41,850 nucleotides of DNA from assembly GCA_903921785.1 (NCBI GenBank), contig CAIXRH010000235.1:1-41850 (forward strand). The letters run 5' to 3'. The notes under the pieces are model-generated. The model was not told the origin of the DNA. It saw nothing but the letters and a program-made list of their open reading frames with translations, and searched no databases. Source of the DNA: an uncultured Pseudomonadota bacterium. GTDB lineage: Bacteria; Myxococcota_A; UBA796; SXON01. This document shows positions 1 to 41,850 of the stretch, one piece after another (position 1 is the first letter of the stretch; each line of letters opens with the position of its first letter). The translations under genes were made by a program, and so were the position numbers.

Positions 1-58
1 CCTCGCCCGCGGGCTGGCGCTCGCCGGTCGGGCACCTCCGCTCCCCCAAAACGCCGAA

Positions 59-82
59 GGCCGCCCTCTTGCGAGGGCGGCC
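59..82 (-). terminator. Hairpin terminator after the distal decaheme gene
   Basis: A perfect 10-bp stem (GGCCGCCCTC / GAGGGCGGCC) closes on a four-base loop 43 bases downstream of the stop of the decaheme gene. On the minus strand it is followed within eight bases by TTTT. It looks like an intrinsic terminator. Confidence 0.65.
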
Positions 83-91
83 CTGGCGGTC

Positions 92-111
92 GCTCACCTC
101 CTCCGGTGAGC
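92..111 (-). other. Second hairpin between stop codon and terminator
   Basis: GCTCACC and GGTGAGC form a 7-bp stem around a six-base loop, lying between the decaheme stop codon and the main terminator stem. Tandem stems at a 3' end can stabilise a message or help termination; which applies here is not visible. Confidence 0.4.
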
Positions 112-124
112 CGACACTCCCCGA

Positions 125-2653
125 CTACTTGTAGTAGGCGTGGACGGTCTCGACCGCGAACTCGGAGCCTTCACCATGGCAGACGTCACAGCTCTCGCCG
201 TAGGTCGCGTCGGTGTTGAGCGCCGCGTGGGCCAGCGCGTCGTCGGAGTCGTGGCAGGTCGTGCACGCGGCGGCCTGCGGGTCCTTGTAGGACTCGTTGG
301 TGCCGTGGCACGCGTCGCACGCCGCCACCCCGCCGTCGAAGCGCGGGAAGGTGACGTCGAACGGGGTGCCGGTGCTGCCGATCTTGAAGCCCTTGTCGAG
401 GCTGTCGGAGTAGTGGATCTTGTGGATCATCGACTTGAAGTCGAGGGTCGCGTAGTCGCCGTCCTCGGTGTAGCCGCCCATCATGCCCGGGGTGTGGCAC
501 GCGATGCAGTAGCTCGCCTCGATGCGGCTGCCGCCGTGGAACTCGAGCTTGTTGTGGCACTCCTCGCAGGTTCCCTCGTCGATCACGTCGTGCGGATCGA
601 GCGTGACGCCCGAGCCGATCGTGACGTCCATGTACGCGGTGTCCGTGTCGCGGTAGCGAGTGGCACCGGTGGCGCAGGTGGTGTCGTCCCACATGGCCGT
701 GTACATGTCGACGTGCACCCGGTAGGTGCCCGCCTCGAACGCCTGGCCGTACAGGTCACCGAACGGCACGCCGATGAGGGTCGTGCTGCTGTCGCCGCTC
801 TGCAGCGGGTAGGTGGCCGGGATGGCCGTGCCGGTCGCGGAGCCCGCGGTGGCCGCGAGGGTGTAGGTCCAGATGCCGGTCGCGGTATCGACGGTCGAAG
901 AACCGTAGACCGAGCCGACGATCGTGGAGCTGCCCGCGGACGCCGAGTACATGACCCGCTGCATGTGGTCGGACGGACCGGCCAGGATGACCGTACCGGA
1001 GCCGGCAACCGTCGGGCACGTGGACGACGTGCTGCTGTACTTGAAGAACGACTGCGGGATCGGGGTGCCGTCGTCGTAGAGCACGGAGAACTTGACGGTC
1101 AGCGTGTCGCCGATGTCGAGGGTGGTGGAGCCGGTCTGGTCCGTCACGCTCAGCACGGTCACGTTGACGCCCGTCTTGCCCGCCGCGTGGCCGGCCGCGG
1201 TCCAGGTCGCGGTCGTGTCGCGCGGGTCCATGTGGACCTCTTCCGGCCCGCCGCCCATGCCGCCGTCGTAGTGGCAGAGGGTGCAGTTGGCGTCGGAGGT
1301 CTGCTTGCCGCCGGTGTGGTTGGTGCCGGCCGCCCAGACGATGCTGTCGTGGCAGGCGCCGCACGCCTGACGGGTGGGCTCGGTGTAGTTCGTGCCGTCG
1401 CCGCCTTCGTGGCACTGCGCGCAGTCGGCCGGGCCGCCCGGGAAGCTCGGGAACTCGACCTCACCGAAGTCGTTGAGCGCGTAGGAGGCCGAGCCGCCGT
1501 ACCCGGCCACGATGTAGCCGTTGGTGAGCTCGGCGCCCATGTGCACCTTGTGGATCATCTCGGTCATCCCGACGGAGATGCCCGGGGTGACGGTGGAGTC
1601 GGTGGCGGAGTAGCGGTCCTCGGCGCCGTCCACGTGGCAGGTGAGGCAGAGCTCGAGCTTCTGGCGGCTGCCGCCGTGCATGCGGAAGCCGGCGTCGCCG
1701 TGGCAGCCCTGGCAGTTCTCTTCCACGACCACGTTGCGGGTGGTCTCGGTGGTGGCCGAGCCGAAGAGCACGTGCGCGATGTCGTTGTCGGCATCGGGGT
1801 AGGTCGTGCCGTCGGTGTCGGTCACGGTGAGGTAGGCGACGCCGCCCACGAAGTAGGTGCCGTCGATCTCGTTGATGCCATCGCCGTCGATGTCGCTGGA
1901 CATCGAGAGCCCGCCCCAGTCGCCCCAGTCCTCATCGAGGGCCGTGGTGTCGTTCGGCACCGCGTGGAACGTCGAGGGAATCGGCGTGGAGAAGGTGTAG
2001 GTGTAGGTGCCGTCGTAGTTGTCGACCGAGGTCGTACGCACGTTGGTGATCTGGTTGTAGTAGATCACGATCTGGGGGTGCGTCGTCGGACCGGTGACGT
2101 TGAAGTAGACGTTGCTGAGGTCGGCGAGGTCGTACTCGACGCCGTCGTCGTCTTCCACGCTGAAGGTCACGATCGGGTAGTCGCCGGGCTCGAGCTGACC
2201 GGCCGAGCCGGAGCCGCCTTCCACGGAGAGGATGCTGAGGTTGACGCCCCAGGGCCCGGTGCTGCCGTTGTGGCCGTCCTTGCCGTCGTGGCCATCGGCG
2301 CCGTCCTGGCCGTCGATGCCGTCCACGCCATCCCGGCCGTCCTGGCCGTTGATGCCGTCGATGCCGTTGGTGCCGTCGGTGCCGTCCTGGCCGTTGATGC
2401 CATCGACGCCGTCCTGGCCGTTGATGCCATCGACGCCGTTCTGGCCATCGGCGCCATCCTGGCCATCGATGCCGTCCTTGCCATCAGCGCCGTCCTTGCC
2501 GTCGGTGCCGTTCTGGCCATCGACGCCGTTCTGGCCCGCAGGCCCTTCAGATCCATCGACGCCGTCCCGGCCGTCGGTGCCGTTCGCGCCTTCACAGGCC
2601 ACGAACAGGATGGACATCGCGATCAGCCCCTTGGTGAGACTCAGGGAATTCAT
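125..2653 (-). CDS. OmcA/MtrC-type decaheme c-type cytochrome lipoprotein with collagen-like stalk
   Basis: 842 residues. The start is fixed by GAGGAG eight bases upstream of the ATG at 2653; an in-frame start 57 bases further upstream would bury the signal peptide. A lipoprotein signal (SILFVAC, Cys20) is followed directly by about 37 Gly-X-Y triplets (residues 22-132), then a beta-rich domain. Five CXXCH motifs follow (about residues 314-461), then a second beta domain, then five more (about 696-826). This is the two-pentaheme plan of the OmcA/MtrC family, whose members reduce extracellular metals, electrodes or soluble shuttles at the outer surface. The collagen-like insert is unusual for the family and could hold the haem domain away from the membrane. 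The gene has its own candidate sigma-54 promoter and sits 349 bases beyond the main cytochrome operon. The family call is strong; the electron acceptor is unknown. Confidence 0.9.
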   Translation of the reverse strand: MNSLSLTKGLIAMSILFVACEGANGTDGRDGVDGSEGPAGQNGVDGQNGTDGKDGADGKDGIDGQDGADGQNGVDGINGQDGVDGINGQDGTDGTNGIDGINGQDGRDGVDGIDGQDGADGHDGKDGHNGSTGPWGVNLSILSVEGGSGSAGQLEPGDYPIVTFSVEDDDGVEYDLADLSNVYFNVTGPTTHPQIVIYYNQITNVRTTSVDNYDGTYTYTFSTPIPSTFHAVPNDTTALDEDWGDWGGLSMSSDIDGDGINEIDGTYFVGGVAYLTVTDTDGTTYPDADNDIAHVLFGSATTETTRNVVVEENCQGCHGDAGFRMHGGSRQKLELCLTCHVDGAEDRYSATDSTVTPGISVGMTEMIHKVHMGAELTNGYIVAGYGGSASYALNDFGEVEFPSFPGGPADCAQCHEGGDGTNYTEPTRQACGACHDSIVWAAGTNHTGGKQTSDANCTLCHYDGGMGGGPEEVHMDPRDTTATWTAAGHAAGKTGVNVTVLSVTDQTGSTTLDIGDTLTVKFSVLYDDGTPIPQSFFKYSSTSSTCPTVAGSGTVILAGPSDHMQRVMYSASAGSSTIVGSVYGSSTVDTATGIWTYTLAATAGSATGTAIPATYPLQSGDSSTTLIGVPFGDLYGQAFEAGTYRVHVDMYTAMWDDTTCATGATRYRDTDTAYMDVTIGSGVTLDPHDVIDEGTCEECHNKLEFHGGSRIEASYCIACHTPGMMGGYTEDGDYATLDFKSMIHKIHYSDSLDKGFKIGSTGTPFDVTFPRFDGGVAACDACHGTNESYKDPQAAACTTCHDSDDALAHAALNTDATYGESCDVCHGEGSEFAVETVHAYYK
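2258..2590 (-). repeat. Collagen-like Gly-X-Y coding tract (decaheme cytochrome at 125)
   Basis: About 37 consecutive Gly-X-Y triplets, mostly GxD and GxN with few prolines (GQD, GVD, GIN, GTD). At DNA level it is a degenerate 9-base-periodic tract. Low proline suggests any trimer is stabilised by charge, as in other bacterial collagen-like proteins; this is inference. Confidence 0.85.
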
Positions 2654-2685
2654 TTTTCCTACTCCTCGGTGAGGGCCCGTGAGAG

Positions 2686-2701
2686 AGCAAGAAGCGTGCC
2701 G
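2686..2701 (-). promoter_or_regulatory. Candidate sigma-54 promoter of the distal decaheme gene
   Basis: The minus strand reads CGGCACGCTTCTTGCT against the sigma-54 consensus TGGCACG-N4-TTGCW, with one mismatch at the first position. The GG and GC are exactly spaced. The predicted transcript start near 2675 leaves a 22-base leader containing GAGGAG. The fit of promoter, ribosome site and start codon is good. Confidence 0.7.
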
Positions 2702-2710
2702 GCCGTCCAT

Positions 2711-2738
2711 GTCACGGAAAGTCAGAGAGACTCGTGAC
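2711..2738. promoter_or_regulatory. Dyad upstream of the sigma-54 promoter
   Basis: GTCACG and CGTGAC form an inverted repeat separated by 16 bases, centred about 50 bases upstream of the predicted start. Overlapping shorter repeats (AGTC-N5-GACT) lie inside it. It could be an operator; no regulator is identified. Confidence 0.3.
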
Positions 2739-2742
2739 TTGT

Positions 2743-2764
2743 GGGGGGCCCCCCGAAAGGGGGG
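2743..2764. other. G6-C6-GAAA-G6 switchable hairpin
   Basis: Six G, six C, GAAA and six G follow each other. The C run can pair with the following G run across a GAAA loop, or form the G6C6 palindrome with the preceding one, so the two structures exclude each other. It lies upstream of the predicted start of the decaheme gene, so it would act on read-through RNA or at DNA level. Confidence 0.35.
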
Positions 2765-2773
2765 TGGTGAAAA

Positions 2774-2791
2774 TCACACCTCAGGGTGTGA
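2774..2791 (-). terminator. Candidate terminator of the cytochrome operon, or enhancer site
   Basis: TCACACC and GGTGTGA pair across a four-base loop, and on the minus strand TTTTC follows at once, as in an intrinsic terminator for the operon ending at 3003. The same spot is about 108 bases upstream of the sigma-54 start of the decaheme gene, where an activator would bind. The rest of the gap 2792-3002 shows no gene and no other clear signal. Confidence 0.4.
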
Positions 2792-3002
2792 CAAAGCGCC
2801 CTAGGCGGTCAAAGTGGCGAGTTGGTGGAGAGGAAAGCTCGATCCAAGGCTTTCGCGATCTCAGGCGACTCGTGCACGGCCTATTCGCGGGGCCGGAGCC
2901 GCCTGTCACCGTTCGGTCTGCGTCCGTGACGCGACAAGACGAACGTCGTCAACGGTCTCCGGGGCGCACCCCACACCCGGGGCGCGGCCAGCCGGGGGCG
3001 GC

Positions 3003-3323
3003 TCAGTCGGCGGTGTCGGCGGTGTCGAGCAGGTCGGCCCAGTCGGCTACGCCGTTGGTGCCGTGGCATTCCGCACAGGCGGTGGTGTTCTGGCCCACCA
3101 GCTCGTCGTTGATCGCGGAGCCGTCGACCGCCACGCCGTCCACACAGTCTTCCTTGTGGATGCGGCTGAGCTGGTGGCACTGGAAACACTCCGTGCGCCC
3201 CCAGCCGGCGGGATGCTCCTGCTCCGTGACCACGAGGCCAGACGGAGAGAGGCGGAGGTCGCGCGCGGCGCCGCAGGGTGCGTCCGCGCAGCCGGCCAAC
3301 AGCACCAGGAGGAGGGCGATCAT
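3003..3323 (-). CDS. Small diheme c-type cytochrome lipoprotein
   Basis: 106 residues. The ATG at 3323 overlaps the stop of the upstream heptaheme gene (ATGA) and has GGGAGGA six bases before it. A very short lipoprotein signal, MIALLLVLLAGC, ends at lipid Cys12 and has no basic residue. Two haem motifs, CFQCH and CAECH, lie in the middle and near the C-terminus, and the protein ends in an acidic DTADTAD tail. I do not recognise a named family. As the last gene of the overlapping series it is probably a minor outer-membrane-anchored electron carrier of the same conduit. Confidence 0.8.
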   Translation of the reverse strand: MIALLLVLLAGCADAPCGAARDLRLSPSGLVVTEQEHPAGWGRTECFQCHQLSRIHKEDCVDGVAVDGSAINDELVGQNTTACAECHGTNGVADWADLLDTADTAD

Positions 3324-3922
3324 GGCGTCCTCCCGTAGCCGGCGGACGAAGCGTGGCAGGTGGTGCACTCGGCCTGCACGTGGCAGGTGTCGCACGAGTT
3401 GGCGGAGGCGCGCGCGGCGATGCCGTGGACGCTGAGCCACGAAGCATCATGGACCCGCTTGCTGGCGTCGTCCCGCCGATCGTGGCAGTCGGCGCACCAC
3501 TTCCGCTCGTGGCAGTTGCGGCAGGTCGCGGCGTTGCCCTCGGCGTCCATCCCGTGGAAGACCGGCCAGTCGGGGCCGTGGGTGGGCGGCGCCTTCACGT
3601 TGGCGTGGCAGGTGTCGCAGCGCTTCGGTGCCATCGGGTAGCTGGCGCCTTCGCCGAGTCCGCCCTGGCCAGGCGCGTGGCACTGGTGGCAGGAGGCGCG
3701 CGGGGGCATCAGCCAGGCGTCGGCGAGCTGGTCGCCGGTGGTGTCGGACGGGCCCGAACCGCCGACCTCGTGGCACGCGAGGCACGTGAGCTTGCTCGGC
3801 CCGAACGTGGAGGCGTGGGCCTTGTGCTCGAACTTCTTGAAGATCGCGTCCTTCTCCCCGCCGTCGGCTGCGAACGCGGCCGAGGTGAGCAGGAGCATGA
3901 ACAGCGTGAGAGGACGGCTCAC
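3320..3922 (-). CDS. Periplasmic heptaheme c-type cytochrome
   Basis: 200 residues with a GTG start whose GTGA overlaps the stop of the upstream barrel gene. A Sec signal peptide (SRPLTLFMLLLTSAAFA) appears cleaved before Ala-Asp. There is no lipobox, so a soluble periplasmic form is likely. Seven CXXCH motifs follow: CLACH, CHQCH, CDTCH, CRNCH, CADCH, CDTCH and CTTCH, with further histidines as possible distal ligands. In porin-cytochrome conduits a periplasmic multiheme protein plugs the barrel from inside; the position next to the barrel gene suggests that role. Sequence alone does not assign it to MtrA/OmaB families, which usually carry more haems. Confidence 0.85.
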   Translation of the reverse strand: MSRPLTLFMLLLTSAAFAADGGEKDAIFKKFEHKAHASTFGPSKLTCLACHEVGGSGPSDTTGDQLADAWLMPPRASCHQCHAPGQGGLGEGASYPMAPKRCDTCHANVKAPPTHGPDWPVFHGMDAEGNAATCRNCHERKWCADCHDRRDDASKRVHDASWLSVHGIAARASANSCDTCHVQAECTTCHASSAGYGRTP

Positions 3923-5115
3923 GGGACCCCCACCCGGACCTGCAGCCAGGCCCGAGGGTCGACATCATGGAGCGCGTCGTGGGCGACCTCGAGGCCGAGG
4001 GTGCCCGTGATCTTCTTGGTCGGCGCGACGCTGGCGGTGGCGCCGAGGGCCACCAGCGTGTCCCAATCTTCGTGGGCCGCATGGTACGGCGCCAGGGTGC
4101 CGATGAGGTGGCCTTGGACCACGCTCGGGAGCGGGACAGTCACGTCGGCGGTGACCGCGTGGTAGGCGCCGCCGGGGCCGCTCGCGGCGTTCCAGCTCGG
4201 GGTGAGGCACCAGGACTGGGCCTTGCACCGGGGCAACCACATCGCCTTGCCGCTCCAGCCGACCTCCCGGTACTCGGGATCGGCGGCGTCGGTGGCGAAG
4301 GACTGCGCGCTGCCCTCCACCCAGAGGCGGGAGGTGTTGGCCGCGCTCCAGCCGAACCCGGCGCCCACCTCGTCGTAGCCGAGGGGATCGAGCGTGGCGA
4401 GGATGAGCGGCGCCATCGCCGACGTCTGGTTGAGGGCCTCTCGGTGTTCGCCCCAGAGCATCAATTTGGTGCCGGCGATCGGCCGGGCGCTGAGCGCCAC
4501 GCGACCCTTCTCCAGGGCGAGGTTGCCGTCGGTGTCGACCCCGCCGTCGAGCAGCAGGTCTGCCCGGGGCTGGAACTTCGACTTCTCGTCGGCGACCTTG
4601 AGCTGCAGGTCGGGGTGGACGGCGGCGGTCTCCCCGAACTCGCCCAACGCGCCGAACGTGGCGCGGACCGGACCGGCCATCACCGTGGCGTCGAGCCGAG
4701 CGACCGGCACGCCGTCGAGCCAGGAGCCGAGCCCGACGTGCTCCGCCTGACCGGCCCACGCCTCCACCGTGACGGCGTGGGAGGGCGTCCATGCGAATCG
4801 ACCCCCATCGAGCATCCACCCTGCGGAGGGGAGGTTCAGGCGTTGGCGGCCGAGGGTCCAGTTGAAGGACTCCTGTTCGCCATCGACGCTGAGCACGAAG
4901 AGCTCCCACGCCGCGGGCTGATCGAAGCCGCTGGGGAAGTTCGCGGTGCCGTAGGCTTCGTAGCGCAGGGCCGGCGCGCCGCCTTCGAACCAGAGGTTCT
5001 CCCAACCGGCGACATAGGGGGTGCCCGCGGCGTCGGTTCGCGCCTGCACGATGGTGTTCGACTCACCGGCGTAGGTCGCGGCGTAGGCCGGGAGCGCCAG
5101 GAGGAGGAGGATCAT
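3919..5115 (-). CDS. Putative outer-membrane beta-barrel of the cytochrome conduit
   Basis: 398 residues and the only protein of the operon without any CXXCH apart from the 47-residue peptide. A short signal (MILLLLALPAYA) is followed by alternating polar and aromatic stretches rich in Trp, Tyr and Gly, such as NLWFEGG, ELFVLSV and LWGEHREAL, typical of beta-barrels. It sits between genes for a multiheme lipoprotein and a periplasmic heptaheme protein, as MtrB-like porins do in porin-cytochrome loci. It lacks an obvious MtrB CXXC motif and does not end in Phe. The ATG at 5115 overlaps the preceding stop and has GGGGTGG before it. A GTG at 5145 would add a basic n-region (RRLLPRGGA) and remains possible. 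Barrel nature is inferred from composition and context. Confidence 0.6.
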   Translation of the reverse strand: MILLLLALPAYAATYAGESNTIVQARTDAAGTPYVAGWENLWFEGGAPALRYEAYGTANFPSGFDQPAAWELFVLSVDGEQESFNWTLGRQRLNLPSAGWMLDGGRFAWTPSHAVTVEAWAGQAEHVGLGSWLDGVPVARLDATVMAGPVRATFGALGEFGETAAVHPDLQLKVADEKSKFQPRADLLLDGGVDTDGNLALEKGRVALSARPIAGTKLMLWGEHREALNQTSAMAPLILATLDPLGYDEVGAGFGWSAANTSRLWVEGSAQSFATDAADPEYREVGWSGKAMWLPRCKAQSWCLTPSWNAASGPGGAYHAVTADVTVPLPSVVQGHLIGTLAPYHAAHEDWDTLVALGATASVAPTKKITGTLGLEVAHDALHDVDPRAWLQVRVGVP

Positions 5116-5891
5116 GGCGCCACCCCGTGGCAGGAGCCGCCGCACGAGGCGACGATCGGGAAGGCCGCGAAGCCCGCCTCATGGCATCCCGAGCAGACCT
5201 GCTCGCCGAGCTTGGACACGGTGGCGAAGTGGGTCGTCGCCCAGTCGGCCGGGTGCGGGTAGCTGGAGTGGCAGGTGCGGCAGGTCACGCCGGTGTTTCC
5301 GCCGGAGGTGCCGCCATCCCCGTGGCAGAGCCAGCACTCGGTGCGGTCGGTGACGGCGCCGTGCTTCTCGGGTGTGCCCCAGTCGGCCGGGTGCGGGTAG
5401 CCGGCGTGGCACTTGGTGCAGGACGGGGCGTCGCCGTTGCCCTCGAGGTTGGCCCCGTGGCAGTTGGTGCAGGCGCCGGTGCCGCCGCGGGCGAGGGCGT
5501 ACACCCCGTGGTTCCCTGCTTCCTTCCAGCCTTCTGGGTGGGGCCAGCTCGCGTGGCAGCTGGTGCAGCTCGGGGCCTGGAGCCCCTCCGTGCCGTGGCA
5601 CTTCGTGCACGCTTCGCGGGCCGCGGGGCCGGCCTCACCGGTGAGGTGTTTGCCGTGCTCCTCCCCCGCCAACCAGCCGGTCGGGTGGGGGTAGGCGTCG
5701 TGGCACGACGAGCAGAGCGGGGCGGTCGCACCCTGGCGATGGCAGCCGAGGCAGGCCTCCTGGCCGTACTTCAGCGACTCCGCCCCGTGGGCGGTCGGCT
5801 CCTTGTACTTCTCGGCGTGAGGGAACGGCACGCCGCTGTCGGCGTTGTCGCCGGACGACGCGCAGCCGAGGAGGAAGAGGAGGACGCTCAC
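5112..5891 (-). CDS. Multiheme lipoprotein with CXXCH-YPHP repeats (9 CXXCH plus one CXXXCH)
   Basis: 259 residues, GTG start overlapping the previous stop (GTGA). The signal VSVLLFLLGC is short, lacks basic residues and gives lipid Cys10. Nine CXXCH motifs run through the chain. Four of them stand in a repeated unit of the form CXXCH-x-x-(Y/W)-PHP-x-x-W (CSSCH...YPHPTGW, CTSCH...WPHPEGW, CTKCH...YPHPADW, CRTCH...YPHPADW). The C-terminus carries a tenth site with an extra residue, CGGSCH, a CX3CH spacing. The regular spacing predicts an extended, wire-like haem array. It is probably anchored in the outer membrane beside the barrel. I do not recognise a named family. Confidence 0.85.
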   Translation of the reverse strand: MSVLLFLLGCASSGDNADSGVPFPHAEKYKEPTAHGAESLKYGQEACLGCHRQGATAPLCSSCHDAYPHPTGWLAGEEHGKHLTGEAGPAAREACTKCHGTEGLQAPSCTSCHASWPHPEGWKEAGNHGVYALARGGTGACTNCHGANLEGNGDAPSCTKCHAGYPHPADWGTPEKHGAVTDRTECWLCHGDGGTSGGNTGVTCRTCHSSYPHPADWATTHFATVSKLGEQVCSGCHEAGFAAFPIVASCGGSCHGVAP

Positions 5892-7903
5892 GGGAACATC
5901 CCGGTGTACGCGGCGTCGAGCAGCTCGTGGGTGGAGCGCTGGGTCATGTCGCCCGTAGGGCCAGGGAAGTGCCCGTTGAACAGCCAGTCGTTCCACGCGT
6001 GGCACTCCTGGCAGCCGTTGGGCTGGAACTGCCCGGCGTGCAGCGTGTCGGTGCCCGCGGTGGTGAAGTCCGCCAGCGTGGCCGACGGCGGCACGATCGC
6101 GAAGCGGTGGGAGGCGAGGTCGCCCGCGCCGGTGCGGTCGTCCCAGTCGAGCTCGGCGGCGCTGCTCGGCATGTGGCAGCCCACACACCGATCTTCCTGC
6201 ACGAGCTGATCGGGCAGGTAGAGGGGGTGTTTTGCGTGGGCCACCGCGGCGTCGGCGGAGCCGGTGAAGGTGAGCACCGTGTGGCAGCCGAGGCAGAGCG
6301 TGTTGTCCTCGGTGGACTGCCGCATGTCGGCCTTGTAGCCGCCGCCGTGGGAGCTGTGGCAGTCCGCGCAGCGCGACTCCCAGCCGAGCGTATAGTGCCC
6401 CGAGCGCTGCAGCTCGTCGGCCTGGGCGTGCGCGACCTTCGCGGCGTCGTTCGCCCAGCCTTCGTAGGTGGTGGTGCCGTAGTCGCTCGCCACGTCGCCC
6501 GGCTTGAAGACGCCGTGGGTGTCGTCCCAGGCGAAGGGGGTGCCGGCGTTGCCCGCCCGGGAACCGTGACAGCGCCCGCAGACGTCGTTGGCCCGGCCGG
6601 TGTCGAGGTGCGAGGGGTCGGTGATCGTGGTGACGTCGTCGGGGTTGGCCACGTGCTCGGAGCCCGCGCCGTGGCAGGCTTCGCAGCCGACGCCGGCTTC
6701 GTCCCACCGGGCGGTGGTGTCGGTGACGCCGTGCATGTTCACCGCGTCGCCCGCTTCTTCGAGGGTGTAGCCGGTGGCGTGGCACGCGAAGCAGCTCGCT
6801 TCGGCGGAGAGGGCCGGGTCCGGGGCGGTGACGTAGGCGAGCTCGCCGGCGCCGTCGAGCCAACCGGTGCTGTCGCGGGCGATCCAGCCGCCGTCCTTGA
6901 ACCCCACCTGCTCGGGGTCGGGCGCGACCCAGGCGATCGGGAGCGGAAACGCGCGACCGTCGCGGTCTGCCCAGGGGACGGCCCCGCGCGCTTCGCCGCC
7001 GAGGAAGCCCGAGACCGGCCAGGAATCGGTGGCGCCGCCGGGAGTGGTGAGGGTGACGGTGGGTTGCCCGGCGTCCATCCACAGCGTCGCGGTGGCGCCG
7101 TTGATCTCCACGATCTCGCCTCTGCCGAAGGCCTCCGCGGGGGCGCCGGTGACCGAGGTGAGCGCGTTGGCGTGAGCGGTCGCCGAGAAGTCCGTGGACT
7201 CGTCGGCGTGGCAGCTGAGGCAGGCCGCAGAGCCGGTGAACACCGCGCTCGCGCCGGGGAGCCCGGCGAGGGAGGCGGCAACGTCGACCCCGCCGGTGTC
7301 GGGGACAGGGACGTTCGTGGCGGTGTAGCTGGTGAGTCGGCCGGTGGGGTCGGTCACCGCCACCTCGACGGTGAGCCCGCCCAGCCCGCCGACCACGGCG
7401 AGGCCCGTGCTGTCCGTGGTGCCGGAGACGGTGGTCGTGCCGTCGGTGGCCTCCACGAGGGCGCCCTCGACCGGCGAGCCGTCGGGCCCGGCCACGTGCG
7501 CCCGGACGACGCCCTGCGTCGGGGTGGCCGCGAGGAGGGTCACCTCGGTCTGGAGCGTGGAGCCCGCGGCGATCGGTCCGGCGGTGGCGGTCTGCGTCGC
7601 GTAGCCCACGGCCGCGACGGTGATCGTGTAGTCGGCGGGGCGGAGGCGGGCGATCGACCAGTGGCCGGCGGCGTCCGTCGTCGCCTCGACGCCGGCGGGG
7701 GCGGCGACGACATGGGCGCCCGCGACGGGCGCGCCCGCTTCGTCGACCACGTTGCCCTCCAGCGCGCCGGCCGGCGTGCGCTCCACGGCGGTGTCGCCCA
7801 GATCGTCCGTGCCCGGCCAGTCACGCACCTCGCAGCCGGTCGTCACGCCCGCGAGGAGGGCGACGGCCAGGGAGACGGGGAGGGAGAGGAGCGGGGAGCG
7901 CAT
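5888..7903 (-). CDS. Octaheme lipoprotein with two Ig-like domains and a cytochrome c554-like region
   Basis: 671 residues from the ATG at 7903. A lipoprotein-like signal ends GVTTGC (Cys24; the -3 Thr makes the lipobox weak). Two carboxypeptidase-regulatory-like beta domains follow, about residues 45-125 and 125-195, each with the pattern G-x-V-x-D-x-x-G-x-P-V-x-G-A. Eight CXXCH motifs run from about residue 228 to 635. The stretch VGCEACHGAGSEH matches the signature of the cytochrome c554 group, which includes ammonia-, nitrite- and tetrathionate-active octahemes. No catalytic Lys-type CXXCK site is visible, so electron transfer is more likely than catalysis. It is 82 bases downstream of the proximal decaheme gene, a gap holding a sigma-54-like site. 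Confidence 0.85.
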   Translation of the reverse strand: MRSPLLSLPVSLAVALLAGVTTGCEVRDWPGTDDLGDTAVERTPAGALEGNVVDEAGAPVAGAHVVAAPAGVEATTDAAGHWSIARLRPADYTITVAAVGYATQTATAGPIAAGSTLQTEVTLLAATPTQGVVRAHVAGPDGSPVEGALVEATDGTTTVSGTTDSTGLAVVGGLGGLTVEVAVTDPTGRLTSYTATNVPVPDTGGVDVAASLAGLPGASAVFTGSAACLSCHADESTDFSATAHANALTSVTGAPAEAFGRGEIVEINGATATLWMDAGQPTVTLTTPGGATDSWPVSGFLGGEARGAVPWADRDGRAFPLPIAWVAPDPEQVGFKDGGWIARDSTGWLDGAGELAYVTAPDPALSAEASCFACHATGYTLEEAGDAVNMHGVTDTTARWDEAGVGCEACHGAGSEHVANPDDVTTITDPSHLDTGRANDVCGRCHGSRAGNAGTPFAWDDTHGVFKPGDVASDYGTTTYEGWANDAAKVAHAQADELQRSGHYTLGWESRCADCHSSHGGGYKADMRQSTEDNTLCLGCHTVLTFTGSADAAVAHAKHPLYLPDQLVQEDRCVGCHMPSSAAELDWDDRTGAGDLASHRFAIVPPSATLADFTTAGTDTLHAGQFQPNGCQECHAWNDWLFNGHFPGPTGDMTQRSTHELLDAAYTGMFP

Positions 7904-7928
7904 GGACCAGCGGGAGCGAGCGGGGAGG

Positions 7929-7950
7929 GGTCCGGAGCAAGTTCCGGACC
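7929..7950. other. Hairpin in the gap between octaheme and decaheme genes
   Basis: GGTCCGGA and TCCGGACC pair perfectly (8 bp) around a six-base loop. There is no T run on the minus strand, so simple termination is unlikely. It overlaps the sigma-54-like element and could be an RNA processing or attenuation stem in the operon message. Confidence 0.4.
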
Positions 7951-7951
7951 A
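7936..7951 (-). promoter_or_regulatory. Possible internal sigma-54 promoter for the octaheme-to-diheme genes
   Basis: The minus strand reads TGGTCCGGAACTTGCT, two mismatches from TGGCACG-N4-TTGCW with the essential GG and GC correctly spaced. The predicted start near 7925 leaves a 22-base leader, the same length as for the other decaheme gene. It is weaker than the sites at 2686 and 14821. Confidence 0.4.
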
Positions 7952-7985
7952 GGGTTCGGGGAGGAGGGGGATCGGCCGCACCGGC

Positions 7986-10355
7986 CTACTCGGCCCAGGC
8001 GTGGACGTCGGCGATGTCCCAGTCGCGGGCCTCGCCGTGGCAGACGTCGCAGGCTTCGCCCCACGTCTCGTCGGTGTTGATCGCGGCGTGGGCTTCAGCG
8101 TCGGTGCTGTCGTGGCACGTCATGCAGCCGCGGTGCGAGGCGCTGCGCCAGGTCTCGCCGTCGTGGCAGGCATCGCAGGCGAGGGTGCCGCCGTCGAAGC
8201 GCGGGAACGCCACGGTGAAGCAGGTGTCGCCCGCATCGCCGGTGACGCAGTAGCTGCCTGACGCGGAGCCGTGGATGCGGTGGATGAGGTTCGGGAGGTC
8301 CACCGAGGCGTCGGTGCCGGACTGATCCGACGAAGCCGCCGTGTGGCAGGACAGGCAGCTGTCGAGCCCGCGGGCCGAGCGGTCGTGGTACTCCAGCGTG
8401 GTGTGGCAGCCCTCGCAGGCGTCCTGGGTGACGATGTCCCGAGGCTCCACGGTGGTGGCGCCCCCCAGGAGGATGTCCTCGCTGGCGCTGGTCGCCACGT
8501 TCCACGCGGTGCAGGTACCGGAGGGATCGTCCCACAGCGTGGTGTAGAGGTCGAGCACCAGACGGTAGGTTCCCGCGGGGAGATCCTGGCCGGTCCAGTT
8601 GTCGTAGCCGAGGTCGGCGCTCCCATTGAGCTGCTCAGGCACCGTGCTCGGGATGGTCGCGGTGGCGCCGGCCGAGGTGGTGAAGGTGTAGCTGTAGGTG
8701 CCGGAGGCCGAGTCGTAGGTGGAGGCGGCGGCGACCGAGCCGGTCGTGCCGGACGAGCCCGGGTCCGCCGAAGCGAGGATCCGCTCCATGTGGTCGGTCG
8801 GACCGACGATCGCCGCGGTGGCGCCGCCCGAGACCCGGCTGCACGTGCTCGCCGTGGAAGAGTACGCCCAGAGCGTGCTGGGAGCGGCGGTGCCGTCGTC
8901 GTAGGTGACGGTGTAGGTGACCGTGACGCTGTCCCCAACCGCAAAGGCCGTGGCGCCATCCTGGTTGGTGACCGACACGATCGCGACGTTGAGCCCTTTG
9001 TTCAGGGTGGCGCTGTCGCGCGGGTCGCCGTGCGCGGTCTTGGTCGGCCAGCCGATCGTGCCGGAGTGACACACGTCGCAAGAGTCGTCGTTCGCCTGGG
9101 AGCCGCCCAGGTGGTAGTCGCTGGCGGTCTTGGACTTCTGGGTGAAGCTGATGCCGTCGTGGCACGAGCCGCAGGCGTACCGGGACGGGGTGGCCTGCAC
9201 GTCGCCCGAAGCGGCGCTGCCGTGGCATGCATCGCAGTTCGCGGCCGCCATCGGCCAGCTCGGGAAGACCACGTCGGAGTAGTCGTAGAGGTTGTAGTCG
9301 GGGTATCCGGTGGCCGTGCTGTCGGTCGCCTCGCCCGCGAGCTCCAACGGGTTGGTGCTGTGCTGGGCGTCGTGCAGCTTGTGCACCATGTACATCATCC
9401 CCACGCTCTCGCCGGGGGTGACGGTCGAGTCGACGTCGGAGTACAGGTCTTCGGCGCCGGCCACGTGGCAGGTGAGGCAGGTGGCGAAGCTGCGGAACTT
9501 CCCGCCGTGGGCCCTGAAGCTGTCGCCGTGGCAGGAGGCGCAGTCTTCGGCCGAGGCGATGTCCCGCGTGTCGTACGTGGTGACGGAGCCGACGAGCACG
9601 TCCTCCGTGGCGTCGTCCGCCTCGGCCCAGGCGTTGCCGTCCACGTCCATCTGGTCGATCCAGGCCCAGGCGGCGAGGGTGTACGTGCCCTCGTCGAGCG
9701 GGAGGCCGCCGTAGTCGCCGTCCGCCTCACCGAGGTCGGACGTGTCGTTCGGCACGGCGTGGTACGCCGAAGGAACGGGCATGTTGAAGGCGAAGGTGTA
9801 GCTGCCGTCGCCGTTGTCGTCGGCGGTGCCGGTGACCGAGGAGAGGTCGGCGTTGTCGATCGCGATCTGGTAGTGGTTCACCGGGCCCGCGAGCTGGAAG
9901 CCCACGCCGTCGAGCTCGTCGAGGCTGTAGAAGTAGCCGTCGTCGTCCACCACGGTGAACGTGATCTCTGGCCGGTCGCCAACCTGGAACTGTCCACCAG
10001 CGCCCGTGGCCCCTGCGATCGTGAGCAGCTCGAGGTGCACGCCCCACGGGCCGTCTCCCTCGTGGGTGCCGTTGGCGATGGAGCCGTCCTTGCCGTCCTG
10101 CCCGTCGGTCCCGTTGTACCCGTCGATCCCGTTGGTCCCGTCGTTTCCGTCGCTGCCGTCGGCGCCGTTGGAGCCGTCGACCCCGTCCTTGCCATCCTGG
10201 CCGTCTTGACCGTCCTGGCCATCCTGCCCGTCGTGCCCGTCTTCACCGGTGACGCCGTTGATGCCGTTGACGCCATCGGCGCCACGTGGACCGGTACACG
10301 CCGAGAGGGCGAGGAGGGGACCGGTGGCCAGCGTGAGGAGGGTCCAGCGGCTCAT
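7986..10355 (-). CDS. OmcA/MtrC-type decaheme cytochrome lipoprotein with collagen-like stalk (operon copy)
   Basis: 789 residues. The ATG at 10355 has GGAG seven bases upstream; the longer open frame above it runs into the hexaheme gene. The lipobox LSAC gives lipid Cys20. About 24 Gly-X-Y triplets follow (residues 22-93, mostly GxD), then a beta domain aligned with the same part of the decaheme protein at 125 (PWGV..., then HAVPNDTSDL against HAVPNDTTAL). Ten CXXCH motifs are split five and five around a central beta domain. It is a paralogue of the distal decaheme gene with a shorter stalk. By family it is a cell-surface terminal reductase. Two stalk lengths on one surface suggest two heights or two partners; this is inference. 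Confidence 0.9.
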   Translation of the reverse strand: MSRWTLLTLATGPLLALSACTGPRGADGVNGINGVTGEDGHDGQDGQDGQDGQDGKDGVDGSNGADGSDGNDGTNGIDGYNGTDGQDGKDGSIANGTHEGDGPWGVHLELLTIAGATGAGGQFQVGDRPEITFTVVDDDGYFYSLDELDGVGFQLAGPVNHYQIAIDNADLSSVTGTADDNGDGSYTFAFNMPVPSAYHAVPNDTSDLGEADGDYGGLPLDEGTYTLAAWAWIDQMDVDGNAWAEADDATEDVLVGSVTTYDTRDIASAEDCASCHGDSFRAHGGKFRSFATCLTCHVAGAEDLYSDVDSTVTPGESVGMMYMVHKLHDAQHSTNPLELAGEATDSTATGYPDYNLYDYSDVVFPSWPMAAANCDACHGSAASGDVQATPSRYACGSCHDGISFTQKSKTASDYHLGGSQANDDSCDVCHSGTIGWPTKTAHGDPRDSATLNKGLNVAIVSVTNQDGATAFAVGDSVTVTYTVTYDDGTAAPSTLWAYSSTASTCSRVSGGATAAIVGPTDHMERILASADPGSSGTTGSVAAASTYDSASGTYSYTFTTSAGATATIPSTVPEQLNGSADLGYDNWTGQDLPAGTYRLVLDLYTTLWDDPSGTCTAWNVATSASEDILLGGATTVEPRDIVTQDACEGCHTTLEYHDRSARGLDSCLSCHTAASSDQSGTDASVDLPNLIHRIHGSASGSYCVTGDAGDTCFTVAFPRFDGGTLACDACHDGETWRSASHRGCMTCHDSTDAEAHAAINTDETWGEACDVCHGEARDWDIADVHAWAE
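10077..10292 (-). repeat. Collagen-like Gly-X-Y coding tract (decaheme cytochrome at 7986)
   Basis: About 24 Gly-X-Y triplets, including a run of four GQD, dominated by Asp and Asn and lacking proline after the first triplet. It is the shorter counterpart of the tract at 2258-2590 and lies at the same place in the protein, just after the lipid Cys. Confidence 0.85.
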
Positions 10356-10401
10356 GGGATGCTCCGAACGACGAAAGGGTAGCTTGGGGGAGCGCGCATC
10401 G

Positions 10402-11205
10402 TCACTCCCCGCTCGGCGATACTGCCGCGGGCTTGACCGCGGGGGCCTCGCCCTGGGCGTTTGCGGTTCCTTCGAACCCACGGGCGTGGCAGTCGAGGCA
10501 TTCGAGGTTGCGACCGCTCTCATCCTTGGGGCGGATGCCCTCGTGGCAGACTTCGCACTCTTCGGAGACCGCCACGAAGCGGTGCACGTTGAGACGGCTC
10601 CCGCCGTGGCAGTCGAGGCAGACCACGAAACGATCGGGATCGGTCTCCCGATGTTCTTCCACCTCGCCGGTGCCGCCCTTGTAGGCGCTGGGCTTGCGGG
10701 TCTTGGCGTGGAGGTGCGCCTTGTGCAGGGGCGAGTTGTCCACCTTCGGCACCAGCGCGCGGAGCTCGGCGGTCATCGGGCCGGTGAGGGGCTCTTCTTC
10801 CCCCTCCGAGATGTGGCACTGCTCGCACACGACCATCGCCACCTCGGCGAGGGGGATGTCCTCGGGCTTCTTCGGCGTGTCGAACAAGGTGACGACGAGG
10901 TTGAGCGGATAGTGGCGGATCGCGACGCGGTGGCAGTCGTGGCACGTGGTGAGCTTGCCGTGGACCGAGGCCGCCCAGCGCTCGTTCGCGTAGTCGTGCA
11001 CGTGGCAGTCGTCGCAGAACCGGGGGTCGCGCCACATGTACATGTACATCTGGTCGCCCGCCGGCACGCCGGCTGCCCCGCCCGCGGCGCCGGACAGGAC
11101 CACCATGACCAGGATCACGGGGTGGGCAAACAACCAGACACGGGTGTCCTTGAGCCAGGCGAGGAGCCGGACGACGGGCGCGGAGGTGAGCAGCTTGCGG
11201 AGCAC
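10402..11205 (-). CDS. Membrane-anchored hexaheme NapC/NirT-like cytochrome
   Basis: 267 residues from a GTG at 11205, one base after the stop of the 47-residue peptide; the longer frame has no plausible signal. One uncleaved membrane segment at about residues 24-46 is followed by CDDCH at 64-68 and CHDCH at 88-92, separated by a stretch with SVHGKL. This resembles the first half of NapC/NirT/NrfH quinol dehydrogenases. Four more motifs follow: CEQCH, CLDCH, CEVCH and CLDCH. NapC-like proteins take electrons from menaquinol and pass them to periplasmic cytochromes. This is the only inner-membrane haem protein in the locus and so the likely entry point for electrons. Confidence 0.75.
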   Translation of the reverse strand: MLRKLLTSAPVVRLLAWLKDTRVWLFAHPVILVMVVLSGAAGGAAGVPAGDQMYMYMWRDPRFCDDCHVHDYANERWAASVHGKLTTCHDCHRVAIRHYPLNLVVTLFDTPKKPEDIPLAEVAMVVCEQCHISEGEEEPLTGPMTAELRALVPKVDNSPLHKAHLHAKTRKPSAYKGGTGEVEEHRETDPDRFVVCLDCHGGSRLNVHRFVAVSEECEVCHEGIRPKDESGRNLECLDCHARGFEGTANAQGEAPAVKPAAVSPSGE

Positions 11206-11206
11206 G

Positions 11207-11350
11207 TCAGATCCCCGCGTGATGGTAGGCGGAGACGAGGAAGTGGCCTTGGCCCCAGCCCATCGCGACGCCGAAGAAGCCAAGGGCGAATGCAAGCAGG
11301 ATCAGACCGACCGCACGCCGCCAGGGGCTCGGGGTAGGGGTGGTGGTCAT
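11207..11350 (-). CDS. 47-residue single-pass membrane peptide
   Basis: A small open frame between the 15-haem lipoprotein and the hexaheme protein. Its ATG overlaps the upstream stop (ATGA) and its stop is one base before the next GTG, so it is tightly coupled on both sides. It starts MTTTPTPSPWRRAVGL, then has one hydrophobic helix (LILLAFALGFFGVAMGWG, about residues 16-33), and ends near a His pair (SAYHHAGI). The RR before the helix predicts N-in topology and an outside His-His. It may be a small subunit of the quinol-oxidising complex with the hexaheme protein. No homologue is recognised, but coupling and composition support a real gene. Confidence 0.6.
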   Translation of the reverse strand: MTTTPTPSPWRRAVGLILLAFALGFFGVAMGWGQGHFLVSAYHHAGI

Positions 11351-13869
11351 TCCTTCTTCTCGCTGAGGTCAGTGCGGCGATCAGGCTTGTGGAAGTACTG
11401 GTAGAAGACCAGGGTGTCGTCGCCGTGGCAGGCGCCGCACGCCTCCTTCCACGGAGCGGCCTTACGGAGGTGGGTGCCGCCGCCCGCCTCAGGGCCGTGC
11501 ACGGAGTGGCAGGTCTGGCAGGAGACCTCGCCATTCTGCCCGCTAGCCACCGGCTTGCCCACCTTGTCGAACAGGGTGAGGCCGGCCAGCGGCGTCCACC
11601 GCGACCCGTCGGGGAGGAACATCGGCGCCGGGTGCGTCCATGCCGCGAGCTTCGGCGCGTCAGGGTTCTTGGTCCCCGGGGCGTGGCAGGCGAGGCACCG
11701 CTGGGTGGCCGGATTGTCGTTGGTGCTGGCCATCGCCGGCTTGTTGTGGGCGGGGTGGCAGTCCAGACAGCTCGCGACGCCGTGGCCGCCCGCTTCGGCG
11801 AGCTTGCCCTGCTCGGCGTGGCAGGAGCGGCAGTCCTTCGAGGTCGGCTTGTTCGCCGCGTGCGGGTCGTGGCAGGCGAGGCAGGTGAGCGCGGTGCCGG
11901 CTTTGCCCGTCTTGGCGGAGATGTCGCGGCCGTCCACCGGGTGGCCGGCCTTGCCTGGGGTGACGCCGGCGCGTGCGCCGCGGCCGCCGGGTCCGTGGCA
12001 GGACAAGCATCCGCGGGGATCGCCGTCGGTGCCCGGCCCGAGGATGAGGAAGGTGTTCTTCCGTTCCCCGCCGTGGATGTCGTGGCAGTTGATGCAGGTG
12101 GGCTTGCCGTTCTTGGACAGCGTGGCGTGGGGGCTGCCGTTGAGGTCCTTCCGCTCGGAGTGACAGTCGAGGCAGATGGGGCGACCGGCCGGGAGGGTGC
12201 GCAAGAGCGTGACCGCGCGGCTCCCGGTGAGGTCGTGGCAGCTCAGACAGCCCACGCCGCCGTCCTTGGAGAGCACCACGTGGCCGGCGTTCGCGGCCGC
12301 GGTGAGGTCCTTGCCCGGCACTCGGCCGAGGACGTGGTTGTGCGAGGTGTCGGACTTTGCGGTGTGGCAGCCGAGGCAAGCCTTGCCGTCGCCTGGATCG
12401 CGGAGGATGTGGTCCCCGGTCGCGCCGTGCATCGAGTGACAGCTCATGCAGCTCGCCTTGGTGGGCTCGCTGGGATCGGCGGTGCCGCGCTTGGCGCGGG
12501 CTTGGAGCGCGGCGGTGAGGCCGGCGCCGGTCGGATGGCCGGTCTTGTCGGCGTCGACCGCCGCGACGCCGCTGCTGACGTGCTTGTCGGAGACGTGGCA
12601 GGCGAGACAGAACGCGTCGCCGTCCTTGCTGATGCGGGTGAAGGGAGACTCGTCGCTGTGGTGGCGGACGAGGAGCTCGGTGTCGCCCCCCGCTGCCGAC
12701 GGCTCCACCACGCCGTGAGGCGAGTGGCACGTGGAGCAGACCAGCTTCCCGTCCTTGTCGAGCGGGAAGAGCTTGGGGATGTCCATCGTGGGGGCGATGT
12801 CCCGCGGGTGGTGCTTCCGTGCGGGGTCCCAGCCTTCGCGGCTGTCGTTGACGAGGCCGTCGTGGCATTGGAGGCAGTTGTCGCCTTCGTCGCCGGACGG
12901 GTCGGCTTCGGATGACACCAGCTCGTAACGGACCAGGGTGTGCGGGGGCGCGACCGGCAGCGTCGCGGGGACCTTGAGCAGGTGCAACTTGGCCGGGGTG
13001 GTCTCGAGCACCGCCAGGATCGAAGCGTCGGTGACCGAGGTGCGGACCGCCAGGGGATGCGCGAACCGAAGCACCTTCCCGGACTCGGCGACCGCGCCGA
13101 TGAACTCACCGTCGTACTGGTACGCCTGCACCACGCCGAGCACGGAGTCGGCGACCCAGAGGCCCCCCTCCGCCGCCTGTACGGCGGTCGGTCGGGCCAT
13201 CGCGCCGACGTGGAGGCCCTGGCGCCCGAAGTCGTCGGCCAGCTTCCCGGAAGCATCCAGGCGGAGGATCGCGGGTCGAAGTGCGTCTACCAGGAGGAGC
13301 TCCCCCGCGACGCGCGCGGGCTCGAGGTCCACCCCGCGACGAACGGCGTGCTTCTCTTCAGCTTCCGCCAGGACGCGGGTGGCCTTCCCCGTGGCCTTGT
13401 CCAGCCACGAGACGGCGCCGAAGCGGTCTGCGACCACAAGGGCGTCCCCGCTCTCGATGACAGCCACCGGGTGAAGCGCCGCGCCTTCGGCGTTCTCGGG
13501 GAGCAACGTCTGATCGACGACGCCCTCGGCCGTGAGGTGCAGGACTTGACCGAGCTCGTCGGCCTGGCCGGGCACCGTGGCCCAGAGGCCGCCGTCGGCG
13601 GCGTTGCTCAAGCGGATGGCGCGCGGGAGGCCGGTCGCGATCGCTGCGGCGGGCGACTTTCCGTCGGCCGCCACGCTCCACAGCTTGCCGGCGTACCCGT
13701 CGAGCACGAGGAAGCCACCGTCCGGGCGCGCCACTACGTCGGTCGGGATGACCGCTTGGAGCTCGATACTGCCGATCTCTTCTGCCGCGAGGAGCGAGGG
13801 CTGGGTGCTGCCGACGCTGCTACCTGGGTTGGCGCAGCCGGCGAGGAGGTGGAAGAAGGCGAAGATCAC
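11347..13869 (-). CDS. Beta-propeller (NHL-like) lipoprotein fused to a 15-haem cytochrome domain
   Basis: 840 residues, GTG start overlapping the upstream stop. The short signal IFAFFHLLAGC gives lipid Cys12. Residues about 30-320 contain repeats of the type PTDVVARPDGGFLVLDG and PTAVQAAEGGLWVADS, characteristic of NHL/SMP-30-like propeller blades. From about residue 332 to 815 there are 15 CXXCH motifs, many in paired units with downstream histidines (for example SCHSMHG, NCHDIHG, TCHSVHG), as in doubled-CXXCH domains. It has the largest haem content in the window and could span much of the periplasm or extend from the outer membrane. NHL-cytochrome fusions are known in Geobacter-type genomes; a precise family is not assigned. 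Confidence 0.85.
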   Translation of the reverse strand: MIFAFFHLLAGCANPGSSVGSTQPSLLAAEEIGSIELQAVIPTDVVARPDGGFLVLDGYAGKLWSVAADGKSPAAAIATGLPRAIRLSNAADGGLWATVPGQADELGQVLHLTAEGVVDQTLLPENAEGAALHPVAVIESGDALVVADRFGAVSWLDKATGKATRVLAEAEEKHAVRRGVDLEPARVAGELLLVDALRPAILRLDASGKLADDFGRQGLHVGAMARPTAVQAAEGGLWVADSVLGVVQAYQYDGEFIGAVAESGKVLRFAHPLAVRTSVTDASILAVLETTPAKLHLLKVPATLPVAPPHTLVRYELVSSEADPSGDEGDNCLQCHDGLVNDSREGWDPARKHHPRDIAPTMDIPKLFPLDKDGKLVCSTCHSPHGVVEPSAAGGDTELLVRHHSDESPFTRISKDGDAFCLACHVSDKHVSSGVAAVDADKTGHPTGAGLTAALQARAKRGTADPSEPTKASCMSCHSMHGATGDHILRDPGDGKACLGCHTAKSDTSHNHVLGRVPGKDLTAAANAGHVVLSKDGGVGCLSCHDLTGSRAVTLLRTLPAGRPICLDCHSERKDLNGSPHATLSKNGKPTCINCHDIHGGERKNTFLILGPGTDGDPRGCLSCHGPGGRGARAGVTPGKAGHPVDGRDISAKTGKAGTALTCLACHDPHAANKPTSKDCRSCHAEQGKLAEAGGHGVASCLDCHPAHNKPAMASTNDNPATQRCLACHAPGTKNPDAPKLAAWTHPAPMFLPDGSRWTPLAGLTLFDKVGKPVASGQNGEVSCQTCHSVHGPEAGGGTHLRKAAPWKEACGACHGDDTLVFYQYFHKPDRRTDLSEKKE

Positions 13870-14744
13870 GACGGACCATCCCCATGGCAGGCGCGGCAGA
13901 GGGTGCCGTCATTGACCGGGAGCGCCATCATCGGGTCATCCACCTTGTCCGCCTTCTTCTCGGGGACGGTGAGGCCGGTGGTGCGCAGCCGCTGGATGCT
14001 CTGCGCGAGGGCGCTGGGCTTGGTGGGCTTGGAGCGGCCAAACGTGTGCACGTCGTGACAGGTCCAGCAGTTGATGTCCCCGTCGGGGCCGAGCGGCAGC
14101 GCCTTCGCCGCTTCGGGGGACAACGGATGATCGATCTTGGAGCCGACGTGCTCGCGTGCGCCGGCGTGGACGGCGTCGGGGTGGCAGGTGGTGCACGCCT
14201 GCTTCGGGGCCAGGCGCAAGCTCGCGTTGGCCACCGTGGAGCCCTCGGGCGGGATGGCGGAGTGGCAGACGGCGCAGGTGCCGTCGGCCTTGCCCTTCTC
14301 CGGTGGCTCATGCGGGCTGGTGCGCGCCTTGGAGGTGGACGCATGGCAGCGGTAGCAGAACTCGACCTTCTTCTCGGGTACGCCACCGGTGAGGAAGGGC
14401 GCCGCGGTGGGGCGCTTGTGATCGCAGGACGGGTTGGAATGGCAGGTGGCGCAGCTCACCTTGCCGTTCTCCAGCGGGAAGGTGGACGGCACCTTCACCG
14501 CCACCGGCGCCATCCCGATCGGGTGCATGTCGGCGTCGGGATGGCAGACCTTGCAGGCGGCCTCGATCGGCTTCACGGCGCCCGGTGCGGGCCCGCTCGT
14601 CGCGTCGTGGCAGGCCGGGCAGCCATCGGCGGAGAGGTGAGGCGAGACGCCGAGCCGCTTCGAGCGCGCTAGCCCCTCCTTCGGGGCCAACAATGCCACG
14701 AGGATCACCGCGAGCCCGAGGGCGACGACGCGCAGGGACCTCAT
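13866..14744 (-). CDS. Octaheme c-type cytochrome, first gene of the operon
   Basis: 292 residues. The ATG at 14744 begins a normal Sec signal (MRSLRVVALGLAVILVALLA) likely cleaved after GLA; the longer open frame upstream is arginine-rich shadow. There is no lipobox, so it is probably periplasmic. Eight CXXCH motifs from residue 42 to the C-terminus (CPACH, CKVCH, CATCH, CYRCH, CAVCH, CTTCH, CWTCH, CRACH) alternate with Pro/Lys-rich linkers. Its stop overlaps the start of the 15-haem gene (GTGA). It is the leading gene downstream of the strongest sigma-54-like element in the region. Probable role: periplasmic electron shuttle; no family is named. Confidence 0.85.
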   Translation of the reverse strand: MRSLRVVALGLAVILVALLAPKEGLARSKRLGVSPHLSADGCPACHDATSGPAPGAVKPIEAACKVCHPDADMHPIGMAPVAVKVPSTFPLENGKVSCATCHSNPSCDHKRPTAAPFLTGGVPEKKVEFCYRCHASTSKARTSPHEPPEKGKADGTCAVCHSAIPPEGSTVANASLRLAPKQACTTCHPDAVHAGAREHVGSKIDHPLSPEAAKALPLGPDGDINCWTCHDVHTFGRSKPTKPSALAQSIQRLRTTGLTVPEKKADKVDDPMMALPVNDGTLCRACHGDGPS

Positions 14745-14820
14745 CAGCGAGGGCCGTGCGGGAAGGTGGGGCAAGACAGGGCGGGCATGGATCCGTCGGG
14801 GCGGGGCGTCCCCCCCGTAT

Positions 14821-14836
14821 CGCAAAAAACGTGCCC
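14821..14836 (-). promoter_or_regulatory. Candidate sigma-54 promoter of the multiheme operon
   Basis: The minus strand reads GGGCACGTTTTTTGCG, containing the consensus core GGCACG-N4-TTGC without a mismatch; only the outermost bases differ. The predicted transcript start near 14810 gives a leader of about 66 bases before the ATG at 14744. This fits expression dependent on an enhancer-binding protein. Confidence 0.65.
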
Positions 14837-14848
14837 ATCGAGGATGAG

Positions 14849-14863
14849 CACCCCCCTGGGGTG
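14849..14863. promoter_or_regulatory. CACCCC / GGGGTG dyad just upstream of the operon promoter
   Basis: A 6-bp inverted repeat with a three-base spacer lies about 46 bases upstream of the predicted start, followed on the plus strand by AGGGTTTTC. It may be a protein site or a hairpin. The rest of 14864-15018 shows no gene and no clear signal. Confidence 0.3.
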
Positions 14864-15031
14864 AGGGTTTTCGCGCTTCTGGCTGGGCGCACCGGACGCG
14901 GAGGATGGCGAAGCCGGGCGACACGGGCCGCACCCCGGCGCATCCGAGCGCGGCGTGCCGCGGACGACGAGCGCCGTGACGGGCAGGGGGTGCTTGGTTC
15001 CGGGGGCCGCGGCGCGCGGCACGATTGTGCA

Positions 15032-15057
15032 TTTCCGCACAGGGCCCTGTGCGGAAA
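15032..15057. promoter_or_regulatory. Perfect 26-bp palindrome upstream of the multiheme operon
   Basis: The half-site TTTCCGCACAGGG is followed at once by its exact complement. It lies about 235 bases upstream of the predicted sigma-54 start and 43 bases beyond the stop of the RCC1-repeat gene. T bases are on the 5' arm and A bases on the 3' arm, the reverse of an intrinsic terminator, so a protein-binding dyad (activator or repressor) is the better reading. Smaller dyads flank it: GCAC-N4-GTGC at 15019-15030 and GTGCGC-GA-GCGCAC at 15063-15076. Confidence 0.6.
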
Positions 15058-15099
15058 GGTCAGTGCGCGAGCGCACCCGGGTTCGCGGTCCAGCAGCCG

Positions 15100-16164
15100 T
15101 CACGGGGGGTTGGTCTGCCCGAAGTAGTTGCTGCCCCAGCACTTCATCACCCCGTCGGTGCGCACGGCGCAGCCATGCCACTTGCCCAGCGCGAGGTCGG
15201 TGTACGTGCCGCTGGGGACCTTGCACTGCCCGAGGTCCACAGAGCCGCCGGCGTCCTCCCCCTGGCAGCCCCAGCAGGACAGCGTGCCATCGGTCTTGAT
15301 GCCGCAGGAGTGGTAGTAGCCGGCCGCGACCTTGCTGAACGTCGTGACCGCCGGCGTACACTGACCGTGGTCGGTGGAGACGCCGCCGGACTCCCCGTCG
15401 CAGCCCCAACAGATGGCGGCGCCCGACGAAGCGACCGCGCAGGAGTGGAAGGCGCCGGAGGAGACGTCGGTGTAGGTGCCGACCGGGGAGGCCGACTGCC
15501 CGAAGGCGTTGGAGCCCCAGCAGGCCAGCGTACCGTCGTCGAGGCGCGCGCAGGTGTGCTGCGAACCGGCGCTCACCTGCAGCGCCGTGCGATCCACGGC
15601 GTCGCATTGGCCGAGGTCGGTCTCGCAGCCCCAGCAGCTCAGGGCGCCTGCCGTGTCCACCGCGCAGGTGTGGTGGGTGCCGGCGGAGATCGAGGCGTAA
15701 GAGCCCACGGGCACGTCGCACTGTCCCTCGTCTTCACCCTGGCAGCCCCAGCACGAGGCGAAGCCTTCGGGGGTGACGCCGCAGGTGTCGTAAAAGGTGC
15801 CGGAGAGCTGGGAGAAGACGCCGTCCGGCGGGGTGCCCTGGCCGTAGCTGTTGTCGCCCCAGCAGAGCGTCTTGCCTTCGGTGGTGATGCCGCAGCTCGC
15901 GACGCCGCCCGCGGCGGGGTGGGTCCAGAGCGTGTCCGTGTCGGTGCCGGTGTCCCCCGTGTCGCTGGTGTCGGCGGAGTCTGAGGTGTCCGCCGTGTCG
16001 GCCGCGCAGTCCGGCGCGCCGGCGCAGTCGGCGTCGTCGCAGTCGTAGGTGCCGTCCCGGTCGTTGTCGGCGCCGTCGGTACACTCACCGGGCGAGTCTC
16101 CCTCGATGTCGGCGCAGGCCACGAGGGAGCTGGCGACGATCGAAGCGAAGAGCAGGCGCAACAT
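15100..16164 (-). CDS. RCC1-repeat lipoprotein
   Basis: 354 residues from the ATG at 16164, with GGAGG eight bases upstream. The lipobox LVAC gives lipid Cys17. One MopE-like motif (CTDGADNDRDGTYDCDDADC) follows, then an acidic Thr/Asp/Ser linker (DTADTSDSADTSDTGD). The rest is seven repeats of the form C(A/G)(V/I)...G...CWG, the bacterial RCC1-like beta-propeller with two Cys per blade. Such proteins are frequent surface lipoproteins in myxobacteria and have no defined biochemical role. Extra Cys in WGC variants may form further disulfides. It is 59 bases downstream of the OB-fold-like gene and may share its transcript. Confidence 0.8.
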   Translation of the reverse strand: MLRLLFASIVASSLVACADIEGDSPGECTDGADNDRDGTYDCDDADCAGAPDCAADTADTSDSADTSDTGDTGTDTDTLWTHPAAGGVASCGITTEGKTLCWGDNSYGQGTPPDGVFSQLSGTFYDTCGVTPEGFASCWGCQGEDEGQCDVPVGSYASISAGTHHTCAVDTAGALSCWGCETDLGQCDAVDRTALQVSAGSQHTCARLDDGTLACWGSNAFGQSASPVGTYTDVSSGAFHSCAVASSGAAICWGCDGESGGVSTDHGQCTPAVTTFSKVAAGYYHSCGIKTDGTLSCWGCQGEDAGGSVDLGQCKVPSGTYTDLALGKWHGCAVRTDGVMKCWGSNYFGQTNPP

Positions 16165-16192
16165 GAGTGGGCCTCCGTGGAGAGAGTAGCGC

Positions 16193-16216
16193 GGGGCCGC
16201 AGCGGTCGCTGGCCCC
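16193..16216 (-). other. Strong hairpin between the OB-fold-like and RCC1 genes
   Basis: GGGGCC and GGCCCC pair, and an inner AGCG-GT-CGCT stem stacks beneath with a two-base bulge. It starts eight bases beyond the stop at 16224 and has no T tract, so partial termination or RNA protection are both possible. Confidence 0.35.
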
Positions 16217-16223
16217 CTCCGGC

Positions 16224-16988
16224 TCACTTCGCCGGTGCGGCCGGGGTGACGGTCAGCGTCGCGTCGGTGATCATCACCGGGTAGGTGTACCCGGAGCCGA
16301 AGTCCTGGTCGACCGCGACCACGCCCTTGGCGACCACGGTGTCCCCCACGGCGGCTTCGCCGGCGGTCGTGATGGTGACGTCGTTGGTGCCCTCGGCGCC
16401 CGAGCCATCCTGCACGTGGAGCCAGTTGTGGCCGAGCACGCCGTGGGTGGACTTGGTGACCTTCCCGGTGACCGTGACCTCGCGGCCCTTGAGCTCCGCC
16501 TTCTGGCCCCAGATGTCCGCGACCTTCTTGTCGCCGGCCGGCGGCCCGGTGACCGGAGTTGCGGCCGGCAGCGGCACGGTGCTCCCGGTCGTCGCGTCGC
16601 CCATTGAGGGCGCGGCCGTGCCGTGGTCGGCCGGCATGGCCGCACCGCCCGAACCGTCCAGCGACTGGACGAAGTAGACCAGGGGGAAGGTGCGGTCGAG
16701 AGTGTCGCTGTGGAAGTCGCGCATCGGGAGGGAGGTGCTCACCGTCACCGTGGCGCCGATCGCGGGGCCGGTGCCGGTGACGGCCGCCCAGACCTCGTCG
16801 CCGGTCGTCGGCTTCACACGCACGTAGGTGTAGGAGCCGGCGGGGATGACCTCCTGCACGGCACCGGCGATGGCGTCGGCGGCGGGCGCGGCGGCGGCTG
16901 CGTCGGCAGGGGTTTCGACGCCCGGCGCGGGCGTCGACGTGGCGGGCGGGGTGCTGTTGCAGGCCAGGGCGAGGAGCAGGGTAAGCAT
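16224..16988 (-). CDS. Putative lipoprotein with C-terminal OB-fold-like domain
   Basis: 254 residues. It begins MLTLLLALAC, a very short signal with a possible lipid Cys10, then a long Pro/Ala/Thr linker to about residue 40. A first beta-rich segment (about 45-110) contains VRVKPTTGDEVWAAVTG. A Pro/Gly-rich linker leads to a C-terminal domain (about 150-250) with LKGREVTVTGKVTKST, HNWLHVQDGSG, VVAKGVVAVDQDFGSGYTYPV. This pattern resembles NrfJ-like OB-fold proteins often found near multiheme cytochrome genes; the assignment is tentative. There is no ribosome site before the ATG; GGTTAG stands ten bases upstream. Confidence 0.6.
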   Translation of the reverse strand: MLTLLLALACNSTPPATSTPAPGVETPADAAAAAPAADAIAGAVQEVIPAGSYTYVRVKPTTGDEVWAAVTGTGPAIGATVTVSTSLPMRDFHSDTLDRTFPLVYFVQSLDGSGGAAMPADHGTAAPSMGDATTGSTVPLPAATPVTGPPAGDKKVADIWGQKAELKGREVTVTGKVTKSTHGVLGHNWLHVQDGSGAEGTNDVTITTAGEAAVGDTVVAKGVVAVDQDFGSGYTYPVMITDATLTVTPAAPAK

Positions 16989-16998
16989 GGGCGCTGTG

Positions 16999-17004
16999 CT
17001 AACC
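16999..17004 (-). promoter_or_regulatory. GGTTAG box before the OB-fold-like gene
   Basis: GGTTAG on the minus strand ends ten bases before the ATG and there is no ribosome site between. It is one of five similarly placed GG(A/T)TAG boxes; it may be a -10 element of a leaderless transcript. Confidence 0.3.
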
Positions 17005-17054
17005 CGCCCGCCCGAAGTGTCCGCACGCCGTGTTCACGGCCTGTCGAGCCTCCG

Positions 17055-18053
17055 TCACGGCACCAACAACACCTTGCCGATGTTCTCGCGCCGGTGGAGG
17101 ATGGCGTGGGCCTCGGCGGCCTCGGAAAACGGCACCTTGACGTGGATGTGCGGGCGCAGCGTGCCCCGCGTCCATTCGTCGATGACCGCGTTGGTCCAGG
17201 GGATCACGCGGTCGGCTTCTTCCCAGAGGTGCCCCATGTTCACGCCGAGGAAGCCCTTGTTGGCGTTGATGAGCGCGACCGGGTTCAGGGCGATCCACGG
17301 GATGGCGAGGGCGGCCTTGAGGAAGTCCAGCTTGGACGGCCGGTCGCTGCTGGAGCCCGCGCTCAGCCCGAAGCCGATGAGCCGGCCGCCGCTGCGCAGC
17401 GAGGCGAGGCCGCGGGTCCAGCTCGGGCCGCCGATCGGATCGAGGATCAGGTCCATCTTCTCGGTGGGCCACTCCGCAGCGCGGGAGTCGAGCAGGTGGT
17501 GCACGCCGCGCTGGGCGAGAAAGTCGTGCTTGCCCCGCCCGGCCGAGCCCCAGATCTCCGCGCCACCGGCGACACACAGGTCGATCGCCGCGAGGCCCAC
17601 GCCGCCGGCCGCGTTGTGGATGAACACCCGGTCCCCTGGACCGACGCGGCCCATCACCCGCAGCATCATCCACGCGGTGAGGTAGTTGACGGGGAGCGCT
17701 GCGCCGATCTCCGCGCTCATGCCCTCGGGACGGCGGAGGACGGAGGGCGAAGGTGCACAAACGGCCGTCGAGTACCCGCCGAAGCGGGTCATCGCGAGCA
17801 CGGGCTCGCCGAGGCGCGCGGCGTCCACACCGTCGCCGACGGCGTCGATCACCCCGGCCACCTCGTACCCGACCACGCACGGAAACGGGGGGGCATCCGG
17901 GTAGTTGCCCATCCGCGCCTGCACGTCCGCGAAGTTGACGCCCGCCGCCTCGACCTGGATGCGGACCTCGCCCGCCCCTGGGGTGGGCTCCGGGGCCTCC
18001 CGGAGCTCGAGCACGTTGGGGGGGCCGGCCTTGGGAATCCAGATCTGGCGCAT
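17055..18053 (-). CDS. Zinc-free medium-chain quinone oxidoreductase, VAT1-like
   Basis: 332 residues from the ATG at 18053. The N-terminal GroES-like fold has the pattern VLELREAPEPTPGAGEVRI, and PFPCVVGYEVAGVI precedes the cofactor domain. The nucleotide motif is AAGGVGLAAIDLC, as in NADPH:quinone oxidoreductase and VAT-1-like proteins. No zinc ligands of alcohol dehydrogenases are seen. It probably reduces quinones or reactive enones with NAD(P)H. Upstream, 18054-18329 carries no supported gene; it contains only a CCTCCG/CGGAGG hairpin at 18251-18269. Family is clear; substrate is not. Confidence 0.85.
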   Translation of the reverse strand: MRQIWIPKAGPPNVLELREAPEPTPGAGEVRIQVEAAGVNFADVQARMGNYPDAPPFPCVVGYEVAGVIDAVGDGVDAARLGEPVLAMTRFGGYSTAVCAPSPSVLRRPEGMSAEIGAALPVNYLTAWMMLRVMGRVGPGDRVFIHNAAGGVGLAAIDLCVAGGAEIWGSAGRGKHDFLAQRGVHHLLDSRAAEWPTEKMDLILDPIGGPSWTRGLASLRSGGRLIGFGLSAGSSSDRPSKLDFLKAALAIPWIALNPVALINANKGFLGVNMGHLWEEADRVIPWTNAVIDEWTRGTLRPHIHVKVPFSEAAEAHAILHRRENIGKVLLVP

Positions 18054-18061
18054 GGCCCCCG

Positions 18062-18067
18062 CTATCC
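18062..18067 (-). promoter_or_regulatory. GGATAG box before the VAT1-like gene
   Basis: GGATAG on the minus strand ends eight bases before the ATG, the same spacing as before the DyP peroxidase gene. Candidate -10 element with a very short leader. Confidence 0.3.
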
Positions 18068-18329
18068 TGGGGAGGCAGCCGAGGGTGCCCAAGGGCCGCG
18101 ATCCTCCACCGGCCTGCCCCGGGGAGACCTCGGTGGTCGAGGAGCCGCCGTCGGCGTCAATGGCGGGGCGGGCGGTTCCGTCCGTCGAGCGGTTCAAGGC
18201 CGCGGCTGCGCGCGGGCCCGTCCCCCATTCTCCCCGCGGTCGCTGCTCGACCTCCGCCGCATCCGGAGGGGCAAGGCGGTCGGGCGCCTCCAGCCCTTTG
18301 TCCTGCTTCTCCTTGCCGATCCGGTAGGT

Positions 18330-19103
18330 TCAACGCCCCGGCGCTCGATACACCCACGCGTACACCAGGGCGACGAGCCCGGCGCCGCCGGCCACGTTGC
18401 CCGCGGTGACCACGGCGAGGTTCATCATGGCCCCGGGGACGTCGAGCGGACCCAGCAGCGCCGCCGAGGCGAAGAAGAACACGTTGGCGACGGAATGTTC
18501 GAACCCCGCGGCCACGAACGTCGCCACCGGGAGCATCACCACCAGGAGCTTCTCTCCCGTGGAGCGGCAGGAGAAGACGGCCCACACCGCGAGGCAGACG
18601 AGCACGTTGCAGAGCACGGCCCGGAAGAACGCGGGGCCCGGATCCAGCGCGGCCTTCGCGGCGGCGCTCGTGAGGAGCGTCTCGATCACCTTCGGGGATG
18701 GGCGCGACGCGGCCCAGAGGCCGGCGAGCCCGACGCCGCCGACCACGTTCCCCGCAGCCACCACGGCCCACGTCCGTGCGAGATCCACCAGGGACACGCG
18801 GCGATCCACCCACCCCATCACCATGAGGTTGTCGCCGGTGAACAGCTCGGCGCCCGCGACCACGACGAGGGCGAGGCCGACGGAGAAGACCCCGCCCGCG
18901 AAGAAGCGCTGGAGGCCCCAGCCGAGCCCCTCCGTGCCGGTGAGCGCCACCAGCGACCCGACGCTGCCGAGCGCGATGAAGCTCCCCGCGAGCACCGCGA
19001 GCGCGAAGGTCTTCCCCAGGGGCGTAGCGGCCTTCACCACTGCGGCGGCGCTCACCCGCTCCCGCATGGCGCTGGGGGTGTAGGCGTCGCTCTCGCGGTC
19101 CAT
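18330..19103 (-). CDS. Formate/nitrite transporter (FNT) family channel
   Basis: 257 residues with six predicted membrane helices. Diagnostic stretches are GAELFTGDNLM (the omega loop after helix 2), AGNVVGGVG, CNVLVCLAVW, and GFEHSVANVFFF, which carries the conserved central His. FNT pentamers pass formate, nitrite, lactate or hydrosulfide as small monovalent anions. The ATG at 19103 lies one base past the stop of the CoA-disulfide reductase fusion, so the two are co-translated. That partner handles persulfide sulfur, which favours hydrosulfide as substrate over formate or nitrite; this is inference from context. Confidence 0.9.
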   Translation of the reverse strand: MDRESDAYTPSAMRERVSAAAVVKAATPLGKTFALAVLAGSFIALGSVGSLVALTGTEGLGWGLQRFFAGGVFSVGLALVVVAGAELFTGDNLMVMGWVDRRVSLVDLARTWAVVAAGNVVGGVGLAGLWAASRPSPKVIETLLTSAAAKAALDPGPAFFRAVLCNVLVCLAVWAVFSCRSTGEKLLVVMLPVATFVAAGFEHSVANVFFFASAALLGPLDVPGAMMNLAVVTAGNVAGGAGLVALVYAWVYRAPGR

Positions 19104-19104
19104 C

Positions 19105-20757
19105 TCAGCCTCCGTGGTGCATCGTCCGCCAGGTCCGGTACCCGCCGGAGAGGTACCGGGCGTCGTAGCCGAGCTGCCGCAAGAGGCGGACGGCGTAATA
19201 CGCCCGCTGTCCCACGGCGCACATCACCTGGATCGGCTCTTCCTTGGGGAGCTCCGTGTGACGCGCCCGGAGCTCGTGCAGCGGGATGTTCGTCGCGCCG
19301 GGCGCGTGCCCCGCCGCCACCTCGTGCCGGTCGCGCACGTCGAGGAGGATGGCGGTGCCCATGGTCCCCCAGCTGTCGACCGGGAGGTCGCCGCTCTGGA
19401 TGTTCTCGGCGATGAACCCTGCGAGGTTGACGGGGTCTTTGGCGGCGCCGAACTGGGGGGCATAGCAGAGCTCCACCTCGGCGAGATCGTGGACCGTGGC
19501 GCCGAGCTGGATCGCCGTGGCGAGCACGTCGATCCGCTTCTCCGTGCCGTCTTCGCCGACGGCCTGCGCGCCGAGCAGGCGACCGTCGCGGCGGCGGAAG
19601 ATCACCTTGAGGTGGATGGCCTTGGCGCCGGGGTAGTAGCCCACGTGGTGGCCAGGATGTAGGTAGATCGATTCGAAATCTTCGACGCCTGCGCGGCGGA
19701 GCAGCTTCTCGCTCGCGCCGGTGGACGCGATGGTGAGCCCGAACGCGCCGCACACCGCGGTGCCCTGGACGCCGCGGAAGCGCGACGCCCGACCGGCGAT
19801 CGCGTCGGCGGCGATGCGCCCCTGGCGGTTGGCGGGGCCGGCCAGGGGGACGACCTGCTTGAGCCCCGTGACCCAGTCGACGGTCTCCACGGCGTCCCCC
19901 ACCGCGAAGATCGACGGATCGGACGTGCACATCTGCTCGTCGACGGCGATGCCTCCGCTCGCCCCGATCTCCAGCCCGGCGTTGCGGGCGAGGCCCGTCT
20001 CGGGCTTGACGCCGATGGCCAGGATCACCAGGTCGGTGTCGATCGTCGCGTCTTTGTCCGTCCGCACGACGAGGTGGCCGTCGACCTCCGTGAAGCTCGC
20101 CACCCCTTCGCCGAGGCGAACCTCCACCCCCTTGGCGCGGAGCTGCTCCTCCACGATGAACGCCATCTCGGGGTCCAGCGGCGGCATCACCTGTTCGGCG
20201 CGCTCGACGATGGTCACGGTGAGCCCGCGATGGGCAAGGTTCTCCGCCATCTCCAGGCCGATGAACCCGCCGCCGACCACCACCGCCCGCTTCGCGTCCT
20301 TGTCGGAGATCCACGCCCGGACTCGACGTGAGTCCGGAATCGTGCGGACGGAGAAGATCCCCGGCAGGTCGACCCCGGGGAACGGAGGGCGGATCGCGCT
20401 CGCGCCGGGGGCGAGGACCAGCGTGTCATACCGTTCGCGGTGGATTTTTCCGGAGCGGAGGTCCTTCACCACGATGGTGCGGTTCTCCCGCTCGATGGAC
20501 GTCACCTCGTGTTCGGTCCGCACCTCGATCGCGAACCGATCGTGGAACAACTGGGGGGTGGCCACCAGCAGCTTCGACTCGTCGACGATGACGTCGCCCA
20601 CGAAGTAGGGCAGTCCACAGTTCGCGAACGAGACATAGGGGCCGCGATCGAAGATCAGGATTTCCGCCGTCTCGTCGAGCCGACGCAGGCGCGCGGCCGC
20701 GGAGGCTCCACCCGCTACGCCACCGACGATGAGGACACGCTGATTGGGAATGGACAT
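19105..20757 (-). CDS. CoA-disulfide reductase / persulfide reductase with C-terminal rhodanese domain
   Basis: 550 residues. The FAD site is VLIVGGVAGGASAAARLRRL; the redox Cys sits in SFANCGLPYFVGD; the NAD(P)H site is VVVGGGFIGLEMAENL. The C-terminal 100 residues are a rhodanese domain (LLDVRDRHEVAAGHAPGA, then MCAVGQRAYYA with the sulfur-carrying Cys, ending SGGYRTWR). This is the CoADR-RHD or Npsr-type fusion, which reduces CoA disulfides, CoA persulfide or polysulfide and releases sulfide. Two ATGs are possible, 20769 and 20757; neither has a ribosome site. I chose 20757 because it puts four residues before NQRVLIVGG and is the only one inside a transcript from the sigma-54-like site. 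Confidence 0.9.
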   Translation of the reverse strand: MSIPNQRVLIVGGVAGGASAAARLRRLDETAEILIFDRGPYVSFANCGLPYFVGDVIVDESKLLVATPQLFHDRFAIEVRTEHEVTSIERENRTIVVKDLRSGKIHRERYDTLVLAPGASAIRPPFPGVDLPGIFSVRTIPDSRRVRAWISDKDAKRAVVVGGGFIGLEMAENLAHRGLTVTIVERAEQVMPPLDPEMAFIVEEQLRAKGVEVRLGEGVASFTEVDGHLVVRTDKDATIDTDLVILAIGVKPETGLARNAGLEIGASGGIAVDEQMCTSDPSIFAVGDAVETVDWVTGLKQVVPLAGPANRQGRIAADAIAGRASRFRGVQGTAVCGAFGLTIASTGASEKLLRRAGVEDFESIYLHPGHHVGYYPGAKAIHLKVIFRRRDGRLLGAQAVGEDGTEKRIDVLATAIQLGATVHDLAEVELCYAPQFGAAKDPVNLAGFIAENIQSGDLPVDSWGTMGTAILLDVRDRHEVAAGHAPGATNIPLHELRARHTELPKEEPIQVMCAVGQRAYYAVRLLRQLGYDARYLSGGYRTWRTMHHGG

Positions 20758-20772
20758 ACGCTTTGACATGCC

Positions 20773-20788
20773 TGCAAGAGGCTTGCCA
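20773..20788 (-). promoter_or_regulatory. Sigma-54-like element before the CoA-disulfide reductase
   Basis: The minus strand reads TGGCAAGCCTCTTGCA, one mismatch (C to A) from TGGCACG-N4-TTGCW. The predicted start near 20762 is only five bases before the ATG at 20757, an unusually short leader, so the element may be fortuitous. It is also an inverted repeat (GCAAG-CCT-CTTGC). Confidence 0.4.
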
Positions 20789-20810
20789 TCGGCGAAGGGT
20801 TCACGGTTCT

Positions 20811-21803
20811 TCAGCCGCGAAGTCGTTCGCCGAGTCGCCGAACGCTGGCCGGGTCTCCCAGCGCGATGAGCACGTCGCCGCCTTGGATCACCGCGTCGGC
20901 GCGCGGCGCGGGGAGGAGCGTGCCGTTCGTCCGGCGGATCGCGACGATGAGCACGCCGTCCTCGCTGAAGTGGGCTTCGGCGAGCGTACGGCCGACCAGG
21001 GGCGTACGATCCCCGATGACGAACTCGTCGATGGACAGCTCGGCGTTGCTGGCGAGCATGGCGAGGTCCAGGAACGTGCCCGCGTGGGGTCGCGCGAGGC
21101 CCTGCGCCATACGCCACCCGCCCATCACGTGGGGGTTCACGACGTTGGTGGCGCCGGCCCGCTTGGCCTTGAGCGCGTGCTCCGGGTCGCTCACCCGGGT
21201 CACGATGTCGAGGTCGGGGCGCAGCTCGCGGGCGGACATGGTGACGTACACCGCCTCCGCGGCGCTGGACACGGCCACGGCGATTCCCCGCGCTCGTTCG
21301 ATCCCCGCCTGCCGCAGCACGTTGTCGTCGCTCGCGTCCCCGGTCACGGCGATGAGCCCATCCCGCTCGGCGGCCTCGGCGTTCGCGCCGTCGCGTTCGA
21401 TGACCACCACCGGGGACTCCATGGCGCGGAGCTGCTCGACGATGGTCTTGCCGAGACGCCCGTAGCCCACGACGATGTAGTGAGGATCAAGCCGCTTCAT
21501 GAGCTGCCTCCGCCGCCGCGCCCGCATGGCGCGACCGATGTCGCCGTCGATGAGCTGTTGGGTGAGCCCGGTCATGGCGTAGGTGCCCACGCCGAGGCCG
21601 GCCACGATGAGCAGCATCGTGAACACGCGCCCGGAGGGGGTGAGGGGATGCACCTCGCCGAACCCGATCGTGGTGAGGGTGATGAGCACCATCCACGCCG
21701 AGTCGAGCCAGGACCAACCTTCAAGGACGTGGAACCCGGTGACGCCGAGGCCCACCACCAGCAGCAGGAGGAGGAGGGCGTTGCGGACCGGACCCGGCGT
21801 CAC
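20811..21803 (-). CDS. Two-helix potassium channel with RCK (TrkA-N and TrkA-C) domains
   Basis: 330 residues from a GTG. Helix 1 (ALLLLLLVVGLGVTG) and helix 2 flank a pore with the filter TTIGFGE, in place of the usual TVGYG. The RCK N domain begins YIVVGYGRLGKTIVEQL with the Rossmann GYGRLG, and has GDASDDNVLRQAGI. A TrkA-C domain follows at about residues 245-330. The plan matches MthK and GsuK-like ligand-gated channels. Filter IGFG rather than VGYG may alter selectivity. It is 28 bases past the stop of the acyltransferase gene; a GGATAG box precedes the GTG. Confidence 0.88.
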   Translation of the reverse strand: MTPGPVRNALLLLLLVVGLGVTGFHVLEGWSWLDSAWMVLITLTTIGFGEVHPLTPSGRVFTMLLIVAGLGVGTYAMTGLTQQLIDGDIGRAMRARRRRQLMKRLDPHYIVVGYGRLGKTIVEQLRAMESPVVVIERDGANAEAAERDGLIAVTGDASDDNVLRQAGIERARGIAVAVSSAAEAVYVTMSARELRPDLDIVTRVSDPEHALKAKRAGATNVVNPHVMGGWRMAQGLARPHAGTFLDLAMLASNAELSIDEFVIGDRTPLVGRTLAEAHFSEDGVLIVAIRRTNGTLLPAPRADAVIQGGDVLIALGDPASVRRLGERLRG

Positions 21804-21812
21804 GTGGGGAAC

Positions 21813-21818
21813 CTATCC
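21813..21818 (-). promoter_or_regulatory. GGATAG box before the potassium channel gene
   Basis: GGATAG on the minus strand ends nine bases before the GTG start, with no ribosome site between (GTTCCCCAC). Candidate -10 element of a leaderless transcript. Confidence 0.3.
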
Positions 21819-21831
21819 ACCCGGAGGGCGG

Positions 21832-23331
21832 TCACCCGCCCGGACCGTCGGCCGCGCGGAGCTTCGGCGCGTCAAGCGAACGCGCGTAGTAGCGGACGAG
21901 CGGCCAGTCTCGCTCCGCGACGAGGACGCGCCCCTCGCGGGTGGTGACGAGGCGCCGGCGACGCAGCAGGGACAGCGCGAGGTCCACCACCCGCTCCGCC
22001 TCCTCGGCATCAACGATGTGATCGTCGAGCTCCGCGTGGGTGTCCGCGGCGTTCTTCCTCGCGCGCCGGATGCTGGCGAAGGCGCGCCCGGCGGCGATCC
22101 GTCGCCCTGCGCCGCGGAGCTCCGCGATCTCCTCCCGTACGTGGCGCCGCACCCCGGGCACGTCGGCTTCTCCAGCCACCAACGCCCGGCACACCAGGGA
22201 CACCGGCGTGGCCGGCACGACGGCGGCGACTGCGTCGAGGAGCTGGTCGGCCAGTCGGGCCATCCGGGCGAAGCGAGCCTTGCGGGGGAGGCGGGCGACT
22301 TCCGCCGCGTCGGGCATCAGTGAACGAACCGGGATCGCCGCCCCGAACTGCACCGAGGCGTAGCCGTACCGGCGGTGCGCGGCGAGCCAGGCCGGGCCGA
22401 AGAGGCCGAGGAGCATGCGCGGCGCCGCGCGGAGCATGCCGAAGAAGGAGCGGGCCTTGTCCAGGGCGCGGGGCGGGGGCGCGTCCGCGGTCTCGCGCAC
22501 GAGGTTGCGGTCTTCGAGCACGCGGTCGAAGTTGATGCCGACGGGGATGAACACGATCTCCCGCTCGGGGTCCGCTTCGAGCACCCCCACGACATAGTCG
22601 AGCAGCCCGATCTTGGGGACGCGGAAGCCGCCATCCCGGCTGAGCGCACCCTCCAGGAAGAACGCGGTCGTGAGCCCCCGACCGGCGACGAGCTGGAGGT
22701 AGCGGCTGAGCACCCGGTGGTAGAGCGGGTCGCGCTCGCCGCGGCGGATGAGGTAGCTGCCGAAGCTGCGAAACAGCGCGTCCAGGGGCCAGACGCGGGC
22801 CCACTCGCCCACCGCGTAGCTCAGCGCGACCTGCTTCATCGCGCCCACGCTGAGTACGACATAGTCAGCGTTACTCCTGTGGTTTGCGACGTAGACGGTC
22901 ACCGCGCCGGCCGGCACTGCCCGCCGCGCCGCATCCAGCCCGTCGCGGTCGAAGACCAGCTCGTACACCAGTCGCACCGCCGTCGTCGCGACGCCGCCGC
23001 CGAGCTTGTAGTACGAGAAGAGGTTGAAGACGGGGACGATCTCGTCGAGCCACTGCTCCATCCGGGCGCGCACCTGGCCCACGGTCTCCCCGAGGTCGTG
23101 GGCACGATCGGCGGCGGCCCGGTCGAGGTCGGGGTCCTGGAGCAGGGTCTGCCGCACCCACACGCGGTCGATGAAGCGGAAGTGTTCGAGGTGAACGTCG
23201 TGACGACGCATCCACTCGCCGATGCTGCGTTGCCAGCGTTCACGGAGCTTACGCCATGCGAACCACCGGATGAGCTCCCACACCACGATCGTGGGGAGCA
23301 CGATGACGGCGATGCGGAGGGCCGCGCCCAC
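21832..23331 (-). CDS. Glycerol-3-phosphate acyltransferase-like (PlsB family) enzyme
   Basis: 499 residues from a GTG. The acyltransferase motifs are in order: I, NHRSNADY (HX4D catalytic pair); II, around SYLIRRGE; III, FFLEGALSRDG; IV, VFIPVGINFDRV. These match PlsB/DHAPAT-type enzymes, which acylate glycerol 3-phosphate as the first step of phospholipid synthesis. A hydrophobic N-terminal segment (LRIAVIVLPTIVVWELI) suggests membrane attachment. At about 500 residues it is shorter than E. coli PlsB. The start lies one base after the thioesterase stop, so acyl-chain release and use are translationally linked. Confidence 0.88.
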   Translation of the reverse strand: MGAALRIAVIVLPTIVVWELIRWFAWRKLRERWQRSIGEWMRRHDVHLEHFRFIDRVWVRQTLLQDPDLDRAAADRAHDLGETVGQVRARMEQWLDEIVPVFNLFSYYKLGGGVATTAVRLVYELVFDRDGLDAARRAVPAGAVTVYVANHRSNADYVVLSVGAMKQVALSYAVGEWARVWPLDALFRSFGSYLIRRGERDPLYHRVLSRYLQLVAGRGLTTAFFLEGALSRDGGFRVPKIGLLDYVVGVLEADPEREIVFIPVGINFDRVLEDRNLVRETADAPPPRALDKARSFFGMLRAAPRMLLGLFGPAWLAAHRRYGYASVQFGAAIPVRSLMPDAAEVARLPRKARFARMARLADQLLDAVAAVVPATPVSLVCRALVAGEADVPGVRRHVREEIAELRGAGRRIAAGRAFASIRRARKNAADTHAELDDHIVDAEEAERVVDLALSLLRRRRLVTTREGRVLVAERDWPLVRYYARSLDAPKLRAADGPGG

Positions 23332-23332
23332 G

Positions 23333-23758
23333 CTATCCGTCGCGACGGAGCCAGGGCTCCATACGCTCGCGGAACGCCGGGGTCCAGGGGAGGGGCCGGA
23401 ACGTGACCGGGTCCACGCGCACCACCGTGCGCGTGCCGGTCGCGTGGGGCACGTCCTGGTCCATCGGGAGGATGCGTACGGCGAAGGTCAGGGAGGTCGT
23501 CCCAAGCTTTTCCACCGAAACGCGCACCCGGACGTCGCCGGTGCCGTGGAAGGCCCGGTGGTACTCCACCACGTTCGAACGCACCACGTGGAACTGGTCG
23601 GGGTTCTTCTGCGCGTCGAGGGTGCCACCCCAGCCAAGCCGCTGCCAGAACGCGCCGATGGTCCGCTCGAACATGAGCAGGTACCGGGCGTTGTGGAGGA
23701 TCTGGAAGGCGTCCAGGTCGTCGAAGTAGACGGCGTGGACCTGCTCGAAGTGGCGCAC
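23333..23758 (-). CDS. Acyl-CoA thioesterase of the 4HBT (YbgC-like) hot-dog family
   Basis: 141 residues from the GTG at 23758, two bases after the stop of the MopE-like gene; the longer frame overlaps that gene. The stretch VYFDDLDAFQILHNARYL is the classical hot-dog thioesterase motif, with the catalytic Asp of the YxDxD...N..Y pattern and the helix that follows. Length fits the family. It hydrolyses acyl-CoA or acyl-ACP thioesters; the substrate cannot be read from sequence. It is sandwiched between a surface lipoprotein gene and an acyltransferase gene. Confidence 0.88.
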   Translation of the reverse strand: MRHFEQVHAVYFDDLDAFQILHNARYLLMFERTIGAFWQRLGWGGTLDAQKNPDQFHVVRSNVVEYHRAFHGTGDVRVRVSVEKLGTTSLTFAVRILPMDQDVPHATGTRTVVRVDPVTFRPLPWTPAFRERMEPWLRRDG

Positions 23759-23760
23759 GG

Positions 23761-25737
23761 CTACGGGCAGGGCGAGACGCCGGCGCAGTCGGAGTCCGCA
23801 CAGTCCGTGGTGCCGTCGCCGTCGTTGTCGAAGGCGTCCGAACAGGCGCCTTCGATGCGGTGACCGCCGCACGAGGGATCGAGCGCGCAGTCGCTGTCCG
23901 CGCAGTCCATGGCGCCGTCGCCGTCGTTGTCCACGCCGTCGGCGCAGACCTCCACGCCGCCGGTCCCGCCCGCGCAGGCCGCGTCGCCGCTGCAGTCCGG
24001 ATCGGCGCAGTCGACAAGGCCGTCGGCGTCGTTGTCGGCGCCGTCGACGCAGGCGGTCTCGCCGCTCCCACCGCCGCTGCAGGACACGTCCGCCGCGCAG
24101 TCAGGGTCGGAGCAGTCGGTGAACGTGTCGCTGTCGTTGTCGAGGCCGTCGGCGCACGCGGTCTCGCCGCTGGTGCCCGAACCGCCGCAGGCGACGTCCG
24201 GGAAGCAGTCGGGGTCGGCACAATCGGTGAGGCCGTCGCCTTCATCGTCGATGCCGTCGGTGCAGATGAACTCGCCGCTGCCGCCGCCGCCGCAGCTCGG
24301 GTCGGTGGCGCAGTCGGTGTCCGCGCAGTCGATCGCGCCGTCGGCGTCGTTGTCCGCGCCGTCCACGCAGGCGGTCTCGGAGGTGCCCCCGCCGCCGCCG
24401 CAGCTCGGGTCGCTGGCGCAATCGGAGTCCGCGCAGTCGATCGCGCCGTCGGCGTCGTTGTCCGCGCCGTCCACGCACGCGGTCTCGGAGGTGCCGCCGC
24501 CGCCACCGCAGCTCGGGTCGGTGGCGCAGTCCGAATCCGCGCAGTCGATCGCGCCGTCGCCGTCGTTGTCGGCGCCGTCCACGCACGCCGTCTCCGCGCC
24601 GCCGACGCCGCTGCAGGCGGGATCGCTGAAGCAGTCGGAGTCCGTGCAGTCGACGTAGCCGTCGCTGTCGTTGTCCGCGGCGTCGTTGCAGGCGGTCTCG
24701 GAGGTGCCGCCGCCGCCGCCGCAGGCCGGGTCGGCGCCGCAGTCCGGATCGGCACAGTCGACGAGCGTGTCGCCGTCGTTGTCGGCTCCGTCCACGCACG
24801 CCGTCTCCCCGCTGATGGTGCAGGCGGGATCGGCCGAGCAGTCGGGGTCCACACAGTCGACCAGGCCATCGCCGTCGTTGTCGGTGGCGTCGTTGCACGC
24901 CTCCGCGGTGCCCGTGCCGCCGCACGCCGGGTCGGTCACGCAGTCGGGGTCGTCGCAGTCGGCGAGGCCGTCGGCGTCGTTGTCCACGCCGTCGAGGCAG
25001 GCTTCGCCGGGGCCGACGCCGCACGCCGGGTCGGCGGAGCAATCGGAGTCGAGGCAGTCGATCGCGCCGTCGGCGTCGTCGTCGGAGCCGTTGTCGCAGA
25101 TCTCGCCGCCCGCCGCGCAGTCGGGGCTGGAGGCACAGTCAGGGTCGGCGCAGTCGACGAGCGTGTCGGCGTCGTTGTCGGCGAGGTCGGCGCAGGCGGT
25201 CTCGGCGCCGCCGCCGGAGCAGGCGGGGTCCGCGGCGCAGTCGGGGTCCTGGCAGTCCACCAGGGAGTCGCCGTCGTTGTCGTTGAGGTCGGCGCAGGCG
25301 GTCTCGGGGGAGGCGACCTGACAGGCGGGGTCCGCCGCGCAGTCGGTGTCCGCGCAGTCGGTCTTGCCGTCGCTGTCGCCGTCGATGTCGTCGTCGCAGA
25401 TCGTCTCGGCGCTGGCGCCGCCGCACGCTTCGGTGGCGAAGCAGTCCACGTCGTCGCAGTCCTTGAGGCTGTCGCCGTCGTCGTCGACGTCGTTGGCGCA
25501 GTCGGTCTCCTTCGCGGCGCCGCAGGCGGCGTCGGCCGCGCAGTCGGCGTCGTCGCAGTCGACATCCCCGTCGTCGTCGTCGTCGACGTCGTTGTCGCAG
25601 AGTTCGACGCCTTCCATCGCGGTGTCGGCGTCGCCGCCGCCCGACTCGGAGGAGGTGGGCTCGGTGGTGCAGCCCCACGCGGCGAGCGCGAGGAGGCCGA
25701 ACAGGGCGGTGCGAAGCGAGGTGCGGCCGAGGATCAT
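23761..25737 (-). CDS. MopE-like Cys/Asp-repeat lipoprotein with 18 repeats
   Basis: 658 residues from the ATG at 25737, with GGGAG seven bases upstream. A signal ends LALAAWGC (possible lipid Cys23, atypical lipobox), followed by an acidic Ser/Asp linker. From Cys47 to the C-terminus are 18 tandem units of the pattern C-x-D-x-x-D-N-D-x-D-G-x-x-D-C-x-D-x-D-C, each with a further Cys seven or so residues on. The DNDxDGxxD core resembles calcium-binding thrombospondin type 3 or EF-hand-like loops, and the Cys predict a disulfide ladder. MopE-like repeats are common in myxobacterial surface proteins. It is likely a rigid calcium-bound surface rod; its biological role is unknown. Confidence 0.85.
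   Translation of the reverse strand: MILGRTSLRTALFGLLALAAWGCTTEPTSSESGGGDADTAMEGVELCDNDVDDDDDGDVDCDDADCAADAACGAAKETDCANDVDDDGDSLKDCDDVDCFATEACGGASAETICDDDIDGDSDGKTDCADTDCAADPACQVASPETACADLNDNDGDSLVDCQDPDCAADPACSGGGAETACADLADNDADTLVDCADPDCASSPDCAAGGEICDNGSDDDADGAIDCLDSDCSADPACGVGPGEACLDGVDNDADGLADCDDPDCVTDPACGGTGTAEACNDATDNDGDGLVDCVDPDCSADPACTISGETACVDGADNDGDTLVDCADPDCGADPACGGGGGTSETACNDAADNDSDGYVDCTDSDCFSDPACSGVGGAETACVDGADNDGDGAIDCADSDCATDPSCGGGGGTSETACVDGADNDADGAIDCADSDCASDPSCGGGGGTSETACVDGADNDADGAIDCADTDCATDPSCGGGGSGEFICTDGIDDEGDGLTDCADPDCFPDVACGGSGTSGETACADGLDNDSDTFTDCSDPDCAADVSCSGGGSGETACVDGADNDADGLVDCADPDCSGDAACAGGTGGVEVCADGVDNDGDGAMDCADSDCALDPSCGGHRIEGACSDAFDNDGDGTTDCADSDCAGVSPCP
23764..25599 (-). 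repeat. Tandem repeat tract encoding the 18 Cys/Asp units
   Basis: Eighteen degenerate units of about 100 bases. Units 11-13, within about 24290-24600, are nearly identical at protein and DNA level, which points to recent unit duplication and a site prone to slippage or assembly collapse. Confidence 0.85.
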
Positions 25738-25807
25738 CAGGGGGCTCCCGTTGTGGCGAAGGGTACACCCTGGCGTCCACGGACGCAACGGGGTGTGGGC
25801 CAGCATC

Positions 25808-25822
25808 GGCCGCGTAGCGGCC
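25808..25822. other. GGCCGC-GTA-GCGGCC hairpin downstream of the methyltransferase gene
   Basis: A perfect 6-bp stem with a three-base loop lies about 41 bases past the stop at 25863 and before the MopE-like gene. There is no T tract, so termination is only a possibility. Confidence 0.3.
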
Positions 25823-25862
25823 AACTTGAGCAGGGCCGGCCGGCAGCGACGGCGAGGCGGGC

Positions 25863-26684
25863 TCAGGGCGTTGGTGCGTAGACGTCCCGGCCGCGGGGCC
25901 GTGTGCGCAGCGTACCCGCCGCCAGCGCGGCGAGGCGCTCCTCGGCGATCCGGACGTACCCCGGGTCGGTGTCGCAGCCCCAGGCTTCGCGGCCGTTGGC
26001 GATCGCGGCGACGAGCGAGCTGCCGACGCCCATGTAGGGGTCCAGCACCCGATCGCCGGGCTCGGTGAGCGAGAGCACGAGGCGCTCGACGAGCTCCACC
26101 GGGAACTGGCAGGGGTGCGCGGTCTTCTCGACGTGGTTGTGCTTCACGTTGGGGATCACCCAGACGTCCCCTGGGTTCTTGCCAAGCGGATTGCCAGAGA
26201 GCTGGCCGCGGTTCGGACCCTTGTAGTGCTTCTTCCCGGGGTACTTCTGGGGGACCCGGATGGGGTCGAGGTGGAAGGTGTAGTCCCCGTCCCGAGTGAA
26301 CCAGAGGAGGGTCTCGTGGCGGCCGCTCAGCCGGTTGGAGCAGTGCAGCCCGTGCTCGAAGTGCCACACCACGCGGTTCCGAAGCTTCAACCCATGATCC
26401 TTGAAGAGCGGGTACAGCACGATGTCGAGCGGCACCACCTCGCCGTCGTCGACGTGGTGGCCCACCTGCCAGACGATGCTCCCGCGGGGCGAGAGCACCC
26501 GGACACACTCCGCGATCACCTGGCGTTGGCCCTCGATGTAGCGATCCAACGACGTGCGCCGCTCGTACGCCTTGCCGATGTTGTACGGCGGCGAGGTGAC
26601 GACGAGCTGGATGTGCCCGTCGGGGACCCGGCCGAGGAACGAGAGGTTGTCCTCGACCGCGAAGTGCGCGGCAGGCGGGCTCAC
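25863..26684 (-). CDS. Orphan site-specific DNA methyltransferase (beta class)
   Basis: 273 residues from a GTG overlapping the stop of the DyP gene. The catalytic motif IV, TSPPYN, is near the N-terminus. The S-adenosylmethionine motif, DPYMGVGSSLVAA, is near the C-terminus, followed by GCDTDPGYVRIAEERL. This order defines the beta class, and TSPPY occurs in both N4-cytosine and N6-adenine enzymes, so the modified base is not decided. No restriction endonuclease gene is in the window. An arginine-rich frame extends the reading frame upstream but is a shadow of the DyP gene. Confidence 0.88.
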   Translation of the reverse strand: MSPPAAHFAVEDNLSFLGRVPDGHIQLVVTSPPYNIGKAYERRTSLDRYIEGQRQVIAECVRVLSPRGSIVWQVGHHVDDGEVVPLDIVLYPLFKDHGLKLRNRVVWHFEHGLHCSNRLSGRHETLLWFTRDGDYTFHLDPIRVPQKYPGKKHYKGPNRGQLSGNPLGKNPGDVWVIPNVKHNHVEKTAHPCQFPVELVERLVLSLTEPGDRVLDPYMGVGSSLVAAIANGREAWGCDTDPGYVRIAEERLAALAAGTLRTRPRGRDVYAPTP

Positions 26685-27595
26685 GACGCGGGGACCTCGA
26701 CGTCGGGGAGGCCGTCCACCCCGGTGGGGAGCATCGGGCGGAGGTCGAGCTTCCCGTCCGCGACCGCGGGGCACCAGTAGTAGCCGCCGGTGACCGGACG
26801 CGAGAAGCGGAAGAGGGCGTCCACCGTGCCGTCCTCCTCGCCGCACATGCGCCGCATCACCCGCTCGAAGCGATCGAGGTCGGCGCCGTAGGCCACGAAG
26901 TAGAGGCCCTGCTCCTTCGCGGTGCCGTACGGCATCGAACGCCGGAGCATGAACGCGGGCGGATCGTAGGACTCCTGGGCGGTGCGCTTGACGTGCGCGG
27001 AGGGCGGCGCTTCGGTGAGCTCCGCGTTGTCCTTGCGCGCGCGGCCGATGGTGGCGTCCTGCTCGGGGCCGGGCATCCCGGCAAACCGCACGAGGTCGTG
27101 GACCCAACGCTGGGCGGCGACGAAGCTCGAGCCGGCGAGCGGCCCGTCGGCGACGAAGGCGGCGGCCAGCGCCGCGTCGGCCTTGGGGTTCTCGGTGCCG
27201 TCTTCGTAGCCGGTGAGGTCCCGGCCGCCGGCGTAGGTGAAGACGGGTTGATCCTCCACGAAGTCGAGCCCGCCGGGGAGCTGGCGGGTGAGCGAGAGCA
27301 GCTCGGCGAGGGCCGTGCCGGGATCCGTGGCGCGGACGTACACCCAGACGTCCGCCTGGGTGGCGGGGAGGGGACCCTCAGGGGTGGTGTAGACCGGGAA
27401 GGCGCGGAGCCCCTCGATCTTCGCGCTGAGCGCCTGCACGAACGGCCAGCCGAAGCCGACCGCCAGATCGTCCCCGAGGTCCAGCGCGGCGAGCGCACGA
27501 AGCAACGGCTTGGCTTGGGTGGCCGCGGTGAGCCGGATCGTCAGCGCGTGACCGGCGGGGGCGGGCGGGAGGACAATCGCAGGCTGTGAGGGCAT
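26681..27595 (-). CDS. DyP-type haem peroxidase
   Basis: 304 residues. The family motif GXXDG appears in GYEDGTENP with the distal Asp, a proximal His is in AHVKRTA, and the distal Arg is in FMLRRSMPYG. Length and the absence of a Tat signal suggest the cytosolic B-type class. DyP enzymes oxidise dyes, Mn(II) or lignin-like compounds with peroxide. There is no encapsulin gene nearby. The ATG at 27595 has no ribosome site but a GGATAG box eight bases upstream, and the gene is 18 bases past the fluoride channel stop. Confidence 0.92.
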   Translation of the reverse strand: MPSQPAIVLPPAPAGHALTIRLTAATQAKPLLRALAALDLGDDLAVGFGWPFVQALSAKIEGLRAFPVYTTPEGPLPATQADVWVYVRATDPGTALAELLSLTRQLPGGLDFVEDQPVFTYAGGRDLTGYEDGTENPKADAALAAAFVADGPLAGSSFVAAQRWVHDLVRFAGMPGPEQDATIGRARKDNAELTEAPPSAHVKRTAQESYDPPAFMLRRSMPYGTAKEQGLYFVAYGADLDRFERVMRRMCGEEDGTVDALFRFSRPVTGGYYWCPAVADGKLDLRPMLPTGVDGLPDVEVPAS

Positions 27596-27603
27596 GACCG
27601 CTT

Positions 27604-27609
27604 CTATCC
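27604..27609 (-). promoter_or_regulatory. GGATAG box before the DyP peroxidase gene
   Basis: GGATAG on the minus strand ends eight bases before the ATG in a gap of only 18 bases after the upstream stop. Candidate -10 element with a very short or absent leader. Confidence 0.3.
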
Positions 27610-27613
27610 TGGG

Positions 27614-27994
27614 TCACCCCCCCAGCGCCGCTCCAGCGGCCCTTCCTACATAGAACGCCCCAACCCCCAGGGTGACGCTCCCGAAGGCATAGGCGAGGCC
27701 GCGCCAGTCTCCGAGCGGGCCGAAGAGCATCCCCACATCCGCCGTGAGCGTGGAGAACGTGGTGAATCCGCCGAGAATGCCGGTGCCGAGGAGGAGGGTG
27801 GTGCGCCGGGGCGGCGCGACACCGAGGAGCACCCCCATCACGAACGCGCCGAGGACGTTGACGAGGAGGGTGGCGATCCACCCGGGCCGGGCCGCGTTCT
27901 GCACGGCCACGCCCACGAGGTACCGCCCCACCGAGCCCAAGGCGCCGCCGAGGGCCACGTACAGCGCGCCGACGGCGACGGGGACAGGTTCCAT
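27614..27994 (-). CDS. crcB: Fluoride channel CrcB/Fluc
   Basis: 126 residues with four predicted helices. Family hallmarks are GGALGSVGRYLVG in helix 1, LLVNVLGAFVMG with the conserved Asn in helix 2, and GILGGFTTFSTLTAD with the Phe-box and central sodium site in helix 3. The antiparallel dimer exports fluoride passively. A single full-length gene indicates a homodimer. No fluoride riboswitch fold is seen in the 47-base gap shared with the divergent subtilase gene; a GGATAG box is ten bases upstream of the ATG. Confidence 0.93.
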   Translation of the reverse strand: MEPVPVAVGALYVALGGALGSVGRYLVGVAVQNAARPGWIATLLVNVLGAFVMGVLLGVAPPRRTTLLLGTGILGGFTTFSTLTADVGMLFGPLGDWRGLAYAFGSVTLGVGAFYVGRAAGAALGG

Positions 27995-28004
27995 CCCCGC
28001 GGGC

Positions 28005-28010
28005 CTATCC
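28005..28010 (-). promoter_or_regulatory. GGATAG box before crcB
   Basis: GGATAG on the minus strand ends ten bases before the ATG of crcB, within the short divergent gap to the subtilase gene. Candidate -10 element. Confidence 0.3.
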
Positions 28011-28041
28011 CGGCGGCCGGCCGTCAGATACCCGCGCCCGC

Positions 28042-31000
28042 ATGCTGCTCCTCGGCCTCCCCCTCGCCTTCGCCGCCTTCCCGCTCCCGACGTACCCCGA
28101 GTGCGGCGAGCCCGACCGCCCCGACCTCTGCCCGCCAGAGCTGGACGGCAACTGGAAGTTCCTCAGCTACTATCCGGCGAGCTGGACGCAGCCCGGCGAG
28201 TCGGCTGAGGCGGCGATGGCGGGCACGGGCATGTCGGTCGACCGGGCCTTCCGGGTCACCACCGGCCGCCCGGACGTGACCATCGCGGTGCTCGACTCCG
28301 GGGTGAAGTGGGACGAAGGACAGCTTTTGCAGAAGTGGGCGCTCAACGGGGCGGAGCTGCCGCTCCCGGAGGGCGCGATGACCGCGGACGCCAACGGCGA
28401 CGGCGCGGTGACCCTCGCCGACTGGGCCGGCGACTCGCGCGTGCGCGTGGACGCCGGCGACGACGTCGCCGACGGCTTCCTCGACCCCAGCGACCTCATC
28501 GCCACCTTCTCCGACGGCGTGGATGACGACGGGAACGGCTACATCGACGATGTCTGCGGCTGGGATTTTCTGTGGAATGACAACGATCCCTACGATGACG
28601 TGCGCTATGGCCACGGCACCGGGATCTCGCGGGACTCCGCGGCTGAAGGCGGCGACGGTGGGGACATCGGCACCTGCCCGAGCTGCACGGTGCTCCCCAT
28701 CCGCGTCGGCGACAGCTTCGTGGTGGACGGCTCCGCGTTCGGCTCCGGTCTCGCCTTCGCCATCGACTCCGGCGCGGACGTCGCGGCGGTGGCGGTCGGC
28801 GCGGTGCAACAGCCGGCCTGGGTGGAGCAGGTGGTGGATCGCGCGTGGGACCAGGGGCTGATGGTCATCGGCTCCGCGGCCGACGAGACCGCCTACCACC
28901 CGAACCCGCCCGGCATGGCCGCCCACACCTTCTACGTGCACGCCGTCCGCTTCAACGGCGACGAACCCTCGGAGTCCGACAGCTACGTCGCCTACAGCAA
29001 CTGCACGAACCACGGCGTGCGGCTGGACGGGAGCGCGTCGAGCGACGACTGCTCCAGCGGCGCCACCGGCGTCACCGCGGGGGTGACCGGCCTCATCACC
29101 AGCGCCGCCCGGGACGCGGGTTGGACGCCGAGTCCCGCGGAGCTGCACGCGCTCTTGAGCACCACGGCGGACGACATCGCGCTGCCCGACGATCCCACCC
29201 GCTGGCCCACGAAGCCGGGCTGGGATGCGTGGAGCGGCTGGGGCCGGATCAACGCGGAGACCTCCGTGCTCGCCGCGGCGGCGGGCGACGCGCCGGTCAC
29301 CGCCGAGATCACCTCCCCGGGCTGGTTCGACGTGCTCGATCCCACCGGCGCCCCCGCGCTCACGGTCGCCGGGAAGGTGGCCAGCCGCACCAGCACCGTC
29401 ACCGGCTGGAGCCTCGCCTGGGGCATCGGCCTGGAGCCCACCGACTGGACCGAGGTGGCGACGGGGACGGGCGCCGCCGACGGAGAGCTCGGCAGCTTCG
29501 CCCTGCCGGACGTCTGGCAGCCCATCGCCGACCACCCCAAGGGCGCCACCCCGGTGGACCGGGAGGAGACGGTCAACACCAACACGCTCCAGCTCCGACT
29601 CACCGCCACCGACGCCGCCGGCCACCAGACGGTGGCGCGGATGTCCGTCTACCTCGACGCCGACCCCGACCTCGTGGACGGCTTCCCCCTCGATCTCGGC
29701 AGCTCGATGGAGGCGTCTCCGGTGATCGTGGACCTCGACGGCGACCACCGCGGCGAGCTCATCGTGGCCGGGAGCGACGGCTTCGTGCACGCGCTGGAAG
29801 TCGATGGCTCCGAGCTGCCCGGCTGGCCGGTCCACACCGAGGCCCTCGCGGAGACCGACGCCGCCAACCCCGCGAACCACCTCGCCTCCGCCACCTGGGC
29901 CGCCCTCGGGGGCGAGGCCTATGCGCCCGTCACCGCTTCGCCCGCGGTCGGCGACCTCGACGGCGACGGCACCCTGGAGATCGTGGTCGCGACCTTCCGG
30001 GGCGCGCTTCACGTCTACGAGGTGGACGGGACCGAGCGCGCCGGCTTCCCGGTCCGGGGAACCACCATCCCCGCCGTGGTGGAGGACGACAGCCTCGCGG
30101 ATGCGTTCTTCTCCACGCCCGCCCTCGGCGACGTGGATGGCGACGGCGCGCTGGAGATCGTCATCGGCGGCGGTGACCAGTTCCTCCATGCCTGGAAGGC
30201 GGATGGCACCTACGCCAGCGGCTTCCCCGTACGCCTCGCCTGGCCCGACACGCCGCTCAACGCCCGCCGCATCGTCGCGTCGCCCGCGCTCGGCGATCTG
30301 GACGGCGACGGCCGCGACGACATCGTCATCGGCACGAACGAGACCCTCGACGACTCCCACGCCGTGCTCTACGCGGTGTCCGGTACCGGCGCGTACCTTC
30401 CGGGCTGGCCGCGCCGGCTCTTCGGGCTCTACGTCGACGTGCTCCCCATGGTCGGCCAGGGGGTGCCCAACAGCGCCGCCCTGGTGGACCTCACCGGAGA
30501 TTCGACGCCGGAGATCGTCACCCACGGCCTCGCCGGCGACGTGACCGTGCTCGACGCGAAGGGCGAGGAGGTCTGGCTCGCCGACAAGTCCCGGTCCGGG
30601 TATGGCGAGCGCAGCAACCTCACGGATTTGAGCACGTTCCCGCTGATGAACTCGCCGTCCATCGGCGACCTCGACGGCGACGGCATCCCCGACCTCGTCA
30701 ACGGCGGCGCTGGCATCGACTACGCGCTCGCGGCCGAGCGTGACGGTGAGCGCATCGACTTCGATCACGCGCTCGGGGCGTGGAGCGGCGTGGATGGTAC
30801 GTTCCTTCCGGGCTTCCCGCGGCAGATGGAGGACCTCCAGTTCTTCCAGAACCCCGCCATCGTCGACCTGGATGGCGACGGGCGCATGGAGGCCGTGGAG
30901 GGCTCCGGCGGCTTCGTGCTCCATGCGTGGAACGCCGAGGGCGACGAACCTCCGGGTTGGCCGAAGCTCACCGGCCACTGGATGATCGCGGCCCCCACCG

Positions 31001-31302
31001 TCGGCGATCTCGACGGCGACGGGCTCCTGGAGGTCGTCGTGGCCACGCGCGCGGGCTGGCTCTTCGCCTGGCACACGGACGGCGCGACCAGCGGCGCCGC
31101 GGGCTGGATCACCAACGGCCACGATCCGCGTCGTACGCGCAACTATGCCACGCCGCTCCCCGGCTTCAACCAGCTCGGCGACGGCGAGCCGCCCCCCTGG
31201 GAGGGCTGCGACTGCGCCACCGGCGGCGACGCCGCGGGGCTCTTCGGGCTCCTGGCGGTCGGTTTCGCCGCTGCGAGGCGCCGCCGAGAGAGCGGGCAGT
31301 AA
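28042..31302 (+). CDS. Secreted S8 subtilase with FG-GAP/VCBS repeats and MYXO-CTERM-like tail
   Basis: 1086 residues. A short signal (MLLLGLPLAFA) is followed by a subtilisin domain with Asp85 in TIAVLDSG, His191 in YGHGTG and Ser339 in CSSGATGVTAG. The usual oxyanion Asn is replaced by Asp281 (GSAADE). A calcium-loop-like DGVDDDGNGYIDD precedes the His. After a beta domain (about 420-540) come about eight FG-GAP/VCBS units of the form SPAxGDLDGDGxxEIV (about 555-1010), predicted to form a calcium-bound propeller. The C-terminus has GCDC, a hydrophobic stretch (GLFGLLAVGFAAA) and RRRR, a MYXO-CTERM-type sorting signal. Probably cell-surface processed. Asp at the oxyanion position is also known in PC2-type convertases, so activity remains possible. 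Confidence 0.85.
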   Translation: MLLLGLPLAFAAFPLPTYPECGEPDRPDLCPPELDGNWKFLSYYPASWTQPGESAEAAMAGTGMSVDRAFRVTTGRPDVTIAVLDSGVKWDEGQLLQKWALNGAELPLPEGAMTADANGDGAVTLADWAGDSRVRVDAGDDVADGFLDPSDLIATFSDGVDDDGNGYIDDVCGWDFLWNDNDPYDDVRYGHGTGISRDSAAEGGDGGDIGTCPSCTVLPIRVGDSFVVDGSAFGSGLAFAIDSGADVAAVAVGAVQQPAWVEQVVDRAWDQGLMVIGSAADETAYHPNPPGMAAHTFYVHAVRFNGDEPSESDSYVAYSNCTNHGVRLDGSASSDDCSSGATGVTAGVTGLITSAARDAGWTPSPAELHALLSTTADDIALPDDPTRWPTKPGWDAWSGWGRINAETSVLAAAAGDAPVTAEITSPGWFDVLDPTGAPALTVAGKVASRTSTVTGWSLAWGIGLEPTDWTEVATGTGAADGELGSFALPDVWQPIADHPKGATPVDREETVNTNTLQLRLTATDAAGHQTVARMSVYLDADPDLVDGFPLDLGSSMEASPVIVDLDGDHRGELIVAGSDGFVHALEVDGSELPGWPVHTEALAETDAANPANHLASATWAALGGEAYAPVTASPAVGDLDGDGTLEIVVATFRGALHVYEVDGTERAGFPVRGTTIPAVVEDDSLADAFFSTPALGDVDGDGALEIVIGGGDQFLHAWKADGTYASGFPVRLAWPDTPLNARRIVASPALGDLDGDGRDDIVIGTNETLDDSHAVLYAVSGTGAYLPGWPRRLFGLYVDVLPMVGQGVPNSAALVDLTGDSTPEIVTHGLAGDVTVLDAKGEEVWLADKSRSGYGERSNLTDLSTFPLMNSPSIGDLDGDGIPDLVNGGAGIDYALAAERDGERIDFDHALGAWSGVDGTFLPGFPRQMEDLQFFQNPAIVDLDGDGRMEAVEGSGGFVLHAWNAEGDEPPGWPKLTGHWMIAAPTVGDLDGDGLLEVVVATRAGWLFAWHTDGATSGAAGWITNGHDPRRTRNYATPLPGFNQLGDGEPPPWEGCDCATGGDAAGLFGLLAVGFAAARRRRESGQ

Positions 31303-31333
31303 CGCCAAGAGCAAGGGTGGTTTTCATGGGGCA

Positions 31334-31351
31334 GGGGGGCCAAGGCCCCCC
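31334..31351. terminator. GC-rich hairpin between convergent genes
   Basis: GGGGGGCC and GGCCCCCC pair perfectly around AA, 31 bases past the subtilase stop. It has no T tract but is well placed for two-way termination against the convergent hemerythrin-like gene. Confidence 0.45.
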
Positions 31352-31408
31352 CGCTACGCCCCCCCGCGCCCTGGCTGCCGGGGCGGTGGCTCGAAGCGCG
31401 ACCGTCCG

Positions 31409-31427
31409 CGGCGGGCGGAGCCCGCCG
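31409..31427. other. Second convergent-region hairpin
   Basis: CGGCGGGC and GCCCGCCG pair perfectly around GGA. With the hairpin at 31334 it leaves the rest of 31303-31508 without any supported gene. Confidence 0.35.
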
Positions 31428-31508
31428 GCGCCTGACCCCGGTGCTCGGCTCGCCGACGCCGGTCTGGCGCCCTGGCTGTCCTGAGCGACATCGGGCGGCC
31501 GGAGGCGA

Positions 31509-31916
31509 CTACCCCCGCTGCAACGCCCGATCGAGCGCCGCCCGCTCCGCGGCTTCGTGCTCTTCGAGCAGCTCCGCGAGCTGCCGGGCGAGCTCCACGG
31601 CGTTGCCTTCGTGGGCGCCGAGCAGCGCCTTGAGCGCCTCGCGCACCTCGCCGTGCTGCTCCACCAGCCTCGCCACCTCGTCGGCCAACGAAGAATTGAG
31701 CGCCACCAGCCAGTGGAACACGCCGTCGTTCGCCTCCTCCTCGGCCATGTGGACCGTGAGGAACGCCTGGGCCTTCCGGCCCGCCTCGACCGCGTCGTAC
31801 GCGGTGGGTGCCTCGTTGAGCTGTTTCACGATCGCCAGGGCCAAGGCGTGATCTTCGATGTAGCCGGTGGCGGCGACGGCCTGACGGATGCGGTCGGGGG
31901 GCGAGTGCGGCTGCAT
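31509..31916 (-). CDS. Hemerythrin-like helical protein
   Basis: 135 residues, nearly all alpha-helical by composition. Spaced His and acidic residues follow the hemerythrin plan: His23, His56-x3-Glu60, His88, and His120-x3-Glu124. The second His of the usual HxxxH pair is absent, so the di-iron site may be incomplete or use another ligand. Hemerythrins bind oxygen or sense it, which would suit a protein next to an oxygen-labile pyruvate oxidoreductase. The ATG at 31916 has GGAG about eight bases upstream and the gene follows the dihydroorotate dehydrogenase-like gene by 38 bases. The family call is moderate. Confidence 0.5.
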   Translation of the reverse strand: MQPHSPPDRIRQAVAATGYIEDHALALAIVKQLNEAPTAYDAVEAGRKAQAFLTVHMAEEEANDGVFHWLVALNSSLADEVARLVEQHGEVREALKALLGAHEGNAVELARQLAELLEEHEAAERAALDRALQRG

Positions 31917-31954
31917 GGGCGGCTCCGGGAGGCGACAGGTATCCCCGACGGCGG

Positions 31955-32946
31955 CTACGCGCGCCAGGTCTGGAGGATGCGTGCGTAGTTGGCGCGTTCG
32001 TAGGCGGCCGGATCGGGGCAGCGGAGCAGGCTCATGCTGCCGCGCGCCTGGGCCACGGATTCGTAGTCGTGCTCCCGGAACCACGCATCGAAGCCGTCGC
32101 GCAGGGTCTGGAGGTAGCCGGGGCCGTGCTTGAGCAGCGCCGAGGCGGTCTGCACCACGTCTGCGCCGGCCATGATCGCCTTCACGGCGTCTTCGGGGCG
32201 GTGAACGCCGCCGGTGGCCGCGAGCGAGAGCGGGGTGCGCCCGTAGAGCAATGCCAGCCAGCGCAGGCGGAGGAGCAGATCGGAGGACTCCGACAGCACC
32301 AGCTTCGGCACGGTCTCCAGGTGCTCGATGTCGATGTCCGGCTGGTAGAACCGGTTGAACAGCGTGACGCCCTTCGCGCCCGCCGCCGCGAGCCGACGCA
32401 CGAGGTGCGGCACGCTGGAGTGGAACGGCGAGAGCTTCACCGACACCGGCACCTTCACGGTGCTGGTGACCGCTGCCGCGATGTCGACCACCCGGTCCTC
32501 GACGGCGCTCGGGGTGTCGTCCGCGTCGGTGGCCAGGAAGTAGATGTTGAGCTCGAGCGCCGAGGCGCCCGCCGTCTCCATCTGGTGCGCGTACTTCACC
32601 CAGCCGGCGTTGCTCGCGCCGTTGAGCGAAGCGACCAGCGGCACCGTGAGCGCCGCCCGGGCCTTCTCCACCAGCCGCAGGTAGGCGGCCGCCCCCGTGT
32701 CGAACTCCGAAGGATCGGGGAAGTAGGAGAGCGCCTCGGCGCTGTTGTTCGCCGAGCCCTCCACCGCGCTCCAGGTGGCGTCGGTCTCCCGACGGATCTG
32801 CTCCTCGAAGAGCGAGTGCAGCACGATCGCCGCGGCGCCGGCGCCTTCGAGGCGCTTCACGCTCTCGACGTGGTGTCCGAGCGGGGAGGCCCCCGCGACG
32901 AGGGGGTGGGCCAGCTCGAGGCCGAGCCACTTCGTGGAGAGGTCCA

Positions 32947-32947
<1 letters not shown>
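31955..32947 (-). CDS. Dihydroorotate dehydrogenase-like flavoprotein
   Basis: 330 residues of TIM-barrel FMN type. Visible family stretches are LELAHPLVAGASPLG, VPLVASLNGASNAGWV, ASALELNIYF, VPVSVKLSPF, and the phosphate-binding AATGGVHRPEDAVKAIMAGADVVQTASALL. Its start overlaps the nifJ stop by one base (TGATG). Homologues beside pyruvate:ferredoxin oxidoreductase genes are common in anaerobes and are usually distinct from the pyrimidine pathway enzyme. A role in pyrimidine synthesis is thus not assured; a flavin-linked partner of the oxidoreductase is equally possible. Confidence 0.82.
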
Positions 32948-36498
<3,551 letters not shown>

Positions 36499-36529
36499 CC
36501 GGGCTCCTTGCGTGCGGCAGCGGCCTGGG

Positions 36530-36545
36530 TGCAAGAACCCTGCCA
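36530..36545 (-). promoter_or_regulatory. Candidate sigma-54 promoter of nifJ
   Basis: The minus strand reads TGGCAGGGTTCTTGCA, one mismatch (C to G) from TGGCACG-N4-TTGCW with both invariant dinucleotides in place. The predicted start near 36519 leaves a 21-base leader that contains AAGGAG. It is one of the best matches in the window. Confidence 0.7.
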
Positions 36546-36608
36546 CCCGCCGCCAAGGTGGGGGATCGCCCCTGGGCTCAGCTTCTCCGGAGCGTGGGCG
36601 ATCTCGCT

Positions 36609-36641
36609 CGTGCGATTTTGCACGGGTGTGTGAGATTTTCA
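36609..36641. promoter_or_regulatory. Candidate activator site upstream of nifJ
   Basis: CGTGC-N6-GCACG (36609-36624) is centred about 98 bases upstream of the predicted sigma-54 start, the usual place for an enhancer-binding protein. It is followed by GGTGTGTGAGATTTTCA (36625-36641), similar to GGTGTGATTTTCA upstream of the decaheme gene at 2768-2780. The remainder of 36546-36808 shows no other gene. Confidence 0.4.
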
Positions 36642-36808
36642 ACGGAGGGACCGGAGCGGGGATTGTGAGGTCCCGAGCGGTCACGGGCGCGCCGTCGCGT
36701 CGCACGCCCGGTTAGCAGGTATCGGCTTTCCGACCGACGCCGGACGGGCGTCTCCTCTCGCGGGGAGGCGTGCTTATCTTGAGGGCGTCGTCGTACCCTG
36801 GAGTCGTC

Positions 36809-37519
36809 ATGCTGGTCCTGCTGCTCGCCTGCTTCCCCGTGCCTTCCGCCGACGCCAAGCCGGCCGCGCCGCCTCCGGCCCCGCCCGTCCCCTCCATGGG
36901 GGAGGTGGTCCGCCTGCACATGTCTCAGCACCTCGCAAGCGCGATCATCACGCGCGACTCGGTGATCCACGGCAACGTCTCGGTCGCCCGCGAGCAGCTC
37001 TCCTGGATGGCCAACCACGAGGAGCCCGAGCCGCTCATGGACTCGGGGCGCGTGTGGGTTGAGGCGCTCCACAGCGCCGCCCGGGCCGGGTACCAGGGAT
37101 ACACCGTGAAGGAGTACGGCCTCGCGGTCGGGCGGGAAGGCGCCGCGTGCGCCGGCTGCCACGAGTCGCTGAAGGCGCCGCTGTCCCAGGTCACGTCCAC
37201 CCGCCCGGCCGCGCCCAAGGGCCACGCCGACCTGTCCACGTGGGCCATCAATTCGATGTGGACCGGGCTCATCGCCAACTCCGACGCGGCGTGGTCCGCC
37301 GGGGCGGGTGCGCTCTCCTCGTTGCCGACCGATGCCGCTGGCTATGCCGTGGGGATGCCGGGGCCGGCCGCAAGCGCTGCGCTGGTCACGCTGAAGGAGC
37401 AGAGTGGGGCTGCAAAGGCGGCGAGTGACCGCGTGGCGCGCGGTGAGGCCTTCGGTCAGGTGGTCGCCGCGTGCGGGTCGTGCCACGCCGAGGTCGGGGC
37501 CATCAGCCCGCACCACTGA
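36809..37519 (+). CDS. Diheme c-type cytochrome (exported)
   Basis: 236 residues from the ATG at 36809, with GGAG six bases before; a GTG at 36770 would add 13 residues including Arg but has its ribosome site too close. The N-terminus MLVLLLACFPVPSADA may be a short lipoprotein signal (Cys8) or a Sec signal. A Pro/Ala linker is followed by a helical region with HMSQHL and then CAGCH (about residue 112) and CGSCH near the C-terminus. The helices between have no recognised family. It lies between nifJ (divergent) and the complex I operon, 76 bases before nuoA, and may be a periplasmic electron carrier. Confidence 0.7.
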   Translation: MLVLLLACFPVPSADAKPAAPPPAPPVPSMGEVVRLHMSQHLASAIITRDSVIHGNVSVAREQLSWMANHEEPEPLMDSGRVWVEALHSAARAGYQGYTVKEYGLAVGREGAACAGCHESLKAPLSQVTSTRPAAPKGHADLSTWAINSMWTGLIANSDAAWSAGAGALSSLPTDAAGYAVGMPGPAASAALVTLKEQSGAAKAASDRVARGEAFGQVVAACGSCHAEVGAISPHH

Positions 37520-37595
37520 GCCTCGGGAAGCGTGGCGGCGCTGCCCGGGCGGGTTAGCCGTAGGGCCGCTCACACAATCCCCCGGGAGCCTCCCA

Positions 37596-37961
37596 ATGTC
37601 GCCGCAGTGGAGCGCTGCGCTCGCATTCGTCCTCGTCGCCGCCGTCGTGGCGGTCGGCACGCTGATGGCGGCGCGGGTGTTCGGAGTGAAAGCGAGGTCG
37701 AAGCCCCCAAGCCGAGACCTCACCTATGAATGTGGAGAGGAGCCCGAGGGCTCGGCGTGGGTGCGGTTCCATCCGCGGTACTACGTCGTGGCGCTGATGT
37801 TCGTGGTCTTCGATGTGGAGACGGCGTTCATCCTGCCCTGGGCGCTCAATCTCGGTCCGCGAGGCGGGGGGTTGCTCCTCGTCGAGATGGGCCTGTTCGT
37901 CGGCGTGCTGCTGCTCGGCTGGGGCTACGCGGTGCGCAAGGGAGCCCTCACATGGCAGTAG
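37596..37961 (+). CDS. nuoA: NADH-quinone oxidoreductase subunit A
   Basis: 121 residues with three predicted helices. The family stretches are YECGEEPEGSAWVRFHPRYY and FVVFDVETAFILPWA in the conserved loop and second helix. GGGAG stands seven bases before the ATG. It is part of the membrane arm next to the quinone site. Its stop overlaps the start of nuoB by ten bases. Confidence 0.95.
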   Translation: MSPQWSAALAFVLVAAVVAVGTLMAARVFGVKARSKPPSRDLTYECGEEPEGSAWVRFHPRYYVVALMFVVFDVETAFILPWALNLGPRGGGLLLVEMGLFVGVLLLGWGYAVRKGALTWQ

Positions 37962-38632
37962 ACGAGAGCGGGCAGGCCTTCCACCACCCGATCTACAGCT
38001 TCCTCGAGAAGATGCCGGGGCTCTCCCTCGGCCTCACCACGGCAGATCAGCTGCTCACGTGGGGATCGTCGAATTCGCTGTTCATCTTCCCGATGGCCAC
38101 CAGCTGTTGCGGAATCGAGTTCATGGCCGCGTCAAGCGGTAGGTTCGACCTCGATCAGATCGGGTCGATCCCTCGCGGAACCCCACGGCAGTCCGACGTG
38201 ATGGTCATCGCCGGCACCATCACGGTGAAGATGGCGCCGCGCGTAAAGAAGTTGTGGGATCAGATGCCCGAGCCCAAATGGGCGATCGCCATGGGGTCGT
38301 GCGCGATCTCTGGGGATTTCTACCGGGACATCTACAGCGTCGTCCCCGGGGTCGACACCTTCATGCCGATCGACGTGTACGTCCCCGGCTGTCCGCCCAA
38401 CCCCGACCAGCTGTTCGCCGGGCTCCGCCGCCTCCAGGAGAAGATCCGGGCCAAGCGGAACGGCGAGTGGACCGACCCCGAGCTCCGCCCCGACACCCCG
38501 GGGCTCCGCTCGCCGAACCTCCCCCGCATCGGCGATCCCCGCCGCGAAGCGTCGCTCGACGAAGCGCAGCTCGACGCCGTGATGAACCTCGATCCCGGCG
38601 GCGGCATGCTCCGCTCGGGGGACAAGTCATGA
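37952..38632 (+). CDS. nuoB: NADH-quinone oxidoreductase subunit B
   Basis: 226 residues. It carries the N2 iron-sulfur cluster ligands: the adjacent Cys pair in ATSCCGIEF, the Cys in MGSCAISGDFY, and that in VPGCPPNPDQL. It passes electrons to quinone. The ATG at 37952 overlaps nuoA; the longer frame is a shadow. About 40 C-terminal residues (RNGEWTDPELRPDTPGLRSP onward) extend past the usual end. It overlaps nuoC by ATGA. Confidence 0.95.
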   Translation: MAVDESGQAFHHPIYSFLEKMPGLSLGLTTADQLLTWGSSNSLFIFPMATSCCGIEFMAASSGRFDLDQIGSIPRGTPRQSDVMVIAGTITVKMAPRVKKLWDQMPEPKWAIAMGSCAISGDFYRDIYSVVPGVDTFMPIDVYVPGCPPNPDQLFAGLRRLQEKIRAKRNGEWTDPELRPDTPGLRSPNLPRIGDPRREASLDEAQLDAVMNLDPGGGMLRSGDKS

Positions 38633-39075
38633 GCACCCCCGACGATCTCGCCTCGTTGCTCCGTGAGGGCTTCGACCTGGAGCCGGCTGATCCCCTCACG
38701 GTGGATCGCTCCCGGGTGGTCGAGCTCGCCCGCTCGCTCAAGGGCATCGGGTTTGAGTACTTCTCGTATTGCGCCGCCGCGCACTACCCCGCCACCGACG
38801 CCGATCCCGACCGCACGGTCGTGGAGTACCGGCTGCGCCGCCTCCCGAGGGATGAGGTCGCGTTCCGCGTGTGGGTCCCCACCGGCGAGTCCACCCCGTC
38901 GTTGTGCGGGGTCTTCGCCGGAGCCGACTGGCAGGAGCGGGAGCAGTACGACCTCGTCGGCACCGTCTTCGCCGACCATCCCGATCTCCGGCGCATCATG
39001 CTGCCCGAGGACTGGGAGGGTCACCCCCTCCGCCGCGACTACGCGATCGACACGAGGCACCACCCATGGCGGTAG
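38629..39075 (+). CDS. nuoC: NADH-quinone oxidoreductase subunit C
   Basis: 148 residues, a short separate 30-kDa subunit and not fused to NuoD. The family signature EREQYDLVGTVFADHPDLRR is followed by IMLPEDWEGHPLRRDY at the C-terminus. It belongs to the peripheral arm. The ATG overlaps the nuoB stop and its end overlaps nuoD by ten bases. Confidence 0.95.
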   Translation: MSTPDDLASLLREGFDLEPADPLTVDRSRVVELARSLKGIGFEYFSYCAAAHYPATDADPDRTVVEYRLRRLPRDEVAFRVWVPTGESTPSLCGVFAGADWQEREQYDLVGTVFADHPDLRRIMLPEDWEGHPLRRDYAIDTRHHPWR

Positions 39076-40292
39076 CCCACTCCGAAGAGGCGCACGAGGC
39101 GCCGGCCGGCCCGGTGCCCACCGTGGTGCGCCCCTGGGCCGACCCCTACCTCGACCCTGAGACGTATGATCCTGAAGGCGACCTGATGGTGATGAACCTC
39201 GGGCCGCAGCACCCCTCCACGCACGGGGTGTTCCGGGTGAAGCTCTGGTTGGACGGGGAGGTGTGCGTAAAGGCCGTGCCGTACCCGGGCTACCTCCATC
39301 GCGGCGTCGAGAAGCTCTGCGAGAAGCTCACCTACGTCCAGATCCCCCCGATCGTGGACAAGAACGACTACGTCTCGCCGTACATCAATGAGCTCGCGGT
39401 GAACATGGCGTTCGAGCAGCTCAACGCGGTGGAGGTGCCTCGGCGCAGCCAGTACCTCCGCACCCTCGGCGCGGAGATGCAGCGGGTGGGCAGCCACCTC
39501 CTCTGGCTCGGCACCTTCGCGATGGACATGGGCGGCGCGCTCGGCGGCGGCGCCAGCGCGTTCATGCACACGTTCCGAGAGCGGGAGACGATCCTCGACT
39601 GCTTCGAGCTCTGGACCGGCGCCCGCTTCCACTACAACACGCTCACGGTTGGCGGCAGCCGCCACGACGTGCCCGCGGGCTTCGCGGAGATGGTGCGGCG
39701 CACCTACGAGACCATCCGGGCGCGCACCATCGAGTACGACGAGCTCATCTACGACAACGCGATCTTTCGTTCCCGCACCGAAGGCGTGGGGCGGGTGGAC
39801 GCGAAGCTGGCCATGGAGCTCGGCGTCAGCGGCCCGATCCTCCGCGCTTCGGGCATCGACTGGGACCTCCGCCGGGACCGCCCCTATGCCGCCTATGGCG
39901 AGCTGAAGATCAACGTCCCCGTGCGCTCTGCCGGGGACAGCCTCGCTCGCTACGAGGTGCGCATGGCGGAGATGCGCGAGAGCATCCGCCTGGTGCTCGA
40001 CCTGATCGACGGCATCCCCGAAGGCCCGATCTGCGCGCTCAAGCCGGTGAAGCTGCCGGGCGCCTTCAAGGGCAAGGCCGGGCAGGCCTACGTGGCCGTG
40101 GATGGCCCGCGCGGCGAGCTCGGCACCTGGGTGATCGCCGACGGCACGGAGCGGGCGTACCGCCTGAAGATCCGTCCGCCGTCCTACCACGCGATGGCGC
40201 TCATCCCGTACCTGGCGCCGGGCAGCACCCTGTCGGACATCATCGTCACCCTCGGGTCGCTCGACCCGATCCTCGGGGAGGTGGACCGGTGA
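39066..40292 (+). CDS. nuoD: NADH-quinone oxidoreductase subunit D
   Basis: 408 residues from the ATG at 39066. It has the 49-kDa subunit features: MNLGPQHPSTHGVFRV with the quinone-site His, PYPGYLHRGVEKL, and GGALGGGASAFMHTFRERE. It ends in the conserved SLDPILGEVDR. With NuoB it forms the quinone-binding cavity. Its stop overlaps the nuoH start (GTGA). Confidence 0.96.
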   Translation: MAVAHSEEAHEAPAGPVPTVVRPWADPYLDPETYDPEGDLMVMNLGPQHPSTHGVFRVKLWLDGEVCVKAVPYPGYLHRGVEKLCEKLTYVQIPPIVDKNDYVSPYINELAVNMAFEQLNAVEVPRRSQYLRTLGAEMQRVGSHLLWLGTFAMDMGGALGGGASAFMHTFRERETILDCFELWTGARFHYNTLTVGGSRHDVPAGFAEMVRRTYETIRARTIEYDELIYDNAIFRSRTEGVGRVDAKLAMELGVSGPILRASGIDWDLRRDRPYAAYGELKINVPVRSAGDSLARYEVRMAEMRESIRLVLDLIDGIPEGPICALKPVKLPGAFKGKAGQAYVAVDGPRGELGTWVIADGTERAYRLKIRPPSYHAMALIPYLAPGSTLSDIIVTLGSLDPILGEVDR

Positions 40293-41263
40293 CCGAATAC
40301 CCGTGGCTCTGGGGCGGCGGCTTCGCGCTGGTCCTCATCACCGTCCTCATGGGCGTGGCGGCCTGGTCCATCTGGTTCGAGCGCAAGTTCGCCGGTCGGA
40401 TGCAGAACCGCCCCGGGCCCACGCAGGTGGGCCCGGCGGGGCTGCTTCAGCCGCTGGCCGACCTGCTCAAGCTCATCCAGAAAGAAGATATCACCCCGAC
40501 CAACGCCGACTCCTTTCTGTTCAACATCGCGCCGCCGCTCGGGCTGCTCACGGTGCTCGGCGGGATGGCGGTGTACCCCTGGGCGCCGGGCGACTGGGTA
40601 CCGGCGAACCTCAACATCGGCATCCTTTTCACGCTGTCGATCGGCTCGTTGGTCACGATCCCGGTGTGGATGGCGGGCTGGGCGAGCAACAACAAGTACG
40701 CGCTCCTCGGCGCGATGCGCGCAGCCGCACAGGCCGTGAGTTTTGAGGTGCCGCTCCTGCTCACCTGCCTGGTGCCGATCATCCTCAGCGGCAGCTTCCG
40801 GATGGGCGACATCGTCGAGGCCCAGGCCGACGGCCATTGGTTCGCCCTCTGGCCCCCCGGCCCGGGCGCCGTCGCCTTCGTGCTCTTCCTGCTCTGCTCC
40901 CTGGCGGAGGCCAACCGCATCCCGTTCGACATCCCTGAGGCGGAGAGCGAGCTGGTGGCGGGCATCACCACCGAGTACATGGGCATGAAGTTCGGCTTGT
41001 TCTATCTGGCCGAGTACATGCACACGCTCATCGCGAGCTTCATGGGCGCGTCGATGTTCCTCGGCGGATGGGATGGCCCCGGGCCGGATGGCCTGCACTG
41101 GCTCGTCCTCAAGGGCCTCACCTTGTACGCCGGCATCTTCTGGATCCGGTGGACCTTCCTCCGCTACCGGGCCGACCAGTTCATGGCGATCTGCTGGCGC
41201 ATCTTCGTGCCGGTGTCGCTGCTCACGGTCACGGTCGCTGCTTTCTGGCGGGTGTACGCATGA
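40289..41263 (+). CDS. nuoH: NADH-quinone oxidoreductase subunit H
   Basis: 324 residues, GTG start. Conserved stretches are WFERKFAGRMQNRPGPTQVG and the loop EAESELVAGITTEYMGMKFG, which lines the quinone chamber, with about eight helices. It joins the peripheral and membrane arms. It directly follows nuoD, where many bacteria have nuoE, nuoF and nuoG; those are absent here. It overlaps nuoI by ATGA. Confidence 0.96.
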   Translation: MTEYPWLWGGGFALVLITVLMGVAAWSIWFERKFAGRMQNRPGPTQVGPAGLLQPLADLLKLIQKEDITPTNADSFLFNIAPPLGLLTVLGGMAVYPWAPGDWVPANLNIGILFTLSIGSLVTIPVWMAGWASNNKYALLGAMRAAAQAVSFEVPLLLTCLVPIILSGSFRMGDIVEAQADGHWFALWPPGPGAVAFVLFLLCSLAEANRIPFDIPEAESELVAGITTEYMGMKFGLFYLAEYMHTLIASFMGASMFLGGWDGPGPDGLHWLVLKGLTLYAGIFWIRWTFLRYRADQFMAICWRIFVPVSLLTVTVAAFWRVYA

Positions 41264-41850
41264 ACGCCCTGTTCACCGCCTTCGCCAGCCTCAAGGTCAC
41301 GGCGCAGAACCTCGTCCGCCCGATGACGACGGAGCCGCTCCCCTGGCAGGGCGGGCGCTCCCGTCCGGAGCGATACCGCACCTCGTTCGCGCTGGTGCAC
41401 AACTCGGATGAGGATGAAGCCTGCATCGGCTGCAAGATGTGCGAGAAGATCTGCCCCTCGCAGATCATCACCGTCGTCGCCGGCGGCCGGGCTCCTTCGC
41501 CGAAGACTGGGAAGCCCCGCGGCACCGCCAAGGACTTCACGCTCGACGTGAACGCCTGCATCCACTGCGAGCTCTGCGTTCAGGTCTGCCCGGAGGACGC
41601 GATCGTGATGCTTCGCGTGCCCGAGACGCCGGGCTACAGCCGCGAAGAGCTGTTCCTCACGATGGCGAAGCTCTACGAGAACGAAAAGATCGCGCCATCC
41701 TGGGGAACCGGGGCGCTGCTCGTGGGCATGCAGGAGGCCGGCCAGCCCAAGAAGCCGGCGCCCGCGCCGGCAGCGGCGAAGCCAGCCGCTCCAGCTGCTG
41801 CGCCCGCAGCCGCCGAAGCTGGTCCGGCGGCCGTCGCGCCGACGGCCGGC
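41260..41850 (+). CDS. nuoI: NADH-quinone oxidoreductase subunit I (partial, runs off the window)
   Basis: 197 codons are open to the window edge with no stop. Two 4Fe-4S sites are seen: CIGCKMCEKICP (about residue 52) and CIHCELCVQVCP (about 95). After about residue 155 the chain turns into an Ala/Pro/Lys-rich low-complexity tail (QPKKPAPAPAAAKPAAPAA) that continues past the window, unlike typical NuoI of 160-180 residues. The tail could be a linker to another domain or a flexible extension. Its ATG overlaps the nuoH stop. Confidence 0.93.
   Translation, partial: MNALFTAFASLKVTAQNLVRPMTTEPLPWQGGRSRPERYRTSFALVHNSDEDEACIGCKMCEKICPSQIITVVAGGRAPSPKTGKPRGTAKDFTLDVNACIHCELCVQVCPEDAIVMLRVPETPGYSREELFLTMAKLYENEKIAPSWGTGALLVGMQEAGQPKKPAPAPAAAKPAAPAAAPAAAEAGPAAVAPTAG

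Follow-up and report, generated by a model that had tools for sequence, protein, structure and literature searches.

A series of ten minus-strand genes in the genome of an uncultured bacterium (14744 to 3003 of the window, the whole 41,850-base stretch of DNA analyzed here) probably encodes a complete porin–cytochrome conduit that runs from the inner membrane to the cell surface, occurs in one bacterial class only, and most likely transfers electrons outward. The window is one whole contig of a G+C-rich assembly (7.48 Mb, 362 contigs; 71% G+C in the window). The class is known from metagenome-assembled genomes (MAGs) labeled Deltaproteobacteria, Myxococcota, or Pseudomonadota, several of them apparently from lakes, judging by isolate names. 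If this reading is true, a complete route of extracellular electron transfer is extended to an uncultured class that was not linked to the process in the papers found. The conserved membrane peptide would then provide a testable claim on the construction of the quinol oxidase, and the two-module inheritance described below a testable claim on which cytochrome fills the barrel.

Gene Content and Haem Sites

The series comprises eight haem proteins, a membrane peptide, and a barrel. Together with a further decahaem gene near the contig end, the genes are as follows, with protein locations and lipoprotein assignments as predicted:

A8, 13866–14744, minus strand: periplasmic octahaem cytochrome with a signal peptide and no lipobox; 8 CXXCH
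B15, 11347–13869, minus strand: lipoprotein (lipobox LAGC) with an N-terminal NHL-type beta-propeller and 15 haems
TM, 11207–11350, minus strand: 47-residue single-helix membrane peptide ending in SAYHHAGI
D6, 10402–11205, minus strand: membrane-anchored hexahaem cytochrome, NapC/NirT-like candidate quinol oxidase
E10, 7986–10355, minus strand: OmcA/MtrC-family decahaem lipoprotein (lipobox LSAC) with a collagen-like (GXY) stalk
F8, 5888–7903, minus strand: octahaem lipoprotein with carboxypeptidase-regulatory-like domains
G9, 5112–5891, minus strand: small decahaem lipoprotein (lipobox LLGC) with 9 CXXCH and 1 invariant CX3CH
Barrel, 3919–5115, minus strand: outer-membrane beta-barrel with 22 predicted strands and 0 CXXCH
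I7, 3320–3922, minus strand: periplasmic heptahaem cytochrome with a signal peptide and no lipobox, candidate barrel plug
J2, 3003–3323, minus strand: small dihaem lipoprotein (lipobox LAGC)
K10, 125–2653, minus strand: second OmcA/MtrC-family decahaem lipoprotein with a collagen-like stalk

For E10, F8, and K10, we chose the starts on the basis of signal peptides. The initial annotation had counted 8, 15, 6, 10, 8, 9, 7, and 2 CXXCH motifs in the haem genes from 14744 to 3003, giving 65 in the series and 75 with the gene at 125. A six-frame count reproduced these numbers exactly, with 10 CXXCH in K10 (125–2653). Shuffled versions of the proteins contained a mean of 0.02–0.14 CXXCH each and a maximum of 2 in 500 shuffles, which excludes a chance origin of the counts. 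Nine motifs were also confirmed in the protein described as having nine haems, but its total had to be corrected. All 14 aligned relatives share a tenth haem site of G9, spelled CX3CH (C250-C254-H255), and another site (H190) takes the same spelling in four of them. Ten non-motif histidines are conserved in the 14 aligned sequences, equal to the number of haem sites. The invariant CX3CH and the ten conserved distal histidines thus mark G9 as a decahaem protein of about 250 residues and bring the haem sites to 66 in the series, or 76 when K10 is included.

The claim of mostly 4-base overlaps held at six of nine junctions (A8/B15, B15/TM, F8/G9, G9/barrel, barrel/I7, and I7/J2); after start choice, the remaining three have gaps of 1, about 46, and about 82 bases. 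The membrane peptide and the barrel-like protein reported within the series were likewise recovered, the former as a 47-residue one-helix peptide and the latter as a 22-strand AlphaFold2 model.

Several other features lie on the contig. K10 stops 124 bases short of the contig end. An RCC1-repeat protein is encoded upstream of the cytochrome series (15100–16998, minus strand), and a 915-residue frame at 23761–26508 has no Pfam match. Pyruvate:ferredoxin oxidoreductase is encoded at 32947–36705 on the minus strand, opposite to the plus-strand genes at 36770–41850 for a dihaem protein that weakly matches cytochrome c' and then for complex I-type subunits (20-kDa, 49-kDa, and NADHdh) up to the contig end.

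Conservation Within One Bacterial Class

Relatives of the locus were located by barrel and D6 searches of related genomes and re-scored with profiles of eight components. The same gene set recurs in other genomes: all nine genes of the common set are present in 10 genomes besides the window, from three families (L031–L034, L036–L038, and L043–L045). Partial sets cut by contig ends (L035, L041, L042, L046, L128–L130, and L135) add three more families, and the cluster is rearranged in L039. The common order is F8-G9-barrel-I7-J2-A8-B15-TM-D6, often followed by an OmcA/MtrC-like decahaem gene, and 9 of the 10 complete sets show it. The tenth, L031, belongs to the same genus as the window and places A8-B15-TM-D6 first, as the window does; L032, also of this genus, has the common order. 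The two orders within one genus indicate that the window's arrangement is a derived rearrangement, and gene order alone is therefore a weak argument for an undescribed conduit. The position of E10 after D6 preserves a common neighbor pair. A same-genus genome carries a second A8-like octahaem gene after J2 (L048:9430–10326, 34% identical to A8). An origin of the window order by recent tandem duplication and reciprocal loss was considered and found unsupported, since this second A8 clusters, on long branches, with a distant row.

Identity among relatives falls to 27–40% for the cytochromes and 15–20% for the barrels, and haem counts hardly vary. Over A8, B15, D6, F8, G9, I7, and J2, 56 conserved distal histidines stand against 56 haem sites. 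Near-constant haem counts across such divergent proteins suggest that haem number and ligation, rather than sequence, are under selection.

In the genomes searched, the gene set is restricted to one uncultured bacterial class. The D6 profile matched in 16 of 71 genomes of the class (E ≤ 4e-52); outside it, a 379-genome sample of the phylum gave short, weak matches (E 1e-16 or worse) to generic cytochrome segments. Full-length or long relatives of the barrel were found inside the class only, with fragments elsewhere (E 1e-5 or worse). Absence outside the phylum rests on a GTDB-wide motif scan of 84,980 species, which can miss divergent relatives and gave short CXXCH-level matches but nothing convincing in other phyla. 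Its strong relatives came only from MAGs titled Deltaproteobacteria, Proteobacteria/Pseudomonadota, or Myxococcota and were mostly the same genomes as already found.

Variant clusters were also observed. L131 (G031:C5) and L132 (G047:C188) hold a second, paralogous cluster type, F8-G9-barrel-I7-J2-A8, with J2 and A8 swapped in L131; no D6 was present in the stretch read from either. Smaller relatives take the place of the NHL/15-haem protein in both, as 4- and 12-haem pieces and an 8-haem gene in L132 and as a 6-haem piece in L131. The two cluster forms are united in L033 (G011:C81, 6036–14888), where A8 and a normal B15 are separated by an 8-haem frame of 1117 residues and by B15-like genes with 4 and 12 haems. 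One further copy (L047/L063, G049:C147) has frames broken throughout and is either decayed or badly assembled.

Predicted Inner-Membrane and Periplasmic Components

D6 has 6 CXXCH in 12 of 12 aligned rows and 7 conserved distal histidines. A single N-terminal hydrophobic segment, predicted to span the membrane at residues 21–50, precedes the first haem at C64. The NapC/NirT family (PF03264) scored 22.0, 23.8, and 20.9 bits in three members, just short of the gathering score of 24.1. D6 is a candidate for a NapC/NirT-like quinol oxidase. In each of 15 loci (the window and 14 others), the membrane peptide is encoded between B15 and D6 and ends in H-(A/G/S)-G-hydrophobic. Its helix is predicted at residues 10–34 in the window, and no convincing Pfam relative was found. 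By the positive-inside rule, the conserved C-terminal histidine would face the periplasm.

Of the two cytochromes proposed for the periplasmic path, B15 keeps 15 CXXCH in 14 of 14 aligned rows with 16 conserved distal histidines, and its profile matches NHL propellers (E 2e-34). The 8 haem sites of A8 are kept in 16 aligned rows, one of which has 7 canonical sites and one CX3CH. A8 (13866–14744) has only 6 conserved distal histidines for its 8 haems; the remaining two may be ligated otherwise or be open.

The Barrel and Its Neighbors

A structure prediction in which 3919–5115 is not a barrel had been named beforehand as refuting the conduit. The outcome was a barrel: the AlphaFold2 model, built with 12 relatives, has 22 antiparallel strands (pLDDT 78.5, pTM 0.70). 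Foldseek and VIA-align matched it to OprD-type porins and to the 22-strand barrels of TonB-dependent transporters, with VIA-align Z values of 17–19 against 18- and 22-stranded outer-membrane barrels over 280–355 aligned residues. The plug domain of TonB-dependent transporters is absent from the window barrel. By sequence, the barrel has no Pfam family, no NCBIfam family, and no relative in the PDB. MtrB was not among the best fold matches, which says nothing on kinship.

In nearly all loci, the barrel gene has G9 on one side and I7 on the other, with 4-base overlaps at both junctions in the window, and the I7 gene is translationally coupled to the barrel gene. All 7 haem sites and 7 distal histidines of I7 are conserved in 17 aligned rows. 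J2 keeps both haem sites, 2 distal histidines, and two invariant cysteines (C17 and C60) in 15 rows.

Predicted Surface Cytochromes

E10 and K10 scored 222.5 and 278 bits, respectively, against the OmcA/MtrC profile (TIGR03507, cutoff 209.3), and they alone exceed this cutoff in the genome. E10 also matched PF22113 (9.8e-32) and Collagen. K10 is probably a separate transcript. The 292 bases between J2 and K10 (2711–3002) contain hairpins (TCACACC-CTGA-GGTGTGA and a C6/G6 stem, without a T tail), which are a possible regulatory or boundary element. In L038 and L043–L045, various multihaem genes (5–10 CXXCH) lie upstream of F8, often on the opposite strand; their variety suggests that the core is fixed and the surface cytochromes around it are exchanged.

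All 8 haem sites and 8 distal histidines of F8 are conserved in 10 aligned rows. F8 matched the carboxypeptidase-regulatory-like family PF13620 (6e-20), and profile matches of its haem part were 6i5b (E 2e-20), 6qvm, and cytochrome c554. The AlphaFold2 model of G9, built from 10 sequences, reached a pLDDT of 47. By sequence, all PDB matches of the cytochromes were of a generic multihaem kind.

Two Modules and a Candidate Plug

Pairwise distances were correlated over nine genomes, whose pairs are non-independent. Distances of the barrel, I7, J2, A8, B15, and D6 correlate with one another (0.56–0.85), with rho of 0.72–0.77 among the barrel, I7, and J2. F8 and G9 co-vary strongly with each other (rho 0.81) and weakly with the barrel, I7, and J2 (0.15–0.34). 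In L052 and L061, F8 and G9 are about 9–12 points closer to family f1, and the barrel, I7, and J2 are about 8–13 points closer to family f3, as if the F8–G9 pair had been exchanged as a unit. The two groups thus behave as separately inherited modules. In published Pcc clusters, the porin and the periplasmic cytochrome co-evolve, and surface cytochromes are replaced and do not co-evolve. The distance blocks combined with this pattern lead us to favor I7 as the plug and G9/F8 as an outer relay, an assignment drawn from few genomes.

Proposed Electron Path and Alternative Readings

We propose that the conduit would serve anaerobic respiration, the acceptor outside the cell being, for example, Fe(III)/Mn(IV) oxides, humics, or a partner cell. 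Menaquinol would be oxidized by D6 together with the membrane peptide, whose C-terminal histidine could be a quinol-binding residue or a ligand of the first haem. From there, electrons would cross the periplasm via A8 and the propeller–haem lipoprotein B15 and pass the outer membrane via I7 inside the 22-strand barrel, where J2 would serve as a small linker or cap. On the outer side, they would move through the G9/F8 lipoprotein relay to exchangeable MtrC-like decahaems, E10 and K10, on collagen-like stalks.

The outward direction is favored because of the NapC-like entry, the MtrC-type exit, and the failure to find a RuBisCO large subunit in the genome. Metal reducers are the best-known source of MtrC/OmcA-family surface cytochromes, which also speaks against the reverse flow, in which Fe(II), a mineral, or a partner cell would supply electrons that the same conduit would carry to the quinone pool and on to terminal oxidases. 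Five haem-copper oxidase matches in the genome make oxygen respiration by the host probable, and with it inward flow possible. NapC-type proteins can work both ways (CymA has been proposed as a quinone reductase in Sideroxydans), and the Uet uptake set includes NHL proteins. The contig's genes for pyruvate:ferredoxin oxidoreductase and complex I-like proteins point instead to a heterotroph with anaerobic capacity, and we regard inward flow as unlikely.

Two other readings question what the barrel unit serves. DmsEFAB reduces DMSO outside the cell, and the barrel unit could in the same manner feed F8 as an extracellular enzyme for a specific soluble substrate. Some relatives of the 6i5b, 6qvm, and c554-type proteins that F8 resembles are reductases, and the exchange of F8 and G9 as a module would fit such a role. 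However, a conserved distal histidine for every F8 haem argues against an open catalytic haem, and the series contains no molybdopterin or other catalytic gene, making an enzyme system improbable. Slightly less probable still is that no wire crosses the outer membrane: the cytochromes would store or relay electrons within the periplasm, and the barrel would be a porin or transporter of the ordinary kind, adjacent by chance. The best fold matches of the barrel are indeed general porins and TonB-dependent transporters, as any barrel would give. Chance adjacency is hard to reconcile with a barrel that almost always lies between G9 and I7, overlaps both by 4 bases in the window, is found full-length inside the class only, co-varies with I7 and J2, and has surface MtrC-family cytochromes adjoining.

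Comparison with Known Conduits

The initial annotation had tentatively proposed a porin–cytochrome conduit with four component types that matches no named set, and the barrel fold, the conserved unit, the profile searches, and published compositions support it. An outer-membrane barrel gene beside multihaem cytochromes, the general mark of porin–cytochrome systems, is present. None of the published Mtr/Mto, OmbB-OmaB-OmcB, ExtABCD-L, OetABI, OmcKL, PCC3, PCC4, and Uet sets has the composition of the window. In the open-license literature, no paper was found that ties Myxococcota to a porin–cytochrome conduit of this type. The main text of a 2024 multihaem cytochrome survey of about 60,000 assemblies is without Myxococcota or NHL, and its cluster tables could include the window set.

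The series resembles MtrCAB, MtoAB, and PioAB in combining a barrel with multihaem cytochromes, E10 and K10 being OmcA/MtrC-family decahaem lipoproteins. Those barrels have 26–28 strands (28 predicted for MtrB), whereas the window barrel has 22 and gave no match to the MtrB/PioB profile (TIGR03509) at E up to 0.1; this profile matched nothing in the genome, and control genomes gave no match either. The series has seven further genes beyond these systems and no cytochrome at the MtrA/DmsE level (TIGR03508, cutoff 192.2 bits), the best in the series being B15 with 72.7. On the quinol side, D6 shares with CymA and ImcH an N-terminal helix followed by periplasmic haems and a weak PF03264 match in all three members scored. 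It differs in having 6 haems, compared with 4 in CymA and 7 in ImcH, and one N-terminal helix, compared with three helices in ImcH. Unlike these NapC/NirT quinol dehydrogenases, it is paired with a conserved membrane peptide of 37–49 residues.

Likeness also exists to the Pcc systems of Geobacter and others (OmbB-OmaB-OmcB, ExtABCD/EFG/HIJKL, and OetABI), which combine an 18–22-strand porin with periplasmic and lipoprotein cytochromes in one cluster. Pcc porins are predicted to have 18–22 strands and to lie beside a periplasmic cytochrome of 5–14 haems, and the window has 22 strands next to I7 with 7 haems. In both, outer components are swapped more readily than those of the core. The pcc clusters in the literature contain two to nine genes (OmaB and OmcB, for example, carry 8 and 12 haems), whereas the window series has ten genes with 66 sites and, unlike them, encodes a candidate quinol oxidase and a membrane peptide of its own. 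Anaeromyxobacter has a two-gene pcc cluster, a porin with a 12–14-haem cytochrome, which also differs from the series. PCC3, PCC4, and Uet are likewise large multihaem porin–cytochrome clusters; in Uet, NHL-repeat proteins and a number of small periplasmic cytochromes are further points in common. However, PCC3 and PCC4 include a five-helix b-haem inner-membrane protein that the window series lacks, and PCC3 cytochromes exceed 20 haems, compared with 15 in the largest of the window. None of the undecahaem, tetrahaem, and trihaem cytochromes or the peptidylprolyl isomerase of Uet is in the series. The separation from Ext, Oet, PCC3, PCC4, Uet, and OmbB-OmaB-OmcB is supported at the level of published composition, with porins compared by description.

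A stronger proposal, which we hold as tentative and rather doubtful, is that the locus represents a conduit family of its own, sharing no descent with Mtr or Pcc. In it, the whole quinol-to-surface route would be one inherited unit, the 37–49-residue peptide would give an essential quinol-site or haem-ligand histidine, and the F8–G9 cassette would be exchanged independently of the barrel–plug core. For the system as compared here, we rate the conduit principle as known and the parts list as new and lineage-specific.
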